From Candidatus Methanoperedentaceae archaeon (GTDB lineage: Archaea > Halobacteriota > Methanosarcinia > Methanosarcinales > Methanoperedenaceae), in contig PQAS01000011.1 in the NCBI GenBank assembly GCA_003104905.1, positions 1-56,092 of the forward strand: a stretch of DNA of 56,092 nucleotides, read 5' to 3'. This document shows, piece by piece, positions 1 to 56,092 of the stretch. Position 1 is the stretch's first letter; each line of letters starts with the position of its first letter. The notes under the pieces were generated by a model, which was not told the origin of the DNA, searched no databases, and saw only the letters and a list, made by a program, of their open reading frames with translations. Made by a program: the position numbers and the translations under genes.

Positions 1-1548
1 GTTAACTCTGCTCAATTGGCCATAGGGGCAAAGGATACTGAAACTTCAGGTACCGGAACGGATTATACCCATGGAACCATAGATGAGGTAAGATTTTTCA
101 ATCGTAAATTATCATCTTCGGAATTTACTTCTATAAGGAATAATGAACATTTTACATCAGGCACAGTCACTCGCAGCCTTGTTTCCGTTATCAAAGCAGG
201 GGAGGAAATAAAAGAGTTAGGGTGCTATGGAACATGGGATAGCTCAATAACGAAAGTGGATGTCATGGCAAGTACCAATAATATTAATTGGGTAACGATA
301 AAGTCAAATGCAGCTCCTAATATCAATTATCCTGTAAATCCAGGGAACAATTATAAATATTCAAGATGCTCGCTGAGTACAACTGACTCTTCAAAGACCC
401 CGATAATTCAAAGTATCAGGGCAAATATAGCTCTGAAAGGATCAACATCTTCATATACGATATCCGTATCAACTTCGCCTTCAGGTTTGAGTCCTCAACC
501 TTCAGGGGGAGGTCAATATAATTCAGGACAGACTGCAACAGTGACAGCACAACCAGTCAGCGGTTATACTTTCCAGAGATGGACAGAAGGAGGCAACCAG
601 GTATCTACAAGCGCAGCATATTCTTTTGCTGTGACTGGAAATAGAAATTTAGTGGCTGTATATTCACAGAATACCGGATCTTATACGATATCCGTATCAA
701 CTTCGCCTTCAGGTTTGAGTCCACAACCTTCAGGGGGAGGTCAATATAATTCAGGACAGACCGCAACAGTGACAGCACAACCAGTCAGCGGTTATACTTT
801 CCAGAGATGGACAGAAGGAGGCAACCAGGTATCTACAAGCGCAGCATATTCTTTTGCTGTGACTGGAAATAGAAATTTAGTGGCTGTATATTCACAGAAT
901 ACTGGCTCACTGGTAGGATGGTGGAGATTCAACAATGAAGTAGGTGAATCTTCCAGTTCCTTCATTGACTGGAGCAATCATGGAAATACCGCTACCTGTA
1001 TATCAACATCCTGCCCCACTTCAACGACAGGGAAGTCCGGAAAGGCATTATATTTTGATGGATCCAATGATTATTTAAATGCAGGAAATGGAGCAAGTCT
1101 TGATATTACTGGTAATATCACAGTTGTAGCATGGATTAGACCTGGAAGATTAGAAACAGCATATCTTGTGAAAAAGGCCTCTTCAGGTTCTACTGATGGC
1201 TATGAACTTTCTTTGAGCAGCAGTACTGGTAAAGCTTACTTCAGAGTCAACGGAAAAACTTCCGGCAATACTTACAAACTTTTTAGCACTTCCAAGTTTC
1301 CCGTAGATGGTAATACCTGGGTTCATTTAGCCGGGGTATATAATAAGAACAAACTACAGATCTTTTTCAATGGCAATCTTGAAAATAGCATGACAGGTCC
1401 GGCAAATATTTTATCAAATACTGATAATTTGGAAATTGGAGGTCCTGATGATTCAAGATATTTCAAAGGAACTATTGATGAAGTCCGCATATGGAATCGT
1501 GCATTAAGTCCTGAAGAAATAAAAGCCTCTTATAATTCAGGAATTTAA
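1..1548 (+). CDS. LamG/InlB-repeat cell-surface protein, C-terminal part
   Basis: The reading frame is open from base 1, so the true start lies left of the window. The visible part starts with the tail of one LamG (concanavalin A-like) domain, recognised by GTIDEVRFFNR. Two nearly identical 76-residue modules of the divergent InlB B-repeat type follow (SGYTFQRWTEGG, YSFAVTGNRNLVAVYS). A complete C-terminal LamG domain runs from LVGWWRFN to GTIDEVRIWNRALSPEEI. Such domain strings belong to secreted or cell-surface adhesins and glycan binders. There is no C-terminal membrane anchor. The protein ends 113 bp before the next secreted-protein gene. The ligand cannot be told from sequence. A first in-frame TTG at 16 is probably internal. 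Confidence 0.8.
   Translation, partial: VNSAQLAIGAKDTETSGTGTDYTHGTIDEVRFFNRKLSSSEFTSIRNNEHFTSGTVTRSLVSVIKAGEEIKELGCYGTWDSSITKVDVMASTNNINWVTIKSNAAPNINYPVNPGNNYKYSRCSLSTTDSSKTPIIQSIRANIALKGSTSSYTISVSTSPSGLSPQPSGGGQYNSGQTATVTAQPVSGYTFQRWTEGGNQVSTSAAYSFAVTGNRNLVAVYSQNTGSYTISVSTSPSGLSPQPSGGGQYNSGQTATVTAQPVSGYTFQRWTEGGNQVSTSAAYSFAVTGNRNLVAVYSQNTGSLVGWWRFNNEVGESSSSFIDWSNHGNTATCISTSCPTSTTGKSGKALYFDGSNDYLNAGNGASLDITGNITVVAWIRPGRLETAYLVKKASSGSTDGYELSLSSSTGKAYFRVNGKTSGNTYKLFSTSKFPVDGNTWVHLAGVYNKNKLQIFFNGNLENSMTGPANILSNTDNLEIGGPDDSRYFKGTIDEVRIWNRALSPEEIKASYNSGI
454..909 (+). repeat. Two 228-bp direct repeats inside the LamG/InlB gene
   Basis: The two copies, 454-681 and 682-909, differ by only a few bases over 228 bp and each encodes one 76-residue InlB-type module. 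The near identity at silent positions points to recent duplication or homogenisation. Confidence 0.85.
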
Positions 1549-1661
1549 ATTGCATATCGGAAGGTTTCTATTCGAAAAATACTGAATGATACATATGTAA
1601 CTGTAGTATTTAAATATTTTAAGTGATAATATAACCTGAAGTCAAAGGAGGATTATAAAGT

Positions 1662-3629
1662 ATGAATGGAGTTAAAGCCATATTACTGGTTGCACTGGTT
1701 TTGATCTCGCTAAAGGCAGGAGCAGCAGCTGAGGATCCAGTGAGTTCAGCAGCCGGAGTTATTACAAATTTTTCCAAGGATAAAATAACCCGTGATGCAG
1801 TCAAGACTGAACTTAGCAATAAATACGCAGCAGGAACGCTAACCAGAGAAGACCTGAAAAAAGTTATAACTGCAGCTTACAATCATAACCTTCTCAAAAG
1901 AGAGGACTTGAGATGGCTGCTTGGCGAAATGTATAAAGAAGGAAAGCTAACCAGGGCAGACCTAAAATGGATTCTTATTGAGGCCCATAAAAACAATGAG
2001 CTGACCCGGGAAGACGTGCGGTTTATAATCGCACAGGCATACAAGAACCAGGAGCTCACAAGGGCAGACCTCAAGTTCCTTATTACGGAATCATATAAAG
2101 CCGGTGACCTCAAGCGCGAGGACATCGCGTGGCTGATAACCCATTCATACAAGAACGGGGAATTTACTCGTGACGACATGAAATGGCTCATCATGGAAGC
2201 TTACAAAGCAGGAGAGCTCACGCGCGACGACATCCGCACGATAATCATCGTTTCATACAATCATGGCGAGCTAAAGAGGGATGACGTGAAGTGGCTTCTC
2301 ATGCAGGCATACAAGAATAAGGAGCTCACGCGTGAGGATGTACGCACCCTTATCACAGCAGCGTACCGAAATGGTGAACTCACGCGGGCTGATGTCAAAT
2401 GGCTCATTGTAGAATCATACAAAGCAGGAGAACTTACAAGGGACGACATGAGATGGATCCTGCTCGAAGCCGTCAAGCAAGGGGAACTGCGAAAGTCAGA
2501 TGTCATTTGGATTATCAAAGAAGCTTACAAGACAAATGAGCTTACAACCTCTGACATTACCGAACAGGAAATAAACTCTGCCTCTGTAGAAAAGGAGCCT
2601 GCAGATGTACCAAGCATTGAGGAAATAAAAGAACCTAACGCAGGAACAGCATCAGAAGCCACTACACCTGGGACATTTGATGAAGAAAGTGCTGCTGCAC
2701 CCGCAGACTCAGTAATAAAAACAAAACAGGCCATGATGCTCTACAAGTATGCCCTGTTACCTGTCGAGAAGAACAGGATCGGTATGGAAGCAATTATCGG
2801 TTATGTTGAATCAATCGGTAAAGACACTTCGAAACTTGTGACTTCGAAGGATAGGTTCGTTTCCCTTGCAAACGAACTCAATAAAGCTGCCCAGAACAAT
2901 GATTATCAGGGCGGCAAGAGCATAATCTCACAGATGAAAGACACGGTGACAGGCTTCAGGACCGAAACGAAATCGATCGTGGCAGGGAATGAATCAGGCG
3001 CAAGAGCGGCTTTAAACGCCAGTCTTGAGGCGAACAGCGACTATTTCGATTCTCTCGTGACGCAAGCCCGCGAAGCCAGAAAAGACAGGAACCTTGAGTT
3101 CTTTGACCTTTCCGTAGCGCGCGCTCAGGGAAGGATGGATAAGGCAAAGGGGAATGGTATCGATGTAAGCGCCCTTCAGGCCAAACTTGATGAGATAAAG
3201 GAGCTTCGAACGGATCTTGTGGACGCAATGAACGAGGGTATCGCTGCATGCACGGGGGAAGGTATCGGAAAATGCACGAAACCTGAAGTTGAGGCATATA
3301 AGACAACAAGAGAAGAGATAATGAACAAGTACAAAGAACTTGTAGAACTTGCAAAAACAACAGGACAGAACCAGAGGTACGCTTCTGCGATAATACGTGC
3401 AAGAGACATTATCGCAAAGGGTGAAAAGATTCTGAGTGACGCCCAGAATCGCGGTATGGATGTGTCGTCTGAAAAGGCGGGACTTGATGAAATAAAGGGT
3501 CTTGTGGATTCGGCAGAGTCCAAATACAAGGCAGGAGACTTTGAAGGAGCCGGGCAGGATCTCAGGAATGCACAGGAAAAGTTCAAAGATCTCAGAAGTA
3601 AAGCAGTTTCAAGGAGGAATACAAAATGA
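1662..3629 (+). CDS. Exported protein with fourteen 18-residue helical repeats
   Basis: The 655-residue product starts with a signal peptide (hydrophobic residues 6-22, ending in AGAAAED). Residues 41-292 form fourteen consecutive 18-residue repeats with consensus ELTRxDVKWLIxEAYKxG, without indels. A fifteenth, partial repeat follows. An acidic linker (about 300-355) leads to a long, mostly helical, charged region (about 360-655). The phase (L-T-R-x-D, a hydrophobic helix, then YKxG) suggests a solenoid of short helices, perhaps binding metal through the Asp/Glu turns; that is inference. A strong Shine-Dalgarno (AAAGGAGG, about 1646) fixes the ATG, and a TATA-like ATTTAAATATTTT lies at about 1607. 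The gene overlaps the following lipoprotein gene by 4 bp. I do not recognise a named family. Confidence 0.85.
   Translation: MNGVKAILLVALVLISLKAGAAAEDPVSSAAGVITNFSKDKITRDAVKTELSNKYAAGTLTREDLKKVITAAYNHNLLKREDLRWLLGEMYKEGKLTRADLKWILIEAHKNNELTREDVRFIIAQAYKNQELTRADLKFLITESYKAGDLKREDIAWLITHSYKNGEFTRDDMKWLIMEAYKAGELTRDDIRTIIIVSYNHGELKRDDVKWLLMQAYKNKELTREDVRTLITAAYRNGELTRADVKWLIVESYKAGELTRDDMRWILLEAVKQGELRKSDVIWIIKEAYKTNELTTSDITEQEINSASVEKEPADVPSIEEIKEPNAGTASEATTPGTFDEESAAAPADSVIKTKQAMMLYKYALLPVEKNRIGMEAIIGYVESIGKDTSKLVTSKDRFVSLANELNKAAQNNDYQGGKSIISQMKDTVTGFRTETKSIVAGNESGARAALNASLEANSDYFDSLVTQAREARKDRNLEFFDLSVARAQGRMDKAKGNGIDVSALQAKLDEIKELRTDLVDAMNEGIAACTGEGIGKCTKPEVEAYKTTREEIMNKYKELVELAKTTGQNQRYASAIIRARDIIAKGEKILSDAQNRGMDVSSEKAGLDEIKGLVDSAESKYKAGDFEGAGQDLRNAQEKFKDLRSKAVSRRNTK
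1782..2537 (+). repeat. Fourteen 54-bp coding repeats
   Basis: Fourteen units of exactly 54 bp (18 codons) lie in tandem inside the exported-protein gene. The protein level is well conserved (L-T-R-x-D and A-Y-K-x-G), whereas codons vary between units, so the array is old and kept by selection on protein shape. Confidence 0.85.
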
Positions 3630-3838
3630 GAAAGCTACATATGATCACAGTGTGTCTTCTTATCCTCGCGGTGTTGTTGTCCGGCTGTGTGGGTGAAAAA
3701 GCTGCTCAGCAACCTTCACCGACCACGATCCCCCAGGGACTTCAAGGGAACATAAGTGTTCCCGGTGATAAAGACCTGCTGATAGAAGAACCGCTGTCGA
3801 GCGAAGATGAAAATGTCGAAATGGGCTCATTGATATGA
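3626..3838 (+). CDS. Small lipoprotein
   Basis: This 70-residue protein has a hydrophobic stretch (MITVCLLILAVLLSGC) ending in a lipobox (LLSGC), so it should be exported and lipid-anchored at the cysteine. The mature part is about 50 residues, rich in Pro, Gly and acidic residues, with no known domain. It overlaps the repeat-protein gene by ATGA and has its own Shine-Dalgarno (AAGGAGG, about 3611), so the two are translated together. It may anchor or assist the 655-residue partner; that is inferred from context only. A terminator hairpin starts inside its stop region. Confidence 0.75.
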   Translation: MRKLHMITVCLLILAVLLSGCVGEKAAQQPSPTTIPQGLQGNISVPGDKDLLIEEPLSSEDENVEMGSLI

Positions 3839-3856
3839 GCCCATATTTATTTTTTG
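3823..3856 (+). terminator. Hairpin plus T-rich tract
   Basis: A perfect 8-bp stem GGGCTCAT/ATGAGCCC with a TGAT loop (3823-3842) is followed by a T-rich run. It ends the plus-strand secreted-protein operon and faces the convergent cytochrome gene. Confidence 0.7.
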
Positions 3857-3863
3857 CATTTTC

Positions 3864-6536
3864 CTAGATTACTTTTCTCAATATGTTCTCTACTAAACCC
3901 AGGGGACCAACAGTACCATTGAGGTGATAGGCTGGGGCATTTGGGACACCAGGGGTAGACGGGGCATGACATGTTTTGCATGTGGTCATACCATGCATAA
4001 AATCACCTTTGATAAGTGAAGTGTTTGTTACATTTACTATACCGGTGCTGTTTATATGGCAGCTTTCACACAGGTAAACATAGCTTCGGTTCATATCCTT
4101 CTGATAGTGACAGGTCCAGCAATCATCATTCGTCACATTCCCTGCACCGTTACTGTTATTAATTTTTCCATGACGTCCAAATAAGGAAATATTAACATCC
4201 TTCTCAGAATGGCATGCAATACAATCAGTTCCTCCTGCAGATGTGACTCTATGCGGATCACCATGGCATTCAAGACACTGGGCTGGCGTATATTGGGCAA
4301 ATATAGATTCTTTGATCGGATGGTTGACAGGAGCTGTTGTGTGGCAATTCTTGCAATCCTTTACAACAATATTGTGCATTGCATCGTGGCACATCCTGCA
4401 CTGGACATCAAGAGATCCATCATTGTTGGTATCCGCATGCGCAAAACCCGGATTCCAATCAGGGATTTGATCAGTGGTTGAAGCGTTTCCAATTCCATTT
4501 GCGTTATGGCAGCTATTGCAATCGGGTATTTTGATTATCGGTTTTCTTTCTATTGGATAATTGCTGGATATAGTATAATTTATCCTGGCTTCCTGCCACT
4601 CGGTCAGCTTTATGATCCATGTTCCAAAGTATGGATTCGGAATTGTCATATTAATTGGTGACTCAAGGTTCTGGGCAATATCACATGGATTACCGCCGCA
4701 TGGCCCCTGTAGTGCTGTCGTAGTATTATCCACCGGGCCAATAGCATATAGTTCGATTATTTGTGCGGTATTATCTCCATTTACAGTTATTGTCAGGTTA
4801 CCCGGCCCGTTCACATTTATTATATAGGTGTCTGTAAAAGATTCATAAGACGTGAAACTCGGCGAATAATTTCCAAGGCTTCCCTGCAATTGATATTGGT
4901 CATGTGGTATTTCCGGATAAGCCAGTGAGCCATGACAATACTCACATGTTAGTTTTTCATGTGTACCTGTGGAAAAATCTATGTTCGTACCATAAAGAGT
5001 ATAACTTCCGATATTTGTTGTATCGGTTCCGGCATTATCATGGAGGAAAGATGTGTGGCATTGTACGCATGTGGTTGCGGTTACATGGGATTGTACATTA
5101 TACGACGGCTGCGGATAATACATTCCCTGAAGGAAACCACCATCATGTCCGAATTTCATTTCGTGAACATGCATTGGATTTGCTGTCAATTGAGGTCCCA
5201 TAAAAGGAGGTGAGCCTCCATAAAAGCCGCGTGAACCACTATGACATAAGAACGTACAGGATTGCATGCCGCCTCCGTCCCCATGAACAAGGCTTGTTTC
5301 AACACCAGCCTGTCTCTTATTATGGCAATTCTGGCACCCAAAGATAGTGGTCTGGAATTGTGTACTGGCAGTAACCTGGGAACCATTAATAATAGTTTCA
5401 AGTGTCACAGAATAGTTGCCTGAGTACTGTTCTGCAAAGGGATCGAATTTGAAATAACCAAGGTATGTTCCCGGATGATTAATGTCTTCCTGTAAATTTA
5501 TTTGCTGCATATGTGATGTATATTGCAGGGTTGTTGCTGATGTAAGTGGATCTGTTGGATTAATAAGCGTTAGATGCGGATAAGAGACATTGATATTGAG
5601 CATTCTGGCTGGAGTTTCAGCATCATCACTGAATATAGTCGTAGTTCCTGAAACAACATTGATGTCATCCACATACCAGCCTTCATCATTTGTATAATCA
5701 TCGGATTTAAACTTGAAGCCTAGGAATATCCTGTTTCCTGCATAAGGTGCCAGGTTCATAGTTTCCTGTACCCATCCACCACTGCTCCCGGTTATCCCAT
5801 TTCCAAGGTTGTTGCCATTCGGATTCGAAGTTGTTGTAAGAGTTCCGGGAAGATTGTCCCAGACGTTTCCATTCAATGAAACAGCCACATAACCGTAATC
5901 CCAATCCGTTTCCATTGCATACCATGTCCTGAAGGTAAGCTCTGCATTTGAATATGATGTAAGATCCACTACTTTTATCATCCATATTTCAATCTTGTCG
6001 GAATAATTGGTTTGAGTCGTAATAGGAGAAGGCGCAGTGTCAGCTTTGTAACTGTAGGATCCACTATATTTTCTAAAGCTTGCCTGCGGCCAGGTTGGAT
6101 ATGAGGTCAACCCCGGAACAGGTTTTCCTGTAGTTTTATCCAGGATCATGAGATTTATGATGTTTTTTTGTTTTTCTGTTCCGAATTCACCTACATCCCA
6201 CCATGACCAGCCGTTTCCTCCCCCCCTGAAGAATGGACCGAGCTGATAAGGTGTTTGTCCGATTGAAAGGATTGCTGTATAATTGGAGACTGCCATTGAA
6301 TTAAAAATCGGATCATTTGTGGGTGGAAAAAATTTCTGTTCAGGCGGTGGAGAAGGAAAGTGACATCCACTGCATTCCGGATCCGATATATTCCCTGTTA
6401 CATTCGTATGCACAGATTGGACCGATACTGCGGATGCAGCGCCCATGAAAAAAATCAATATAAAACTACATATAATTAAAAATCCTTTCGTCATATTCCC
6501 ACAATTAAGGTTAAAGAGCACTATCCTGTTTCTCAT
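3864..6536 (-). CDS. Multiheme c-type cytochrome 1 (13 haem sites, inserted beta-sandwich domain)
   Basis: This is an 890-residue secreted cytochrome with an N-terminal signal sequence (KGFLIICSFILIFFMGAASA). It has twelve CxxCH haem-attachment motifs plus one longer CxxxCH (CTFLCH). A segment of about 168 residues near 145-312, ending in DEGWYVDDINV, resembles the beta-sandwich found in immune inhibitor A/MAM-like proteins and is absent from the neighbouring paralogue. A PPC-like beta domain (FTDTYIINVNGPGNLTITVNG) lies mid-protein. The last 130 residues are shared by all five cytochromes. No C-terminal anchor is seen. It probably carries electrons outside the membrane. ATG 6536 matches the paralogue's N-terminus; GTG 6545 and ATG 6494 are alternatives. 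Confidence 0.9.
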   Translation of the reverse strand: MRNRIVLFNLNCGNMTKGFLIICSFILIFFMGAASAVSVQSVHTNVTGNISDPECSGCHFPSPPPEQKFFPPTNDPIFNSMAVSNYTAILSIGQTPYQLGPFFRGGGNGWSWWDVGEFGTEKQKNIINLMILDKTTGKPVPGLTSYPTWPQASFRKYSGSYSYKADTAPSPITTQTNYSDKIEIWMIKVVDLTSYSNAELTFRTWYAMETDWDYGYVAVSLNGNVWDNLPGTLTTTSNPNGNNLGNGITGSSGGWVQETMNLAPYAGNRIFLGFKFKSDDYTNDEGWYVDDINVVSGTTTIFSDDAETPARMLNINVSYPHLTLINPTDPLTSATTLQYTSHMQQINLQEDINHPGTYLGYFKFDPFAEQYSGNYSVTLETIINGSQVTASTQFQTTIFGCQNCHNKRQAGVETSLVHGDGGGMQSCTFLCHSGSRGFYGGSPPFMGPQLTANPMHVHEMKFGHDGGFLQGMYYPQPSYNVQSHVTATTCVQCHTSFLHDNAGTDTTNIGSYTLYGTNIDFSTGTHEKLTCEYCHGSLAYPEIPHDQYQLQGSLGNYSPSFTSYESFTDTYIINVNGPGNLTITVNGDNTAQIIELYAIGPVDNTTTALQGPCGGNPCDIAQNLESPINMTIPNPYFGTWIIKLTEWQEARINYTISSNYPIERKPIIKIPDCNSCHNANGIGNASTTDQIPDWNPGFAHADTNNDGSLDVQCRMCHDAMHNIVVKDCKNCHTTAPVNHPIKESIFAQYTPAQCLECHGDPHRVTSAGGTDCIACHSEKDVNISLFGRHGKINNSNGAGNVTNDDCWTCHYQKDMNRSYVYLCESCHINSTGIVNVTNTSLIKGDFMHGMTTCKTCHAPSTPGVPNAPAYHLNGTVGPLGLVENILRKVI

Positions 6537-6546
6537 TAATAACACA

Positions 6547-6603
6547 TCCTATCCAGACTTTTTCCTATCAAGAATAATATATTTTCAAATTCATTCCCTA
6601 TCC
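6547..6603 (-). promoter_or_regulatory. GGATAGGA boxes upstream of cytochrome 1
   Basis: On the minus strand GGATAGGA (6547-6554) lies about 10 bp before the ATG. GATAGGA (6563-6569) sits 16 bp further up and GGGATAGGG (near 6594-6603) beyond it. The same box precedes all five cytochrome genes. It could be an activator site or, for the proximal copy, a ribosome-binding sequence. Confidence 0.5.
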
Positions 6604-6725
6604 CTTTTTATTATCCTTTGATTGGCTCATTTTGAGTTTAATTTATAAGGTAATAAATCTTGTGGAAATTTTTCTCATAAAATATCTGAATGAAAAGGAA
6701 GGGAAAAACTATGAATAAAAAATAT

Positions 6726-8912
6726 CTACCAGGATTTTCCTGCAAATATTTTTTCCACAACCCCAAGAGGACCTACACTGCCATTGAGGTGATATGCCGG
6801 GGAGGCTGGGAAACCAGGGGTAGACGGGGCATGACATGTTTTGCATGTGGTCATACCGTGCATAAGATCACTTTTGATAAGTGAGGTATTTGTTACATTT
6901 ACTATTCCGGTGCTGTTTATATGGCAGCTTTCGCACAGGTAAACACCACTTCGTGACATATCTTTCTGATAATGACATGTCCAGCAGTCATTATTTGTGA
7001 CATTTCCGACACCGTCGCTAGTATTGATATCTGCATGACGGCCAAATAAAGAAATATTGACATCCTGAGAATGACATGCGATACAATCAGTGCCTCCTGC
7101 GAATGTGACATTGTGTGGATCCCCATGACAATTGAGACACTGTGCAGGCGTATATTTAGCAAATACCGGTTCCTGGATCGGATGGTTTGCCGGGGCTATG
7201 GTATGGCAATTATTGCAATCCTTTACAACAATATTGTGCATTGCATCATGGCACATCCTGCACTGGACATCAAGAGATCCATCATTGTTGGTATCCGCAT
7301 GCGCAAAACCCGGATTCCAATCCGGGATTTGATCAGTGGTGGAAGCGTTTCCAATTCCATTTGCGTTATGGCAGCTATTGCAATCGGGTATCTTGATTAT
7401 CGGTTTTCTTTCTATTGGATAATTGCTGGATATAGTATAATTTATCCTGGCTTCCTGCCACCCGGTCAGCTTTACGATCCATGTTCCAAAGTATGGATTC
7501 GGAATTGTCATATTAATTGGTGACGTCCGGGCAATATCACATGGATTACCGCCGCATGGCCCCTGTAATGCTGTTGTGGTATTATCCACCGGGCCAATAG
7601 CGTATAGTTCAATTATTTGTGTGGTATTATCTCCATTTACAGTTATTGTCAGGTTACCCGGTCCGTTCACATTTATTATATAAGTATCTGTGAAGGATTC
7701 ATAAGACGTGAAACTCGGCGAATAATTTCCAAGGCTTCCCTGCAATTGATATTGGTCCTGTGGTATTTCCGGATAAGCCAGCGAGCCGTGACAATACTCA
7801 CATGTTAGTTTTTGATGTGTACCTGTGGAAAAATCTATGTTCGTACCATAAAGAGTATAGCTTCCGATACTTGTTGTATTGGTTCCGGTATTATCATGGA
7901 GGAAAGATGTGTGGCATTGCACACATGTGGTTGCGGTTGCATGGGATTTTATATTATATGCTGGCTGTGGATAATACATTCCCGCAAGAAAACCACCATT
8001 ATGTCCATATTGCATTTCATGGACATGCATTGGATTCGCTGTTAATTGAGGGCCCATAAAAGGAGGTGAGCCCCCATAGAAGCCGCGCGAACCGCCGTGA
8101 CACACGAACATACAGGATTTCATACCGCCCCCGTCCGCATGGGCAAAGCTTGTTTCAACACCGGTTAATTTCTTATTATGGCAGCTCTGGCATCCCAGTA
8201 CCGTGGTCTGGAACTGTCCATTGGCTATAACCCGGGAGCCGTTAATAATAGTATAAAGTGTCACGGAATAATTACCTGAGTACTGTTCCGTGAAAGGATC
8301 ATATTTAAAAAAACCGATGTATGTTCCCGGATGATTAATGTCTTCCTGTAAATTTACCTGCTGCATATTAGTTGAATATTGCAGGATTGTTGCAGGTGTA
8401 AGCGGATCTGTTATATTTATGAGCGTTAAATGCGGATAAGAAACATTTACACTTAACGTGAGCCCTGTAACAGTTTTTGCGGTGGATTTATTCAGGATCA
8501 TTAAAGATATGAGATTTTTCTGTTTTTCATTTCCATAATTATCTGTATCCCACCATGACCAGCCGTTTCCGCCCCCTCTGAAAAATGGACCCAGCTGATA
8601 AGGTGTTTGCCCGATTGTAAGGATCGCAGTATAATCAGAAACAGCCATTGAATTAAAAAAAGGAATGTTAATTTTTGATATAAAGTCTTGTTGAGAGTAG
8701 TCTCGTTGAGAGTAGTCTTGTTGAGAATAGTCCGGTTGGGATGTCAAATGACATCCGCTGCATTTCGAATCAGAGATTTTACCTGAAATATTTTCATGCA
8801 TATTTGTGATCGCATATGAGGAAGGAATAGAAAATAATAAAATCAATATCGAAATTATTAAAAATCTATACAAAAAATTTCCATAAATATGTGATATTGT
8901 TATGTTTCCCAT
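6726..8912 (-). CDS. Multiheme c-type cytochrome 2 (13 haem sites)
   Basis: This 728-residue secreted cytochrome has twelve CxxCH motifs and one CxxxCH (CMFVCH), in the same order as cytochrome 1. From about residue 165 the two proteins are almost identical over long stretches, and the DNA of 7071-8060 closely matches 4209-5200, so this is a recent duplication or gene conversion. It lacks the inserted beta-sandwich of cytochrome 1 and instead has a short repeat near residues 65-80 (DYSQQ, DYSQR, DYSQQ) after the first haem. The signal peptide is FLIISILILLFSIPSSYA. The C-terminus ends in the module shared by all five. Probable role: extracellular electron conduit. Confidence 0.9.
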   Translation of the reverse strand: MGNITISHIYGNFLYRFLIISILILLFSIPSSYAITNMHENISGKISDSKCSGCHLTSQPDYSQQDYSQRDYSQQDFISKINIPFFNSMAVSDYTAILTIGQTPYQLGPFFRGGGNGWSWWDTDNYGNEKQKNLISLMILNKSTAKTVTGLTLSVNVSYPHLTLINITDPLTPATILQYSTNMQQVNLQEDINHPGTYIGFFKYDPFTEQYSGNYSVTLYTIINGSRVIANGQFQTTVLGCQSCHNKKLTGVETSFAHADGGGMKSCMFVCHGGSRGFYGGSPPFMGPQLTANPMHVHEMQYGHNGGFLAGMYYPQPAYNIKSHATATTCVQCHTSFLHDNTGTNTTSIGSYTLYGTNIDFSTGTHQKLTCEYCHGSLAYPEIPQDQYQLQGSLGNYSPSFTSYESFTDTYIINVNGPGNLTITVNGDNTTQIIELYAIGPVDNTTTALQGPCGGNPCDIARTSPINMTIPNPYFGTWIVKLTGWQEARINYTISSNYPIERKPIIKIPDCNSCHNANGIGNASTTDQIPDWNPGFAHADTNNDGSLDVQCRMCHDAMHNIVVKDCNNCHTIAPANHPIQEPVFAKYTPAQCLNCHGDPHNVTFAGGTDCIACHSQDVNISLFGRHADINTSDGVGNVTNNDCWTCHYQKDMSRSGVYLCESCHINSTGIVNVTNTSLIKSDLMHGMTTCKTCHAPSTPGFPASPAYHLNGSVGPLGVVEKIFAGKSW

Positions 8913-8944
8913 CGAATACCCCTTCCTCAGTCGGATTAGTATTA

Positions 8945-8969
8945 CTATCCTGATTTATTCTTCCTATCC
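8945..8969 (-). promoter_or_regulatory. GGATAGGA boxes upstream of cytochrome 2
   Basis: Minus-strand GGATAGGA at 8962-8969 and GGATAG at 8945-8950 lie 19 bp apart, 33-57 bp before the ATG at 8912. Here the box is too far from the start to act as a Shine-Dalgarno, which favours a DNA-level role. Confidence 0.5.
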
Positions 8970-9041
8970 TAATCATTTTCCTTATCATAATGATTGCTTT
9001 GTTTACGTTTAGTTTTTAGTGGCAATAAAACTTGCGTAAGC

Positions 9042-10622
9042 TCAGGATATTTTTCTTAATACGTTCTCTACTGTTCCCAGGGGACCAGCAGTACCTTTTT
9101 GATGATAACCGGATGGAGCATGACAGTTTTTGCATGTGGTCATACCGTGCATAAGATCACTTTTGATAAGTGAGGTATTTGTTACATTTACTATTCCGGT
9201 GCTATTTATATGGCAGCTTTCGCACAGGTAAACACTACTTCGTGACATATCTTTCTGATAATGACAGGTCCAACAATCATTGTTTGTAACATTTCCCGCA
9301 CCGTCGCTAATATTGATATCTGCATGACGGCCAAACAAAGAAATATTGACATCCTGAGAATGACATGCTATGCAAAGGATGCCATTTACTGATGTAACTG
9401 TGTGTCCATGTTTATCCTGACCACCATGACATTCCAAACATATCGAATTATTGTTTTTTTCCAGTGTTGTAAAACTATGGGAAGGTAATGTCGGCCCTGA
9501 TAGCGACTGTTCTCCCGTTAGGGCATGGCAACTTGTGCAATAAGGTTCAGAATTCCAGACATGTAGTCTGCTGCCTTCATTTATGATTATTTCTACCGCC
9601 CCCCCATTATAATTAATCGTATAATTGGCATCTGTATGGCATATTAGGCAGCCCTTGCTATTTACCGGTAAACCTGTAGTTGTATCGTTGACAAGGCTGC
9701 CATGAACGCTTGAGTTAATTTTTCTGCCAATATCTGCTATATGTCCATAGCTATCAGGGGGGACCAAATAATCATATGAATAATGGAAATTTGGATATCC
9801 TATCCAGGGTTGATCCATGTTCACAGCCCCGTTATGGCAATCCGTACACTTTGTAACACTTAATTCATGAGATTTAAGACCAAAGCCCCAAATACCATGG
9901 CATACCCCGCAATTAAAACTATTATAATAATTGTTCTCCCTCATAAGCCCCTGATCTCGAACTACCTTTGAGTGACAATTAAGACATATATGGTTAGGAT
10001 TTCTATCACTCCCTGTGGCGCCAGGATAACCCCCGGAAGTGAATGGATTTGAATGTCTTGAATAGAATTTTCCATCAGGAGGATCGGCAAATTGTGGTTG
10101 ATATTCACCCAACCCGACAAGAGTATCCTTTTTATGTGTCATGTTCTGTCCTGAGGGTGCTTCACCAAGAGAATATCCTTCAACGATTTCCTGACCTGTT
10201 TTGGGCGCAGGGTATGTGTTCCCCGAAGTCAGATGAGGTGGGGGAATGTCATTATCCCTCCCATGACACTCAATGCAGCCATAAGGATTTGTGGTTTTGT
10301 CCGGATGGCCGACTGGTTCGGTTCCATCTGATTGGTGACAACCCCAGCATATCCTGTTATCAGCACGTAATTCAGGAGAAACTATCGCATCAAAGTTGAG
10401 ATTGCGATGCACGGTACTGTTCAAATAAGCAACATTTATTGTTTTATTGCTAATTCCACCCGTGTCATGACAATTTATGCAGTCAGGACCTCCTGTTATA
10501 TCCAGATTATTTTGTACGTCAGCATATGACGGTCCAATAGCAACCAGATATAATATTAGATACAAAATGCAATTGAAGTGGAATATTCCATTAATTTTAT
10601 ATATATATTTACTATTATCCAA
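9042..10622 (-). CDS. Multiheme c-type cytochrome 3 (13 CxxCH)
   Basis: This 526-residue secreted protein has thirteen CxxCH motifs (CINCH, CWGCH, CIECH, CLNCH, CGVCH, CTDCH, CLICH, CTSCH, CLECH, CIACH, CWTCH, CESCH, CKNCH). The N-terminal 390 residues differ from cytochromes 1, 2 and 4. The last 110 residues, from DVNISLFGRHADI to LGTVENVLRKIS, are the common module. The signal sequence is hydrophobic (FNCILYLILYLVAIGPSYA). No ATG fits: the best start is TTG at 10622, with GGATAGGA 11-18 bp upstream. It has no anchor. It likely works with the neighbouring cytochromes in a haem chain outside the membrane. Confidence 0.88.
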   Translation of the reverse strand: MDNSKYIYKINGIFHFNCILYLILYLVAIGPSYADVQNNLDITGGPDCINCHDTGGISNKTINVAYLNSTVHRNLNFDAIVSPELRADNRICWGCHQSDGTEPVGHPDKTTNPYGCIECHGRDNDIPPPHLTSGNTYPAPKTGQEIVEGYSLGEAPSGQNMTHKKDTLVGLGEYQPQFADPPDGKFYSRHSNPFTSGGYPGATGSDRNPNHICLNCHSKVVRDQGLMRENNYYNSFNCGVCHGIWGFGLKSHELSVTKCTDCHNGAVNMDQPWIGYPNFHYSYDYLVPPDSYGHIADIGRKINSSVHGSLVNDTTTGLPVNSKGCLICHTDANYTINYNGGAVEIIINEGSRLHVWNSEPYCTSCHALTGEQSLSGPTLPSHSFTTLEKNNNSICLECHGGQDKHGHTVTSVNGILCIACHSQDVNISLFGRHADINISDGAGNVTNNDCWTCHYQKDMSRSSVYLCESCHINSTGIVNVTNTSLIKSDLMHGMTTCKNCHAPSGYHQKGTAGPLGTVENVLRKIS

Positions 10623-10632
10623 ACCCGATACA

Positions 10633-10640
10633 TCCTATCC
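10633..10640 (-). promoter_or_regulatory. GGATAGGA box upstream of cytochrome 3
   Basis: A single minus-strand GGATAGGA, preceded by AAAAAGG, lies 10 bp before the TTG start. A partial copy (GGATAAT) overlaps the start codon. Confidence 0.45.
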
Positions 10641-10671
10641 CTTTTTAATCATATGTAAGGTTAAATTGATT

Positions 10672-12933
10672 CTATTTAAATTTTTCCAATATTCTCTCCA
10701 CACGTCCAAGAGGACCTACATCGCCATTGAGGTGATAGGCCGGGGCGGTTGGGAAACCAGGGGTAGACGGGGCATGACATGCTTTGCATGTGGTCATACC
10801 ATGCATAAAATCACCTTTGATAAGTGAAGCGTTTGTTACATTTACTATACCCGTGCTGTTTATATGACAGCTTTCGCACAGGTAAACATTGCTTCGCAGC
10901 ATATCTTTCCTGTAGTGACAGGTCCAGCAGTCATTATTCGTGACATTTCCGACACCATCGCTAGTATTAATATTTGCATGGCGTCCAAATTTGGAAATAT
11001 TCACATCATCTGGTGAATGACATGCGATGCAATCGGTGCCTCCTGCGGATGTGACCTGATGCGGATCTCCATGACAATTGAGACATTCTGCAGGCGTATA
11101 TTGGGTAAATAACGGCTCCTGGATCGGATGGTTGATCGGGGCTATTGTATGGCAAGTGCGGCAGTTTTTAACCGTTATGTCGTGCATCGTATCATGACAC
11201 ATCCTGCATTGTATGTCAGGAGCGCCATCATTGTTGGTATCCACATGGGCAAATCCGGGAGACCAATCCGGGATTTGATCTGTTGTAAATGCTCCATTTG
11301 ATGCACCTGAGTTGTGACAATCATTGCATTCAGGTATCTTCGGAAGATTTTTCCTTTCTATGGGATAAGTGGATTTTATAGTATAGTTTATCGGGGCCTG
11401 GAGAATTCCTGACCATGTCCATCCGCCATTTATCAGGTCATAGCCATAGACTTCCAGTATCCATTCACCCGATAAGGGTGTATTATTTGAAAATTTTTCA
11501 GGCTTGTTTGTAAAAGTCGAACCATCGTAATATGGATAATCTCCTTTATTCGGACTAAGTGGCGTAGAGCGGTTTTTTGGATTAAAATTCGGAGGATAAA
11601 GATAAAATCCGATATTTGATGTTCCTTCCCAGTCAAATGACAGGTTCAGTGGTCCCCCCTGTGTTGTATTGATAACATAGTAATCGCTAAATTGCTGTAA
11701 GCTGGCAAAAGAGGGAGCGTATGCATTAATCGTATTACTGATTGTGTAATTGTCCAGCCTGTAACCTCCCGAAGGATTCGGCGGCATGAGGTCATTATGA
11801 CAATCCTTACAGGAAAGACTTATGTGCGTACCGCCGTTCAATTCTGCAGTCCCATGGTTGTATTGAGGTAACGGTGCATTATTAAAACCGCCCCGGGTAA
11901 AAGATACTCCATTGAATGTCTGAGGATCCAGGCTTTTATTTGTATGGCAATCAATGCATTCGATATTCCTGTGAGCTGTGTTCTGGTGGGGATTTCCCGC
12001 ATCTGTACCATCGTGCGTTATTTGTGTTATACCGTGGCAAAGATAACAGGCTGAATCCATGTCACGAGGTACGATGATCTGATTTGTCCTGTGCTGGTTT
12101 CCACTTCCATGGCAGTCTTCACATCCCCATGGTGTTACTTCGAAGCTGGTCTTTGCTGTCGTTGTTTTGCCATCTGCTATTGCAGTAATTATGGCAGTAT
12201 AGTTTCCCGGGAAATATCCCACCTTTGTGTCAGTCCCACCATAATAATATGTGAGATGACATCCATCACAAGAGCCCATATCGCTTCCTGAATAGTCCGT
12301 ACCCCCATAGAAGTAGAAGTTCCCACTATATAATCCGCTTCTGCTAATATCCTCTATGAGTTGAATCTGCGATGTATGATTTGAATAACTTATTCCATTA
12401 TATGTCCAGAACGTAATATTGGAAGTGACCTGAGCACCAGTTATGGGACTGCTATTATTGCCGCTATCAAGAAGCAGCGCATATATTTTATTTCGTTGGG
12501 TTACAGTTTCGAGGGGCGTAATGAAACCACTGGCTGGAGTCTCATCAAAAAATGTCCATCCCCAGCTTTTGTCTGTGCTCGAATCACCAGAGGCATTCGG
12601 CCCATATATTCCCTGCTGATACCAATTTTGTCCTGAACTGGTTATGAGGGTAATATTTCCAATAACCCCGGATGATGAAAACGACTGAAAATTATCCGGC
12701 ATAGATTGAAGTTTCTGGAAAATGCCGGATTGAGTGGTTTCAGGTTTTAAAACTTTATGTGTTTGGTGGCATTTTAAGCAATCAATGTTTCCGGTTTCAT
12801 TTTTAAGACCGTTATGTATATCACTGATTGCATACGTCGGTGATATTAAGATAATCAATATAAGCAGCGCGCAGTGAATCCTGAGAAAAGCAATCCTTAA
12901 CTTTGTACATTGTTCAATATCCAGCCTATCCAT
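10672..12933 (-). CDS. Multiheme c-type cytochrome 4 (14 CxxCH)
   Basis: This 753-residue secreted cytochrome has fourteen CxxCH motifs. Its layout parallels cytochromes 1 and 2. An N-terminal beta-rich region with the first haem (CLKCH) is followed by haems 2-6, then a PPC-like beta domain (FSDYYVINTTQGGPLNLSF) and the YPIERK linker. A C-terminal block of eight haems ends in the shared module (DCWTCH, LCESCH, TCKACHAPS). The signal peptide is LLILIILISPTYA. The start ATG at 12933 has a true Shine-Dalgarno (AAGGAGA) six bases upstream, next to a GGATAGGA-like box, so the box is not needed as ribosome site here. The gene is more diverged from 1 and 2 than these are from each other. Confidence 0.9.
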   Translation of the reverse strand: MDRLDIEQCTKLRIAFLRIHCALLILIILISPTYAISDIHNGLKNETGNIDCLKCHQTHKVLKPETTQSGIFQKLQSMPDNFQSFSSSGVIGNITLITSSGQNWYQQGIYGPNASGDSSTDKSWGWTFFDETPASGFITPLETVTQRNKIYALLLDSGNNSSPITGAQVTSNITFWTYNGISYSNHTSQIQLIEDISRSGLYSGNFYFYGGTDYSGSDMGSCDGCHLTYYYGGTDTKVGYFPGNYTAIITAIADGKTTTAKTSFEVTPWGCEDCHGSGNQHRTNQIIVPRDMDSACYLCHGITQITHDGTDAGNPHQNTAHRNIECIDCHTNKSLDPQTFNGVSFTRGGFNNAPLPQYNHGTAELNGGTHISLSCKDCHNDLMPPNPSGGYRLDNYTISNTINAYAPSFASLQQFSDYYVINTTQGGPLNLSFDWEGTSNIGFYLYPPNFNPKNRSTPLSPNKGDYPYYDGSTFTNKPEKFSNNTPLSGEWILEVYGYDLINGGWTWSGILQAPINYTIKSTYPIERKNLPKIPECNDCHNSGASNGAFTTDQIPDWSPGFAHVDTNNDGAPDIQCRMCHDTMHDITVKNCRTCHTIAPINHPIQEPLFTQYTPAECLNCHGDPHQVTSAGGTDCIACHSPDDVNISKFGRHANINTSDGVGNVTNNDCWTCHYRKDMLRSNVYLCESCHINSTGIVNVTNASLIKGDFMHGMTTCKACHAPSTPGFPTAPAYHLNGDVGPLGRVERILEKFK

Positions 12934-12934
12934 A

Positions 12935-13025
12935 TCCTATCTCCTTAAATATATTGGATATTGTATAATTTTATATATCCTATCCTTTTTTTAATTATAC
13001 AGAATAATTCTATCCAAATCTATCC
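12935..13025 (-). promoter_or_regulatory. Multiple GGATAG(GA) boxes upstream of cytochrome 4
   Basis: Minus-strand copies sit at 12935-12942 (AGATAGGA), 12978-12985 (GGATAGGA), 13010-13016 (GGATAGA) and 13018-13025 (GGATAGAT-like). They are spaced by about 10-40 bp. An AT-rich, TATA-like stretch lies between the first two. Confidence 0.5.
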
Positions 13026-13065
13026 AATAAAACATTGAAATGCAATCTATTTATAATTATCGTTT

Positions 13066-14940
13066 TCAATTTGTTATCTTTTTCAAAATATTTTCTACAA
13101 GTCCCAGGGGACCGACTGTGCCATTTTGATGATAACCGGACGGAGCATGGCAGGTTTTACATGATGTCATTGCATGCATGAAATCAATCTTTATAAGTGC
13201 GGGGTCTGTTACATTAACTATGCCGCTGCTATTTGAATGACAGCTTTCGCACAGATACACATTGTTCCGGTTCATATCCTTCTTGTAGTGGCATGTCCAG
13301 CAGTCATTATTCGTAACATTATTGTTACCATCGCTTGTGTTTAAGTTGGCATGACGGGCGAATTTGGAAATATTAACATCCCCGGAATGGCAACTGATGC
13401 AGTCGCTGCCCCCTCCTGCTGTTACACTATCAGAGTGGAAATCCACAGGTGCAGTACCTGTACTGACATGGCAGTTCCAGCACTCGCTATTATCGCTTCC
13501 CGTATACCAGCTATGTCTTCCCGAAGTGATCTGGGTCGCATTACCCCAGGCTTTTCTTATCACGGCATCGGTCTGGTTGTGGCAGAACACACAGTTTGTA
13601 GTGTCCGGCAGTCTATCGATCGTCTGTGTGAAATGATATGGTGTACTCCTTGAATCAGTATAGATTCGCTTGAATGCGTAAAAGCCGCCGCTTGCAGATA
13701 TATTCTTGTAGGAATTGCCGTGGCATGATCCTTCAAGAGTTGCGGCATTGAAACCAGAACATGAAGAAAATGTTTTTTCACCAGGAGATGGAGAGTATAC
13801 TGTTGACTGGTTTGGCACATTCACTGCGTCAGAGAAGTTTGTATGAGCATATACTTTGGGTATTGTTTCATTAATATCCGGCCTTGTGAAATAGTTTAAT
13901 ACCGGGCCGCTCTTATTTGAAACATGGCAATCTTCACATATTTTATATATAGTGTAATGTGTACCGTGGCATGACATACAGGCTTCATTTGTTCCGAACG
14001 GAGTGATGTCGTTATTATCGTCATCCTGCCAGTCAAATCCACTGTGGATATCATTTGGTTTTACAAGCGGTTGACTATGTAAGTCAGTTGCAGGGGTGGT
14101 ATTATGACAATTGTCGCAAAATGAATCATCCTGTGATTTTGCAGGATGTCTGATCAAATTCGCCCAGTATGCGCTTGCATTTTGTGAATTCTTATGGCAC
14201 AAGCTGCAATTTATGCTTGATCTAACAAGGTCTGTTCTTGATGCATAATGAGAAACATTAGCTGCCCGGGAAAAACCATAATCCGAAAATACCACTTTAC
14301 TTTTATCATGGCATCCTTCACAATTTGCATTTGAATCAACGAGCGCTGAATTTATTTGTTCAAAATAAGGCGGCTGGATGTGTTCGGATACTTTACTTTT
14401 GTTGATATTGGAAATTATACTTATATTTGTGAATGACAGGTTGGCGGTCCTGTTATGGCAATCTCCACATAAGTAGGGTGTTCTATAGTTTGTGGGGTGC
14501 TGACCTGTGGGTTCCGTACCATCACCATGACATGCCCAGCATGCTTTATCTATCGGGTCCAGGAGAATGGTCGAATTCACAGTGCCATTATTCAGGTTTC
14601 GATGTACGCCCTGCTTTATTGCTGAAGCGTCAATGTGTTTGGTCGCGCCTGATCCCCCCATATCATGACATAAAACACAATCTGTGCCGCCTCCTTCTGC
14701 CTGCATAATAATATTCGGTTCAATAACTCTTGATGCTGTTCCGACTTTATTCGGAATTGAACCTTCCGGTTCAATTGAAATAAAGTCACTCTTATGACAG
14801 CTTATGCAGTCATTTCCCACACCTTCAGGATGAATTTCTGATGCTCTTGCTTCTATCTCTCCACTTACAAGACTGACAGACAGCACTAGAATTTCAAAAC
14901 ATATTATACATACATATAAATTCCTTTTTATAAAGCTCAT
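13066..14940 (-). CDS. Multiheme c-type cytochrome 5 (15 CxxCH plus one CX11CH)
   Basis: This 624-residue secreted cytochrome has fifteen regular CxxCH sites and one expanded C-X11-CH (SSCSGFNAATLEGSCHG). The latter resembles the stretched haem motifs of Geobacter-type CxxxxCH cytochromes and may bind a sixteenth haem. Its N-terminal 490 residues are unlike the other four. The last 115 residues (DVNISKFARHANL to LGLVENILKKI) are the common module. The signal peptide includes CIICFEILVLSVSLVSG. It has no beta-sandwich insert or anchor. It is the most upstream gene of the minus-strand cluster, and each of the five genes keeps its own upstream region, so they are probably not one transcript. Confidence 0.9.
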   Translation of the reverse strand: MSFIKRNLYVCIICFEILVLSVSLVSGEIEARASEIHPEGVGNDCISCHKSDFISIEPEGSIPNKVGTASRVIEPNIIMQAEGGGTDCVLCHDMGGSGATKHIDASAIKQGVHRNLNNGTVNSTILLDPIDKACWACHGDGTEPTGQHPTNYRTPYLCGDCHNRTANLSFTNISIISNINKSKVSEHIQPPYFEQINSALVDSNANCEGCHDKSKVVFSDYGFSRAANVSHYASRTDLVRSSINCSLCHKNSQNASAYWANLIRHPAKSQDDSFCDNCHNTTPATDLHSQPLVKPNDIHSGFDWQDDDNNDITPFGTNEACMSCHGTHYTIYKICEDCHVSNKSGPVLNYFTRPDINETIPKVYAHTNFSDAVNVPNQSTVYSPSPGEKTFSSCSGFNAATLEGSCHGNSYKNISASGGFYAFKRIYTDSRSTPYHFTQTIDRLPDTTNCVFCHNQTDAVIRKAWGNATQITSGRHSWYTGSDNSECWNCHVSTGTAPVDFHSDSVTAGGGSDCISCHSGDVNISKFARHANLNTSDGNNNVTNNDCWTCHYKKDMNRNNVYLCESCHSNSSGIVNVTDPALIKIDFMHAMTSCKTCHAPSGYHQNGTVGPLGLVENILKKITN

Positions 14941-14944
14941 GTTT

Positions 14945-14983
14945 TCCTATCCCGAAATTTTCCATCCCTGGAATTTCCTATCC
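14945..14983 (-). promoter_or_regulatory. Paired GGATAGGA boxes upstream of cytochrome 5
   Basis: Minus-strand GGATAGGA occurs at 14945-14952 and 14976-14983 with a degenerate GGGATGGA between (14961-14968). The copies are about 16 and 15 bp apart. The proximal box is 4 bp from the ATG. Confidence 0.5.
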
Positions 14984-15020
14984 TGAGAAGTAAGGATGTT
15001 TCAATGAAGTATATATTTTT

Positions 15021-16013
15021 CTATTTGATGATAGCATCCACTACAACATGCCAGACCCCTGGCGCATATTTCTTTATCCTTCTCACACTCATGATATGCG
15101 CATGTCTTCCCTGTATCCCTGAGGCCTCCATTATCCTTTCAACAGGGCGGTTCTCTACAGCTTCCGGCACAGCCTCATGATAATGCAGTATCCCGCCAGG
15201 CAGCAGGGCGTCGATCCCATGGGGGAGATATTCCTGTCCATCCAGGTATCCCATAATAACACGGTCTGCCACGTTTCTGGGAGTTAGTTTCGAGCAGTCC
15301 CCTGATACGGATTCTACGATATCTCCCACTTTATTGAGTTTAATATTTTCTTTTAAATAATAAAATGAAACAGGGTTTATTTCTATGGAAATTATTTTTT
15401 TGGGTTTTGAGTGAACAGCCATTGGTATTGAAAAATACCCGATCCCTGCAAACATATCAACAACAGTTTCATTCCGTCCCAGTTTGCTCATGCGTTCTTT
15501 TTCGGCGAGATTTCCCTGGGAGAACATGATCCTCATGGCATCAAGCATATAAAGGCAGCCTCTTTCTTTATGAATTGTTTCAGTGCCGTTCCCTGCTATG
15601 ATCTCACGCATAGGCTGCCTCATTTGTCCGCTTATCCCCCTGTCAAGGAGCACGGTCTTGCATCCGGGATAAAGGCAGAGTAATGCTTCACCTATCTCTT
15701 TTCTGCGATGCTCCAGCCTTTCATTAAGTGTTACAATTACTATATCGCCAAGGATATTCCATCCCCTGGGTAATAATTTTTTTTCACTAACCGGAATATT
15801 CAGGCTGCTGACGAGTGTTTGTTTCTGTAAATAATATTCCGGGCTGTCCTGCTCAACAATCGTAAATTCAAATTCATCGAATGATTCCGTGACCGGGATC
15901 TCGATAAAACCATTCTTTTTCACTAACTTCCGGGTTTTATCAAGAGCTGAATCAAAAAGAAGTTTTTTGCGGACGGATTCGGATTCCTCAAAACTTACGC
16001 GGACAGCCTTCAT
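15021..16013 (-). CDS. taw2: tRNA wyosine aminocarboxypropyltransferase (Taw2/TYW2-like)
   Basis: This 330-residue protein of the Trm5/TYW2 class I methyltransferase-like family has an N-terminal RNA-binding part (about 1-110) and an AdoMet fold with motif I VVDMFAGIGYFSIP (about residue 187) and ISIEINP. The motif IV region reads ADRVIMGYLDGQEYL rather than the N/D-x-P-P of Trm5 m1G37 methyltransferases. This favours Taw2, which moves the aminocarboxypropyl group of AdoMet onto 4-demethylwyosine at position 37 of tRNA-Phe. It overlaps the homoserine dehydrogenase gene by 4 bp. A Trm5-type methyltransferase is the alternative. It is also the last gene of a three-gene run with hom and an ACT protein. 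Confidence 0.72.
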   Translation of the reverse strand: MKAVRVSFEESESVRKKLLFDSALDKTRKLVKKNGFIEIPVTESFDEFEFTIVEQDSPEYYLQKQTLVSSLNIPVSEKKLLPRGWNILGDIVIVTLNERLEHRRKEIGEALLCLYPGCKTVLLDRGISGQMRQPMREIIAGNGTETIHKERGCLYMLDAMRIMFSQGNLAEKERMSKLGRNETVVDMFAGIGYFSIPMAVHSKPKKIISIEINPVSFYYLKENIKLNKVGDIVESVSGDCSKLTPRNVADRVIMGYLDGQEYLPHGIDALLPGGILHYHEAVPEAVENRPVERIMEASGIQGRHAHIMSVRRIKKYAPGVWHVVVDAIIK

Positions 16014-17008
16014 GAATTTCTGACAATATACAGGATATCGCTAAGGATCGAGCTTGCAGTTTCGATCGAACCTGCACCTTTGCCGCTGATAGTGATCCTT
16101 CCTGCAAGGTCAGTTAATATTGATGCCACATTCTGTGTGCCTCCCACTGCAAGCGGATGGCGCTTAAGAACCAGTCGCGGCGCAACTGTAAGTTTGCCTT
16201 CCCTTGCCTCACATACCAGTTTGACAACATAATTATTCCGATTGGCAAGTTCAAGTGCTTCAGGCGTAATCTTCGTGATGCCTGTGACATCAACGTCCCT
16301 GTAGGTAGAATCCAGCCCGAAAATGGAGTTTGCAATGATTACAAGCTTGATGGCAGAGTCTATGCCTTCGACATCATACGTGGGATCTGTTTCCGCTATC
16401 CCCAATTCCTGCGCTTCTTTTAGCACAAGGTCATAGGGCATTCTCTCTTCGGACATTCTGGTAAGAATATAATTGCATGTGCCATTGAGTATTCCTTCTA
16501 TCCCCACAACTCTATTTCCAGCCAGAGCCTCATGGACAAGGTTAAAGATCGGCACAGCACCTCCAACGGTTGCTTCGTACCTGAAGAAAAGCCCATTATC
16601 CTGGGCTGCTTCTTTCAATTCATTGAAATGCAATGCAAGAGGACCTTTATTGGAAGTCACAATATGCTTTCCCGATTTAAGGGCAAGACGCATATTACCG
16701 AGTCCCGGTTCTCCATTATTGATATTTGTAGGAGTGGCTTCAACAACAATATCATGTTCCACATCAGCTATAATATCAAGTGCACTTCTGGTCCCGACTG
16801 CAACTGAACCTTTTTGTTTTTTTCTCAAAAGGGCGTTTTCAATATCAATACCTTCGGTATTTATTTCGCTGCCTTTTGAGTCGGATATCCCCACAACCCG
16901 CAGGTCAATTCCCTGTTTTTTCAGGTATTCCCGTTTTGACAGGATCGAACGTGCCACACCCTGGCCCACCGCGCCAAAGCCGATGATTGAAATTTTTACG
17001 GTCTTCAT
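16010..17008 (-). CDS. hom: Homoserine dehydrogenase
   Basis: This 332-residue enzyme reduces aspartate semialdehyde to homoserine with NAD(P)H, on the way to threonine and methionine. It has an N-terminal Rossmann motif IGFGAVGQGVA, the conserved VEATPTNINNGEPG and TSNKGPLAL segments, and the catalytic-domain signature EGILNGTCNYILTRM with DPTYDVEGIDSAIKL. It lacks the C-terminal ACT regulatory domain of longer homologues. A separate ACT-domain protein is encoded directly upstream with a 4-bp overlap and may supply feedback control. The next gene, taw2, also overlaps by 4 bp, so the three are co-translated. Confidence 0.93.
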   Translation of the reverse strand: MKTVKISIIGFGAVGQGVARSILSKREYLKKQGIDLRVVGISDSKGSEINTEGIDIENALLRKKQKGSVAVGTRSALDIIADVEHDIVVEATPTNINNGEPGLGNMRLALKSGKHIVTSNKGPLALHFNELKEAAQDNGLFFRYEATVGGAVPIFNLVHEALAGNRVVGIEGILNGTCNYILTRMSEERMPYDLVLKEAQELGIAETDPTYDVEGIDSAIKLVIIANSIFGLDSTYRDVDVTGITKITPEALELANRNNYVVKLVCEAREGKLTVAPRLVLKRHPLAVGGTQNVASILTDLAGRITISGKGAGSIETASSILSDILYIVRNS

Positions 17009-17517
17009 GCTCCCACCGAATTCAAACGAATAGGTTCTATCATGAGAAGATCTTTCTTATCTGCAACTTCTCTCATGATATCGAGCGCTCTGCCTAATTC
17101 ATCCTCGCCAACAGCATTAATTACCAGATAAGCTGAAGATGTTTTTTCAACAGCCGGCATTGAAAGCGACATGTCAACGACTTCTGCAAAGCCTGTTGAA
17201 TCTATTTTATCGATCGTATCTCCCATGTCGGAATGAACAATATGACCTATAAGAATAACAGAAACAGTTGACCTGAGTCTTTCTTCTCCAACCCTTGCCA
17301 CCTTTACGCCGCTGTTTTCAAGACGTACTATAAGATTATCCAATACCCTGTGCTCTATTTCAAATGTTATCTGGACCGGGATTGTACCGCGCGGGGTTTT
17401 CTCATCATGCTGGTGGATAACGCTCATGATATTCCCATGGAATTCCGATATTGGCGAGAGCGCCAGCACCAGCTGCCCGGGTATATCCTTAAGCTCTAGG
17501 GTCATCGAAACGATCAT
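17005..17517 (-). CDS. ACT-domain regulatory protein next to hom
   Basis: About 170 residues. The N-terminal half (MTLELKDIPGQLVLALSPISEFHGNIMSVIH) is a clear ACT domain, the small amino-acid-binding fold, and the C-terminal half looks like a second, more divergent ACT fold. It overlaps hom by 4 bp. Because this hom lacks its own ACT domain, the protein is probably its allosteric partner, sensing threonine or a related amino acid; this is inferred. Two starts are possible: GTG at 17526 without a ribosome site, or ATG at 17517 with GGGG just before it; the ATG is preferred. Confidence 0.8.
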   Translation of the reverse strand: MIVSMTLELKDIPGQLVLALSPISEFHGNIMSVIHQHDEKTPRGTIPVQITFEIEHRVLDNLIVRLENSGVKVARVGEERLRSTVSVILIGHIVHSDMGDTIDKIDSTGFAEVVDMSLSMPAVEKTSSAYLVINAVGEDELGRALDIMREVADKKDLLMIEPIRLNSVGA

Positions 17518-17587
17518 GTTCCCCACTATGCACAGGTGATTAATAAGTTTTTTTAGTGATTGAATTTTCCATTGAAAAATATAGATT

Positions 17588-17740
17588 TTACAGAAAATCG
17601 TCAGAAAAGTCTTTTTCCAGAGGAGGAACTTTATATGAATTCATGCACCCCAGTGTACAGAACATTTTTTCCCGAACTTGTCCACTCCGTATATATATTT
17701 CTTTGCTGCAATTCTTGCATTTGACTTCGATTATTTCCAT
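17588..17740 (-). CDS. Small zinc-ribbon protein
   Basis: A 50-residue protein with CKNC and a second pair CTLGC (spacing about 17), fitting a one-zinc ribbon. The ATG at 17740 has a good Shine-Dalgarno (AAAGGAG, 8 bp away); a longer form from 17776 is possible but less likely. No partner is evident. Such tiny zinc proteins are common in archaea and mostly of unknown role. Confidence 0.65.
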   Translation of the reverse strand: MEIIEVKCKNCSKEIYIRSGQVREKMFCTLGCMNSYKVPPLEKDFSDDFL

Positions 17741-17952
17741 GTTGCATTCTCCTTTAGATTCATTATTAGGATGCATTTTAGTTTACGGAAAATCAAGAAA
17801 GACACCGTTCCCAAAACATATCCTGTTTTAAGCAACCTATCAACTTACAAATACCACTGAATCTTCTGTATTGCTATAAAGGTTTAAATGGTTTTTGCTG
17901 AGGCAATACTTATATAGTTTATAAACGGTTGATACCTGTTTGAGGAAAAATC

Positions 17953-18210
17953 ATGGCAGAAACATTATTGGAAAACATTCTTTCATTCATATACACTATT
18001 GGACACTGGATAGGCGCAAAGATTGTTGAGCTCATTCAATATATTTCCGGAATCCTGATCCCGCCATCTGTTGTGGATGCCATAGGGATGCTTGTAATTC
18101 TTACAATATTTCTGGCAATAGCGGAAGTCGCTAAAAAAGCCATCTGGGTCGTTGTTGTTATCGGATGGGTATTCATAATAATCCGCATATTGATGCTGAT
18201 GATCGGGTGA
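17953..18210 (+). CDS. Small membrane protein with two to three helices
   Basis: An 85-residue hydrophobic protein with an amphipathic N-terminal half and two clear membrane segments (IGMLVILTIFLAIAEVA, then AIWVVVVIGWVFIIIRILMLM). A TATA-like CTTATATAGTTTA lies at about 17908 and GAGG about 7 bp before the ATG. It converges on the thiolase gene with a 4-bp gap. Function unknown. Confidence 0.6.
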   Translation: MAETLLENILSFIYTIGHWIGAKIVELIQYISGILIPPSVVDAIGMLVILTIFLAIAEVAKKAIWVVVVIGWVFIIIRILMLMIG

Positions 18211-18214
18211 AAAT

Positions 18215-19108
18215 TCATTTTCGCCCGAGCAGCCTGCAGGTCTTGCAGATCCTTTCACTGCCAGGTTCCGAACACTTTTCGCAGAACACGATTTGCGTAT
18301 CAGCCGGATGTAAAAATTCCGAAATTGATTCATAACCGCCCAGTAAAGAGTATTTTGTCCCGGGATGATTTACCTCATAATTATTAAGTAGTTCCCTTAT
18401 CTCATTTCGTAGTGCAAATCCTGCATATGGGCATTCATCCATACTTACTGGAAGGTTATTTAATAATCCATAAAGAGCCACCTCTTTTTCCGGAATACTG
18501 CGAAGCGGCTTGATCCTGGGCACCATTCCTTTCTGGATTGTCCCTGGAATCATTCTTTTTAGCCTGTCGATGTCCCCGCGCATGTAATTCATTAAGATCG
18601 TCTGGGATTCATCGTCAAGATTATGCCCGATTGCGATCTTATTTGCCCCGAGTTCACGCGCGGTTTTATTCAGGATATTTTTTCGAAGCACACCGCACAG
18701 CGTGCAGGCGCGATTCATCTTTTCGCGGGTCAAAGCGTCAAGTGATGTTTCAAACTCATCCTTAAAAGACCTGATAATATGCCGCATCCCAAGATCACCC
18801 GTGAGTTTTATGGCATGTTCAAGTGTATTTTCACGGTAACCTTTTATTCCTTCATCTATCGTAATGGCCACAAATTCAAGATCAGGCCGATTCCGGAATA
18901 TCTTATGAAGAATATACACCAAAGCGATGCTGTCCTTTCCTCCACTCAAAGCAATGGCGATCTTTTCATCCTTGCCTACCATTTTAAATTTACGGATGTC
19001 GCGCTTGATCTTTCGCTCAACATCTTCGATAAAATGAGATTTGCATAGGTGAGCGTTGGAGTATTTCTGGTATATGACAGCGCTCTTGCTGCATCGCTGG
19101 CATTTCAT
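18215..19108 (-). CDS. ncsA: tRNA 2-thiolation PP-loop ATPase (NcsA/TtuA family)
   Basis: This 297-residue protein of the TtcA/TtuA/Ncs6 family adenylates a tRNA uridine before sulfur transfer. It has an N-terminal zinc finger (MKCQRC ... HLCKSH), the PP-loop SGGKDS at 55-60, a CTLC catalytic/cluster motif near 139 with a further Cys at DECPYAG, GHNLDDESQT, and a C-terminal zinc finger (CEKC ... CKTC). The two zinc fingers fit TtuA (U54) or NcsA (U34); sequence alone does not settle which. Residue order and length are normal. The gene has its own minus-strand start and no operon partner. Confidence 0.87.
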   Translation of the reverse strand: MKCQRCSKSAVIYQKYSNAHLCKSHFIEDVERKIKRDIRKFKMVGKDEKIAIALSGGKDSIALVYILHKIFRNRPDLEFVAITIDEGIKGYRENTLEHAIKLTGDLGMRHIIRSFKDEFETSLDALTREKMNRACTLCGVLRKNILNKTARELGANKIAIGHNLDDESQTILMNYMRGDIDRLKRMIPGTIQKGMVPRIKPLRSIPEKEVALYGLLNNLPVSMDECPYAGFALRNEIRELLNNYEVNHPGTKYSLLGGYESISEFLHPADTQIVFCEKCSEPGSERICKTCRLLGRK

Positions 19109-19161
19109 GGAATAGTATTAATGTTAACCTTTTATTAATAATATTTCCAAAAAATAATCAC

Positions 19162-19202
19162 AAAAAAAAGAGGTGAAAATCCGTTTCCAGGGATTTTACC
19201 TC
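19162..19202 (-). terminator. Hairpin plus T tract after the mono-haem gene
   Basis: Read on the minus strand, GAGGTAAAATCC pairs with GGATTTTCACCTC (12 bp, one bulge) around an 8-base loop, followed by a run of eight T. It lies 25 bp after the stop of the mono-haem protein gene. Confidence 0.7.
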
Positions 19203-19226
19203 ATTTGACAGGATGCACTTAAGAAT

Positions 19227-19718
19227 TTAATCTTCGTCGTGCCCCTCTTCTTGCTCATGTTCTTCTTCGTGTTCTTTATTCTGTTTGTGTTCTTTGTGCT
19301 CCTTGTGCTCTTTGTGTTCTTTGTGCTCTTTGTGTTCTTTGTGCTCTTTGTGTTCCTTATGACCGTGGTCATCGGCTGCTGGCGGCGTTATTGGAGGAGT
19401 TACTACCGGAGGAGTTACTACCGGAGGGGGAGTTACTACCGGAGGAGTTACTACCGGAGGGGGAGTTACTACCGGAGGGGGAGTTACTACCGGAGGAGGA
19501 GTTACTACCGGAGGGGGAGTCGCTACCGGGAGTTTTCCTGTATTCTTAAAGATAGTTCCTGCAGGAGTCAATGTCCCTCCACCATTAGGATTAACATGAC
19601 ATACACTGCAACTTGCAGCTTTTGAAGGCACATATGAAGGATATGCCGATGCCAGAGGTGCCAGTACCAGGGCTGCAACCGATAAAAGCAGTAGCCCAAA
19701 TTTCATTTTGTTTTTCAT
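19227..19718 (-). CDS. Secreted mono-haem protein with Pro-rich and His-Lys-Glu repeat tails
   Basis: A 163-residue protein. A signal peptide (MKFGLLLLSVAALVLAPLASA) leads to a short domain with one haem motif, CSVCHVNPNGGG, as in small cytochromes. A linker of seven PPVVT/PPPVVT units follows (about 65-110), then eight HKE triplets and an acidic end (EEEHEQEEGHDED). The His/Lys/Glu tail could bind metal ions or another protein; the Pro linker would hold it away from the haem. ATG 19718 has AAGGAGA 5 bp upstream, which is better than the longer frame from 19784. Three TTCGTA-type operators lie upstream. I know no named family with this layout. Confidence 0.75.
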   Translation of the reverse strand: MKNKMKFGLLLLSVAALVLAPLASAYPSYVPSKAASCSVCHVNPNGGGTLTPAGTIFKNTGKLPVATPPPVVTPPPVVTPPPVVTPPPVVTPPVVTPPPVVTPPVVTPPITPPAADDHGHKEHKEHKEHKEHKEHKEHKEHKEHKQNKEHEEEHEQEEGHDED

Positions 19719-19789
19719 TTGTTTATCTCCTTTTTTTATTTGATCTCTGCACAGAGGGCAGCAAAACGATTTTTCTGCAACCATTCTAA

Positions 19790-19891
19790 TTCGTAAAAAT
19801 ACGAACTGTTTGTATCTATACGAATTATCCTATTTAACAATTATGTTTTTTGAGATATGCAGAATATCACAATTGTTCGTATCACTACGAT
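19790..19891 (-). promoter_or_regulatory. Three TTCGTA-N4-TACGAA-type operators
   Basis: Palindromes lie at 19790-19805 (TTCGTA-AAAA-TACGAA, perfect), 19809-19824 (TTTGTA-TCTA-TACGAA) and 19876-19891 (TTCGTA-TCAC-TACGAT), 72 to 173 bp upstream of the mono-haem gene. The first two are 19 bp apart, about two helical turns. The pattern resembles TTCG...CGAA sites reported, from memory, for the methanogen redox regulator MsvR, though spacing may differ. Confidence 0.65.
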
Positions 19892-20117
19892 TAGATATAA
19901 ATATATTGATAGTTCTGTGGATTCATATCGTCTTAAATTGAATTTAAAAGTATTAAAATGACTTTTTTCTAAATATATTGTTCAAAAATAGATATAATAC
20001 GTTTCTAATTGAAAATCTTTCATTTTTAATTAATAATTGCAATATAAATGAAATAAAACCTAAAATAAAAGTTCAATGAACCTTTAAAAGCAAGAATAAA
20101 GTTCAGAATTCTCCAGA
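19892..20117. other. AT-rich gap without a gene
   Basis: This is the rest of the 400-bp space between the mono-haem gene and the PIN-ATPase gene. It is very AT-rich, with no open frame of note, hairpin terminator or repeat that I can support beyond the operators to its left. Confidence 0.5.
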
Positions 20118-21953
20118 TTACTCACCTGGAGCCAATCTCATTGTAATGATAGCAGGATTCTCCATGACTCGAAATGCTGTTTCTGTCTCTTTTCCTATCT
20201 TCACATCACCTTTTCTTCCTACAGTCGCAGTAAAAAGATACTCATCACCGCTATAAACATCTACGGTTGCACCTGATAATTCTTTGACAGTAAGCAAAAC
20301 GTATTTCTTGGAATGCTCGACTGCAGGTACAAAACTCTTAACTCCGCCTTTTATTTTTGCCTTTTCTCTTTTCTTCTCACGAATATCAAGGTGAATGCCG
20401 AGCCTTTTCTCGATCAGGTCGATATTCTTCCCGCCTTTCCCGATTACCCCTGCTATATCTTCTTCATCCATATAAACAGTGGCGCTGGAATCCGATACAA
20501 TCTCCACCTCAATCACATTCCCGGTATATTTCCTCAATTCTTTTACGATTTCCCTAGCCGCAAGCCCCCATGTTGCCGGATGTTCCTTTTCTACACCTGT
20601 CACAGGCATCACGACTACCTGTTCACCGTATGTATATATTTCATACTCAACTGCTTTTGTCTCAAAATCCGCAATTGTTATCACGGGTCTTGCAAGGTCC
20701 TGTTCGACCATCCCTTGCGGGACTTTAACGGTGAATATTACATCATATACCTTGGATACTTCTCCTTTATCTATGAAGATAACAGTATCCACGACCTGAG
20801 GTATTATCCCCAGTTCAACGCGGCCGATCAACCTCTGTATCGCATCGACCCCCCTTGTGGCATGCACCACCCCGATCATTCCAACACCAGCCATTCTCAT
20901 GTCTGCAAATACCTGGAAATCCTTTGTTTTCCTGACTTCATCATAAATCGTATAATCCGGCCTGACAAGAAGCAGGATATCCGCTGTCTTTTCCATATCG
21001 CGCTGGATAGGAGCGTATTGCGTTATTGCATCAGGCACCTGGAGATCGCGAGGTGATTCCATGGTCTTGACAATAAAACCCTGCTCGTAAAGTACCTGCG
21101 CCGCACTTGCAGCAAATGTGGATTTCCCTGCTCCCGGGGGGCCTGCCACAAGAATACCCCTCTGCCTTTCGATGATCCTGTTTTTTAATTCCTTGCTGAG
21201 CCTGTAATCATCAAGTCTGACCTGTGCTATGGGTCTTACGGCCGTTATTTCCATCCCGTCTGAAAATGGCGGCTGGGCTACAGCTATTCGCATTGAACCG
21301 ATCTGGAATACCATTACGCCTTCGTATTCTATTTCAAGATGAGAGTCAGGGTCGCGTTTTGCTCTTTCAATAAATTCTCTTATGAGTGTATGAAGCTCTT
21401 TTTCCGTACTGGCCTCTTCCCTGATCTGCACAAGCTTTTGTTTACCAACGCTTCCTTTTTTTGCATACGGCGGGACATTTACCTTAAGATGGACCGAAAG
21501 AGTATCGTCCGTGAAATAATCCCCGATGCTAAGAGCTTTTAATTCTTCAACGAGAGGCATCAGGTATTCGACATTTAATCCTTTGGCCCGCGCGACTTCA
21601 GACTGCACCCTGTCACTTGTGATAAATAGCGCATTCTTCTCTACCGCGATGCCTCTTATCATGGCATCGATTTCTCCCCCGGATGCAAGTTTTATCTGCT
21701 CAAGTGAGGGTCGTTTTCCCGTGAATTCAAGTGTGATATCCCCTCTTTTTGCCATGTCACTGAGTTCCTTGAGTTCCTCCAATCCTTTGAACCCCATCTC
21801 TTTTCCGCGGTTTGCCTGCGCTTCCAGTTCAGACATCAGGGCTTCCGGTATTATGACCCTGGCTGATTTGAAATCTCCCGCTTTCAGTCTGGCAGTTATC
21901 CGCCCATCGATTATAACACTCGTATCAGGAACTATACAAAATTCTTCCTTCAT
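20118..21953 (-). CDS. PIN-domain ATPase (PINA family)
   Basis: A 611-residue fusion typical of archaea: an N-terminal PIN nuclease-like domain (VPDTSVIIDGRIT, with acidic residues GGEIDAMIRG and TSDRVQSE), then a RecA/PilT-like ATPase (Walker A GPPGAGKS near residue 267, DEVRKTKDFQVFADMRMAG) and a C-terminal KH-type RNA/DNA-binding domain (DIAGVIGKGGKNIDLIEKRLG, about 500-530). The Sulfolobus relative PINA is a hexameric branch-migration ATPase that works with Hjc and Hjm at Holliday junctions, so a repair role is likely. It is transcribed divergently from the aconitase-family gene across a 97-bp shared promoter region. Confidence 0.88.
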   Translation of the reverse strand: MKEEFCIVPDTSVIIDGRITARLKAGDFKSARVIIPEALMSELEAQANRGKEMGFKGLEELKELSDMAKRGDITLEFTGKRPSLEQIKLASGGEIDAMIRGIAVEKNALFITSDRVQSEVARAKGLNVEYLMPLVEELKALSIGDYFTDDTLSVHLKVNVPPYAKKGSVGKQKLVQIREEASTEKELHTLIREFIERAKRDPDSHLEIEYEGVMVFQIGSMRIAVAQPPFSDGMEITAVRPIAQVRLDDYRLSKELKNRIIERQRGILVAGPPGAGKSTFAASAAQVLYEQGFIVKTMESPRDLQVPDAITQYAPIQRDMEKTADILLLVRPDYTIYDEVRKTKDFQVFADMRMAGVGMIGVVHATRGVDAIQRLIGRVELGIIPQVVDTVIFIDKGEVSKVYDVIFTVKVPQGMVEQDLARPVITIADFETKAVEYEIYTYGEQVVVMPVTGVEKEHPATWGLAAREIVKELRKYTGNVIEVEIVSDSSATVYMDEEDIAGVIGKGGKNIDLIEKRLGIHLDIREKKREKAKIKGGVKSFVPAVEHSKKYVLLTVKELSGATVDVYSGDEYLFTATVGRKGDVKIGKETETAFRVMENPAIITMRLAPGE

Positions 21954-22050
21954 AATAGGATAAAATATACATCTTTGGCATTAAAATGTACTGATAATAA
22001 ATTTTCTATCACAAAAAGATTAAATAATTCCACGCTATCAATAAGGCTTC

Positions 22051-23319
22051 ATGGCACAAACGATCTCAGAAAAGATTTTCAGTAAAGCATGCGATAAAAA
22101 AGTAAAAGCGGGAGATTTTGTACTCGCAAATATAGATTGTGCCATGACACACGATATTACGGGTCCGCTTGCCGTTGAGGGTTTCAGGGAAATAGTCAAA
22201 GGCAAGAAGAATCAGAAAGTTTGGGACCCGAACAAGATAGTTATTCTTTTTGACCACCAGGTCCCTGCGGATTCACTTAATGCCGCCGCGAACCACATTT
22301 TCCTCCGACAGTTCGCAAAAGAGCAGGGCATCCTTAATTATGATGTTTTTGAGGGGGTATGCCACCAGGTGATGCCTGAGAAGGGGCATGTCAGACCGGG
22401 CGACCTCATTGTTGGTTCTGACTCGCATACCTGCGCTTATGGTGCGCTTGGCGCTTTTTCAACAGGCATAGGAAGTACGGATATGGCATTTGTTTTTGCA
22501 ACGGGAAAACTGTGGTTCCGTGTGCCCCAGACATTTCGATTTGAAGTGGAAGGAAAGCTTCAAAAATGCGTTTATCCCAAGGACGTAATACTCCATCTTA
22601 TAGGTGATGTCGGAGTGGAAGGAGCGCGTTATATGACCTCTGAATTTTGCGGCTCAACTGTCAGGAACATGGATATTCCCGGAAGGATGACCATGTCAAA
22701 CATGGCTATCGAAATGGGTGGAAAAGCAGGGATTATAGAAGCTGATAAGGCGACAGAAAAATATCTGGCAGAAAGGATACCTGGTTTCAAGCTTGACCCT
22801 GAGTGGAAGAGCGATAAAGATGCAATTTTTGCCGAATCGAAACAATACGATATAAGCGATCTTTCGCCGCAGGTTGCCTGTCCGCATAACGTTGATAATG
22901 TGAAATCAGTTGAAGAAGTTGAAGGAACAAAGATCGATCAGGTTTTTGTCGGTTCATGCACCAACGGGCGCTTTGAGGATATTGAGATCGTTGCCAAAAT
23001 GCTGAATGGTGAAAAAGTGGCAAAAGGAGTTCGCCTGCTGATAATCCCGGCTTCACATACTGAATATATGAAGACCCTCCGTGCCGGATATGTGGAACAG
23101 TTCATGGAAGCAGGCGCTATTGTTGAATCGCCGTGCTGCGGGCCATGCATGGGCGGCTCATTCGGACTTCTGGGCAAAGGTGAGGTGGGCCTCTCAACAT
23201 CGAACAGGAATTTCAAGGGCAGGCAGGGAAGCCCTGATGCTTTCGTTTATCTTTCATCTCCTGCGACCGCGGCGGCAAGCGCGCTGTACGGGGAGATAAA
23301 GGATCCGAGAAAAGTTTGA
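22051..23319 (+). CDS. Homoaconitase/3-isopropylmalate dehydratase large subunit
   Basis: A 422-residue aconitase-superfamily large subunit of the archaeal LeuC/AksD/HacA type. It isomerises a 2-alkylmalate through a [4Fe-4S] cluster. Cluster cysteines are visible in VGSCTNGR (about 302) and PCCGPCMGG (about 362-367). Other signatures are [30 protein letters not shown] and [12 protein letters not shown]. The small subunit is not beside it. Family members act in leucine synthesis, in coenzyme B (2-oxosuberate) synthesis or in lysine synthesis, and the substrate cannot be assigned from this window. The ATG at 22051 follows a TATA-like AATAAATTTTC region. Confidence 0.88.
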
Positions 23320-23338
23320 TACGATAAATCAGGTTTTG

Positions 23339-24262
23339 ATGACAAGTCAGGGCGCAAATAAGGTAATGGAATGCTACGGCGTGAAAAGCAAAGAAAAAGT
23401 TCTAATCGTGGTTGATACTTCTACGCCCCCCGCCATAGGCAAAAGTCTGTTTGAAGCTGCGAAAAACCTTGGTTGCGAAGTAATTATTATGAAAATGCTT
23501 CCGCGGACAAGACATGGTGAGGAAATACCTCTTCCTGTGGCCGAAGCAATGAAAAACTCTGATGTTGTAATAGCCCCCACTACCTTTTCACTCACTCATA
23601 CCCAGGCAAGGATAAATGCATGTAAAGCAGGAACAAGAGTTGCTTCCATGCCGGGGATCACCGAGCAAATGATGGCATCGGGGGGGATGACCGCTGATTA
23701 CAATAAAATCAATGAAACCGCAATTTCCCTGAATAAGAAGCTTAAGAATGCGGAAAAGATCAAAGTCATTACAGATTCGGGCACAGACATCACATTTGAC
23801 CTTGAGGGATGCCAATGGCATATGGATACGGGAATATGCCATGATTCCGGATGCAGCAGCAATCTTCCAGCAGGAGAACTTTATATTGCCCCGAAAGACG
23901 CAAATGGTGTTTTTGTTGTGGATGGTTCAATGAGTGGTTTTGGGATACTTGATTCTCCTCTTGAATTCAAGGTAAAAAACCGTTATGTTACTGATATCAA
24001 GGGAAATAATGCCAAAAAGCTGAGTTCAATACTTGATAAAGTTGGAAAAAAGGCGCGAAATATTGCAGAATTCGGCATCGGTCTTAATCCTAAAGCAAAG
24101 CTTATAGGAAATGTTCTGGAAGATGAAAAAGTAAGAGGTACGGTTCATATAGCACTCGGGGATAACAGTACTTTCGGAGGAGATGTGATCGCAGGAATTC
24201 ATCTTGATGGGATTATCAGGGAACCTGAGCTTTTTCTGGATGGGAAGAGATTTATTCTATAA
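23339..24262 (+). CDS. Aminopeptidase M29/NicX-like metalloenzyme
   Basis: About 307 residues of the M29 aminopeptidase T/NicX-like family. Visible features are an N-terminal fold (GANKVMECYGVKSKEKVLIVVD), a central AGTRVASMPGITEQMM segment, TDSGTDITFDLEGC and the C-terminal metal-site region (AEFGIGLNPKAKLIGNVLEDEKVRGTVHIALGDNSTFGG) with Glu and His ligands. In this family a binuclear or single metal sits at such residues. Archaeal members are of uncertain substrate: peptide cleavage or ring opening. It starts 19 bp after the aconitase-like gene and may be co-transcribed with it. ATG 23339 has a short AGGT ahead of it. Confidence 0.75.
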   Translation: MTSQGANKVMECYGVKSKEKVLIVVDTSTPPAIGKSLFEAAKNLGCEVIIMKMLPRTRHGEEIPLPVAEAMKNSDVVIAPTTFSLTHTQARINACKAGTRVASMPGITEQMMASGGMTADYNKINETAISLNKKLKNAEKIKVITDSGTDITFDLEGCQWHMDTGICHDSGCSSNLPAGELYIAPKDANGVFVVDGSMSGFGILDSPLEFKVKNRYVTDIKGNNAKKLSSILDKVGKKARNIAEFGIGLNPKAKLIGNVLEDEKVRGTVHIALGDNSTFGGDVIAGIHLDGIIREPELFLDGKRFIL

Positions 24263-24347
24263 CCGAAACATATAATAATCAATAAGTATTATATTAAGTC
24301 GGTTTTGAAATAATTAATTATAATATATTGTATATTAGGACAATAAT

Positions 24348-24476
24348 ATGGAAGAAGTAAATCAAGATACGGTATTCTTTAGATGTAATGTTTGCGGATT
24401 TGATTTTGAAGCCGACCCTAACTTTATCCCCATACCTTGCCCGCAGTGCGGAAGCGAGGATACGGGAAGAGTCTGA
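24348..24476 (+). CDS. Rubredoxin-like zinc ribbon, 42 residues
   Basis: A small gene starting at ATG 24348. It has two CxxC pairs, FRCNVCGFDFE and PCPQCGSEDTGRV, 15 residues apart, the pattern of small single-metal ribbons in archaea. It is preceded by an AT-rich promoter-like stretch (ATTAATTATAATATATTG, about 24312). Whether it binds zinc or iron is not decidable. It lies alone between the M29-like gene and the shikimate pair. Confidence 0.65.
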   Translation: MEEVNQDTVFFRCNVCGFDFEADPNFIPIPCPQCGSEDTGRV

Positions 24477-24575
24477 ATATTTTTTTGAAAAGCATAAAAT
24501 CGTTAATTATATATATCGTAACTACCATGTCAGTGTGTCACATACTAACATAAAATTTACTTAAAGGTGATAATA

Positions 24576-25373
24576 TTGTCAGAAATTGGAAAAAAAATAC
24601 GACTTGAACGGATTATGGACAGGGAAAGCAGGAACATGGTGATCATTCCTATGGATCATGGAATTTCTATGGGGCCTGTCAGGGGAATCGTAAATCTTGC
24701 AGAAATGGTCAATAAGGTTGCAGACGGGGGCGCAAATGCTGTTCTCCTTCAAAAAGGGATGGCAAAGCACGGCCACCGCGGCTATGGCCGGGATATAGGT
24801 TTGATTATACACATGAGTGCATCTACGTCGCTGGGGCCTGACCCCAATGACAAGGTGCAGGTATGCACAGTTGAAGAAGCAATCAAAATGGGAGCGGACG
24901 CAGTAAGCGTTCATATTAACATTGGCTCTGAAACAGAAGCCGACCAGTTACAGAAGCTCGGCTCGGTAGCAGAGCAGTGCGACACCTGGGGAATGCCTCT
25001 TATCGCGATGATGTACCCGCGCGGGAAGGATATAAAAAATTCAAATGAAGCTGAACTTGTTGCCCATGTTGCAAGAGCAGGTGCCGAATTGGGTGCGGAT
25101 ATCATAAAAACCAATTACACAGGTGATATCGATACATTCAGGGATGTAGTGGCTGGCTGTCCGGCGCCTGTCGTTATGGCGGGAGGGCCGAAGACCAATA
25201 CAGATGAAGAATTCCTGGAAATGGTGCGCGGGGCAATTGATGCCGGCGGACGCGGTGTTGCGATAGGCCGCAATGTATTCCAGCACGATAATCCCACGGC
25301 AATGACGCGTGCACTTACCCTTGTCGTGCATAAAGGATTGAGCGTGGATGATGCCATGGAGGCTGTGCGGTGA
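24576..25373 (+). CDS. 2-amino-3,7-dideoxy-D-threo-hept-6-ulosonate synthase (ADH synthase)
   Basis: A 265-residue class I aldolase of the archaeal AroA' type. It makes the C7 precursor of 3-dehydroquinate from 6-deoxy-5-ketofructose phosphate and aspartate semialdehyde, replacing DAHP synthase. Signatures are [14 protein letters not shown] at the N-terminus, MMYPRG, the Schiff-base lysine in [19 protein letters not shown] and [13 protein letters not shown]. The likely start is TTG at 24576, with AAGGTGA 5 bp upstream; GTG 24567 overlaps that site. TATA-like TTATATATAT lies at about 24508. The stop overlaps the 3-dehydroquinate synthase II start by GTGA, which confirms the pathway. Confidence 0.9.
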
Positions 25374-26503
25374 AGAAAGTCAAGTCCGTGTGGATAAAAG
25401 CAGACCAGGATGCATGGGAAAATAATAAACCATGTGTCACAACAGGTCTTGAATCCGGGGCCGATACTGTATTTTTGAATTCAGAGGATATTGCAAAAGT
25501 CAGGGAACTGGGAAATATCAAGATCGCTGCACCATCTATTGAAGCAGACATAGTGGTCGTTGGTAAAAATAGCCAGGGCGACGGGACAAGTCCGCTCCCT
25601 GCGGACTTTTTAACTTCGAAAGATATTGCAAAAGCACAGCAGTTGACCGCAGAAGGAAAGACCGTTGCCGGTTATGTAATTATCAGGAATAAGAAATACG
25701 AGCAATTTGCCGTGGAACTTGGCAAATCGTGCGATTATTTGATCGTGATCGGAACGGACTGGAAGGTCATCCCGCTTGAGAACCTGATAGCCGGCCTCCA
25801 GAAGATCGATGTTGAGATAATAGCCGGGGTCCGGGATGCACAGGAAGCAAAACTGGCCCTTGAAACACTTGAGCACGGTTCAGATGGCGTTCTTCTTGAT
25901 ACTGATAATCTTTCAGAGATCAAGAAAGTCATATCTGTCAGGGATAGGTCGGGAATGGAAAAAATACCTCTTGTGAAAGCCACTGTCACCAAAGTAAAAC
26001 CCGTTGGAATGGGCGACAGGGTATGTGTGGACACAGCTTCGCTGATGATTCTGGGAGAAGGAATGCTCATCGGATCACAAAGCAACGGATTGTTCCTTGT
26101 ACATTCTGAATCCGAAGAAAGCCCGTATGTTGCCGCGCGTCCTTTCAGAGTGAATGCGGGGGCTGTACATGCCTATATCCGGGTGGGTGAGAAGACCCGT
26201 TATCTCTCGGAACTTGCTTCCGGCGATGATGTGCTTTTAGTAGATTCCGAAGGGCAAAATCGGCCTGCTGTTGTGGGAAGGGTCAAAATAGAGCGGCGCC
26301 CGCTGATGCTTGTGGAAGCAGAGGTTGAAGGAACAAGGATAAAGACGCTGCTTCAGAATGCAGAGACCATAAAGCTTGTGGGAGGCAATGGGAAGCCAGT
26401 GCCTGTCACCGCACTTAAGGATGGCGATGAGGTGATGGTATATTTTGAGGCGGCAGCGAGGCATTTCGGGATAAAGATAGAAGAGACGATCATTGAGAAG
26501 TGA
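25370..26503 (+). CDS. 3-Dehydroquinate synthase II
   Basis: This 377-residue archaeal enzyme (AroB' type, NAD-dependent) performs oxidative deamination and cyclisation of the ADH synthase product to 3-dehydroquinate. Family features include the N-terminal [81 protein letters not shown], and the C-terminal [19 protein letters not shown]. It starts at GTG 25370, overlapping the preceding gene by 4 bp. The pair forms the dedicated two-gene entry to aromatic amino acids in archaea. Confidence 0.93.
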
Positions 26504-26589
26504 TATTTCAGAAGGCTGGCAGAAATGCCGTCTTCATCTTTTCATTTTTGAATCAAAATCCTGGCGCATTGGGAAAAATTTAAGCCGTA

Positions 26590-27423
26590 TTGGGAATATA
26601 TCCTATAGAGGAAGGGGTATTTACGGATAAATCTGAACATGATATATTAAATACGCCGAAATGGCACAAGTCTTTAGAGGGTAAAGTTGCTCTTGTTACT
26701 GGTGCTGGTTCTGGAATCGGCAGAGCTTCTGCGCTGGCCTTTGCACGGGAAGGAGCAAAGATAGTGGTGGCTGACGTGCAGGTCAAAGAGGGAGAGGAAA
26801 CAGCGAGGATGATTAAAGATACAGGTCATGAAGCCATATTCGTTAAAGCTGATGTATCGAACGCTTCTGATGTTGAGAATTTGATCAGTACAGCAGTCAG
26901 GAAATACAACCGATTGGATTTCGCCCATAACAACGCGGGTATCGAGGGAGCCAGCGCCTCTACAATAGACTATACAGAGGAAAATTGGGATCGTGTAATC
27001 GACATCAATCTCAAAGGTGTCTGGCTGTGCATGAAATATGAGATCCCTGCGATGCTCAAACAGGGAGGAGGAGCCATAGTCAATACATCGTCTGTGGCCG
27101 GTTTTGTAGGTTTCAGGGACATGCCTGCCTACTGTGCATCCAAAGGTGGTATTATTGCTCTTACACGTGGGTCTGCGCTTGAGTATGCAACCAGAGGCAT
27201 TCGTATTAATGCCGTATGCCCTGGCGTTATCCGCACGCCGATGGTAGAAAGGGTCACAGGCGGCAAAAAAGAAGCTGAAGCACCCTTCATCGGACTTGAA
27301 CCGGTAGGACGAATGGGCACACCGGAAGAGGTGGCTGAGGCTGTTATATGGCTGTGTTCAGATGCGGCTTCGTTTGTCACGGGTCATCCTATGGTGGTGG
27401 ACGGCGGACTGATTTCACAGTAA
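26590..27423 (+). CDS. Short-chain dehydrogenase/reductase
   Basis: A 277-residue classical SDR with a GAGSGIGRA cofactor motif, ADVSNASDV, NNAG, the catalytic serine in NTSSVAG, the YCASKGG Tyr-Lys pair and an N-terminal extension of about 30 residues. It reduces or oxidises an alcohol/ketone with NAD(P); the acidic ADVQVKE after beta2 hints at NAD. The C-terminus (GHPMVVDGGLISQ) is complete. The start is TTG 26590, as no ATG precedes the Rossmann motif in frame, and no clear ribosome site is seen. The substrate is unknown. The sequence is close to bacterial SDRs, so transfer is possible. Confidence 0.88.
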   Translation: MGIYPIEEGVFTDKSEHDILNTPKWHKSLEGKVALVTGAGSGIGRASALAFAREGAKIVVADVQVKEGEETARMIKDTGHEAIFVKADVSNASDVENLISTAVRKYNRLDFAHNNAGIEGASASTIDYTEENWDRVIDINLKGVWLCMKYEIPAMLKQGGGAIVNTSSVAGFVGFRDMPAYCASKGGIIALTRGSALEYATRGIRINAVCPGVIRTPMVERVTGGKKEAEAPFIGLEPVGRMGTPEEVAEAVIWLCSDAASFVTGHPMVVDGGLISQ

Positions 27424-27566
27424 GGCAGGTATTGAAAAATAAAATTCTTTTCTTCTCATTTTTTCGTCCTGGCGTTATATGTGATTTATCTATGAAATAT
27501 GAAGCCTGGGATGAACATTTATACAATCCACTATTCTCTAGACAAAGAATAAATAAGGAATTGATC

Positions 27567-28832
27567 ATGACAACAGTAATCATTGGCGGCGGGCTTGCAG
27601 GTCTTGCTGCCGCATACAGGCTGGCAGGTAAGAATGAAATAATCATCATTGAAAAAGAACCTGAACTCGGCGGCATGGCATCAAGCTACAAGATCGATGG
27701 CTATTATATCGAAAAATATTATCACCATATTTTTCAGAGCGATAAGGAACTAATTTCTTTAATAGAAGAACTTGGCCTTGGCAGGCGGCTTGAATGGTTA
27801 AAAGGTACAACAGGATACTATTTCGACGGCAAAATATACCCTATGAATACTCCTTTTGAGATATTGAGAGCACTGCCGCTTTCGGATGTAATCAGATTGA
27901 CATGGCTTGTGCTAAAAGCAAAATCCATAAAAGACAGGACTCCTTTTGACAATATCACTGCAAAAGAATGGATAATAGGGACAGCAGGTGAATCGGTTTA
28001 TAATAATTTTTTCCTTCCACTGCTGCAGAGCAAATTTGGGGACAATAAAGAAAAGGTGTCGGCTGCATGGCTTCTGGGGCGAGTCCAAATTCGTTCTAAT
28101 AGGGGAACACGGGGGGAACGATTGGGATACATGCGCGGAGGATTTGAAGCGCTTATTCAAAAAATGGCAGAAGCGATCCGAAAAAGAGGAGGGATCATTA
28201 AACATGGCAGTGTATTGCGTATCAAGATTGTCGATGGTTCAATAAAAGGCATCGTTGTGGATGATGAGCTTATCGAATGCGACAGGGTTATTTCAACCGC
28301 TGCGCCTCATGCTCTTGAGAAAATAATGGATACAAAACTATCAGGAATTAATATCAGCTACCAGGGCACGGCATGTGCGCTTTTTGGATTGAACGAAAAG
28401 ATCATGGATGATATCTACTGGCTCAATATCAAAGAGGATGTTCCATTTGGCGCGGTCATAGAACACACAAACTTCATTCCGGAATCTGATTATCATGAAA
28501 ATCTCATGTATGTGACAACATATTTCCAGAATACGCAAAGCATTCTCTGGAAATCAAACGATGAAGAGGTCATCGAGCTGTATATGAAAGGTCTTGAAAA
28601 ATTATTTCCGGAATTTCGAAAAAAAGTAAAATGGTGGCGCCTTCGCAGGGATATTGATACGGCACCGGTTTATGAGATTGGGTATGGGAAAAAAATCCTG
28701 CCTTTTGAAACCACGATAAAAGGACTTTTCCTTGCCGGAATGTTCTCAGATTCAAATTATCCTGAAAGGAGCATGAATGGCTCAATATTGGCAGGATATA
28801 AATGCTCTGAAGCGGTTTTAAAGTATTTTTAG
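27567..28832 (+). CDS. FAD-dependent oxidoreductase, amine-oxidase/protoporphyrinogen-oxidase-like
   Basis: A 421-residue flavoprotein beginning MTTVIIGGGLAGLAAAYRLAG, followed by EKEPELGGMASSY, a C-terminal FAD-binding segment (GLFLAGMFSDSNYPERSMNGSILAGYKCSEAV) and a middle substrate domain. It belongs to the NAD(P)-binding flavin amine oxidase/phytoene desaturase-like superfamily, often found with polysaccharide or lipid genes. The real start is ATG 27567, right after AAGGAATTGATC. A longer open frame to 27348 overlaps the SDR gene and adds 73 residues without homology. The substrate cannot be assigned. Confidence 0.82.
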   Translation: MTTVIIGGGLAGLAAAYRLAGKNEIIIIEKEPELGGMASSYKIDGYYIEKYYHHIFQSDKELISLIEELGLGRRLEWLKGTTGYYFDGKIYPMNTPFEILRALPLSDVIRLTWLVLKAKSIKDRTPFDNITAKEWIIGTAGESVYNNFFLPLLQSKFGDNKEKVSAAWLLGRVQIRSNRGTRGERLGYMRGGFEALIQKMAEAIRKRGGIIKHGSVLRIKIVDGSIKGIVVDDELIECDRVISTAAPHALEKIMDTKLSGINISYQGTACALFGLNEKIMDDIYWLNIKEDVPFGAVIEHTNFIPESDYHENLMYVTTYFQNTQSILWKSNDEEVIELYMKGLEKLFPEFRKKVKWWRLRRDIDTAPVYEIGYGKKILPFETTIKGLFLAGMFSDSNYPERSMNGSILAGYKCSEAVLKYF

Positions 28833-28846
28833 ATAACAGGCTCAAA

Positions 28847-29995
28847 TTATAAAAGGGATGCTGCAAGAATAGCCAATGTTGAAAGGACACCCAGGATTGA
28901 GATTATCCTGATCTTAAAACTATCAAACATCTTTAAAGCAGAAGCGCAGATGAATAAATAAGGTAAAAGAGTAGTAATAACAGAAATAGTAGCAAGCTGC
29001 TCAAAATGGTTGCTAAAAAGCAGAAGTGATGCTCCTGCAATAGTGCTGATCATAATCGCTGCATAAGGAGTGCCATTTTTTCCGATATCAGGAATAAAAG
29101 GAATATTATGATTATAGGCAATATTTTGAAGCACCCTTGAAGTGGCAAGGAGATAAGCATTAAGTGCTGACATCATGGCAATTATGCCAATATAAGCCAT
29201 TATGTTGCCTGAAGCCGTAAATGCAATAGAAGCCGCTTCTGCCATTGGAGCAGGGGAAGATGAAATTAACTGGCTGCCCAGACTGCCTATCAGTGAAATA
29301 TTCAGGAATAAATATACAAATGTGACTACCTGCATTACAATTACCAGGGACCTGAAAACATCTTTTTTATTTTTGGTTTCATCAACAGGAATTGCGCTTA
29401 TCTCAAAACCTGTAAAGCACCAGTAAACAATGATAACAGTACGAAGGAAATCACTGGTCTTTCCGGTAAAAAAAGGAGTGAAGTTCTCAGGTTTCATATG
29501 CGGAAGCAATAAGAATGCCAGTATGATAAGAGGAATGGTTTTAAGAAAGGTCAGGAGCATCTCGATATTCCCTGATGGTCTTGTGCCAATTATATTAACT
29601 ATTCCGAAAAAAACAATTACCCCGATCTCGATCCAGAGTATATCATGATAACCCAGGTAAAAAACATATTGACCGATACCTGCTGCTATGGTGGCAATTC
29701 CAAAAACAGCAGAGATCATATAAAGGAAAACTATTGTTGTTGAAAGATTTTTTCCGAATACTCTTGAATAAATGGAATAGAAAGCCCCTGTAGAAGGAAA
29801 TTTTGAAGAAGCCCACCCAAGCGATAACATGACGCAAGTTGCAGAAATTGCTACCAGCACCCATGCAAGGAGGGAGCCGGGACCGGCTATTCCGGCCGCT
29901 ATTCCCGGAACTACGAATATACCCGAACCAATGGTTCCACCTACGCCAAAACTGACCAGATCCCAAAGACCAAGAATTTTTTTATAATGTGACAT
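28847..29995 (-). CDS. APC-family amino-acid permease
   Basis: A 382-residue membrane transporter with about 11 hydrophobic segments. The N-terminal GVGGTIGSGIFVVPGIAAG is the conserved unwound helix 1 of amino acid-polyamine-organocation carriers. YWCFTGFEISAIPVDETKN matches helix 6. It is somewhat shorter than the usual 430-480 residues, so the last helix or so may be missing. It is convergent with the flavoprotein gene 14 bp away. Likely role: amino-acid uptake coupled to protons or sodium; the substrate is unknown. Confidence 0.87.
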   Translation of the reverse strand: MSHYKKILGLWDLVSFGVGGTIGSGIFVVPGIAAGIAGPGSLLAWVLVAISATCVMLSLGWASSKFPSTGAFYSIYSRVFGKNLSTTIVFLYMISAVFGIATIAAGIGQYVFYLGYHDILWIEIGVIVFFGIVNIIGTRPSGNIEMLLTFLKTIPLIILAFLLLPHMKPENFTPFFTGKTSDFLRTVIIVYWCFTGFEISAIPVDETKNKKDVFRSLVIVMQVVTFVYLFLNISLIGSLGSQLISSSPAPMAEAASIAFTASGNIMAYIGIIAMMSALNAYLLATSRVLQNIAYNHNIPFIPDIGKNGTPYAAIMISTIAGASLLLFSNHFEQLATISVITTLLPYLFICASALKMFDSFKIRIISILGVLSTLAILAASLL

Positions 29996-30071
29996 CTATA
30001 CAAAGAAACTTACAGGATAATAAAGTATAAGAATGTTCTTTCATATAGAATAAAATGCAGTGGTGTATATT

Positions 30072-30656
30072 ATGGCATATGAAGCAAAAAATTTTGAAAG
30101 CCTGTTAGGCACGAAAGGTTTGAGCGATCAATTGTTGAAAAACCATTTTACCTTATACCAGGGATATGTTACAAATACGAATAAAGTAGCAGATGTCCTT
30201 GGAGCGATGGTAAAAGAAGGAAAGACTGCAACACCTGAATATGCTGAGTTAAAGCGCAGGTTCGGATGGGAATGGAATGGAATGAGGTTGCATGAATATT
30301 ATTTCGGGAATTTGATCAAAGATGGAAAATCGATTGATAAGAATTCGAATCTATACAGGAAAATAGTTGAGGATTTCGGTTCTTATGAGAACTGGGAGAA
30401 GGATTTCAAGGCAACAGGTGCCATGAGAGGGATAGGGTGGATAATATTATATTATGACGGAACCCGGCTCTTCAATACATGGATCAATGAACATGATGTG
30501 GGCCACCTTAGCGGGGCATCACCTCTTTTAGTCATGGATGTGTTTGAACATGCTTACATGATTGATTATGGATTGAAAAAAGCAGATTATATTGAGGCAT
30601 TTTTCAGGGCGATCGACTGGACGATCGATCCGAAAATGGATTCATGGATAAAATGA
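30072..30656 (+). CDS. sod: Superoxide dismutase, Fe/Mn family
   Basis: A 194-residue Fe/Mn SOD. Metal ligands are visible as His in KNHFTLYQGYV, His in RLHEYYFGN, and the Asp and His of LLVMDVFEHAYMIDYG. The usual Gln/His second-shell segment reads GAMRGIGWIILYYD. It is a divergent type, with LVMDVFEHAY in place of the usual DVWEHAYY. ATG 30072 is preferred; the frame extends to GTG 30060. With the desulforedoxin-like gene 1.1 kb away, it suggests protection of an anaerobe against oxygen stress. Confidence 0.9.
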   Translation: MAYEAKNFESLLGTKGLSDQLLKNHFTLYQGYVTNTNKVADVLGAMVKEGKTATPEYAELKRRFGWEWNGMRLHEYYFGNLIKDGKSIDKNSNLYRKIVEDFGSYENWEKDFKATGAMRGIGWIILYYDGTRLFNTWINEHDVGHLSGASPLLVMDVFEHAYMIDYGLKKADYIEAFFRAIDWTIDPKMDSWIK

Positions 30657-30747
30657 GTCCATAATCTTTCTTTTTCAATAAATTCTTATAGTTAACAAAT
30701 TAATACCACCGCATTTTCTGGAAAGTAAAAAAAGGTAAAGAGGTTAT

Positions 30748-31719
30748 ATGGCAAAAATGTGGACATCTAATGAAGAGTTTGATTTTGAAACTGCAAGAGA
30801 CCATGCAAGCAAACTTGTTTTGCTTGGCTCTGCCTACACAGTGGGGATATTTGAAGCTCTCCTTGAAGAGAAAGATATCCCATCACTGAAGCTTGCGCTC
30901 AAAGCTGATGAGAGAGCTTTATTCATCGTGCTTGAGGCCCTGTGTACACTGGGATTCGTTCATAAGAGACAGGACAGGTATTCAATTACTGATAAAGCCC
31001 GGGTCCACTTCATCGAAGAGGGCAATGTTGGATCGTCTCTTCCTCATTTTCTCGATATAATGGAAGCATGGCTTGCGCTTCCCGGGATAATCAAAGGGGC
31101 AAAACCCCAAAGAGAAGAGCGAGATGTGGCAGCTTTTATGAACGCAATGGCTTCAAGGCCTGATAAACTCGTGGAAGAAACCGTAAATCACTGCCTTGGT
31201 AGAAAGAAGAATGCAAAGAACGTACTTGACCTGGGAGGCGGGCCCGGCAAGTACGCAAAGGCTTTTGTCAACAGGGGCTTGAATACGGTTCTATATGATC
31301 TGCCTGACACCATCGATTATGTCAGAACCCGGTTCGATCTGGGGGATGGCAGGAACCTGACACTGAAAAAAGGGGATTTTACGAATGATTTCGCAAATGA
31401 ATTCGCAGGGGAATCATTTGATATTATTTTCATGGGCAATATCTGCCATATCTATTCAGAAAATGAAAACAGGGCGCTCATAAAGCGCGCCAGTAATATT
31501 TTAAAAAGCGGCGGGATGATCGCTATCGAGGATATGGTGCGGGGACGAAGCCCCATGGCAGAAATGTTTGCCGTGAATATGCTTGCAAATACGGATAATG
31601 GAAGCACGTACACCGAAACACAATTCAGGGAATGGCTCATAGATGCCGGATTCCGAAAGATCGAAATAGCCGACCTTGCGCAGAAGAATAATCAGATTAT
31701 CACTGCGTTTTGGGAGTAA
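30748..31719 (+). CDS. AdoMet-dependent O-methyltransferase family protein
   Basis: A 323-residue protein with an N-terminal winged-helix dimerisation domain (LKADERALFIVLEALCTLGFVHKRQDRYSIT) and a C-terminal AdoMet fold (VLDLGGGPGKYAKAF, DLPDTIDYVR, GDFTNDF, DIIFMGNICHIYS). This is the architecture of plant-like/hydroxyneurosporene O-methyltransferases. Archaeal members occur near redox cofactor or thiol-methylation genes, but the substrate is unknown. The ATG follows AAAGAGG. The C-terminus seems complete. Confidence 0.8.
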   Translation: MAKMWTSNEEFDFETARDHASKLVLLGSAYTVGIFEALLEEKDIPSLKLALKADERALFIVLEALCTLGFVHKRQDRYSITDKARVHFIEEGNVGSSLPHFLDIMEAWLALPGIIKGAKPQREERDVAAFMNAMASRPDKLVEETVNHCLGRKKNAKNVLDLGGGPGKYAKAFVNRGLNTVLYDLPDTIDYVRTRFDLGDGRNLTLKKGDFTNDFANEFAGESFDIIFMGNICHIYSENENRALIKRASNILKSGGMIAIEDMVRGRSPMAEMFAVNMLANTDNGSTYTETQFREWLIDAGFRKIEIADLAQKNNQIITAFWE

Positions 31720-31738
31720 TGTACTATGCAGAGATTTG

Positions 31739-31861
31739 TTATTCGATAAGCTCCATATCTTCCTCACAGCAGACAAGGGTTCCTCCCCCTGCTTTTGTCA
31801 CAACGACTTCGTTACCGCAAATATTGCATCTATACTTTTCACCGGTTTTTTCCACGCCCAT
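31739..31861 (-). CDS. Desulforedoxin-like small iron protein
   Basis: A 40-residue protein matching the N-terminal desulforedoxin domain of desulfoferrodoxin: EKYRCNICGNEVVV ... GGTLVCCEEDMELIE. The CxxC plus adjacent CC holds a single Fe(SCys)4 centre. It starts at ATG 31861 with a perfect Shine-Dalgarno (AGGAGGT, 7 bp). No superoxide-reductase C-terminal domain follows, so it is a free electron-transfer protein, probably in oxygen defence with the SOD nearby. The gene is small but well supported. Confidence 0.8.
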   Translation of the reverse strand: MGVEKTGEKYRCNICGNEVVVTKAGGGTLVCCEEDMELIE

Positions 31862-31982
31862 TGATTTAACCTCCTGATATTACATTATGTATGAAAATAC
31901 TATTTAATCTTTTACCTCGAACATAATGATTTCAAGATTTCACCAAGTAATTAAATAGTTTAACCATAATAAAATCCTGTAC

Positions 31983-32591
31983 ATGGATAATATGATAAAG
32001 TTTGTTTTATATTTCCTGTTTTTTGCGGTCATTCATAGCATTCTTGCTATGGATTATACCAAAAATATGGCAGAGAAGCTGCTGGGAAAAGGATTCCGGT
32101 ATTACAGGATGATTTATTCCCTGATCAGCATTCCATTGATAGCACCAGCTTTCATGATATGGATGACATATTCAAAATCCACCCCTGTTTTGTACGTGAT
32201 TCCTCATTATCTATATCCTGTAGTCATTCTTGTTCGCTTGCTTGCACTCGGTATGTTCGGATACGCCGCTTTACAGATCGATCTTCTTGAATTTAGCGGC
32301 ATAAAGCGGGAGAAAAAAAAAGTACTTTTAACAGGAGGTGCGTATGGGATCGTGCGGCATCCGTTCTATACTGCGGGAATTCTCCTTTTGATCACACAAA
32401 TGGAAATGACAATGCTTGATATAATCGCAGTGCTGCTTGTAACCGGATATTTCGTGGCAGGAGCGTTTATAGAGGAGGGAAGGTTACTCTCTGTTTTCGG
32501 GGAGGAATACAGGAAATACCAGAAGCAAGTGCCTATGTTCATTCCTGTAAGTTTGCTGGAAAGCTCTCAAGAATTTGAGATAGGGAAATGA
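31983..32591 (+). CDS. Membrane methyltransferase, NnrU/ICMT (PEMT-fold) family
   Basis: A 202-residue membrane protein with about five hydrophobic segments and the family signature GAYGIVRHPFYTAGILL, followed by EEGRLLSVFGEEYRKYQKQVPMFIP. This is the isoprenylcysteine carboxyl/phospholipid N-methyltransferase fold, also seen in NnrU. The substrate may be a lipid or prenylated group. It is convergent with hef (12 bp gap). ATG 31983 has almost no leader after an AT-rich promoter. Confidence 0.75.
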   Translation: MDNMIKFVLYFLFFAVIHSILAMDYTKNMAEKLLGKGFRYYRMIYSLISIPLIAPAFMIWMTYSKSTPVLYVIPHYLYPVVILVRLLALGMFGYAALQIDLLEFSGIKREKKKVLLTGGAYGIVRHPFYTAGILLLITQMEMTMLDIIAVLLVTGYFVAGAFIEEGRLLSVFGEEYRKYQKQVPMFIPVSLLESSQEFEIGK

Positions 32592-32603
32592 AACATCAAA
32601 ATG

Positions 32604-34862
32604 TCAACCCTTATACTCTGTGCTCACAACTTCTCTTATCCTGTCTGCGGTCTTTGGTCCTACAAGCTCCACTTCCATTAATTCCTCGCGTGATGCTCTC
32701 ATTATCCGCTCCACGCTGCCAAAATGCTGCAGCAGGTTCTTTGCAACAACCGGCCCTATTTCAGAAATTGCCGAAACCAGATATTCCTGCTGTTCAGGAA
32801 GTGTTGATGCTGTTTTAGTGCCATGAAGATTTATTTCCTTTTTTAAGTCACCTGCCTGTTCCCTTTTTGCTATTACGCTTATCAATGCGGCAGTATCTTC
32901 TTCATCCCTGGTGAATAATACAGGCACCCCAAAATCAATTGCGATTGTTGAAAGCGCGCCCCGGATAGCATTGGGATGGATCTGTCTCTTTGAATATATC
33001 CCCTCACCTTCAATGATGAGTAAGGGACTCCGATAAGCGCGCGCAAGATCAGATATCTGGCTGAAAAGATCCCCGCCATCAAGGAAAGTGCTCAGGAAAT
33101 CTTCTGACGCTTTTCTCTCGATGCCTACACGATCACTTACTACATAATCACCAACTTCAAGTGTTCTTAAGATCACTTCCACACCAAGCTTTTCGAGAGA
33201 ATGCGCAACATGGGAACGGATCTCCCTTTTATCTACATAGACTTTCACCCTGGGAACTTCGGAATTTGATATCCGGGCAGCTGAAAAATCAATTAGTTTT
33301 GTTTGCCCTTCTGGCTCGTCATTTTGAGAATCCAGGCATACATCGAGATTTTTCATGGTCGTGACCATTTGTTTCTCCCTTCGGTTACTGCTCCAGTGGT
33401 ATGCTTCATCTTTTGACCCTTTTGCCATCAGGATAACAACCCTTCCCGCATGTTTTCTTCCCGTCCTTCCTTTTCGCTGGATGCTCCTTATTTCCGAGGG
33501 AATGGGTTCAAAAAATATTACAAGATCAGTAGCGGGTATATCCAGCCCTTCTTCAGCAACTGAGGTTGCCACAAGAGTATTATACTCACCATCCTTGAAT
33601 TTTTGGATGATCTCCACCTGCTGTTTTTGTGTAAGACCCGTGTCCTTGTATTTACTTGCCTGGCCCACGAATCTTATGGGCTTTATACCGGGAACTTCTT
33701 TGAGGGAATTTGCCACGAGTTCCGCTGTATCCCTGTAATTGGTAAAGACGATAACACGCGATTGGGGGGCCTCAAGGATCTGCTTTTCAACAAGTTGTTT
33801 TACAGTATTCAATTTAGGATTATTGCCATCACAGCCGCCAAGATGATACACAGCCTGACGCATGCTCAGGTCTTCCATCAGGCGTTTTGCAGCTTTACTA
33901 CCGCCTTTTGACCTGGCCTCATTCTCAAGCCGCTCAAAATATTTTGATAAGGCGGATGCACCCTGGGTTTCTGATATCTCGATAGCATGGCTGACTTTGA
34001 AAATCTCTGCAAGAAGGGATATGCCCTGATAGATCTTCTGATCGGGAAATGAACGAAGCTGCATCTGCAAACGTGCCTGAAGATCAAGCATTTCTCTTTT
34101 CGATAACCTGTTTTGGAGATTTGATATAAGACCAAGTTCACGTAATTTCGCCAGCCTGTCGTTGAGGACTTTATCCATTAATTCTTTCAAACCTTTCATT
34201 TCGATGGGAATTGAGACATATTTCCATTCAATATCCTTATCAAAAATATAGGGTTTAACATCGGGATCAGAATCAGTTCTTATCTCAACCGACTTTAAAT
34301 GAAGATTCGCGCAAACTTCCTGGATTTTTTCAGTATTACTTCCGGGACTTGCTGTAATTCCAAGAACAAGCGGATCAGGATTTTGTTGTATATATTTTTC
34401 TGTTATATAAACATAGGAATAATTCCCGGTTGCCCTGTGAGCTTCATCAAAAATGATGCATGAAACTCTATCAAGGCTGATTTTCTTTCCGAGGAGATCA
34501 TTCTCTATGACCTGAGGGGTTGAGATAACAAGCTGTGCTTTTTCCCACATGCTTTCTCTCTTGCCGGGATCTGTATTTCCGGTAAACAATACCACAGCTT
34601 CAGGAGGGATATTAAGAGTATCCTTAAAAAAAGCGGAATGCTGTTCCACAAGTGGTTTTGTCGGGGATAGAAGCAAAACCTTCCCTTTGGGGAGGCGTGA
34701 AACCATAACAAGAAGAGCCACCACAGTCTTCCCAAGACCTGTGGGAAGCACTATAAGACTTGATTTCTTGATCGCTTCCCCTGCAAGTGCGAGCTGATAT
34801 AATCTCTGCTCTACAGTGTCAGGCTTTATAAGAGGATGTTTAATGTATTCGACATCATTCAT
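32604..34862 (-). CDS. hef: Hef: archaeal XPF/FANCM-type helicase-nuclease
   Basis: A 752-residue DNA repair enzyme for stalled forks. The superfamily 2 helicase has Walker A LPTGLGKT (39-46), DEAH in CIIFDEAHRATG, SPTKPLVEQH and the C-terminal helicase motif QRKGRTGRKHAG. The ERCC4-type nuclease shows VYVDKREIRS and the catalytic ERKASEDF (about 585), followed by two helix-hairpin-helix motifs (QEYLVSAISEIGPVVAKNLLQHFGSVERIM, ELVGPKTADRI). All active-site residues are present. A small DNA-binding protein gene lies 14 bp upstream in the same direction and is likely co-transcribed. Confidence 0.95.
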   Translation of the reverse strand: MNDVEYIKHPLIKPDTVEQRLYQLALAGEAIKKSSLIVLPTGLGKTVVALLVMVSRLPKGKVLLLSPTKPLVEQHSAFFKDTLNIPPEAVVLFTGNTDPGKRESMWEKAQLVISTPQVIENDLLGKKISLDRVSCIIFDEAHRATGNYSYVYITEKYIQQNPDPLVLGITASPGSNTEKIQEVCANLHLKSVEIRTDSDPDVKPYIFDKDIEWKYVSIPIEMKGLKELMDKVLNDRLAKLRELGLISNLQNRLSKREMLDLQARLQMQLRSFPDQKIYQGISLLAEIFKVSHAIEISETQGASALSKYFERLENEARSKGGSKAAKRLMEDLSMRQAVYHLGGCDGNNPKLNTVKQLVEKQILEAPQSRVIVFTNYRDTAELVANSLKEVPGIKPIRFVGQASKYKDTGLTQKQQVEIIQKFKDGEYNTLVATSVAEEGLDIPATDLVIFFEPIPSEIRSIQRKGRTGRKHAGRVVILMAKGSKDEAYHWSSNRREKQMVTTMKNLDVCLDSQNDEPEGQTKLIDFSAARISNSEVPRVKVYVDKREIRSHVAHSLEKLGVEVILRTLEVGDYVVSDRVGIERKASEDFLSTFLDGGDLFSQISDLARAYRSPLLIIEGEGIYSKRQIHPNAIRGALSTIAIDFGVPVLFTRDEEDTAALISVIAKREQAGDLKKEINLHGTKTASTLPEQQEYLVSAISEIGPVVAKNLLQHFGSVERIMRASREELMEVELVGPKTADRIREVVSTEYKG

Positions 34863-34876
34863 TCTAAACTATCATA

Positions 34877-35095
34877 TTAATCCATTGTCTCGCCCGTATC
34901 TTTGGAGCGGAGCTCAGATAAGGAAAAAGCAACCTGTTTCAATTTATATACTTCCATCGCTGTGGGTTCATCACCCTTCTTTATCGCTTTTACCCTTTCA
35001 ACTGGTATTTCCGAATATTGGGCTACTTGTTCGTATGTAAGTTTATGCATGTGTAGCAATTCAATCAGATAGCGTTTTGTTGCTGGAAGTCCCAT
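34877..35095 (-). CDS. Small helix-turn-helix protein upstream of hef
   Basis: A 72-residue protein with an HTH-like segment (LTYEQVAQYSEIPVERVKAIKKGDEPTAMEVYKLKQVA), like a short Cro/XRE-type domain. The start is ATG 35095 with AGGTGA 5 bp upstream. The gene ends 14 bp before hef and probably shares its transcript. It may regulate hef or bind DNA beside it; the role is not known. Confidence 0.7.
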   Translation of the reverse strand: MGLPATKRYLIELLHMHKLTYEQVAQYSEIPVERVKAIKKGDEPTAMEVYKLKQVAFSLSELRSKDTGETMD

Positions 35096-35164
35096 AAGTA
35101 TCACCTGTAATAGTATGGTTTAATACATAAGCTGGTATATCAAGGTTCTTATGGTGTGATAAAA

Positions 35165-35485
35165 ATGGCAGAAAATGATATTGATATGATCCAGACCACT
35201 GAAACCGATATTAGTGGAGAAAATAAAACCTTAAAGAAATTCAAAAGAAAATGCAGTGTTGTACGGGTTGCACAGGCAAAAGGCTGGAGAAATGTTGTTG
35301 TATTGGATAGCAAAGCAAACAAAAAATACTTTTTCGGTAAAACACCAAATGCACCGCCCGAAATAAATCCAGGCGATGAATTGTATATAGGTTTTGAGGA
35401 ACTGCCTTATGATTTGCCGGGAATAAAGCAGAAAATTATCCTCATGACCATTGATGGATTCCAGCTTGATTGGACTATGGTCTAA
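35165..35485 (+). CDS. Hypothetical protein with a C-terminal beta-rich domain
   Basis: About 106 residues. The first 30 are charged and probably disordered (DIDMIQTTETDISG). The rest (KKFKRKCSVVRVAQAKGWRNVVVLDSKANKKYFFGKTP ... GDELYIGFEELP) looks like a beta-barrel of the OB or SH3 kind, but I recognise no family. It is divergent from the hef operon and overlaps the tail of the cupredoxin-like gene by 4 bp. ATG 35165 is preferred over GTG 35156. Confidence 0.6.
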   Translation: MAENDIDMIQTTETDISGENKTLKKFKRKCSVVRVAQAKGWRNVVVLDSKANKKYFFGKTPNAPPEINPGDELYIGFEELPYDLPGIKQKIILMTIDGFQLDWTMV

Positions 35486-36186
35486 GGTTCAACAATAATT
35501 GTTCCTTTCAAATTTTCTTTTCCTTTTATAAAGAAATTATATGTTCCTGATTTCATAAACACATAATTTTCTCTTTTTCCATTACTCATTGATTTTTCCT
35601 GGAATATATTTTCAGAGCTTACAAGAATAAGATTATATGTTCCATCGTTTGTCCAGACAACCTCATCACCCGGTTTGATCGTAGTATTTTTTGGAGTAAA
35701 ACCCCTATCACTTTCCAATCTGATAGGTACTTTCCTGCCTGTTGCCGTAACTTCGGGAATAATTGTGATTGTCGGGGTCTGAGTAGATGTTTGATTTATT
35801 ATTGGAGTCGCGGTGGGAAAATTATCTGCTTGTCCTTCTTCAGTCGGGTTCATGAAAAATACCCATGCAATAGCAGCCACAACAAGTATTGCCAGGACAA
35901 TCGGGATCAGGAAATTAATTGGCGCTGGTTTTGAAGACGGTATAGTCGTAACAATTGGTCTTGTTTCAGATTTTATTCCGGCTTCTTTCTCTTCTTTTTG
36001 AGTTGTTTGGCCTGCATCCTGCATTACAGGTTTTGATTTTATATCGCCTGCCCCGGTAAGGTCTTTGTTCCAATTGCATTTCGGGCAGGTTTGGGCAATC
36101 GGATAATCAATACTGCCAAGACCTATTTTCTTTTTAATGGTCCTGGTTAAAAGTGTTTCACCGCATTTCGGGCATTTATCTTCCAT
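35482..36186 (-). CDS. Zinc-ribbon membrane protein with cupredoxin-like domain
   Basis: A 234-residue protein. An N-terminal zinc ribbon (DKCPKCGE, TCPKCNWN) is followed by a polar linker, one membrane helix at about 92-112 (FLIPIVLAILVVAAIAWVFFM), a Thr/Pro-rich stretch and an outside cupredoxin-like domain (VPIRLESDRGFTPKNTTIKPGDEVVWTNDGTYNLILVSSE to GTYNFFIKGKENLKGTIIVEP). The copper ligands expected in plastocyanin-type folds (His, Cys, His, Met) are not present: the first His is Asn and the Cys-His-Met loop is absent. It is therefore probably metal-free. Topology suggests the ribbon is inside and the beta domain outside. Confidence 0.75.
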   Translation of the reverse strand: MEDKCPKCGETLLTRTIKKKIGLGSIDYPIAQTCPKCNWNKDLTGAGDIKSKPVMQDAGQTTQKEEKEAGIKSETRPIVTTIPSSKPAPINFLIPIVLAILVVAAIAWVFFMNPTEEGQADNFPTATPIINQTSTQTPTITIIPEVTATGRKVPIRLESDRGFTPKNTTIKPGDEVVWTNDGTYNLILVSSENIFQEKSMSNGKRENYVFMKSGTYNFFIKGKENLKGTIIVEP

Positions 36187-36325
36187 TTCGACACCATCCT
36201 AAAAATCATTCTTTGCCCTATATAAATATATCGACTGAAATGATAGAACAACCTGCAATTGGAAATCTGAATTTAATGTTCCTACCAAACCGTTAAATAT
36301 AGTTGTGTATTATTAGGCGTACTAT

Positions 36326-36433
36326 GCTCCGATAGTGTAGCAGGCCAATCATTCTGGCCTTTCAAGTTTTAAGCGCCATTCAGCGCTGAAATAAAGATAG
36401 CCAGAGACCCGGGTTCAAATCCCGATCGGAGCA
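36326..36433 (+). tRNA. tRNA-Glu (TTC) with an intron
   Basis: The 7-bp acceptor stem GCTCCGA/TCGGAGC encloses a D arm, the anticodon stem CTGGC/GCCAG with loop CTTTCAA (anticodon TTC) and a T arm with TTCAAAT. A roughly 33-nt intron lies at the usual archaeal site after position 37. It contains a small AGCGC/GCGCT hairpin and should form the bulge-helix-bulge cut by the tRNA endonuclease. A discriminator A ends at 36433; CCA is not encoded. A TATA-like TAAATATA lies at about 36294. Confidence 0.88.
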
Positions 36434-36629
36434 TTTGGTGCTTTTCTTTCATAGCAGAACATTTTTTCATTTACCGCCTACAGCTTGAGACTGACGTGGC
36501 CAAAAGACGATCCTGCCAAAGAAGTATTTATCCCGAAATATACACGCTTCTGGAATTTCATTGTTTTTATTCTGATAATACCGGGATTATCAAACCGCTT
36601 GCTCCTATCAGAACATGATAACCTTTATA

Positions 36630-36649
36630 TCTGTGTATGCATACACAGA
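36630..36649. promoter_or_regulatory. Perfect 20-bp palindrome, VapBC operator candidate
   Basis: TCTGTGTATG is followed directly by its reverse complement. It lies 5 bp before the antitoxin ATG and just after a TATA-like TTTATAT, where binding by the toxin-antitoxin complex would block transcription. Confidence 0.7.
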
Positions 36650-36654
36650 TTATT

Positions 36655-36876
36655 ATGGCAACAAAGACTATATCGATAAGAGAAGATGTATATGATATCC
36701 TCTCAAAGTTGAAAAGAGAGAATGAAAGCTTCAGCGATGTGATATGGAAGCTGACAAAGAAAAGAAAACCAAATCTAAAAGATTATTTTGGTGGCTTGAA
36801 GGATAGCAAAGCCATAATCGGGATAAAAGAAGATTGTAAGAAAATAAGAGAATCTGCGAGGCTGCGAACGATATGA
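36655..36876 (+). CDS. vapB: VapB-type antitoxin
   Basis: A 73-residue protein of the archaeal antitoxin family (DUF217-like): TKTISIREDVYDILSKLKRENESFSDVIWKLTKKRK is a ribbon-helix-helix-like DNA-binding start, followed by a charged C-terminus that would wrap the toxin. It overlaps the PIN toxin gene by ATGA. ATG 36655 is chosen over 36637 because the operator palindrome lies between them, so the longer version would begin inside it. Confidence 0.85.
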   Translation: MATKTISIREDVYDILSKLKRENESFSDVIWKLTKKRKPNLKDYFGGLKDSKAIIGIKEDCKKIRESARLRTI

Positions 36877-37304
36877 TTGTTCTTGATTCGTCATATCTCA
36901 TTGATTTCTTTTTAGGAATGAAAGAAACACTGGGAGCTTTTGAAATTAAAGAAATTGATGAACTTGATATTGCTCTTGATTCCGATTCGGATATTGCAAC
37001 TACTGTTGTAACATTTCATGAAATAATGTCCGGTGTAAAACATAAAAAAGTTAAAAAAGAGGAGAGGTTTTTCAGAAGATTTTTTTCTGAAACACCGGTT
37101 TTTGATTTTGACTTTAAATCTGCAGAAAAATCAAGCGAAATAATGGCAGATCTCTTGACTATAGGAAAACCCGTTAATTCTCTTGATGTACTTATAGCGG
37201 GCATTGCCGTGTCAAATGGAGCAGACAAGATTGCCTCAACAGATAAGAGATTTGATGAAATTTCAAAAGTAACTGGTTTAGAAATTCTCAAAAGCAAAAA
37301 ATAA
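36873..37304 (+). CDS. vapC: VapC-type PIN-domain toxin
   Basis: A 143-residue PIN ribonuclease. The acidic active site is visible: MIVLDSSYLIDF (Asp5), HEIMSG (Glu), NSLDVLIAGIA (Asp) and ASTDKRFDE (Asp). It would cleave tRNA or rRNA when free of VapB. It is translationally coupled by a 4-bp overlap. All key residues are present, so the pair looks active. It sits between a tRNA gene and decayed toxin-type genes. Confidence 0.88.
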   Translation: MIVLDSSYLIDFFLGMKETLGAFEIKEIDELDIALDSDSDIATTVVTFHEIMSGVKHKKVKKEERFFRRFFSETPVFDFDFKSAEKSSEIMADLLTIGKPVNSLDVLIAGIAVSNGADKIASTDKRFDEISKVTGLEILKSKK

Positions 37305-37458
37305 TTTGGAAGAAAATAGAACAGTATTAGAGATACGAATAAAAGAAATTGAACTTTAGGTCAATTATTTTAATCAGATTCTTTTGATTTCAGCAATACT
37401 CCCAGAATGCGATATGGCGCACAACTCAGGGCGATCAAAGCCTTTGTATATTCCAAAC
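37305..37458. other. Short gap after vapC
   Basis: No gene or strong signal seen; AT-rich. Confidence 0.4.
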
Positions 37459-37584
37459 TCATGCCTTTTTCATCACAAGTTCACCCCTATCTATAACCCA
37501 TTTGATTTTATCTCCTGCCTTCAGTCCTACTGCCTGAGCCAGTACAATGGGAACAGTAACTTTTAATTGGCGTTTCACTTCCAT
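37459..37584 (-). CDS. Short AbrB-like DNA-binding protein (possibly a remnant)
   Basis: A 41-residue frame matching the swapped-hairpin AbrB/SpoVT fold: VTVPIVLAQAVGLKAGDKIKWVIDRGELVMKK. This family forms MazE/VapB-type antitoxins. It is shorter than the usual 50-80 residues at both ends and no toxin is beside it, so it may be a decayed gene or an orphan antitoxin. No Shine-Dalgarno is visible. Confidence 0.5.
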   Translation of the reverse strand: MEVKRQLKVTVPIVLAQAVGLKAGDKIKWVIDRGELVMKKA

Positions 37585-37639
37585 AATGGAATATGTTGTC
37601 TTCGATCATGATATGGGGAGATATCAATATGTGGGCCAA

Positions 37640-38129
37640 GTTCCTTTATACCTGGCAGCCAATGTATTCTGGTCCGAGATGTTGATGGAGTAATTGAAGT
37701 TGCATTATTTGGCTCAGCAACTTCAGATAAACCCAATCCTCAGGACTTTGATCTAATGGTGTTCATAAAGGATATTGCTTGTATTCCCCACATTTCCAAA
37801 AGTATACGGAAAACCACAAATATATTCCATGCCCATGTGAACTTTTTGCTTGATAAAACTCTTGCTCTTGAAATCTCAAAAAGGTATGATGCCGTATTTC
37901 ATCTGCGAAAGATCATATCGATGGAAAGATATCACAAACAGGATAACAGGGGAGGTTTCTGGTCTTTTTTATCATTTTGGAGAAAAAGGGATAAAGAACT
38001 CTCATCGAGTTCACCAAAGATGAAACCCTGGAACCATTTGGGCGGGCTGAAACCATAATAAGTCTTGTGGCTCTTGCAAAAACGTATCCTCTGGTGAAAA
38101 GCATTGAGTTGAAATCTCACACTGTATAA
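37640..38129 (+). pseudogene. Broken nucleotidyltransferase (MNT-like)
   Basis: The frame from 37612 reads VIEVALFGSATSDKPNPQDFDLMVFIKD, the GS-x(n)-D-x-D motif of polymerase-beta-like nucleotidyltransferases, including MNT antitoxins. No start codon precedes the motif. Near 37990 the frame shifts: the sensible continuation (LIEFTKDETLEPFGRAETIISLV) lies in another frame to the TAA at 38127. Missing start and frameshift mark it as a pseudogene. MNT genes usually pair with HEPN toxins, and a broken HEPN-like gene lies 0.9 kb away. Confidence 0.6.
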
Positions 38130-38137
38130 CCTATTAT

Positions 38138-38908
38138 TCAACGAAAAACTATGATTTCATTGAATAATTTTATCTTTTCTTTGGTTTTCATTTTGTCAAA
38201 TTTTGCTCCATATTTATCAATTATTTGCGTATTCCAGGCATCCATGATCTTTTTCATTACTACATTAGCTTCGTCCATACTATTCAAAATTTCTTTTCCC
38301 TTCATAGAAAAATACTCTTTCCTTTTGAAGTCCATAAAAGCCCAGAAATCATCCATCCCCACAGGAGATTTTCCCATACCATATTCATTGGTGAACTCTT
38401 TGAGGTTCCTTTTTGCATATTTTTGTTTAGGATTGTATTTCAGGCTGGTTTTCCATGCTTCAAGAGCCTCTTCCCGGCTCCTGACCTCCCAGAGTTCACA
38501 TCCAAGATTCTGATACGCATCGGCTAAATCCTCTTTCTTATCCTCAGAGAAATTCTCAATGGCTTTTCTATACATCACAATCGCCTTTTCGAAATCCCCT
38601 TTTTCGTGATAGACTTCTCCCATAATATAGAGTGCATGTGGATAATCAGGCTTAAGCAACAATACTTTATCAAGCCATTCCTCTGCTTTTGCGAGGTTGC
38701 CCTCTATGCTGTAAACATCAGCAAGTAGACTCATTACTTCTACATCATTCGGGTTCAGTTCCAGAATTTTTGTGAAAACCTGTCTTGCTTCATTGAATTT
38801 CTTTTTCAGCAGCAGGTCGGCAGCCAACCCTATCCCGCCTAATCTTATTTCTTGAAATTTGGACGCTTTTTGAGAACTGCGAGACATAATCTTCAAAACA
38901 TTCCGCAT
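38138..38908 (-). CDS. TPR-repeat protein
   Basis: About 256 residues with at least three to four tetratricopeptide repeats (LLLKKKFNEARQVFTKILELNPNDVEV, LADVYSIEGNLAKAEEWLDKVLLLKPDY, MGEVYHEKGDFEKAIVMYRKAIENF, LGCELWEVRSREEALEAWKTSLKYNP), then a C-terminal domain of about 90 residues without a known match. TPRs bind other proteins. The start is uncertain: the frame is open to 39010, but ATG 38908 has GAAGGGA in front of it. It lies between two broken toxin-type genes. Confidence 0.7.
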   Translation of the reverse strand: MRNVLKIMSRSSQKASKFQEIRLGGIGLAADLLLKKKFNEARQVFTKILELNPNDVEVMSLLADVYSIEGNLAKAEEWLDKVLLLKPDYPHALYIMGEVYHEKGDFEKAIVMYRKAIENFSEDKKEDLADAYQNLGCELWEVRSREEALEAWKTSLKYNPKQKYAKRNLKEFTNEYGMGKSPVGMDDFWAFMDFKRKEYFSMKGKEILNSMDEANVVMKKIMDAWNTQIIDKYGAKFDKMKTKEKIKLFNEIIVFR

Positions 38909-39027
38909 TAATATAATCCCTTCTGTCCTGTTTTCAATTTCTGCAAAGGTCATGGCTTGGGTGGAGCAGGCAGCGGCGATGGTAAGGGGCGGGAATCCCT
39001 TGCATGCCAACCATCCTGCATTTGTCG

Positions 39028-39370
39028 TTATGAAATCAATTTTTTAGACACTTCATATATTCTGCTGGCTGAGTCTCTCAATTCAATTGCAGAATCTTCA
39101 CTATATACACTTCCGTAATCCGCCCCTTCACGGACTTTCATAGCATAGCTAAAATCCTGCATGAGTTGTTTATCCAGTGTTCCTGTATCAACAATAAGAG
39201 ATTCGATCGCATATTTTATGCATATCTGGCTTTTTTTCACTCCACCTGGTCTGGCAATCGGCTGAAAATTTAAACAACAGGAGCTTGTTCCGTTCTCTTA
39301 TCTTTGTTGAGTTATTTATAAGGTTCTTGAGATTGTCAAGCCTTTCACTGTTATTATGTATATCTATCAT
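39028..39370 (-). pseudogene. Broken HEPN-domain gene
   Basis: The minus-strand frame 39028-39240 ends TGTLDKQLMQDFSYAMKVREGADYGSVYSEDSAIELRDSASRIYEVSKKLIS, which fits the C-terminal half of HEPN domains (R-x4-DY, then a last helix). The N-terminal half is only found in another frame (39188-39370, RLDNLKNLINNSTKIRERNK). The two frames overlap, so there is a frameshift or decay. It may be the partner of the broken MNT gene. Confidence is limited because the match is short. Confidence 0.45.
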
Positions 39371-39455
39371 GTCCTACTGCCTCCGTATTCTTGTACGGTA
39401 TAATAAGCCTTTGTACATAGGGATGAAGGCAGTGGGATTCGTACTGATTATAATA

Positions 39456-39475
39456 TGCTCCGATGGGGATTTGAA
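39456..39475 (-). other. tRNA-Glu 3'-end-like fragment
   Basis: On the minus strand TTCAAATCCC-C-ATCGGAGCA matches the tRNA-Glu 3' end (36414-36433) at 19 of 20 positions, but is in inverted orientation. No matching 5' acceptor strand is found, and the conserved G53-C61 pair is broken (C instead of G). It is a tRNA remnant or an old attachment site just left of the element. Hairpins TCCCCTGG/CCAGGGGA and CCACA/TGTGG lie in the adjacent 39490-39556. Confidence 0.4.
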
Positions 39476-39668
39476 GCCCCGTTCGACTCCACACGTCCGG
39501 TTTGTGGGTCCCGAATCCCCTGGGAAAGTCGGTTAAACTGATTGACCAGGGGATATAAGCATTAGCGTGCCCGGGATGTCCCAATATCATATATGAAACC
39601 CATCAATAAATAACTATTCATGATGATTTTTATTGTTATTTTCTGTATTATACTGATGATTATGACTA

Positions 39669-39735
39669 TTCGTATTTATACGAATTAATTTTATCAAGAT
39701 ATGTTTATATATCCCTTTGGACATTCTTAAGAATG
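39669..39735 (+). promoter_or_regulatory. Early promoter of the element with two palindromic operators
   Basis: A perfect TTCGTA-TTTA-TACGAA palindrome (39669-39684) is followed by a TATA-like TTTATATATCC (about 39704) and a 14-bp palindrome CATTCTT/AAGAATG (39722-39735). All lie 54-120 bp before the first element gene. The first palindrome equals the operators upstream of the mono-haem gene at 19.8 kb. Confidence 0.65.
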
Positions 39736-39788
39736 CCAATTTTAGCCCTTTAGCGAGGGTTGATTGAGAAAGAAAGGTCGGTAATATT

Positions 39789-40070
39789 ATGAGGACATCG
39801 AATAAACGTAATCAAATAGCTAAAGCTAATACGAACAGAAAAAAGAACACTTTTTCACCTGATGAACTCATCGGGCGAGAGGTTGCTTTTCAGATACTTA
39901 TTCCTAGAAAAATAGGCGGTAGAGCAAAAGAGTATTTTGAATCGCATATCGGAAAGGTCAAAGAAGTCCAGAAATCTGTAGTTGTAATAGAAGGAAGCAG
40001 TGGAGGAATCTATAATAGGCCTGTTGATAAAATCTCTCTCTTGGACCGGGGAGATGATATCCTTGAATAA
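39789..40070 (+). CDS. Element protein with GIYNRP domain, copy 1
   Basis: A 93-residue protein with a basic N-terminal 25 residues (SNKRNQIAKANTNRKKN) and a beta-rich domain (GREVAFQILIPRK ... HIGKVKEVQKSVVVIEGSSGGIYNRPVDKISLL). The domain recurs in the protein at 41.7-41.9 kb, sharing VAF, HIGxV and GIYNRPxDK. It may be an SH3/KOW-like nucleic-acid or protein-binding module; that is inference. It is the first gene of the early operon, and its 3' end overlaps the next gene. Confidence 0.65.
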   Translation: MRTSNKRNQIAKANTNRKKNTFSPDELIGREVAFQILIPRKIGGRAKEYFESHIGKVKEVQKSVVVIEGSSGGIYNRPVDKISLLDRGDDILE

Positions 40071-40344
40071 AAAGACCAACAGCCCAGAGGATCTGATCCT
40101 GCAAAAAAGTAAAGATCGGATCAAACTCCTAAGGTCCGGATTTAAAGGCGCTGAGATCGAAGCGCTATATATTGATCTGAATCATTTTGAAACGTTGCAA
40201 ATAAACTGGGATGATTCTGTCACGAACCGCAAACGAAAGGCTTTTTTCCCAAATTATCCTTTCATGAACCTGACTTTATCCAAAACACCCAACACCATTC
40301 TGTCAGATTCTATGTGCGTGAAAGCAGCTTCGTCCATGAGGTGA
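40054..40344 (+). CDS. Element hypothetical protein
   Basis: About 96 residues, starting at ATG 40054 or TTG 40063 inside the 3' end of the previous gene. It is a charged soluble protein (KTNSPEDLILQKSKDRIKLLRSGFKGAEIEALYIDLNHFETLQINW). No family recognised. Tight overlap places it in the early operon. Confidence 0.55.
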   Translation: MISLNKKTNSPEDLILQKSKDRIKLLRSGFKGAEIEALYIDLNHFETLQINWDDSVTNRKRKAFFPNYPFMNLTLSKTPNTILSDSMCVKAASSMR

Positions 40345-40348
40345 GGGC

Positions 40349-40480
40349 ATGATAATTTCACTTGATCCAGAGGAATTCCATATTATTCAAGTATTGATCA
40401 AAACTCAACGATTTAATCCGGATCCAGTTTTGAAAGAATTAAGAAAAAAATTCTCAGTAGAAGAGGAAGTGAAGGCATGA
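40349..40480 (+). CDS. Element hypothetical protein, 43 residues
   Basis: Starts at ATG 40349 after GAGGTGAGGG (good ribosome site) and ends GCATGA, overlapping the next ATG by 4 bp. The product (MIISLDPEEFHIIQVLIKTQRFNPDPVLKELRKKF...) is short, charged and helical. It could be a small DNA-binding protein. Unknown function. Confidence 0.55.
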   Translation: MIISLDPEEFHIIQVLIKTQRFNPDPVLKELRKKFSVEEEVKA

Positions 40481-40653
40481 ACGGAAAATGCATTCATCTA
40501 TGTAGGATCGATAAATGGTTTTGCGGGTATGGAATTTTACAAGGCAAAAAGTATCTACCATTAGCGAAAGTTAAAATAACTGATATTCCTGTTGATCCCA
40601 CAAAATGCAGGCCTGAAAATTGCGATTATTTTTCTGAACAGGAAATAAAATGA
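40477..40653 (+). CDS. Element small cysteine-rich protein, 58 residues
   Basis: The product contains five cysteines (NGKCIHLC, WFCGYG, KCRPENC), a layout that may hold a zinc. It overlaps neighbours on both sides by ATGA. Unknown family. Confidence 0.55.
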   Translation: MNGKCIHLCRIDKWFCGYGILQGKKYLPLAKVKITDIPVDPTKCRPENCDYFSEQEIK

Positions 40654-40889
40654 AAAATTATCTATATTGCATCTGGGAACCGATGCGCAGCAAAAAGCAG
40701 ATCCGAGAATTGCTCGCTAAAATTACTGCTATTTCCAATGTAGAACGCCAATTAGGCAATATAGAGCATGCACAGCTAATGACCGCAGTAGGAGTGGGAC
40801 TTCGCTGGGTAATATATGATTTTGATTTTGGACTTGAAGACCTCACTATACCAGATATTCCATTTGCAAAGGTGAATGAGGAAAAGTGA
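40650..40889 (+). CDS. Element hypothetical protein, 79 residues
   Basis: A soluble protein with a helical first half (MRSKKQIRELLAKITAISNVERQLGNIEHAQLM) and a Trp/Asp-containing second half (RWVIYDFDFGLEDLTIPDIPFA). Overlaps both neighbours by 4 bp. No known family. Confidence 0.6.
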   Translation: MKNYLYCIWEPMRSKKQIRELLAKITAISNVERQLGNIEHAQLMTAVGVGLRWVIYDFDFGLEDLTIPDIPFAKVNEEK

Positions 40890-41317
40890 AACATAGCAGG
40901 ATACATATCGTGATTTTAAATCCACAGCTTAAGATGATAGAATCACTCATTGAAAAAAATGATGGCAACCTTTCAGCTGCAATACGCGATTGTATAGATT
41001 TTGTTGGTTTTTGTATTGAAAAAGTTGGCAATTTGGACAGAGCAAAAGAGATATTATATTTCAATCAGACAAACGATTTAAGGATCAACGATAAGATAAT
41101 TTTGAGAGTGGAGAAGGTAATCAAGAATCCGCTAAAACCGATGGATTCCATACTTCCGGAAGGACCTATTTCCGAGCACGGATATGGAAATAAAATTTAC
41201 CAGAGGCTTGAGGAAAAGCTAAAGGAAAAAGATGAATCTGTAAATAAGAAATATTCTGTCCCTATTCCAGCTCAGGCCTCAAACAAGGACCTGGACAGAA
41301 AGGAGATGGGGATATGA
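40886..41317 (+). CDS. Element RHH-like regulator candidate
   Basis: A 143-residue protein starting at GTG 40886 (GTGA overlap). Residues 4-45 (SRIHIVILNPQLKMIESLIEKNDGNLSAAIRDCIDFVG) fit a ribbon-helix-helix domain: one beta strand, then two helices. The rest is charged and may form a coil (YQRLEEKLKEKDESVNKK). This would suit a copy-number or transcription control protein. RHH is inferred from pattern only. Confidence 0.6.
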   Translation: MKHSRIHIVILNPQLKMIESLIEKNDGNLSAAIRDCIDFVGFCIEKVGNLDRAKEILYFNQTNDLRINDKIILRVEKVIKNPLKPMDSILPEGPISEHGYGNKIYQRLEEKLKEKDESVNKKYSVPIPAQASNKDLDRKEMGI

Positions 41318-41679
41318 ATTTTGAATTGTTGTCTGATGATAATTTCAAGTATTTTTCTGAAGCGAAAGCGTTGCTTGCTCATATCGTGAATGAATGCTGT
41401 AAAGAGAGTATAGATGGTAGATGGCTTGTAATTGAAGAGACAGCTGCATACATTCTTATTGAAGTCAGATATCTTGAGAAATTAGAAAGGGATTATTTGA
41501 GCAACAGTGTATTTTCATATGTTGATAGTATGCCAGGAGCAGCCCAAAAAGTGAGACGGCACGGAAAAAATAATGAGATACTATGGATTGAAGTAAAGTG
41601 GGCTTTGCCTCCGGAGATCGCTCCGGGAGCTCCACTGGGGGACAGAATAGAACCGGATCATCATCTTGACCGGAGGTGA
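41314..41679 (+). CDS. Element hypothetical protein, 121 residues
   Basis: A soluble protein (DDNFKYFSEAKALLAHIVNECCKESIDGRWLVIEETAAYILIEVRYLEKLERD...). No recognised domain. It overlaps the previous gene by 4 bp, and its stop codon sits in the Shine-Dalgarno of the next gene (GGAGGTGA). Confidence 0.6.
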   Translation: MNFELLSDDNFKYFSEAKALLAHIVNECCKESIDGRWLVIEETAAYILIEVRYLEKLERDYLSNSVFSYVDSMPGAAQKVRRHGKNNEILWIEVKWALPPEIAPGAPLGDRIEPDHHLDRR

Positions 41680-41697
41680 ACCATACTGCAGTTAGAA

Positions 41698-41937
41698 TTG
41701 GGTATTATTCCACTTTCTAAGGAGATTAAAGAGGGATTGAAAGTGGCATTTTTTGTAAAAGTGAAACGTTTCCGGTTCAGGAAGAATACAGAGGTCCATA
41801 TTGGCGAGGTTAGGTCCTCCAATTGTTCAGGCGTGATAATATCCGGGATCACATTGCCGGGGATATATAATCGTCCTCCTGACAAACTGTTTGAAGTGCA
41901 TAAAGATGTTAGCCTGGGATCCTGGGAGGAGCCATGA
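41698..41937 (+). CDS. Element protein with GIYNRP domain, copy 2
   Basis: A 79-residue protein related to the first element gene: KVAFFVKVKRF ... HIGEVRSSNCSGVIISGITLPGIYNRPPDKLFEV. The frame opens with TTG 41698, but the strong GGAGGTGA at 41672-41679 is best placed for a CTG at 41686, so a rare CTG start (four more residues) is possible. Its end overlaps the mcm start by ATGA, so it may act with the helicase at replication. Confidence 0.65.
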   Translation: MGIIPLSKEIKEGLKVAFFVKVKRFRFRKNTEVHIGEVRSSNCSGVIISGITLPGIYNRPPDKLFEVHKDVSLGSWEEP

Positions 41938-44147
41938 ATACACATGATACAGTAATCTCCATACTTGGAGATAGTGGAAAACAACAGTGGACCCGTTCAG
42001 AAATAATGGAAATTCTATCCGAGCAATTACGGATAGAGAAAAGGGAAGCTGGACAAAAATTTGATGTGGTCAACAATCGCTTTGATTATTTTGAGAAAAC
42101 CAGTGATGACTCACAAAAGTATCATTTTTCAAAAAGCGGGAATCTTAAATATAAAAGCCTGAAAAAATTGAAAGAATCTGAAAGGGGTTTTAATACTGCT
42201 GTTGAGAGGTTCATCAGAAATTATTATTGGAATGAATTCCTTGAATGCATTCATAAAGAAAAGGAATATATTGAAATTGATTATCAAAAAATCTGGGTGG
42301 GATTCCATTATCTTAAAGATTTGCTGGAAAAGGACCCGGATGAGGCATTATCAAAATTCAATAAAGCCATCCAGAAGATATCAGTGCCCGCAGATAATGA
42401 GAAATGGCCAGGTATCAGCATTTTCAATACCGGAGAAATATTACAGGTTGAAGATGTAAAAACCGAACAAATAGGACAATTTATAGAGATTGAGGGCAGG
42501 GTTGTTGCACAGAACCTTACCCAGCCAAAAATTGTTAATGCTGCGTTTAAATGTAAATATTGTGGTGAAATCATGATTCTACCACAATCTGAGGGAAAAT
42601 TTGTTGAACCATATCAATGCGATAGCTGCGAAAGAAAAGGCCAGTTTATTTTACAACAAAAACCCGAAAGCGATTATATAGATGCACAGAATATAATCCT
42701 TGAATCCATACGCGGTGGACAGGTGAATATCAAGGTGGCATTAAATGGTTGTCTCTGCAGGCCTCCGTGGGAACGTGATGCCAAAGTTGTTCATATATGC
42801 GGGATAGTAAGGGCCTGGCAAAAAATAGGGACATTGGGGAAATCTCCATATTTCGAGTGGGTTGTAGATGTGAACAGTATCAAGATCGTGGATGATAACA
42901 ACGTAGAACCACCGACAGAGGATGAAATAAAACAATTTGAACAATGGGCCAAAAACCCGCATGAGCTCAGAAAAAAGTTACTTTCATCAATAGCTCCGAA
43001 TATTTTTGGGATGATGGATATCAAGGATGCCTGCAGCCTTTCATTGTTTTCTGATTGGAACTGGGAATTAGATCCACGTAATGTGATAGACCGAAGCAGC
43101 ATACATGTATTATTATTTGGAGATCCTGGTATTGCAAAATCACAGATCATAAAGGATGTCGTATATATTGCCCCAAAGGGAAAATTCGGGCAGGTTGTTA
43201 ATATGAGCAGGGGAGGACTAAGTACAGTAGCAGTGCAAGAAAAGGGTGAATGGTTCGTGAAAAGTGGGTTCTTCAGCCAGGCTGACCAGGGTGTTGCGGG
43301 ACTGGATGAAATTGATAAGGTAAAGGATCCGAAAGATCTGGATTGCCTTGTCTCTGTGCTTAACGATCAGATACAGCTAGTATCGAAGATTGGGAAGAAC
43401 GATATACCATTCAACACAAGGACGGCTGTGCTGGGAGCTGCAAATCCAAAAGGAGGGCATTTGCGGATATCAGATGATATAATCGAACAGATACAGGCAA
43501 CAATTCCCAGTTATATTTTTCAGCGTTTCGACTTGATCTTTGTTATTCCAGACATCCCGGATAAAGAGAGGGATAGTATCGTAGTGGATACGATCAATGA
43601 AAGATACAGGACCAGAGTAACAAATCGAAAAAATCTTAAACGTGACGTTCCCATGGAGCTTTTACAGAAATATATTTTGTATGCAAGAACAAAACCACTT
43701 CCAGAAATTGAACTTTCAGCACAGAAGTTGATAAAAGAATATTACCTTAAAATAAGGCAGATCTCAAAAGAATACCCTGTGATCGGAGCAAGACAGGTCG
43801 AAGACCTGAATCGTATGTCTCTTGCTGTAGCCAGAAGGGAAATGGCTGCAAAGGTATCAGAGGAGCATGTCAAATATGCAATGGGATTGATGAAAGCTGC
43901 TCTATCCACATTGAGCTCAGGGAACGATTATGGGATGTATAATTATGGACGGACAAAATCCCAGGCTGACCAGGTGAAGAGCATAAGAAATGCGATCAAG
44001 GAGCTCTGTGTAAAGGAATCTTATGCCAGGATTGAGGATATTGCCTCCTTATCCGGAATGGATATGATCCAGGTGGAGCATACGATCATCCTGATGGAAA
44101 AGAATAAGGAAGTGTATCATGTGACTGGAGGGTATAGACTGCCATGA
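41934..44147 (+). CDS. mcm: MCM replicative helicase of the element
   Basis: A 737-residue AAA+ MCM helicase that unwinds DNA at the replication fork. It has an N-terminal extension of about 100 residues with a possible winged-helix segment, the MCM N-terminal OB domain with zinc ribbon (CKYCGE ... CDSCERKG, about 206-232), Walker A LFGDPGIAKSQ (near 396; Ile replaces the usual Thr), NMSRGGLSTVAVQ, Walker B GLDEIDKV, the arginine-finger region FQRFDLIFVIPD and a C-terminal winged helix (ESYARIEDIASLSGMDMIQVEH). It is preceded by GGGAGGAGCC and coupled to the previous gene. A private MCM is common in archaeal plasmids and proviruses. Confidence 0.93.
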   Translation: MNTHDTVISILGDSGKQQWTRSEIMEILSEQLRIEKREAGQKFDVVNNRFDYFEKTSDDSQKYHFSKSGNLKYKSLKKLKESERGFNTAVERFIRNYYWNEFLECIHKEKEYIEIDYQKIWVGFHYLKDLLEKDPDEALSKFNKAIQKISVPADNEKWPGISIFNTGEILQVEDVKTEQIGQFIEIEGRVVAQNLTQPKIVNAAFKCKYCGEIMILPQSEGKFVEPYQCDSCERKGQFILQQKPESDYIDAQNIILESIRGGQVNIKVALNGCLCRPPWERDAKVVHICGIVRAWQKIGTLGKSPYFEWVVDVNSIKIVDDNNVEPPTEDEIKQFEQWAKNPHELRKKLLSSIAPNIFGMMDIKDACSLSLFSDWNWELDPRNVIDRSSIHVLLFGDPGIAKSQIIKDVVYIAPKGKFGQVVNMSRGGLSTVAVQEKGEWFVKSGFFSQADQGVAGLDEIDKVKDPKDLDCLVSVLNDQIQLVSKIGKNDIPFNTRTAVLGAANPKGGHLRISDDIIEQIQATIPSYIFQRFDLIFVIPDIPDKERDSIVVDTINERYRTRVTNRKNLKRDVPMELLQKYILYARTKPLPEIELSAQKLIKEYYLKIRQISKEYPVIGARQVEDLNRMSLAVARREMAAKVSEEHVKYAMGLMKAALSTLSSGNDYGMYNYGRTKSQADQVKSIRNAIKELCVKESYARIEDIASLSGMDMIQVEHTIILMEKNKEVYHVTGGYRLP

Positions 44148-44189
44148 TCATCACCGCAGTTCTTACAGAATCTTTTTTTATATTTTCTA

Positions 44190-44323
44190 TTCTCCAGATT
44201 TGTGGAAATGATAATAGCATTCTCCAGGATATATAGAAATGATAGAATTTCTTTTTTTTTGACCTACTTGTATAAGTTTTTTATGTAAAATACTACTCTC
44301 CAGACATTGCCACATAGACAGAA
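44190..44323. repeat. Three 29-bp units related to the 48-bp element
   Basis: Units at 44190-44218, 44220-44248 and 44295-44323 share a left end ATTCTCCAG/ACTCTCCAG, and the last two end in GATAGAA/GACAGAA. They look like shortened forms of the TTCTGTC...GACAGAA units found elsewhere in the element. They start 43 bp after the mcm stop. Confidence 0.55.
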
Positions 44324-44370
44324 TAGCATTAAATTATCGACAAAAATGATAGAAAAATGCAGGTTTTTTG

Positions 44371-44386
44371 TTCGTAAATACACGAA
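44371..44386. promoter_or_regulatory. TTCGTA-AATA-CACGAA, third-site operator variant
   Basis: A one-mismatch copy of the TTCGTA-N4-TACGAA operator lies in the non-coding block after mcm. A further degenerate copy is at about 44506 (TTCGTAAAAATCGAA). Confidence 0.45.
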
Positions 44387-44551
44387 AATAGCACGACCTC
44401 AGTGAAAGTAATCGGGGGGTATGACAAAAACATCATATTAAATTATTTTAGATATATGCGTTTATAGGTGATGTTTTTTTAAAATCAAAGTCTATTGTTA
44501 TGTAAGTTCGTAAAAATCGAATGCTATAAACATGCATACTGTTTACCGACA

Positions 44552-44940
44552 ATGCAAGCAATTAATAGATAGTGCTTTTTCTGCTCGAAAAACAACAGTC
44601 TAAAAAATGCAAGTTCTAGCAGTAGGCATGTTTTTTCAAGAAATCAATATCATCATATTAAAAATAGTATGCAAGCTGTAACGGTAGCCTTAAAAATCAA
44701 CAGTATAAACGAAAATGACAAAAAGACAAAAATACAATAATTAAAAAAAACACTCCTCTCCTCAAAAAAACGCTAAAAATCGCTAAAATATGCCTGCGCT
44801 TTCAGCTTGCATAGTTACTTACACAAAACATTATGTAAGTAATTACGTCTCTGCTTGCTTGCGTTTACAGCTTGCATTATCGGTAAGCTTAATTATGTCT
44901 CTGCTTGCTTGCGTTTACAACTTGCATTATCTGTAGGCTC
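44552..44940. repeat. Iterons ATGCAAGCTGTAAACGC and 50-bp repeats; candidate replication origin
   Basis: The core ATGCAAGCTGTAA(A)CG is seen at 44669-44684 (plus) and, inverted, at 44796-44812, 44861-44877 and 44911-44927. Short copies ATGCAAG lie at 44552 and 44607. Two 50-bp direct repeats (44841-44890 and 44891-44940) differ at about five bases. An 8-bp inverted repeat TTACTTAC/GTAAGTAA (44815-44842) adjoins. Iterons, AT-richness and the mcm gene next door suggest a replication origin. Confidence 0.65.
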
Positions 44941-45011
44941 AATTATTCTACCATATCATATTCTTTCCTTCTTGGCTATCAGATTTCATGCTGCATGTGT
45001 ATGGTTGTGGC

Positions 45012-45218
45012 TCATGGTTTTATGACCCATTTTGGTTCAAAAAAAACAATGTCCCAAGGCTCGAACATCCCGAGATGATCTTTTTTATTTTTGTGTTTTT
45101 CAATGAACCATTTATGTGCTTCCTGTATTCTTCTCTCAAATTTAGTTGCCTTTGACGATCCGGTTTCTGTTGGGGTTTTTTGCACAGACAGGTATTGTCT
45201 TTGAGGCCTCAAGGACAA
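45012..45218 (-). CDS. Possible small protein in the origin block
   Basis: A 68-residue frame (KFERRIQEAHKWFIEKHKNKKDHLGMFEPWDIVFFEPKWVIKP) from TTG 45218, with a TATA-like TTTATATCCC 7-14 bp upstream, would be nearly leaderless. The protein looks natural, but there is no ribosome site, and it would be the only minus-strand gene of the element. Confidence 0.35.
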   Translation of the reverse strand: MSLRPQRQYLSVQKTPTETGSSKATKFERRIQEAHKWFIEKHKNKKDHLGMFEPWDIVFFEPKWVIKP

Positions 45219-45260
45219 AACTGGGATATAAACCTTTATCGAAAGAAGAAATTATATTGA

Positions 45261-45291
45261 ATAGTTATAAAATAGTTATAAAATAGTTATG
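45261..45291. repeat. Three 11-bp AT-rich repeats
   Basis: ATAGTTATAAA is repeated twice, followed by a partial third copy (ATAGTTATG). It may be an easily melted part of the origin or a promoter region for the next operon. Confidence 0.55.
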
Positions 45292-45298
45292 ATTTCTT

Positions 45299-45346
45299 TT
45301 TCTGTCTACCAGGGAAGCAGCTGGAAAGATCTGCAGCAGGAAAGAA
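45299..45346. repeat. 48-bp quasi-palindromic unit A
   Basis: Starts TTTCTGTC, ends GGAAAGAA, centre AGCAGCTGG. It lies 43 bp before the 45390 gene. Its left 33 bases match the inverse of unit D (55329-55376) with two mismatches. Confidence 0.65.
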
Positions 45347-45389
45347 TCATACTATAGGTACAAATCCAGGCAATTTTATTTCAGATATA

Positions 45390-45770
45390 ATGGATCTTAA
45401 AGCCAGAAATGCTCTTATCACAATTGCATTGATATCAATCTCTATTCTAATAGGGACAATTCTTGCGCCTTCATTTTTGAACTGGGGAATAGAAAAAAGT
45501 CTACCAGTATATGGTTATGATGCTATGGATAAACCATTGCGGTTCAATCAATATCTGATAGAAGGCAACTATCTAACATCCAATCAAGAATTTATTTATG
45601 TTCAAATCGAAAATAAAACCTGGGTTATGATAGACCAGAATACCCAGAGCAGCGCCCATGGATTTAAAGTGTGCAACCATAAAGAAGGAGATAAAGTTAA
45701 GTATGCTGTTTTCGCAGAACCATTAGGAGATAACTGGAATGAATTTATTTTGAGGCGGGAACTATGTTAA
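45390..45770 (+). CDS. Element membrane-anchored or secreted protein
   Basis: A 126-residue protein with one N-terminal membrane helix (ALITIALISISILIGTILAPSFL) and an outside domain of about 100 residues (LPVYGYDAMDKPLRFNQYLIEG ... FAEPLGDNWNEFILRREL). No known domain. It is the first gene of the late region, and its stop overlaps the next start. Confidence 0.6.
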   Translation: MDLKARNALITIALISISILIGTILAPSFLNWGIEKSLPVYGYDAMDKPLRFNQYLIEGNYLTSNQEFIYVQIENKTWVMIDQNTQSSAHGFKVCNHKEGDKVKYAVFAEPLGDNWNEFILRRELC

Positions 45771-45898
45771 ACACAGAAGGATCCGTGATAAAAAAATTCC
45801 TTGTAACTACACTAGCCTGGATAATCTGGGGATATACCTGGACTCCATTGGATAAAGCAACAGAAGCAGCAACAGCAATATTGTATGGTAAACCATGA
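45764..45898 (+). CDS. Element small membrane protein, 44 residues
   Basis: MLNTEGSVIKKFLVTTLAWI... with one hydrophobic helix (FLVTTLAWIIWGYTW). It overlaps the previous gene by 7 bp and the protease gene by ATGA, so it is clearly part of the chain. Function unknown. Confidence 0.55.
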   Translation: MLNTEGSVIKKFLVTTLAWIIWGYTWTPLDKATEAATAILYGKP

Positions 45899-46278
45899 TA
45901 AAAGATATCGTTCAAATCATAATCCTAATTCTTTTACTCTATGGATGCTACACCGATCTAAAATTTCGTCATGTAAGCAATAAGATAAGCTTCAGTATTG
46001 CAGCGCTGGCACTTTTATTATTCAATCCTGAGATCCTTGCAATAAAAGGAGTTTTCATTATCTTCATGATATCATCCTGGTTTGTTCACATGATAGGATC
46101 AGGAGATGTTAAAGTATTGGCGCCATTAACCTTAATGTTCAATCAATGGCAATTTTTCATATTTTTATTCATCTTTTGCATATCAGGAAGCTTAATTGGA
46201 CTCGTAATTCATAACAAACAATATCTAATCCCAGGATTCATTCCAATCACAATAGCACTTATTTTTAGTCTGTTATAG
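45895..46278 (+). CDS. Prepilin-peptidase-like (A24) membrane protease
   Basis: A 127-residue protein with about four to five membrane helices. The two catalytic aspartates of A24 proteases are present: GCYTDLKFRHVSNKIS (first Asp) and IGSGDVKVLAPL (GxGD motif). Cellular archaeal relatives (FlaK, PibD, EppA) cut signal sequences of archaellins and pilins and are usually over 200 residues; this is the minimal core. The targets may be element envelope or pilus-like proteins encoded just downstream. Confidence 0.8.
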   Translation: MIKDIVQIIILILLLYGCYTDLKFRHVSNKISFSIAALALLLFNPEILAIKGVFIIFMISSWFVHMIGSGDVKVLAPLTLMFNQWQFFIFLFIFCISGSLIGLVIHNKQYLIPGFIPITIALIFSLL

Positions 46279-46409
46279 AAAAATACTAGCAATAGTATCA
46301 TTTTATGAATAGTTGTGCATTGATGTCTATAATCATGCATTAATGAATATATATATACATAGGTATTTATCCAAATTCCTCATTAATAATACTTTAAGGA
46401 GATGAAATT
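46279..46409 (+). promoter_or_regulatory. Promoter and strong ribosome site of the tandem membrane-protein genes
   Basis: The TATA-like GAATATATATATACATAGG lies at about 46343-46361, and AAGGAGATGA at 46396-46405 just before the TTG start. The TATA gap and good ribosome site suggest high expression. Confidence 0.55.
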
Positions 46410-46826
46410 TTGTTTGAAATGCTAAAAGAAAAAATAAAACGGAATCTGATGAAGAATAAAGCAGCAGTTGCTCTGCTCCATGTAGCTATGGCAGCAATGA
46501 CGGGGAACAAAGTACATTCGCAAAATGTAATGAATATCGAAGCAACAAAACTCACAAAGAATGCATTCCTGGGCATTGTCATAATGTCAGTCATGTCTCT
46601 TGTCGTGGGTTCAGTATTCCTTTATATCGGAATATTCGTGAACACCACAGTCTATAATGCAATTCCCACGTCAGGGATGACTGCAAGTGATAATACAACT
46701 CTGGCTGGAGTAAAGACTAACGTAAATACTGCATTCACCCTCGGCGGAATCATAATGATCGTGATCGGAGCTGCAGGTATCATATCCGTATTGCTCGGAA
46801 TGGTCCCGAATGCAACAAGAGCGTAA
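46410..46826 (+). CDS. Two-helix membrane protein, tandem copy 1 (candidate structural protein)
   Basis: A 138-residue protein with a basic N-terminus (MFEMLKEKIKRNLMKNK), a semi-hydrophobic amphipathic segment (AAVALLHVAMAAMTGNK), a first membrane helix (about 52-75, FLGIVIMSVMSLVVGSVFLYIGIF), a short outside loop of about 25 residues, and a second helix (about 105-130, GGIIMIVIGAAGIISVLLGMV) ending PNATRA. It starts with TTG after AAGGAGATGA. It is nearly identical to the next gene. Small proteins with two hydrophobic helices and tandem copies recall coat proteins of spindle-shaped or pleomorphic archaeal viruses, but pilin-like or other membrane roles are possible. Confidence 0.7.
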   Translation: MFEMLKEKIKRNLMKNKAAVALLHVAMAAMTGNKVHSQNVMNIEATKLTKNAFLGIVIMSVMSLVVGSVFLYIGIFVNTTVYNAIPTSGMTASDNTTLAGVKTNVNTAFTLGGIIMIVIGAAGIISVLLGMVPNATRA

Positions 46827-46859
46827 ACAAGGATATTCTTTTTTAAGAAGGTGAAATCC

Positions 46860-47288
46860 TTGTTTGAAATGTTGAAAGAAAAAATAAAGAGAAATCTGAC
46901 GAAAAATAAGGCAATAATGGCGATGTTGCACGTAGCCATTGCAGCAATGACCGGAAACAAAGTACATTCGCAAAATGTAATGCAAATCGAGGCAACAAAA
47001 CTCACAAAGAATGCATTCCTGGGCATTGTCATAATGTCCGTCATGTCCCTTGTTGTGGGATCAGTATTCCTGTATATCGGAATATTCGTAAATACTACAG
47101 TCTATAATGCAATCCCAGTACCAACAACCAACACCACAGCAGATTTAGAATTTAACGCTACAATGGCGGGTGTAAAGACTAATGTGAACACAGCGTTTAC
47201 ACTGGGCGGAATCATCATGATCGTGATCGGAGCTGCAGGTATCATATCCGTATTGCTCGGAATGGTCCCGAATGCAACAAGGAGCTAG
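46860..47288 (+). CDS. Two-helix membrane protein, tandem copy 2
   Basis: A 142-residue paralogue of the previous gene; both helices and the N-terminal region are almost the same at protein and DNA level. The loop differs: copy 1 has TSGMTASDN, copy 2 VPTTNTTADLEFNA. So loop variation and helix conservation mark the outer face as the variable part. It starts at TTG 46860 with AAGGTGA 5 bp before it. A frame from GTG 46851 overlaps the ribosome site. Confidence 0.7.
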   Translation: MFEMLKEKIKRNLTKNKAIMAMLHVAIAAMTGNKVHSQNVMQIEATKLTKNAFLGIVIMSVMSLVVGSVFLYIGIFVNTTVYNAIPVPTTNTTADLEFNATMAGVKTNVNTAFTLGGIIMIVIGAAGIISVLLGMVPNATRS

Positions 47289-47364
47289 ACCAGGAGCAGC
47301 ATAAAACAAATATGGACAAGGCCATAGTGGAGAACCACTAATTAATTTTTTTCTAGGATGAACC

Positions 47365-47691
47365 ATGGAATTACATATTTTTTTAACAATTTTCATATTC
47401 GGGATCGCAGTTTATTTTCTATCTACAAGGAAAGACAATACAGATCCAACAAACACCTATCAATTTCAATTGACATTTTTAAGCCTGATCACATGGGCAG
47501 CGATGGCATACAATTCCTTTAACATTCAGATATACAGCCATGACAACACACTTGCAATGAAATCATTTATAGATTATACTCTGGTCGGATTATCAATTGG
47601 ATTCCTTATTTTATCATTGCTAAATCTCATAATCCTTGGATTTGTTGGATCATGGACTGCGTTATTCAATAGAAGAAAGAGGGACAAATAA
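47365..47691 (+). CDS. Element membrane protein, three helices
   Basis: A 108-residue protein with membrane segments near 3-20 (IFLTIFIFGIAVYFL), 34-52 (FLSLITWAAMAYNSF) and 70-98 (YTLVGLSIGFLILSLLNLIILGFVGSW), and a basic tail (NRRKRDK). No known family. It overlaps the following gene by TAATG. Confidence 0.6.
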   Translation: MELHIFLTIFIFGIAVYFLSTRKDNTDPTNTYQFQLTFLSLITWAAMAYNSFNIQIYSHDNTLAMKSFIDYTLVGLSIGFLILSLLNLIILGFVGSWTALFNRRKRDK

Positions 47692-48131
47692 TGACAGAAA
47701 CTTCAGTGATTCCAGCAACTACAGCAGTTACAGCAGCTCCAGACCTAGGCGGATTGTTACGCCAGCTTTTGAATAATGATTATATCCCAAAGGAAATTCG
47801 GGAAGATTGGTGGATAACCACAAGCGATGATCTCATTCTATCTTTCCATGACAAGGATGATATCAAATGGCTGATGAACCAGATCGATCTTTTAGAATTA
47901 CGGACAATAAGAAGCCTTCCAGGACATGAATACGATATAGAAACAGTCAGGAAATTAAATCAAATAAAAATAATACTCTTTGCCAGATTGAACAGATCTA
48001 AGAACGGTGGAGAGAGAAACGCACAGATAACCAATATATCAAGCGAAGTAATAACCCAGGGAAAACCACAGGGAACAGAAGGGACAGGATTTTTTTCATC
48101 AGTCAAGAAGCTGGTAACCGGGGGCGAATAA
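47691..48131 (+). CDS. Element soluble protein, 146 residues
   Basis: Ala/Thr/Pro-rich N-terminus, then a helical core (LGGLLRQLLNNDYIPKEIREDWWITTSDDLILSFHDKDDIKWLMNQIDLLELR...). No recognised domain. It lies between membrane-protein genes of the late operon and may be a peripheral or matrix-type partner. Confidence 0.55.
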   Translation: MTETSVIPATTAVTAAPDLGGLLRQLLNNDYIPKEIREDWWITTSDDLILSFHDKDDIKWLMNQIDLLELRTIRSLPGHEYDIETVRKLNQIKIILFARLNRSKNGGERNAQITNISSEVITQGKPQGTEGTGFFSSVKKLVTGGE

Positions 48132-48192
48132 CACGGCCCTAAACCTCATCAACAACACAACAGGAGGAATACATCCTGAACCACTACAGCAA

Positions 48193-48933
48193 ATGTCACA
48201 ACAGGCCGGGACAATAAGCGGAGAGGCATATTTCGCAATTGTCATTATATCATTAACGATAATCGCATGTCTTATCATCCTTTATCTGATCGTCAGGATA
48301 TGGGGGAGTCCAATATTTACGGCAGCGTCATCCAAGACAAGCGGAAATGCAATTATCCAGCATTTCCAGAACTCTAAGATAGGATCTCTATTACTGGCCC
48401 CTATTAACTGTGGAGCAATCAGACATGCCAAAGTATCAGATGGAACTTTGATAACTACACCTTACGGGATAAACAATTTAAGCGGACATAGTTTTGTGAA
48501 TTCGTGGAATTTATTGGGGATCTCCATCCCTACTTTCTTGATTGGAGGAATTAGCAAACTTAGAGAACATGGAATATTTACCACGGACCATTTAAAATAT
48601 CTAACAACTCCGCAAAAAAACCCTGACAATGAATCGGAATTCTTCCAGGCAAAACTGGACAGATATAAAAATATCATAACAGAAGCATATGATTTTGATA
48701 ATTTCCATGATATCCTTGAAAAATCCAAAGATCCTACATACATAAATCTTCAAATAGAATACGTGGGAGATTTCATACAGAGTATAAACCAGCACTATAC
48801 AGAATCGGAGATCACAAAAGAAGTACTTAGTTATACAATGAAATTCAGAGATGGGTTCGCTGCAACTCTGATTTTAACATCGGTTGCCGTTTTTATTGTT
48901 GGATTGGCAATTTACATTATTATGGGGGTTTAA
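48193..48933 (+). CDS. Element membrane protein (GxPxF family), copy 1
   Basis: A 246-residue protein with a membrane helix at each end (about 13-36 and 222-244) and a soluble middle. After the first helix, WGSPIFTAASSKTSGNAIIQHFQNSKIG resembles the next gene's product at the same place. A Shine-Dalgarno-like GGAGGA lies 26 bp before ATG 48193, and the frame is open upstream, so a rare start nearer to it is possible. Unknown family. Confidence 0.6.
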   Translation: MSQQAGTISGEAYFAIVIISLTIIACLIILYLIVRIWGSPIFTAASSKTSGNAIIQHFQNSKIGSLLLAPINCGAIRHAKVSDGTLITTPYGINNLSGHSFVNSWNLLGISIPTFLIGGISKLREHGIFTTDHLKYLTTPQKNPDNESEFFQAKLDRYKNIITEAYDFDNFHDILEKSKDPTYINLQIEYVGDFIQSINQHYTESEITKEVLSYTMKFRDGFAATLILTSVAVFIVGLAIYIIMGV

Positions 48934-48934
48934 C

Positions 48935-49897
48935 ATGTTAGGATTTAATTTCGAATTTGCACGAGTAAGCAATCTTCAATTCTTTTTGACCATGGCAGTA
49001 TCAATATGCATCATAGTAGTGTTTTCGCTGTACATGCTAGTCTATATCGGATATTTTGGCAAACCCATGTTCAAGTATCTGACAGCCAGGTTAAATCCAG
49101 GTACAGGAATTATCCAGGAATATATACATGAAAATGTAAAGCTCAAAATGGCATCAGTCAAGAACGGTGAATTTACTGATCTTGAAAGAAAAGGAGCTGT
49201 TGAAGTCATCCGGATTCCAAACAAAAAAGTATGGAAAATATTCGGATCTCTTTTATTATCAATATCGGCAATATCAGCAATATTTTTAATTTTAGGGATG
49301 CCTGGTTTTGATGCTATCGTTTTATTGGCAATAGCAATTTTGACCATAATTCCAGGCTTATATCTTTTATTCTGGAAAAAGTCATTTAAAACCATCTACC
49401 ATGCCATAAAGCCAATAATAGCCCAGTCGATAACAACAATCAACGGCGTGCAAACTTTGTTGATCTGGAACGTGACTCCTCCGCTACCAGAGAGATATTT
49501 AAGAATGCTTGAAATATTAATAGAATCCGGGTTCAATTCCCTGGAGGATATTGAGCAAGGCTTACAAATTCAGGAGGGCCAGGAAAGTCCCGTTATAACC
49601 CTGGAAACAGAAATTTTATCCGGCGAGGATAAAATAACCATCAAGGATTTTGTTATACTGCATACGAAAATAAGAGACAGAAATCTAATTGTAGTTACAC
49701 CCGAAGATATCATGGGCTTCTCCGGTAAATACATGGATGAACACGCCAAAAAATCAGTGATAGAAAAAGAAGTAACAATCCAGCAAAAGCGGTTATCAGA
49801 GAGCAAATATCAGACATATGCATTTTACATAATTGCAATTATGGTAATTGGCGGATTCATCCTGAAAGCATGGCAGATACATAATGGGGGAAAATAA
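48935..49897 (+). CDS. Element membrane protein (GxPxF family), copy 2
   Basis: A 320-residue protein with an N-terminal helix (about 17-40), a central pair (about 93-140, SLLLSISAISAIFLILGM and AIVLLAIAILTIIPGLYLLF) and a C-terminal helix (about 296-315). FGKPMFKYLTARLNPGTGIIQEYI aligns with the previous protein. The start is ATG 48935 directly after its stop; a longer frame overlaps that gene. It may be an envelope or secretion-type scaffold protein; this is inference. Confidence 0.6.
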   Translation: MLGFNFEFARVSNLQFFLTMAVSICIIVVFSLYMLVYIGYFGKPMFKYLTARLNPGTGIIQEYIHENVKLKMASVKNGEFTDLERKGAVEVIRIPNKKVWKIFGSLLLSISAISAIFLILGMPGFDAIVLLAIAILTIIPGLYLLFWKKSFKTIYHAIKPIIAQSITTINGVQTLLIWNVTPPLPERYLRMLEILIESGFNSLEDIEQGLQIQEGQESPVITLETEILSGEDKITIKDFVILHTKIRDRNLIVVTPEDIMGFSGKYMDEHAKKSVIEKEVTIQQKRLSESKYQTYAFYIIAIMVIGGFILKAWQIHNGGK

Positions 49898-49898
49898 A

Positions 49899-50309
49899 AT
49901 GATTGATAAACAATTCGAAGAAAAAATCAATTATCCTGGTCTTCTTCTATTGCAGATAAATGATATCAGGTTAGCTATACAGGCAGGAAGCACTGGGACT
50001 ATAGAACTTGAAGGGCTAGGAGTTTTAATTGCAGATGAATTATTGGAAGAAATAAAACCTGAAATAGAAAAAATCAACCTGGAATATGAAATAGAGATCC
50101 AGGAAGTTTTGAAATCCTGGACTGTTCAGACTGGACATCCTTCAAACAATACCTATAAAGTCAATATGTCTACTGGAAGACAGATACACCTCAATAGAAG
50201 ACGAGCACTGTCCAATCAGCGCATTTTGCATGTAATCATAAATACGCTATATCAGAAAGGTATGCTAATAACGAATAATGTAAACATGCCTTCAAGCCTG
50301 GTGAGATAA
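49899..50309 (+). CDS. Element soluble protein, 136 residues
   Basis: Helical, acidic first half (GLLLLQINDIRLAIQAGSTGTIELEGLGVLIADELLEEIKPEIEK...), basic C-terminal part (HLNRRRALSNQRILHVIINTLYQKGML). ATG 49899 has GGGGG upstream; ATG 49884 overlaps the previous gene. TAATG links it to the next gene. No known domain. Confidence 0.55.
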   Translation: MIDKQFEEKINYPGLLLLQINDIRLAIQAGSTGTIELEGLGVLIADELLEEIKPEIEKINLEYEIEIQEVLKSWTVQTGHPSNNTYKVNMSTGRQIHLNRRRALSNQRILHVIINTLYQKGMLITNNVNMPSSLVR

Positions 50310-50752
50310 TGTCACAGAAAACACCGGACGGAAAAATGTTTACACTTGACATCCCGCAGCGCGAGGCAAAGGATGGATATTTATTATCAATTTTCACGTC
50401 ACATCTCAATCTTGAATCTGTTTTAAAAAGTCCGGAATTTAGCCAGGAACCTATCAGAGTGTATTATCTTGCTTTATCCCGGATCTCATTGATAACCAGC
50501 AAAAAACACCAGGACGAAATTTATCAGGAATTAGAAAATAAGATTCAGGAAATGGAAAATGATTATAAAAAAAGCCACAATCTTCAAAAACTTACAGAAG
50601 CCCAACAGAATCATATTCTAATTGTTGCCAGTATTAAAACCATGGGAAAAGTTTCGATATGGGCGGATAAACATATGGGGATTTCAATAGAGAATAAAGT
50701 GGGATTTGAAAGGCGCCAGCGCAAGGACGAATCCGGAGATATTGAATCATGA
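50309..50752 (+). CDS. Element soluble protein, 147 residues
   Basis: A soluble, helical protein with a coiled-coil-like part (HQDEIYQELENKIQEMENDYKKSHNLQKLTEAQQNHI). It overlaps the ATPase gene by ATGA and may be its partner. Unknown family. Confidence 0.55.
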   Translation: MSQKTPDGKMFTLDIPQREAKDGYLLSIFTSHLNLESVLKSPEFSQEPIRVYYLALSRISLITSKKHQDEIYQELENKIQEMENDYKKSHNLQKLTEAQQNHILIVASIKTMGKVSIWADKHMGISIENKVGFERRQRKDESGDIES

Positions 50753-51588
50753 CAGAATTGCCGGATATCATTTATGATCAAAATAAAGATTACATTTCGT
50801 TGGCGGAATTTTTAGCGGATATTATCACAAGTCCTCATAACCAGCACTGTGTTGTAAGATTCGTAGGAGCTGCAGGAACTGGCAAAAGCTGGGCCGCCGT
50901 AGATCTGGCGGTTGAAGTCTCAAAGATCGTTGCGGAACGCAAGGGTGGAGATCCGGATGATTACTACAATTTCAATGATAACCTGGCAGTAATGAATAAG
51001 GATGATATTAAACGCGTAATGACAAATCCAAAACAATATTCAATTCTTCATCTGGATGACGTAGGCGTTCCTGTTAATGCCAGGAATTATAAAAGCGAAT
51101 ACAATATTGATTTTAACGATATTATCCAGACATTCAGACCAAATCATAATCTGGTCCTTATGACAATGCAGGCAGCCTTTTTAATTGATAAAGTTCCCCG
51201 GACACTGGCACATATAGAAATTGAAATGGAAGGAGCGAACTTTGACGAAGGCTTCACAGTAGCAAAAGTGCAAAGGATTATATTAAAACACAAAACCGGG
51301 AGAATCCATTATCCGTATCTGGTCATAAAAGGCGTGAAATATATCAGGCATATTTTTGAAAAACCTGATGAAAACTTAATGGAAGAATATGAGAGGATCC
51401 GTGCAACACAGCTAAAGAAGCTCAATGAACCAGACCCGGAAATAATTGTTATACCCAGCAAAACCAAGAAGGAAATTATACAAGAACTTCATCGAGACTG
51501 GGAAGCAGGATTGTTTGGAGATATGAGTTTTAAAAAAATTTGCATTGCTAACAGAATCAATTATGGATATGCAATGAATGTGATATGA
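50749..51588 (+). CDS. P-loop ATPase, Zot/packaging-like
   Basis: A 279-residue ATPase: Walker A FVGAAGTGKSWAAVD (40-47), Walker B YSILHLDDVGVPV (about 99), then FRPNHNLVLMTMQ, a sensor-like segment. The middle tail VKGVKYIRHIFEKP is followed by a C-terminal HTH-like part (SFKKICIANRINYGYAMNVI). Layout and place near membrane-protein genes fit a virus genome packaging or Zot/FtsK-type motor, but conjugation or another DNA-handling role is possible. No helicase motifs are seen. Confidence 0.72.
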   Translation: MTELPDIIYDQNKDYISLAEFLADIITSPHNQHCVVRFVGAAGTGKSWAAVDLAVEVSKIVAERKGGDPDDYYNFNDNLAVMNKDDIKRVMTNPKQYSILHLDDVGVPVNARNYKSEYNIDFNDIIQTFRPNHNLVLMTMQAAFLIDKVPRTLAHIEIEMEGANFDEGFTVAKVQRIILKHKTGRIHYPYLVIKGVKYIRHIFEKPDENLMEEYERIRATQLKKLNEPDPEIIVIPSKTKKEIIQELHRDWEAGLFGDMSFKKICIANRINYGYAMNVI

Positions 51589-51835
51589 TGATCAAAACAA
51601 CAATCATTAATAAATGTATAATATTTAAACTAGACATATCAGGAAACCCGATTTTTTGTTCCACTCATCGCCACATGGCGCGGGGACCTGGGCCGGGTAA
51701 TTATTCCGGTTTTATTCTGTCCTCCAGGATCTCCCAGGCCAGCTCCCAGAGATGGATAGAATTTTCATTTTCATCTGTAAATAGGTAGAAATACTAATGA
51801 GAATAAAATAATATATAATAAAGAGGTAATACAAA
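51589..51835. promoter_or_regulatory. Regulatory gap with 48-bp unit B
   Basis: A GC-rich hairpin-prone stretch (about 51660-51710, with CCGGG...TTCCGG) precedes the 48-bp unit at 51714-51761. A TATA-like AATAATATATAATAAAG (about 51806) then lies 30 bp ahead of the next operon. This is the main late promoter region of the rightward block. Confidence 0.6.
51714..51761. repeat. 48-bp quasi-palindromic unit B
   Basis: ATTCTGTC at the left end and GGATAGAA at the right end, exactly 48 bp, centre GGCCAGCTC. It is 74 bp before the start of the next gene. Confidence 0.65.
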
Positions 51836-52312
51836 ATGGGATTATTCAGCAATGTTAGCAATTTTGTAGGAAAAAAATTAAAAGAACGCGATACAAGGAA
51901 AAAAGAAGAACAGGAAATATCGCAGATACGACAGAAAGCGCTGCATGAAGAAAGGAAAAAGCAAGCTCCGATCCTTGCCAGGAAACAGGCCTCCCTGGAA
52001 GTCAATCAGAAAGTAGCAAAAATAAAATCCGGGAAAGCAATAGGCGGATATGGCATTACCGATCTTCAGAACCTGGCGCATGGGATAGGACAATCTACCG
52101 GCAGCCAGTTTAACAAGGATTTCAATAATTTGTTCGGTGGAGGATCCAGTGGAAAAATGCATGCTAAAAAATCAAATCCTTTGATGGGGCCTCCAAATGC
52201 GTTTAATGATGAATTCAATAAGATGTTCGGAGGGTCAATGGCAAAAGGATTGCATGGATCAAAAACCCATAAAAAAGCCACAAAAGGAAAGACTATAATT
52301 ATAAAGGTATGA
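51836..52312 (+). CDS. Element basic protein, 158 residues
   Basis: A highly charged N-terminal helix (KKLKERDTRKKEEQEISQIRQKALHEERKKQ) is followed by a Gly/Asn-rich middle with two similar motifs, FNKDFNNLFGGGS and FNDEFNKMFGGSM, and a basic tail (KTHKKATKGKT). It could bind nucleic acid in the particle or on the membrane. Unknown family; first gene after the late promoter. Confidence 0.55.
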   Translation: MGLFSNVSNFVGKKLKERDTRKKEEQEISQIRQKALHEERKKQAPILARKQASLEVNQKVAKIKSGKAIGGYGITDLQNLAHGIGQSTGSQFNKDFNNLFGGGSSGKMHAKKSNPLMGPPNAFNDEFNKMFGGSMAKGLHGSKTHKKATKGKTIIIKV

Positions 52313-52319
52313 GGTAGAT

Positions 52320-55031
52320 ATGCCTAACGAAGCGCAATCAGGAAGTCCCGGCGGATGGGGTGGAGAATCCGGAAATAGTGATGGATCATCCACTCCTCCT
52401 CCAAGCAATGTAGGCGAAGGAATGGGTCCAGGGTATCATCCGGGAGAAAGTGGCGTTCCCGGTGGATGGGGAGCTACACAGGAGTCTGGAACAGGTGGAA
52501 CCACATCATCTACAACGCCATCAGAAGGAACTTATACAGATGCGCAGGGAAGACCAATAACAAGGGAACAGGCAATATTATCAGGACGAACGGACGCTCC
52601 TGGAGTATCGCAGTTCGAAAGGATCCAGGGTCTTAGTCCAGGATTGGGGCCTACACCTCCACCCCAATCAGGACCATCCCCGGAACTCCAGCCAAGGACA
52701 GAAATTCTTATTGGCCCTAAGCCTGGAGAATATGGATATCACGCAACCCCCATTAATCCAGCCGGATTGGGTTATGATCCATATTGGGCGATACATAGAC
52801 AAGATGAACCGAGATCTGACATCGGTGGAAAGATATTTGCAGGTGGTTCTCCGATAGGTAAATTTCTTGAAGCGATCCAGTCTCCATCCTTAGCCTATGA
52901 ATATCTTAAGTTTGACATCAATACGATAATGGGTGAATCCCCATCCGATATAGGAATACTGCAGGCAAGAGAAACATTCCTGGAAACAGTAAACGCCAGG
53001 CGAGAAAGTTATGGTTTGCCCGGAGCAGCAGCAATAGGAGTAACCGAAATAATGCCAGTCCAGGCTTATGCAGGCGGTGCATTATTCAAAGGGGGGACTC
53101 TTGCCCTACGTGTAGGATTAAGGGGAACATCAAGTGCTATTGGATCTAATATTGTAGCCAGAGGATTATTAGCCAGTGAAAAGGCAGTTGAACCACTTGC
53201 CATCGTTGGCGGGGCTGGAATTGCAGGAAAAGAACTTGCAACCACATATCAAACAGAGGGCGGGGCAGGGGCAGCAGCGCAAGCTACGATTATGGCAGGA
53301 TCCTTACCTTTTGCAATGGCGGGATGGAAAAAAACAGGCAATTTATACAGCAAAATACTCGTACATAGAAGAACTGAAGTTACTGCCCCTGTATCTCCGG
53401 AGGTATTGAGGGGAGAACATTCATTCCCAACAACAGAACCAGGAACTACCCCTAACGAATTAATATCCGGGTTCAAGACGGATAAAGGATTGCGCGGATA
53501 TCATGCCACAGGAGAATCATTGGGGAAAGAGGTTACTGTAGCCAATTCACCAAAAAGACCGTCTGATGTCGGTGGACTATATGTTTCGCCTTATGAATAT
53601 GGAACATCCCCGCACTTCCTAAGAGTTAATACGGAATATAGCGGCGGGATAAAAGAATTCCTGAAAGGATTTTTGCAATCTGAACCCCTGAATCCAACTG
53701 TAATGAATATCCAGCTGAAGGACGTAGGAAGACTGCCAAAAGACATAAGGTATTTACCAAAAGATCCAACTGGTCGCTATTCTGTAGCCAGGGAATTTAT
53801 GGGGGAATCCGCAGAACCCGGGAAAGCTTATCTTACCCCTAAACTTGAAAATACATTATCGAGTGGAGGTGCAGCTGAAGCTGAAGCAGTTATATCGCCA
53901 GGTACATCAATAACAAGAATAGAGGCAGCAAAATTTTTCAAATATAAAGGACGAAGCATTCCAATAGACGAATTTGCTGCCAGTGGAGAGGGCGTAGCAG
54001 CAACATCAAAGGCAACAATTTCTGAAACAGGAAATTATGGTTATAGAAGAACAACCATTCCTCCTATCTCTTCAAATATAGTAAGCAGCTTTAACATGCC
54101 AACCTTGCCAGTGGCGAGGGCAGAGGCTACACAGGAAGATTATATCGCTGCATATAATGCGGCAAGGGAAGCAGCGAGACAACAGACATATGGGAATGAC
54201 ATTACAGCTGTCCATCAACCTAAAAGCCCTGGCAGAGTGGACACACTTAGAGGAAAAAAGCATGCTGAAGATCTGGCAAATACTATTATAAAGGATCTAA
54301 AAAGCGGTGGTATGAATGTGGAATATAACAAGAGAACTGCCACCATAGAAAAAGTTTCGGATTCTTTTAACCAGGCTGCTGAACCTGTACTTGATATTGT
54401 GTATTTCAACAAAGCAAAAGATCAGAGGTCAACAGCATTTGATAAAGGATTCGCAAGTGAAGATCTAACCGGAATGAATGCATTTAGTGTTGATTTGAGA
54501 AAAACTCAACAACCCGGAGATTTATCGATTTTAGCAAAATATTATGGAAACAATCCTGCAGATGTTCCCATATTATTTCCCGATGTAGAGTTTGGCGGAA
54601 GATCAGAAAATTTCAATAAACAAATGAGGTATAGAAAGACTAGAAAGGTAAGAGAAGACATCAGAGAAAGCTCCTATAGACCCAATTCAGGGACTTATAC
54701 GCCACCAAGAAGAACAGATAGGATAACTTATAGACCTGAAGTTCCTGCTCCATATAGACCGGATTATGGGAGACCTGGAAGACCATATGATGGGACATTT
54801 AGAACTCCTCCTTATAAGCCACCTACGATAGATATCAAAATACCTGGAATTCCAGGATATCCAAAGAAAAAATCAAATGATACTGACGAAAATACAGCAG
54901 AAATAAAGATAAATAACAAATATTTTAGAACTGCAAGAAAATCACCAATTGCAGCTGCATCCATTGATCTAAGTGGAATACGAAAAGCAATGGGAATAGC
55001 AACTCCTAAAAGAAGACGGGGGCGTAAGTAA
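52320..55031 (+). CDS. 903-residue element protein with ADP-ribosyltransferase-like motifs
   Basis: Low-complexity Gly/Ser/Pro-rich start (1-140), a long middle with an Ala/Gly-rich hydrophobic segment (about 230-335), a possible ART domain (about 385-545) and a Pro/Arg/Tyr-rich tail (about 750-840) ending KRRRGRK. The ART-like motifs are RGYHATGES (393-399), GLYVSPYEYG (419-428) and EAEAVISPGTSITRI (about 521-535). They are in the order and spacing of H/R, Y and E motifs, with the E-x-E plus P-G-T pattern typical of toxin-type ARTs. A secreted or injected effector, or a virion protein fused to one, is possible. The size, position and basic tail suggest a large particle protein. Confidence 0.6.
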   Translation: MPNEAQSGSPGGWGGESGNSDGSSTPPPSNVGEGMGPGYHPGESGVPGGWGATQESGTGGTTSSTTPSEGTYTDAQGRPITREQAILSGRTDAPGVSQFERIQGLSPGLGPTPPPQSGPSPELQPRTEILIGPKPGEYGYHATPINPAGLGYDPYWAIHRQDEPRSDIGGKIFAGGSPIGKFLEAIQSPSLAYEYLKFDINTIMGESPSDIGILQARETFLETVNARRESYGLPGAAAIGVTEIMPVQAYAGGALFKGGTLALRVGLRGTSSAIGSNIVARGLLASEKAVEPLAIVGGAGIAGKELATTYQTEGGAGAAAQATIMAGSLPFAMAGWKKTGNLYSKILVHRRTEVTAPVSPEVLRGEHSFPTTEPGTTPNELISGFKTDKGLRGYHATGESLGKEVTVANSPKRPSDVGGLYVSPYEYGTSPHFLRVNTEYSGGIKEFLKGFLQSEPLNPTVMNIQLKDVGRLPKDIRYLPKDPTGRYSVAREFMGESAEPGKAYLTPKLENTLSSGGAAEAEAVISPGTSITRIEAAKFFKYKGRSIPIDEFAASGEGVAATSKATISETGNYGYRRTTIPPISSNIVSSFNMPTLPVARAEATQEDYIAAYNAAREAARQQTYGNDITAVHQPKSPGRVDTLRGKKHAEDLANTIIKDLKSGGMNVEYNKRTATIEKVSDSFNQAAEPVLDIVYFNKAKDQRSTAFDKGFASEDLTGMNAFSVDLRKTQQPGDLSILAKYYGNNPADVPILFPDVEFGGRSENFNKQMRYRKTRKVREDIRESSYRPNSGTYTPPRRTDRITYRPEVPAPYRPDYGRPGRPYDGTFRTPPYKPPTIDIKIPGIPGYPKKKSNDTDENTAEIKINNKYFRTARKSPIAAASIDLSGIRKAMGIATPKRRRGRK

Positions 55032-55246
55032 TGGGCTTATTCAAATTTCTTCCATTCAATACGTTAAGGATTATCTACAACGACTTGTCCGATGCAAGTA
55101 AAGAAAAGAAAGCACGCGAAGATGCAATGAAAGAAGCTGGATTGGATCCACAAAATTATTGGAATTGGTCAATTGAAGATCACGAAAAAGAAAGAGCAAT
55201 CGGAAAACGATTATTCAAAGAGCGCGGAATTAAACGAGAGTGGTAA
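55031..55246 (+). CDS. Element small charged protein, 71 residues
   Basis: Soluble, helical (NDLSDASKEKKAREDAMKEAGLDPQNYW ... HEKERAIGKRLFKERGIKREW). It overlaps the 903-residue gene by one base (TAATG) and shares its transcript. Unknown function. Confidence 0.55.
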   Translation: MGLFKFLPFNTLRIIYNDLSDASKEKKAREDAMKEAGLDPQNYWNWSIEDHEKERAIGKRLFKERGIKREW

Positions 55247-55276
55247 TATACGACAATCAGAGACTTTCCATTTATG

Positions 55277-55496
55277 ATTCTGTCCAGGTCCTCCAGCTGG
55301 CCAACGAGTTCCGGAAGGACAGAAAAGAATTCTGTCTCTCCGGAGATCTTTGCAGCTGCTTCCCTGGAAGACAGAAATCATTCTGTCCTGAACACACCCG
55401 GATATCCGGAAGGATCTCTAAGAATCAATGGACAGAATAAGGATCATCTTTCTGTCCTTGTTGCAGTCCTGCCGGCAGATCAGGACCATGACAGAA
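55277..55496. repeat. Array of four TTCTGTC...GACAGAA units (C, D, F, E)
   Basis: Units 55277-55324 (48 bp), 55329-55376 (48), 55380-55437 (58) and 55449-55496 (48) each begin with (A/T)TTCTGTC and end with GACAGAA. Their interiors contain own palindromes (CCAGCTGG; CTCCGGAG and GCAGCTGC; CCGGATATCCGG; CTGCCGGCAG). Spacers are 3 to 11 bp. The region separates two gene blocks. Confidence 0.75.
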
Positions 55497-55522
55497 AATC
55501 ATTTCTTAAAGATGAAGGGGCT

Positions 55523-55783
55523 GTGGCATACCTGATATTCTATATTCTTGCTGCACTCTTTGTATTCGGAATATCATATGCAATATTAAACGATGTTAAG
55601 GATCAAGTTGCATTGCCAATATGGAATTACTTAAGCCCATTGGGTGGAGATCTCAATGATTCTGAAGGGCAATGGGGATTTGATTTTTTAAATTTTTTAT
55701 TATCAATGTCAGTCACGTTTTTTGTAATTGGCCTGATGTGGTTTGCTAAACAAATGGCACAAAAACCAGAAGTTCCGTGGTGA
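55523..55783 (+). CDS. Element membrane protein, two helices
   Basis: The open frame runs back through the repeat array to 55274, but the array part is not protein-like. GTG 55523 after GATGAAGGGG gives an 86-residue protein with helices near 2-22 (AYLIFYILAALFVFGISYAI) and 58-76 (FLLSMSVTFFVIGLMWFA). The start resembles that of the next gene in sequence context (CTTAAA-GATGAA). Unknown function, possibly envelope. Confidence 0.6.
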   Translation: MAYLIFYILAALFVFGISYAILNDVKDQVALPIWNYLSPLGGDLNDSEGQWGFDFLNFLLSMSVTFFVIGLMWFAKQMAQKPEVPW

Positions 55784-55822
55784 TATCAAACGAACAACTT
55801 CTTAAAAGATGAAAGCGGCACA

Positions 55823-56062
55823 ATGATAATATACTGGATACTGGCGCTTTTCGGGGTATTATTGATTTTAATATCCTATGCTTTCACAATTCCCCTGGGA
55901 AATATCTTGATTAATGCATTCACAATAAACGGAGCTCCTATTGCACAGATGATGTGGATCCGCACAATGACAATATGGGGATTTGCTATTATGGGCGTGC
56001 TATGCCTCATGATAGCGTTCATGGCGAGCTATAAACGAACATATGATCAGGGATTGAGGTAA
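55823..56062 (+). CDS. Element membrane protein, two helices
   Basis: A 79-residue protein with helices near 3-24 (YWILALFGVLLILISYAFTI) and 46-68 (TMTIWGFAIMGVLCLMIAFMA). Size and layout resemble the previous gene, so the two may be distant paralogues or partners. Unknown family. Confidence 0.6.
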   Translation: MIIYWILALFGVLLILISYAFTIPLGNILINAFTINGAPIAQMMWIRTMTIWGFAIMGVLCLMIAFMASYKRTYDQGLR

Positions 56063-56065
56063 ACC

Positions 56066-56092
56066 ATGATTCAAGTTGTGGCGTTAAAATTC
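56066..56092 (+). CDS. Start of a further element gene, cut by the window end
   Basis: An ATG at 56066, four bases after the previous stop, opens a frame (MIQVVALKF) that runs off the window. Confidence 0.4.

Follow-up and report, generated by a model that had tools for sequence, protein, structure and literature searches.

Boxes in the leaders of multiheme cytochrome genes of a Methanoperedentaceae archaeon are complementary to the loops of predicted sibling small RNAs

Sibling small RNAs (sRNAs) with C-rich loops, such as the LhrC, RsaE-type, and Neisseria (PMC5362039) sRNAs, are known from bacteria, where several hairpins with a common pyrimidine-rich loop mask the ribosome sites of several mRNAs. 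In the archaeon Methanosarcina mazei, sRNA154 and sRNA41 have been proposed to mask ribosome sites by pairing, sRNA154 through a hairpin loop, while other targets are stabilized (PMC5867862). The RNAs predicted here share with the bacterial siblings the presence of several hairpins with one common loop, but they are archaeal, the loop sequence is another one, and the targets would be multiheme cytochromes. They resemble the M. mazei sRNAs in being intergenic, in belonging to a related archaeal group, and in their predicted pairing at ribosome sites. However, sRNA154 and sRNA41 are single genes involved in nitrogen regulation, whereas several siblings with one loop and cytochrome targets are found per genome here. 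The likeness is one of predicted mode of action, and there is no Rfam match. A short motif that recurs in hairpin loops and near mRNA start codons also recalls the CsrB/RsmZ sponges, whose loops carry the mRNA motif itself, whereas the loops described here carry its complement. A CsrB-like sponge was dropped, as the promoter-like sequences of the hairpins lie opposite to the GGATAGG direction. Finally, a TTCG-N-CGAA repeat in one small-RNA type and a V4R/ArsR-type protein in the genome are reminiscent of the redox regulator MsvR of methanogens, but one sibling type only would be under such control.

A transcriptome study reports that cytochrome clusters are strongly up-regulated on electrodes in this genus (PMC10874420). 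Neither that study nor the one other paper searched for them mentions sRNAs or posttranscriptional control, and no sRNA work on the genus was found in the open-licence literature. These uncultured methane-oxidizing archaea choose among dozens of multiheme cytochromes.

The window, i.e., the whole stretch of DNA that was analyzed, comprises 56,092 nucleotides and contains five multiheme cytochrome genes on the minus strand (Table 1). Their domain matches are to Cytochrome_C7 and related domains, and among named records, those that share these cytochromes come mainly from Ca. Methanoperedens. Cytochromes 1, 2, and 4 are paralogues, and the coding sequences of cytochromes 1 and 2 (window positions 3864-8912) have long near-identical stretches that look like a recent duplication or gene conversion. 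At a distance from the cytochromes, the region 45390-55783 is a run of plus-strand open reading frames, most of which are short.

The leaders of the five cytochrome genes contain six exact copies of GGATAGGA, all on the coding strand, against 0.014 expected in the sense orientation in five times 150 bp from the 107 copies in the 2.9-Mb genome (Poisson P of about 1e-14). The first-pass annotation had reported a box before each of the five genes, with copies often 15-33 bp apart and a position more than 30 bp from the start in cytochrome 2. All six copies are present, the spacings of 16, 19, 31, and 33 bp were recovered, and both copies before cytochrome 2 are indeed distant from its start. In contrast, the ribosome site said to be separate from the box in cytochrome 4 is not: its GGAG lies inside AAGGAGATAGGATATG and thus overlaps a box copy. 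Another exact GGATAGGA, at 9798, is inside the coding sequence of cytochrome 3 and is no leader copy. Comparison of the leaders with those of one relative gave a weak footprint, with 86% identity in the boxes and 75% outside. A TATA was placed 22-60 bp upstream of the first box in 27/41 cytochrome leaders, although this placement is unreliable. A G-quadruplex formed by the GG repeats was set aside, as a single box copy provides two GG pairs only.

Table 1. Cytochrome genes and box copies in the window, and predicted small RNA genes in the assembly that contains it (G000; contig and approximate position)
Feature	Position	Strand	Remarks
Multiheme cytochrome 1, 13 CxxCH	3864..6545	minus	likely start ATG at 6537
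Multiheme cytochrome 2, 13 CxxCH	6726..8912	minus	
Multiheme cytochrome 3, 13 CxxCH, MtrC/MtrF-like domain	9042..10622	minus	
Multiheme cytochrome 4, 14 CxxCH	10672..12933	minus	
Multiheme cytochrome 5, 15 CxxCH	13066..14940	minus	
Box copy GGATAGTG, within first codons of cytochrome 1	6519-6526	minus	GGATAG core; conserved in orthologue
Exact box GGATAGGA, cytochrome 1 leader	6547-6554	minus	conserved in G004
One-mismatch box copy TGATAGGA	6563-6570	minus	
One-mismatch box copy GGATAGGG	6596-6603	minus	
One-mismatch box copy GGATAGTA, before cytochrome 2 (-38)	8943-8950	minus	
Exact box GGATAGGA, -57 of cytochrome 2 start	8962-8969	minus	conserved in G004
Exact box GGATAGGA, -18 of cytochrome 3 start (TTG)	10633-10640	minus	
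One-mismatch box copy GGATAGGC, first base(s) in cytochrome 4 start codon (ATGGATAGGC)	12924-12931	minus	
One-mismatch box copy AGATAGGA, overlapping cytochrome 4 GGAG ribosome site	12935-12942	minus	conserved in G003, G004
Exact box GGATAGGA, -52 of cytochrome 4	12978-12985	minus	
One-mismatch box copy GGATAGAA	13008-13015	minus	conserved in G004
Box core GGATAG	13020-13025	minus	conserved in G004
Exact box GGATAGGA, -12 of cytochrome 5	14945-14952	minus	
Exact box GGATAGGA, -43 of cytochrome 5	14976-14983	minus	
Small RNA candidate	C53:31.9k		
Small RNA candidate	C42:120.5k		
Small RNA candidate	C52:15.4k		
Small RNA candidate	C53:157.7k		
Small RNA candidate	C48:23.9k		
Small RNA candidate	C50:114.4k		
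Small RNA candidate	C24:19.8k		
Small RNA candidate	C55:61.0k		weakest

We asked how specific the box is for cytochrome genes in the same genome. An exact GGATAGGA was found between -150 and +30 of 8/38 genes with at least four CxxCH motifs, compared with 6/660 genes without CxxCH. The genes counted come from 41 stretches of the genome that add up to about 0.85 Mb and were partly picked around box hits, so that the background is inflated, if anything. The box is thus not equally frequent before unrelated genes, the outcome that the first-pass annotation had named as a refutation, and 99% of the other, noncytochrome genes lack it. The box is the mark of a subset of cytochrome genes, about a quarter of them; many multiheme genes, among them at least six large ones, have none, which counts against regulation by sRNAs. 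Boxed genes on other contigs include that of a 27-heme protein with an MtrC/MtrF-like domain, and weaker copies precede genes for 24- and 31-heme proteins with MtrC/MtrF-like domains. Contig C1 carries a short cytochrome gene (L061:4429-4989) related to chain 8e5g (E value of 3e-5), whose box runs into a strong ribosome site (GGATAGGAAAGGAGGTG). The record of 8e5g is named just "c-type cytochrome," but we take it to be the Archaeoglobus filament cytochrome; the short cytochrome is possibly an extracellular filament subunit under the same box control. On the same contig, a gene whose heme-free product contains a carboxypeptidase-regulatory-like domain (L063:6347-8038) adjoins a cytochrome gene and has a box just upstream of a likely internal start ATG.

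When the genome and its relatives were taken together, GGATAGGA was the top-ranked 8-mer around the starts of multiheme cytochrome genes. Within 200 bp of those starts it occurs 37 times in the sense and never in the antisense orientation, and the ratio of GGATAG to CTATCC is 73:1. Its place varies, from -92 through -57 to 9-12 nt before the start for some copies, and past the start codon for others. In relatives within the genus the box in many cases sits at the start codon or spans it, as GGATAGGATATG, as AUGGAUAGGA, which encodes M-D-R, or as ATGGATAGGATA, which encodes M-D-R-I. The box keeps to a single strand, occurs before as well as after the start codon, and varies in copy number. It hence belongs to the mRNA, and these features point to an mRNA element and not to a classical operator.

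Genus-wide searches, blind to cytochromes, were conducted with the patterns GGATAGGATATG and TATGGATAGGATNG, yielding 35 and 29 matches against 5 and 6 for the reversed controls. Apart from cytochrome starts, the matches included intergenic inverted repeats. The tandem form GGATAGGATAGG is present in 30 of the 31 Methanoperedens genomes, at about five sites each; the reversed-pattern control is uninformative for this form, which is the same sequence when read backwards. About two thirds of the distinct tandem sites read, 64 of 95, lie within a stem at or above the 95% level of shuffled flanks. Viral contigs served as a negative control: 82 occurrences of the 12-mer gave three hairpin candidates, none of them convincing, and a 14-mer scan, used solely for this purpose, returned chance matches. 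The predicted small RNA is a hairpin of about 45-85 nt, with a stem of 8-11 bp and a loop containing UCCUAUCCUAUCC, the complement of the box. About a dozen stem sequences surround this common loop. Several hairpins have the same downstream genes across genomes, with N-termini that by eye look like, for example, mutS, a 2'-5' RNA ligase, or a permease. Hairpin loci are partly homologous between genomes, and hence the counts are not fully independent.

Conservation of the structure was assessed on the GAGGA-stem family alone, as a joint alignment of all stem families misregistered the arms. Compensatory changes were found at two pairs: A-U became G-C in five sequences, and C-G became U-A in one. 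Pairing reached 95%, compared with 36-53% when the partner columns were slid. A covariance model of this family detected members in 30/31 genomes of the genus and in 2/3 genomes from other genera of the family, with one weak match among 26 genomes of other families. Thus, the hairpin family is essentially confined to the Methanoperedenaceae. The tested hairpins had no match in Rfam, either at the gathering score or at an E value of 0.1. With several gene copies in each genome, these predicted hairpin RNAs look like an archaeal family that has not been described so far, and the genome of the window contains about eight candidate genes (Table 1). Some members detected by the covariance model carry other loops, e.g., CACCCUAUCC or, in another family, CCAAUCC repeats. 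Like-stemmed hairpins with other loops were observed at L471, L472, L479, L480, L481, L484, and L489, where in several cases ACCACC comes immediately after the hairpin and in several another conserved stretch (AATAAACTCAAATAATTGT) lies upstream; the L489 hairpin, with CCAATCC repeats in its loop, is from another family of the order.

We then looked at the flanks of 57 hairpins for signs of transcription. A TATA-like heptamer is present at -34 to -25 in 46/57 cases on the UCCUAUCCUAUCC strand and in 14/57 on the opposite strand (P = 2e-9), for a background of 8 to 9. An upstream element, GGGTATAAT..TGGAAAA (TTTGGGTATAATCTTGGAAAA), precedes 34/57 hairpins on the RNA strand and none on the opposite one. 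In the stretches of the window's own genome that were read, TTTGGGTATAATCTTGGAAAA occurs twice, both times at hairpins (L070, near 5568, minus strand; L074, near 11863, plus strand). These promoter-like sequences on the strand complementary to the box suggest that the hairpins are genes of small RNAs whose loop reads UCCUAUCCUAUCC, the transcribed strand being apparently the UCCUAUCC strand. A T-run follows the 3' arm in 12/57 hairpins and is never found on the mirrored side. In many hairpins, however, the U-run falls inside the loop, which speaks against the sRNA model and does not fix the 3' end of the RNA. The hairpins have too few non-Watson-Crick pairs for a strand test by G-U versus A-C pairs.

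A TTCG-N-CGAA repeat was found upstream of five hairpins on the RNA strand and of none on the opposite strand. Among the sequences listed, these hairpins are of the GTGGGC-stem type, and the repeat sits between the TATA and the hairpin. It agrees with the published MsvR motif, TTCGN7-9CGAA, which by itself is insufficient for binding (PMC3729527). The window's own genome has one MsvR-type locus, with the repeat copy TTCGCATATATACGAA, and on contig C7 a V4R plus ArsR-type (HTH_5) protein similar to MsvR. This small RNA type may plausibly be under a redox-responsive, MsvR-type operator. Hairpins with the stem AGTGGGCA and a TTCG-N8-CGAA promoter were seen at L073 (about 2620-2722, minus strand; the candidate at C53:157.7k) and at L218, L222, L231, L267, and L298. 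The loop of L218 and L231 is CACCTCCTATCC, which combines a copy of the 16S anti-Shine-Dalgarno sequence with the box complement.

Pairing between loops and leaders was computed with the loop only, because stems dominate the energy and make a ranking of whole small RNAs against leaders useless. Within the window's own genome, the loop UUCCUAUCCUAUCCA forms a duplex of -16 kcal/mol or lower with 8/38 cytochrome leaders and 3/667 others (P = 5e-9); in relatives, it does so with 21/36 versus 2/33 leaders. Shuffled loops gave smaller mean differences. The leaders of all five cytochromes of the window are within the 11 best of about 720, and pairing with UGGAUAGGAUAGGA would extend to up to 14 bp.

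Other readings of the box were weighed against pairing with small RNAs. GGA repeats are bound by CsrA- or TRAP-like proteins, and the box motif resembles them. An RNA-binding protein of that kind could recognize GGAUAGGA in the leaders, with the hairpins as decoys or unrelated, and the restriction of the box to the sense strand, its multiple copies, and its closeness to start codons would fit. Decoys, however, would need GGAUAGGA in their transcript, whereas the promoter-like sequences and the TATA put the complement there, and no candidate protein was identified, so that we hold this reading to be unlikely. The enrichment before a subset of cytochromes and the repetition of copies would also be expected if a transcription factor bound GGATAGGA DNA as the operator of an electron-transfer regulon. 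A classical operator would be seen in both orientations or would hold a set position with respect to the promoter, but the box has a single orientation (37:0) and ranges from -92 to beyond the start codon, with many copies past it; moreover, an operator gives no reason for the exact complement of the box in the loops of hairpins, and we regard it as improbable. The common regulator of electron transfer genes proposed in the first-pass annotation is therefore retained in part. A regulon of multiheme cytochromes is supported by the recurrence of the box before other large ones in the genome and the genus, but the DNA operator that was implied is not. As the box complement is present in the loops of predicted small RNA genes, small-RNA pairing explains the box better, and the common regulator of the boxed cytochromes is probably an RNA.

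The box might instead be a variant ribosome-binding site or a translation enhancer: UAGGA matches the 3' end of the 16S rRNA of the genus (...CACCUCCUAA) by pairing, so that the signal could be partly translational, and some copies are 9-12 nt before the start. Yet complementarity to the 16S end does not extend over the whole of GGAUAGGA, copies are found at -57, at -92, and beyond the start codon, and other genes almost always do without the box; we give this possibility a low probability. A variant Shine-Dalgarno sequence was ruled out, as the match to the 16S ends of relatives (...GGATCACCTCCTAA) is limited to UAGGA and positions vary, in agreement with the first-pass view that the box is more than a ribosome signal. 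The 16S ends were taken from relatives, as no 16S rRNA gene was detected in the window's own assembly, rated 98% complete. Lastly, the boxes could be remnants of duplicated genes or could reflect a conserved M-D-R N terminus, in keeping with the paralogy of cytochromes 1, 2, and 4. We consider this very improbable, since the box also precedes less related cytochromes on other contigs (the 8e5g-like and 27-heme proteins), is found upstream as well as within coding sequences, and has its complement in hairpin loops. Homologues in relatives suggest that unrelated leaders acquired the box independently.

Thus, we favor, with a probability of roughly 0.7, the reading in which the GGATAGGA boxes serve as target sites, on the mRNA, of sibling small hairpin RNAs that set the output of some multiheme cytochromes. 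The hairpins combine, on sequence, an intergenic location with promoter-like sequences of their own, a conserved secondary structure, and complementarity to the leaders of genes at other loci, as would be expected of trans-encoded regulatory small RNAs. The siblings, encoded elsewhere in the genome, would pair by their loop with cytochrome leaders. Pairing over the ribosome site and start codon would most likely block initiation. For boxes 40-90 nt upstream of the start, as in some genes, a ribosome block is less obvious, which counts against the sRNA model; given the stabilization of other targets in M. mazei, activation might be the outcome at such distal boxes. As promoters differ between siblings, several signals, one plausibly redox, may converge on the same mRNAs.

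More tentatively, it is conceivable that ANME-2d archaea possess a posttranscriptional network in which sibling hairpins under different sensor promoters, one of them redox and MsvR-like, share or swap loops and thereby address different sets of mRNAs, the principal targets being extracellular and nanowire-type cytochromes. If so, the hairpins with other loops (CACCCUAUCC or CCAAUCC repeats) in the same and another family would represent an exchangeable loop code. A family of small RNAs whose target site is readable would provide a list of candidate regulated cytochromes and a testable redox input.
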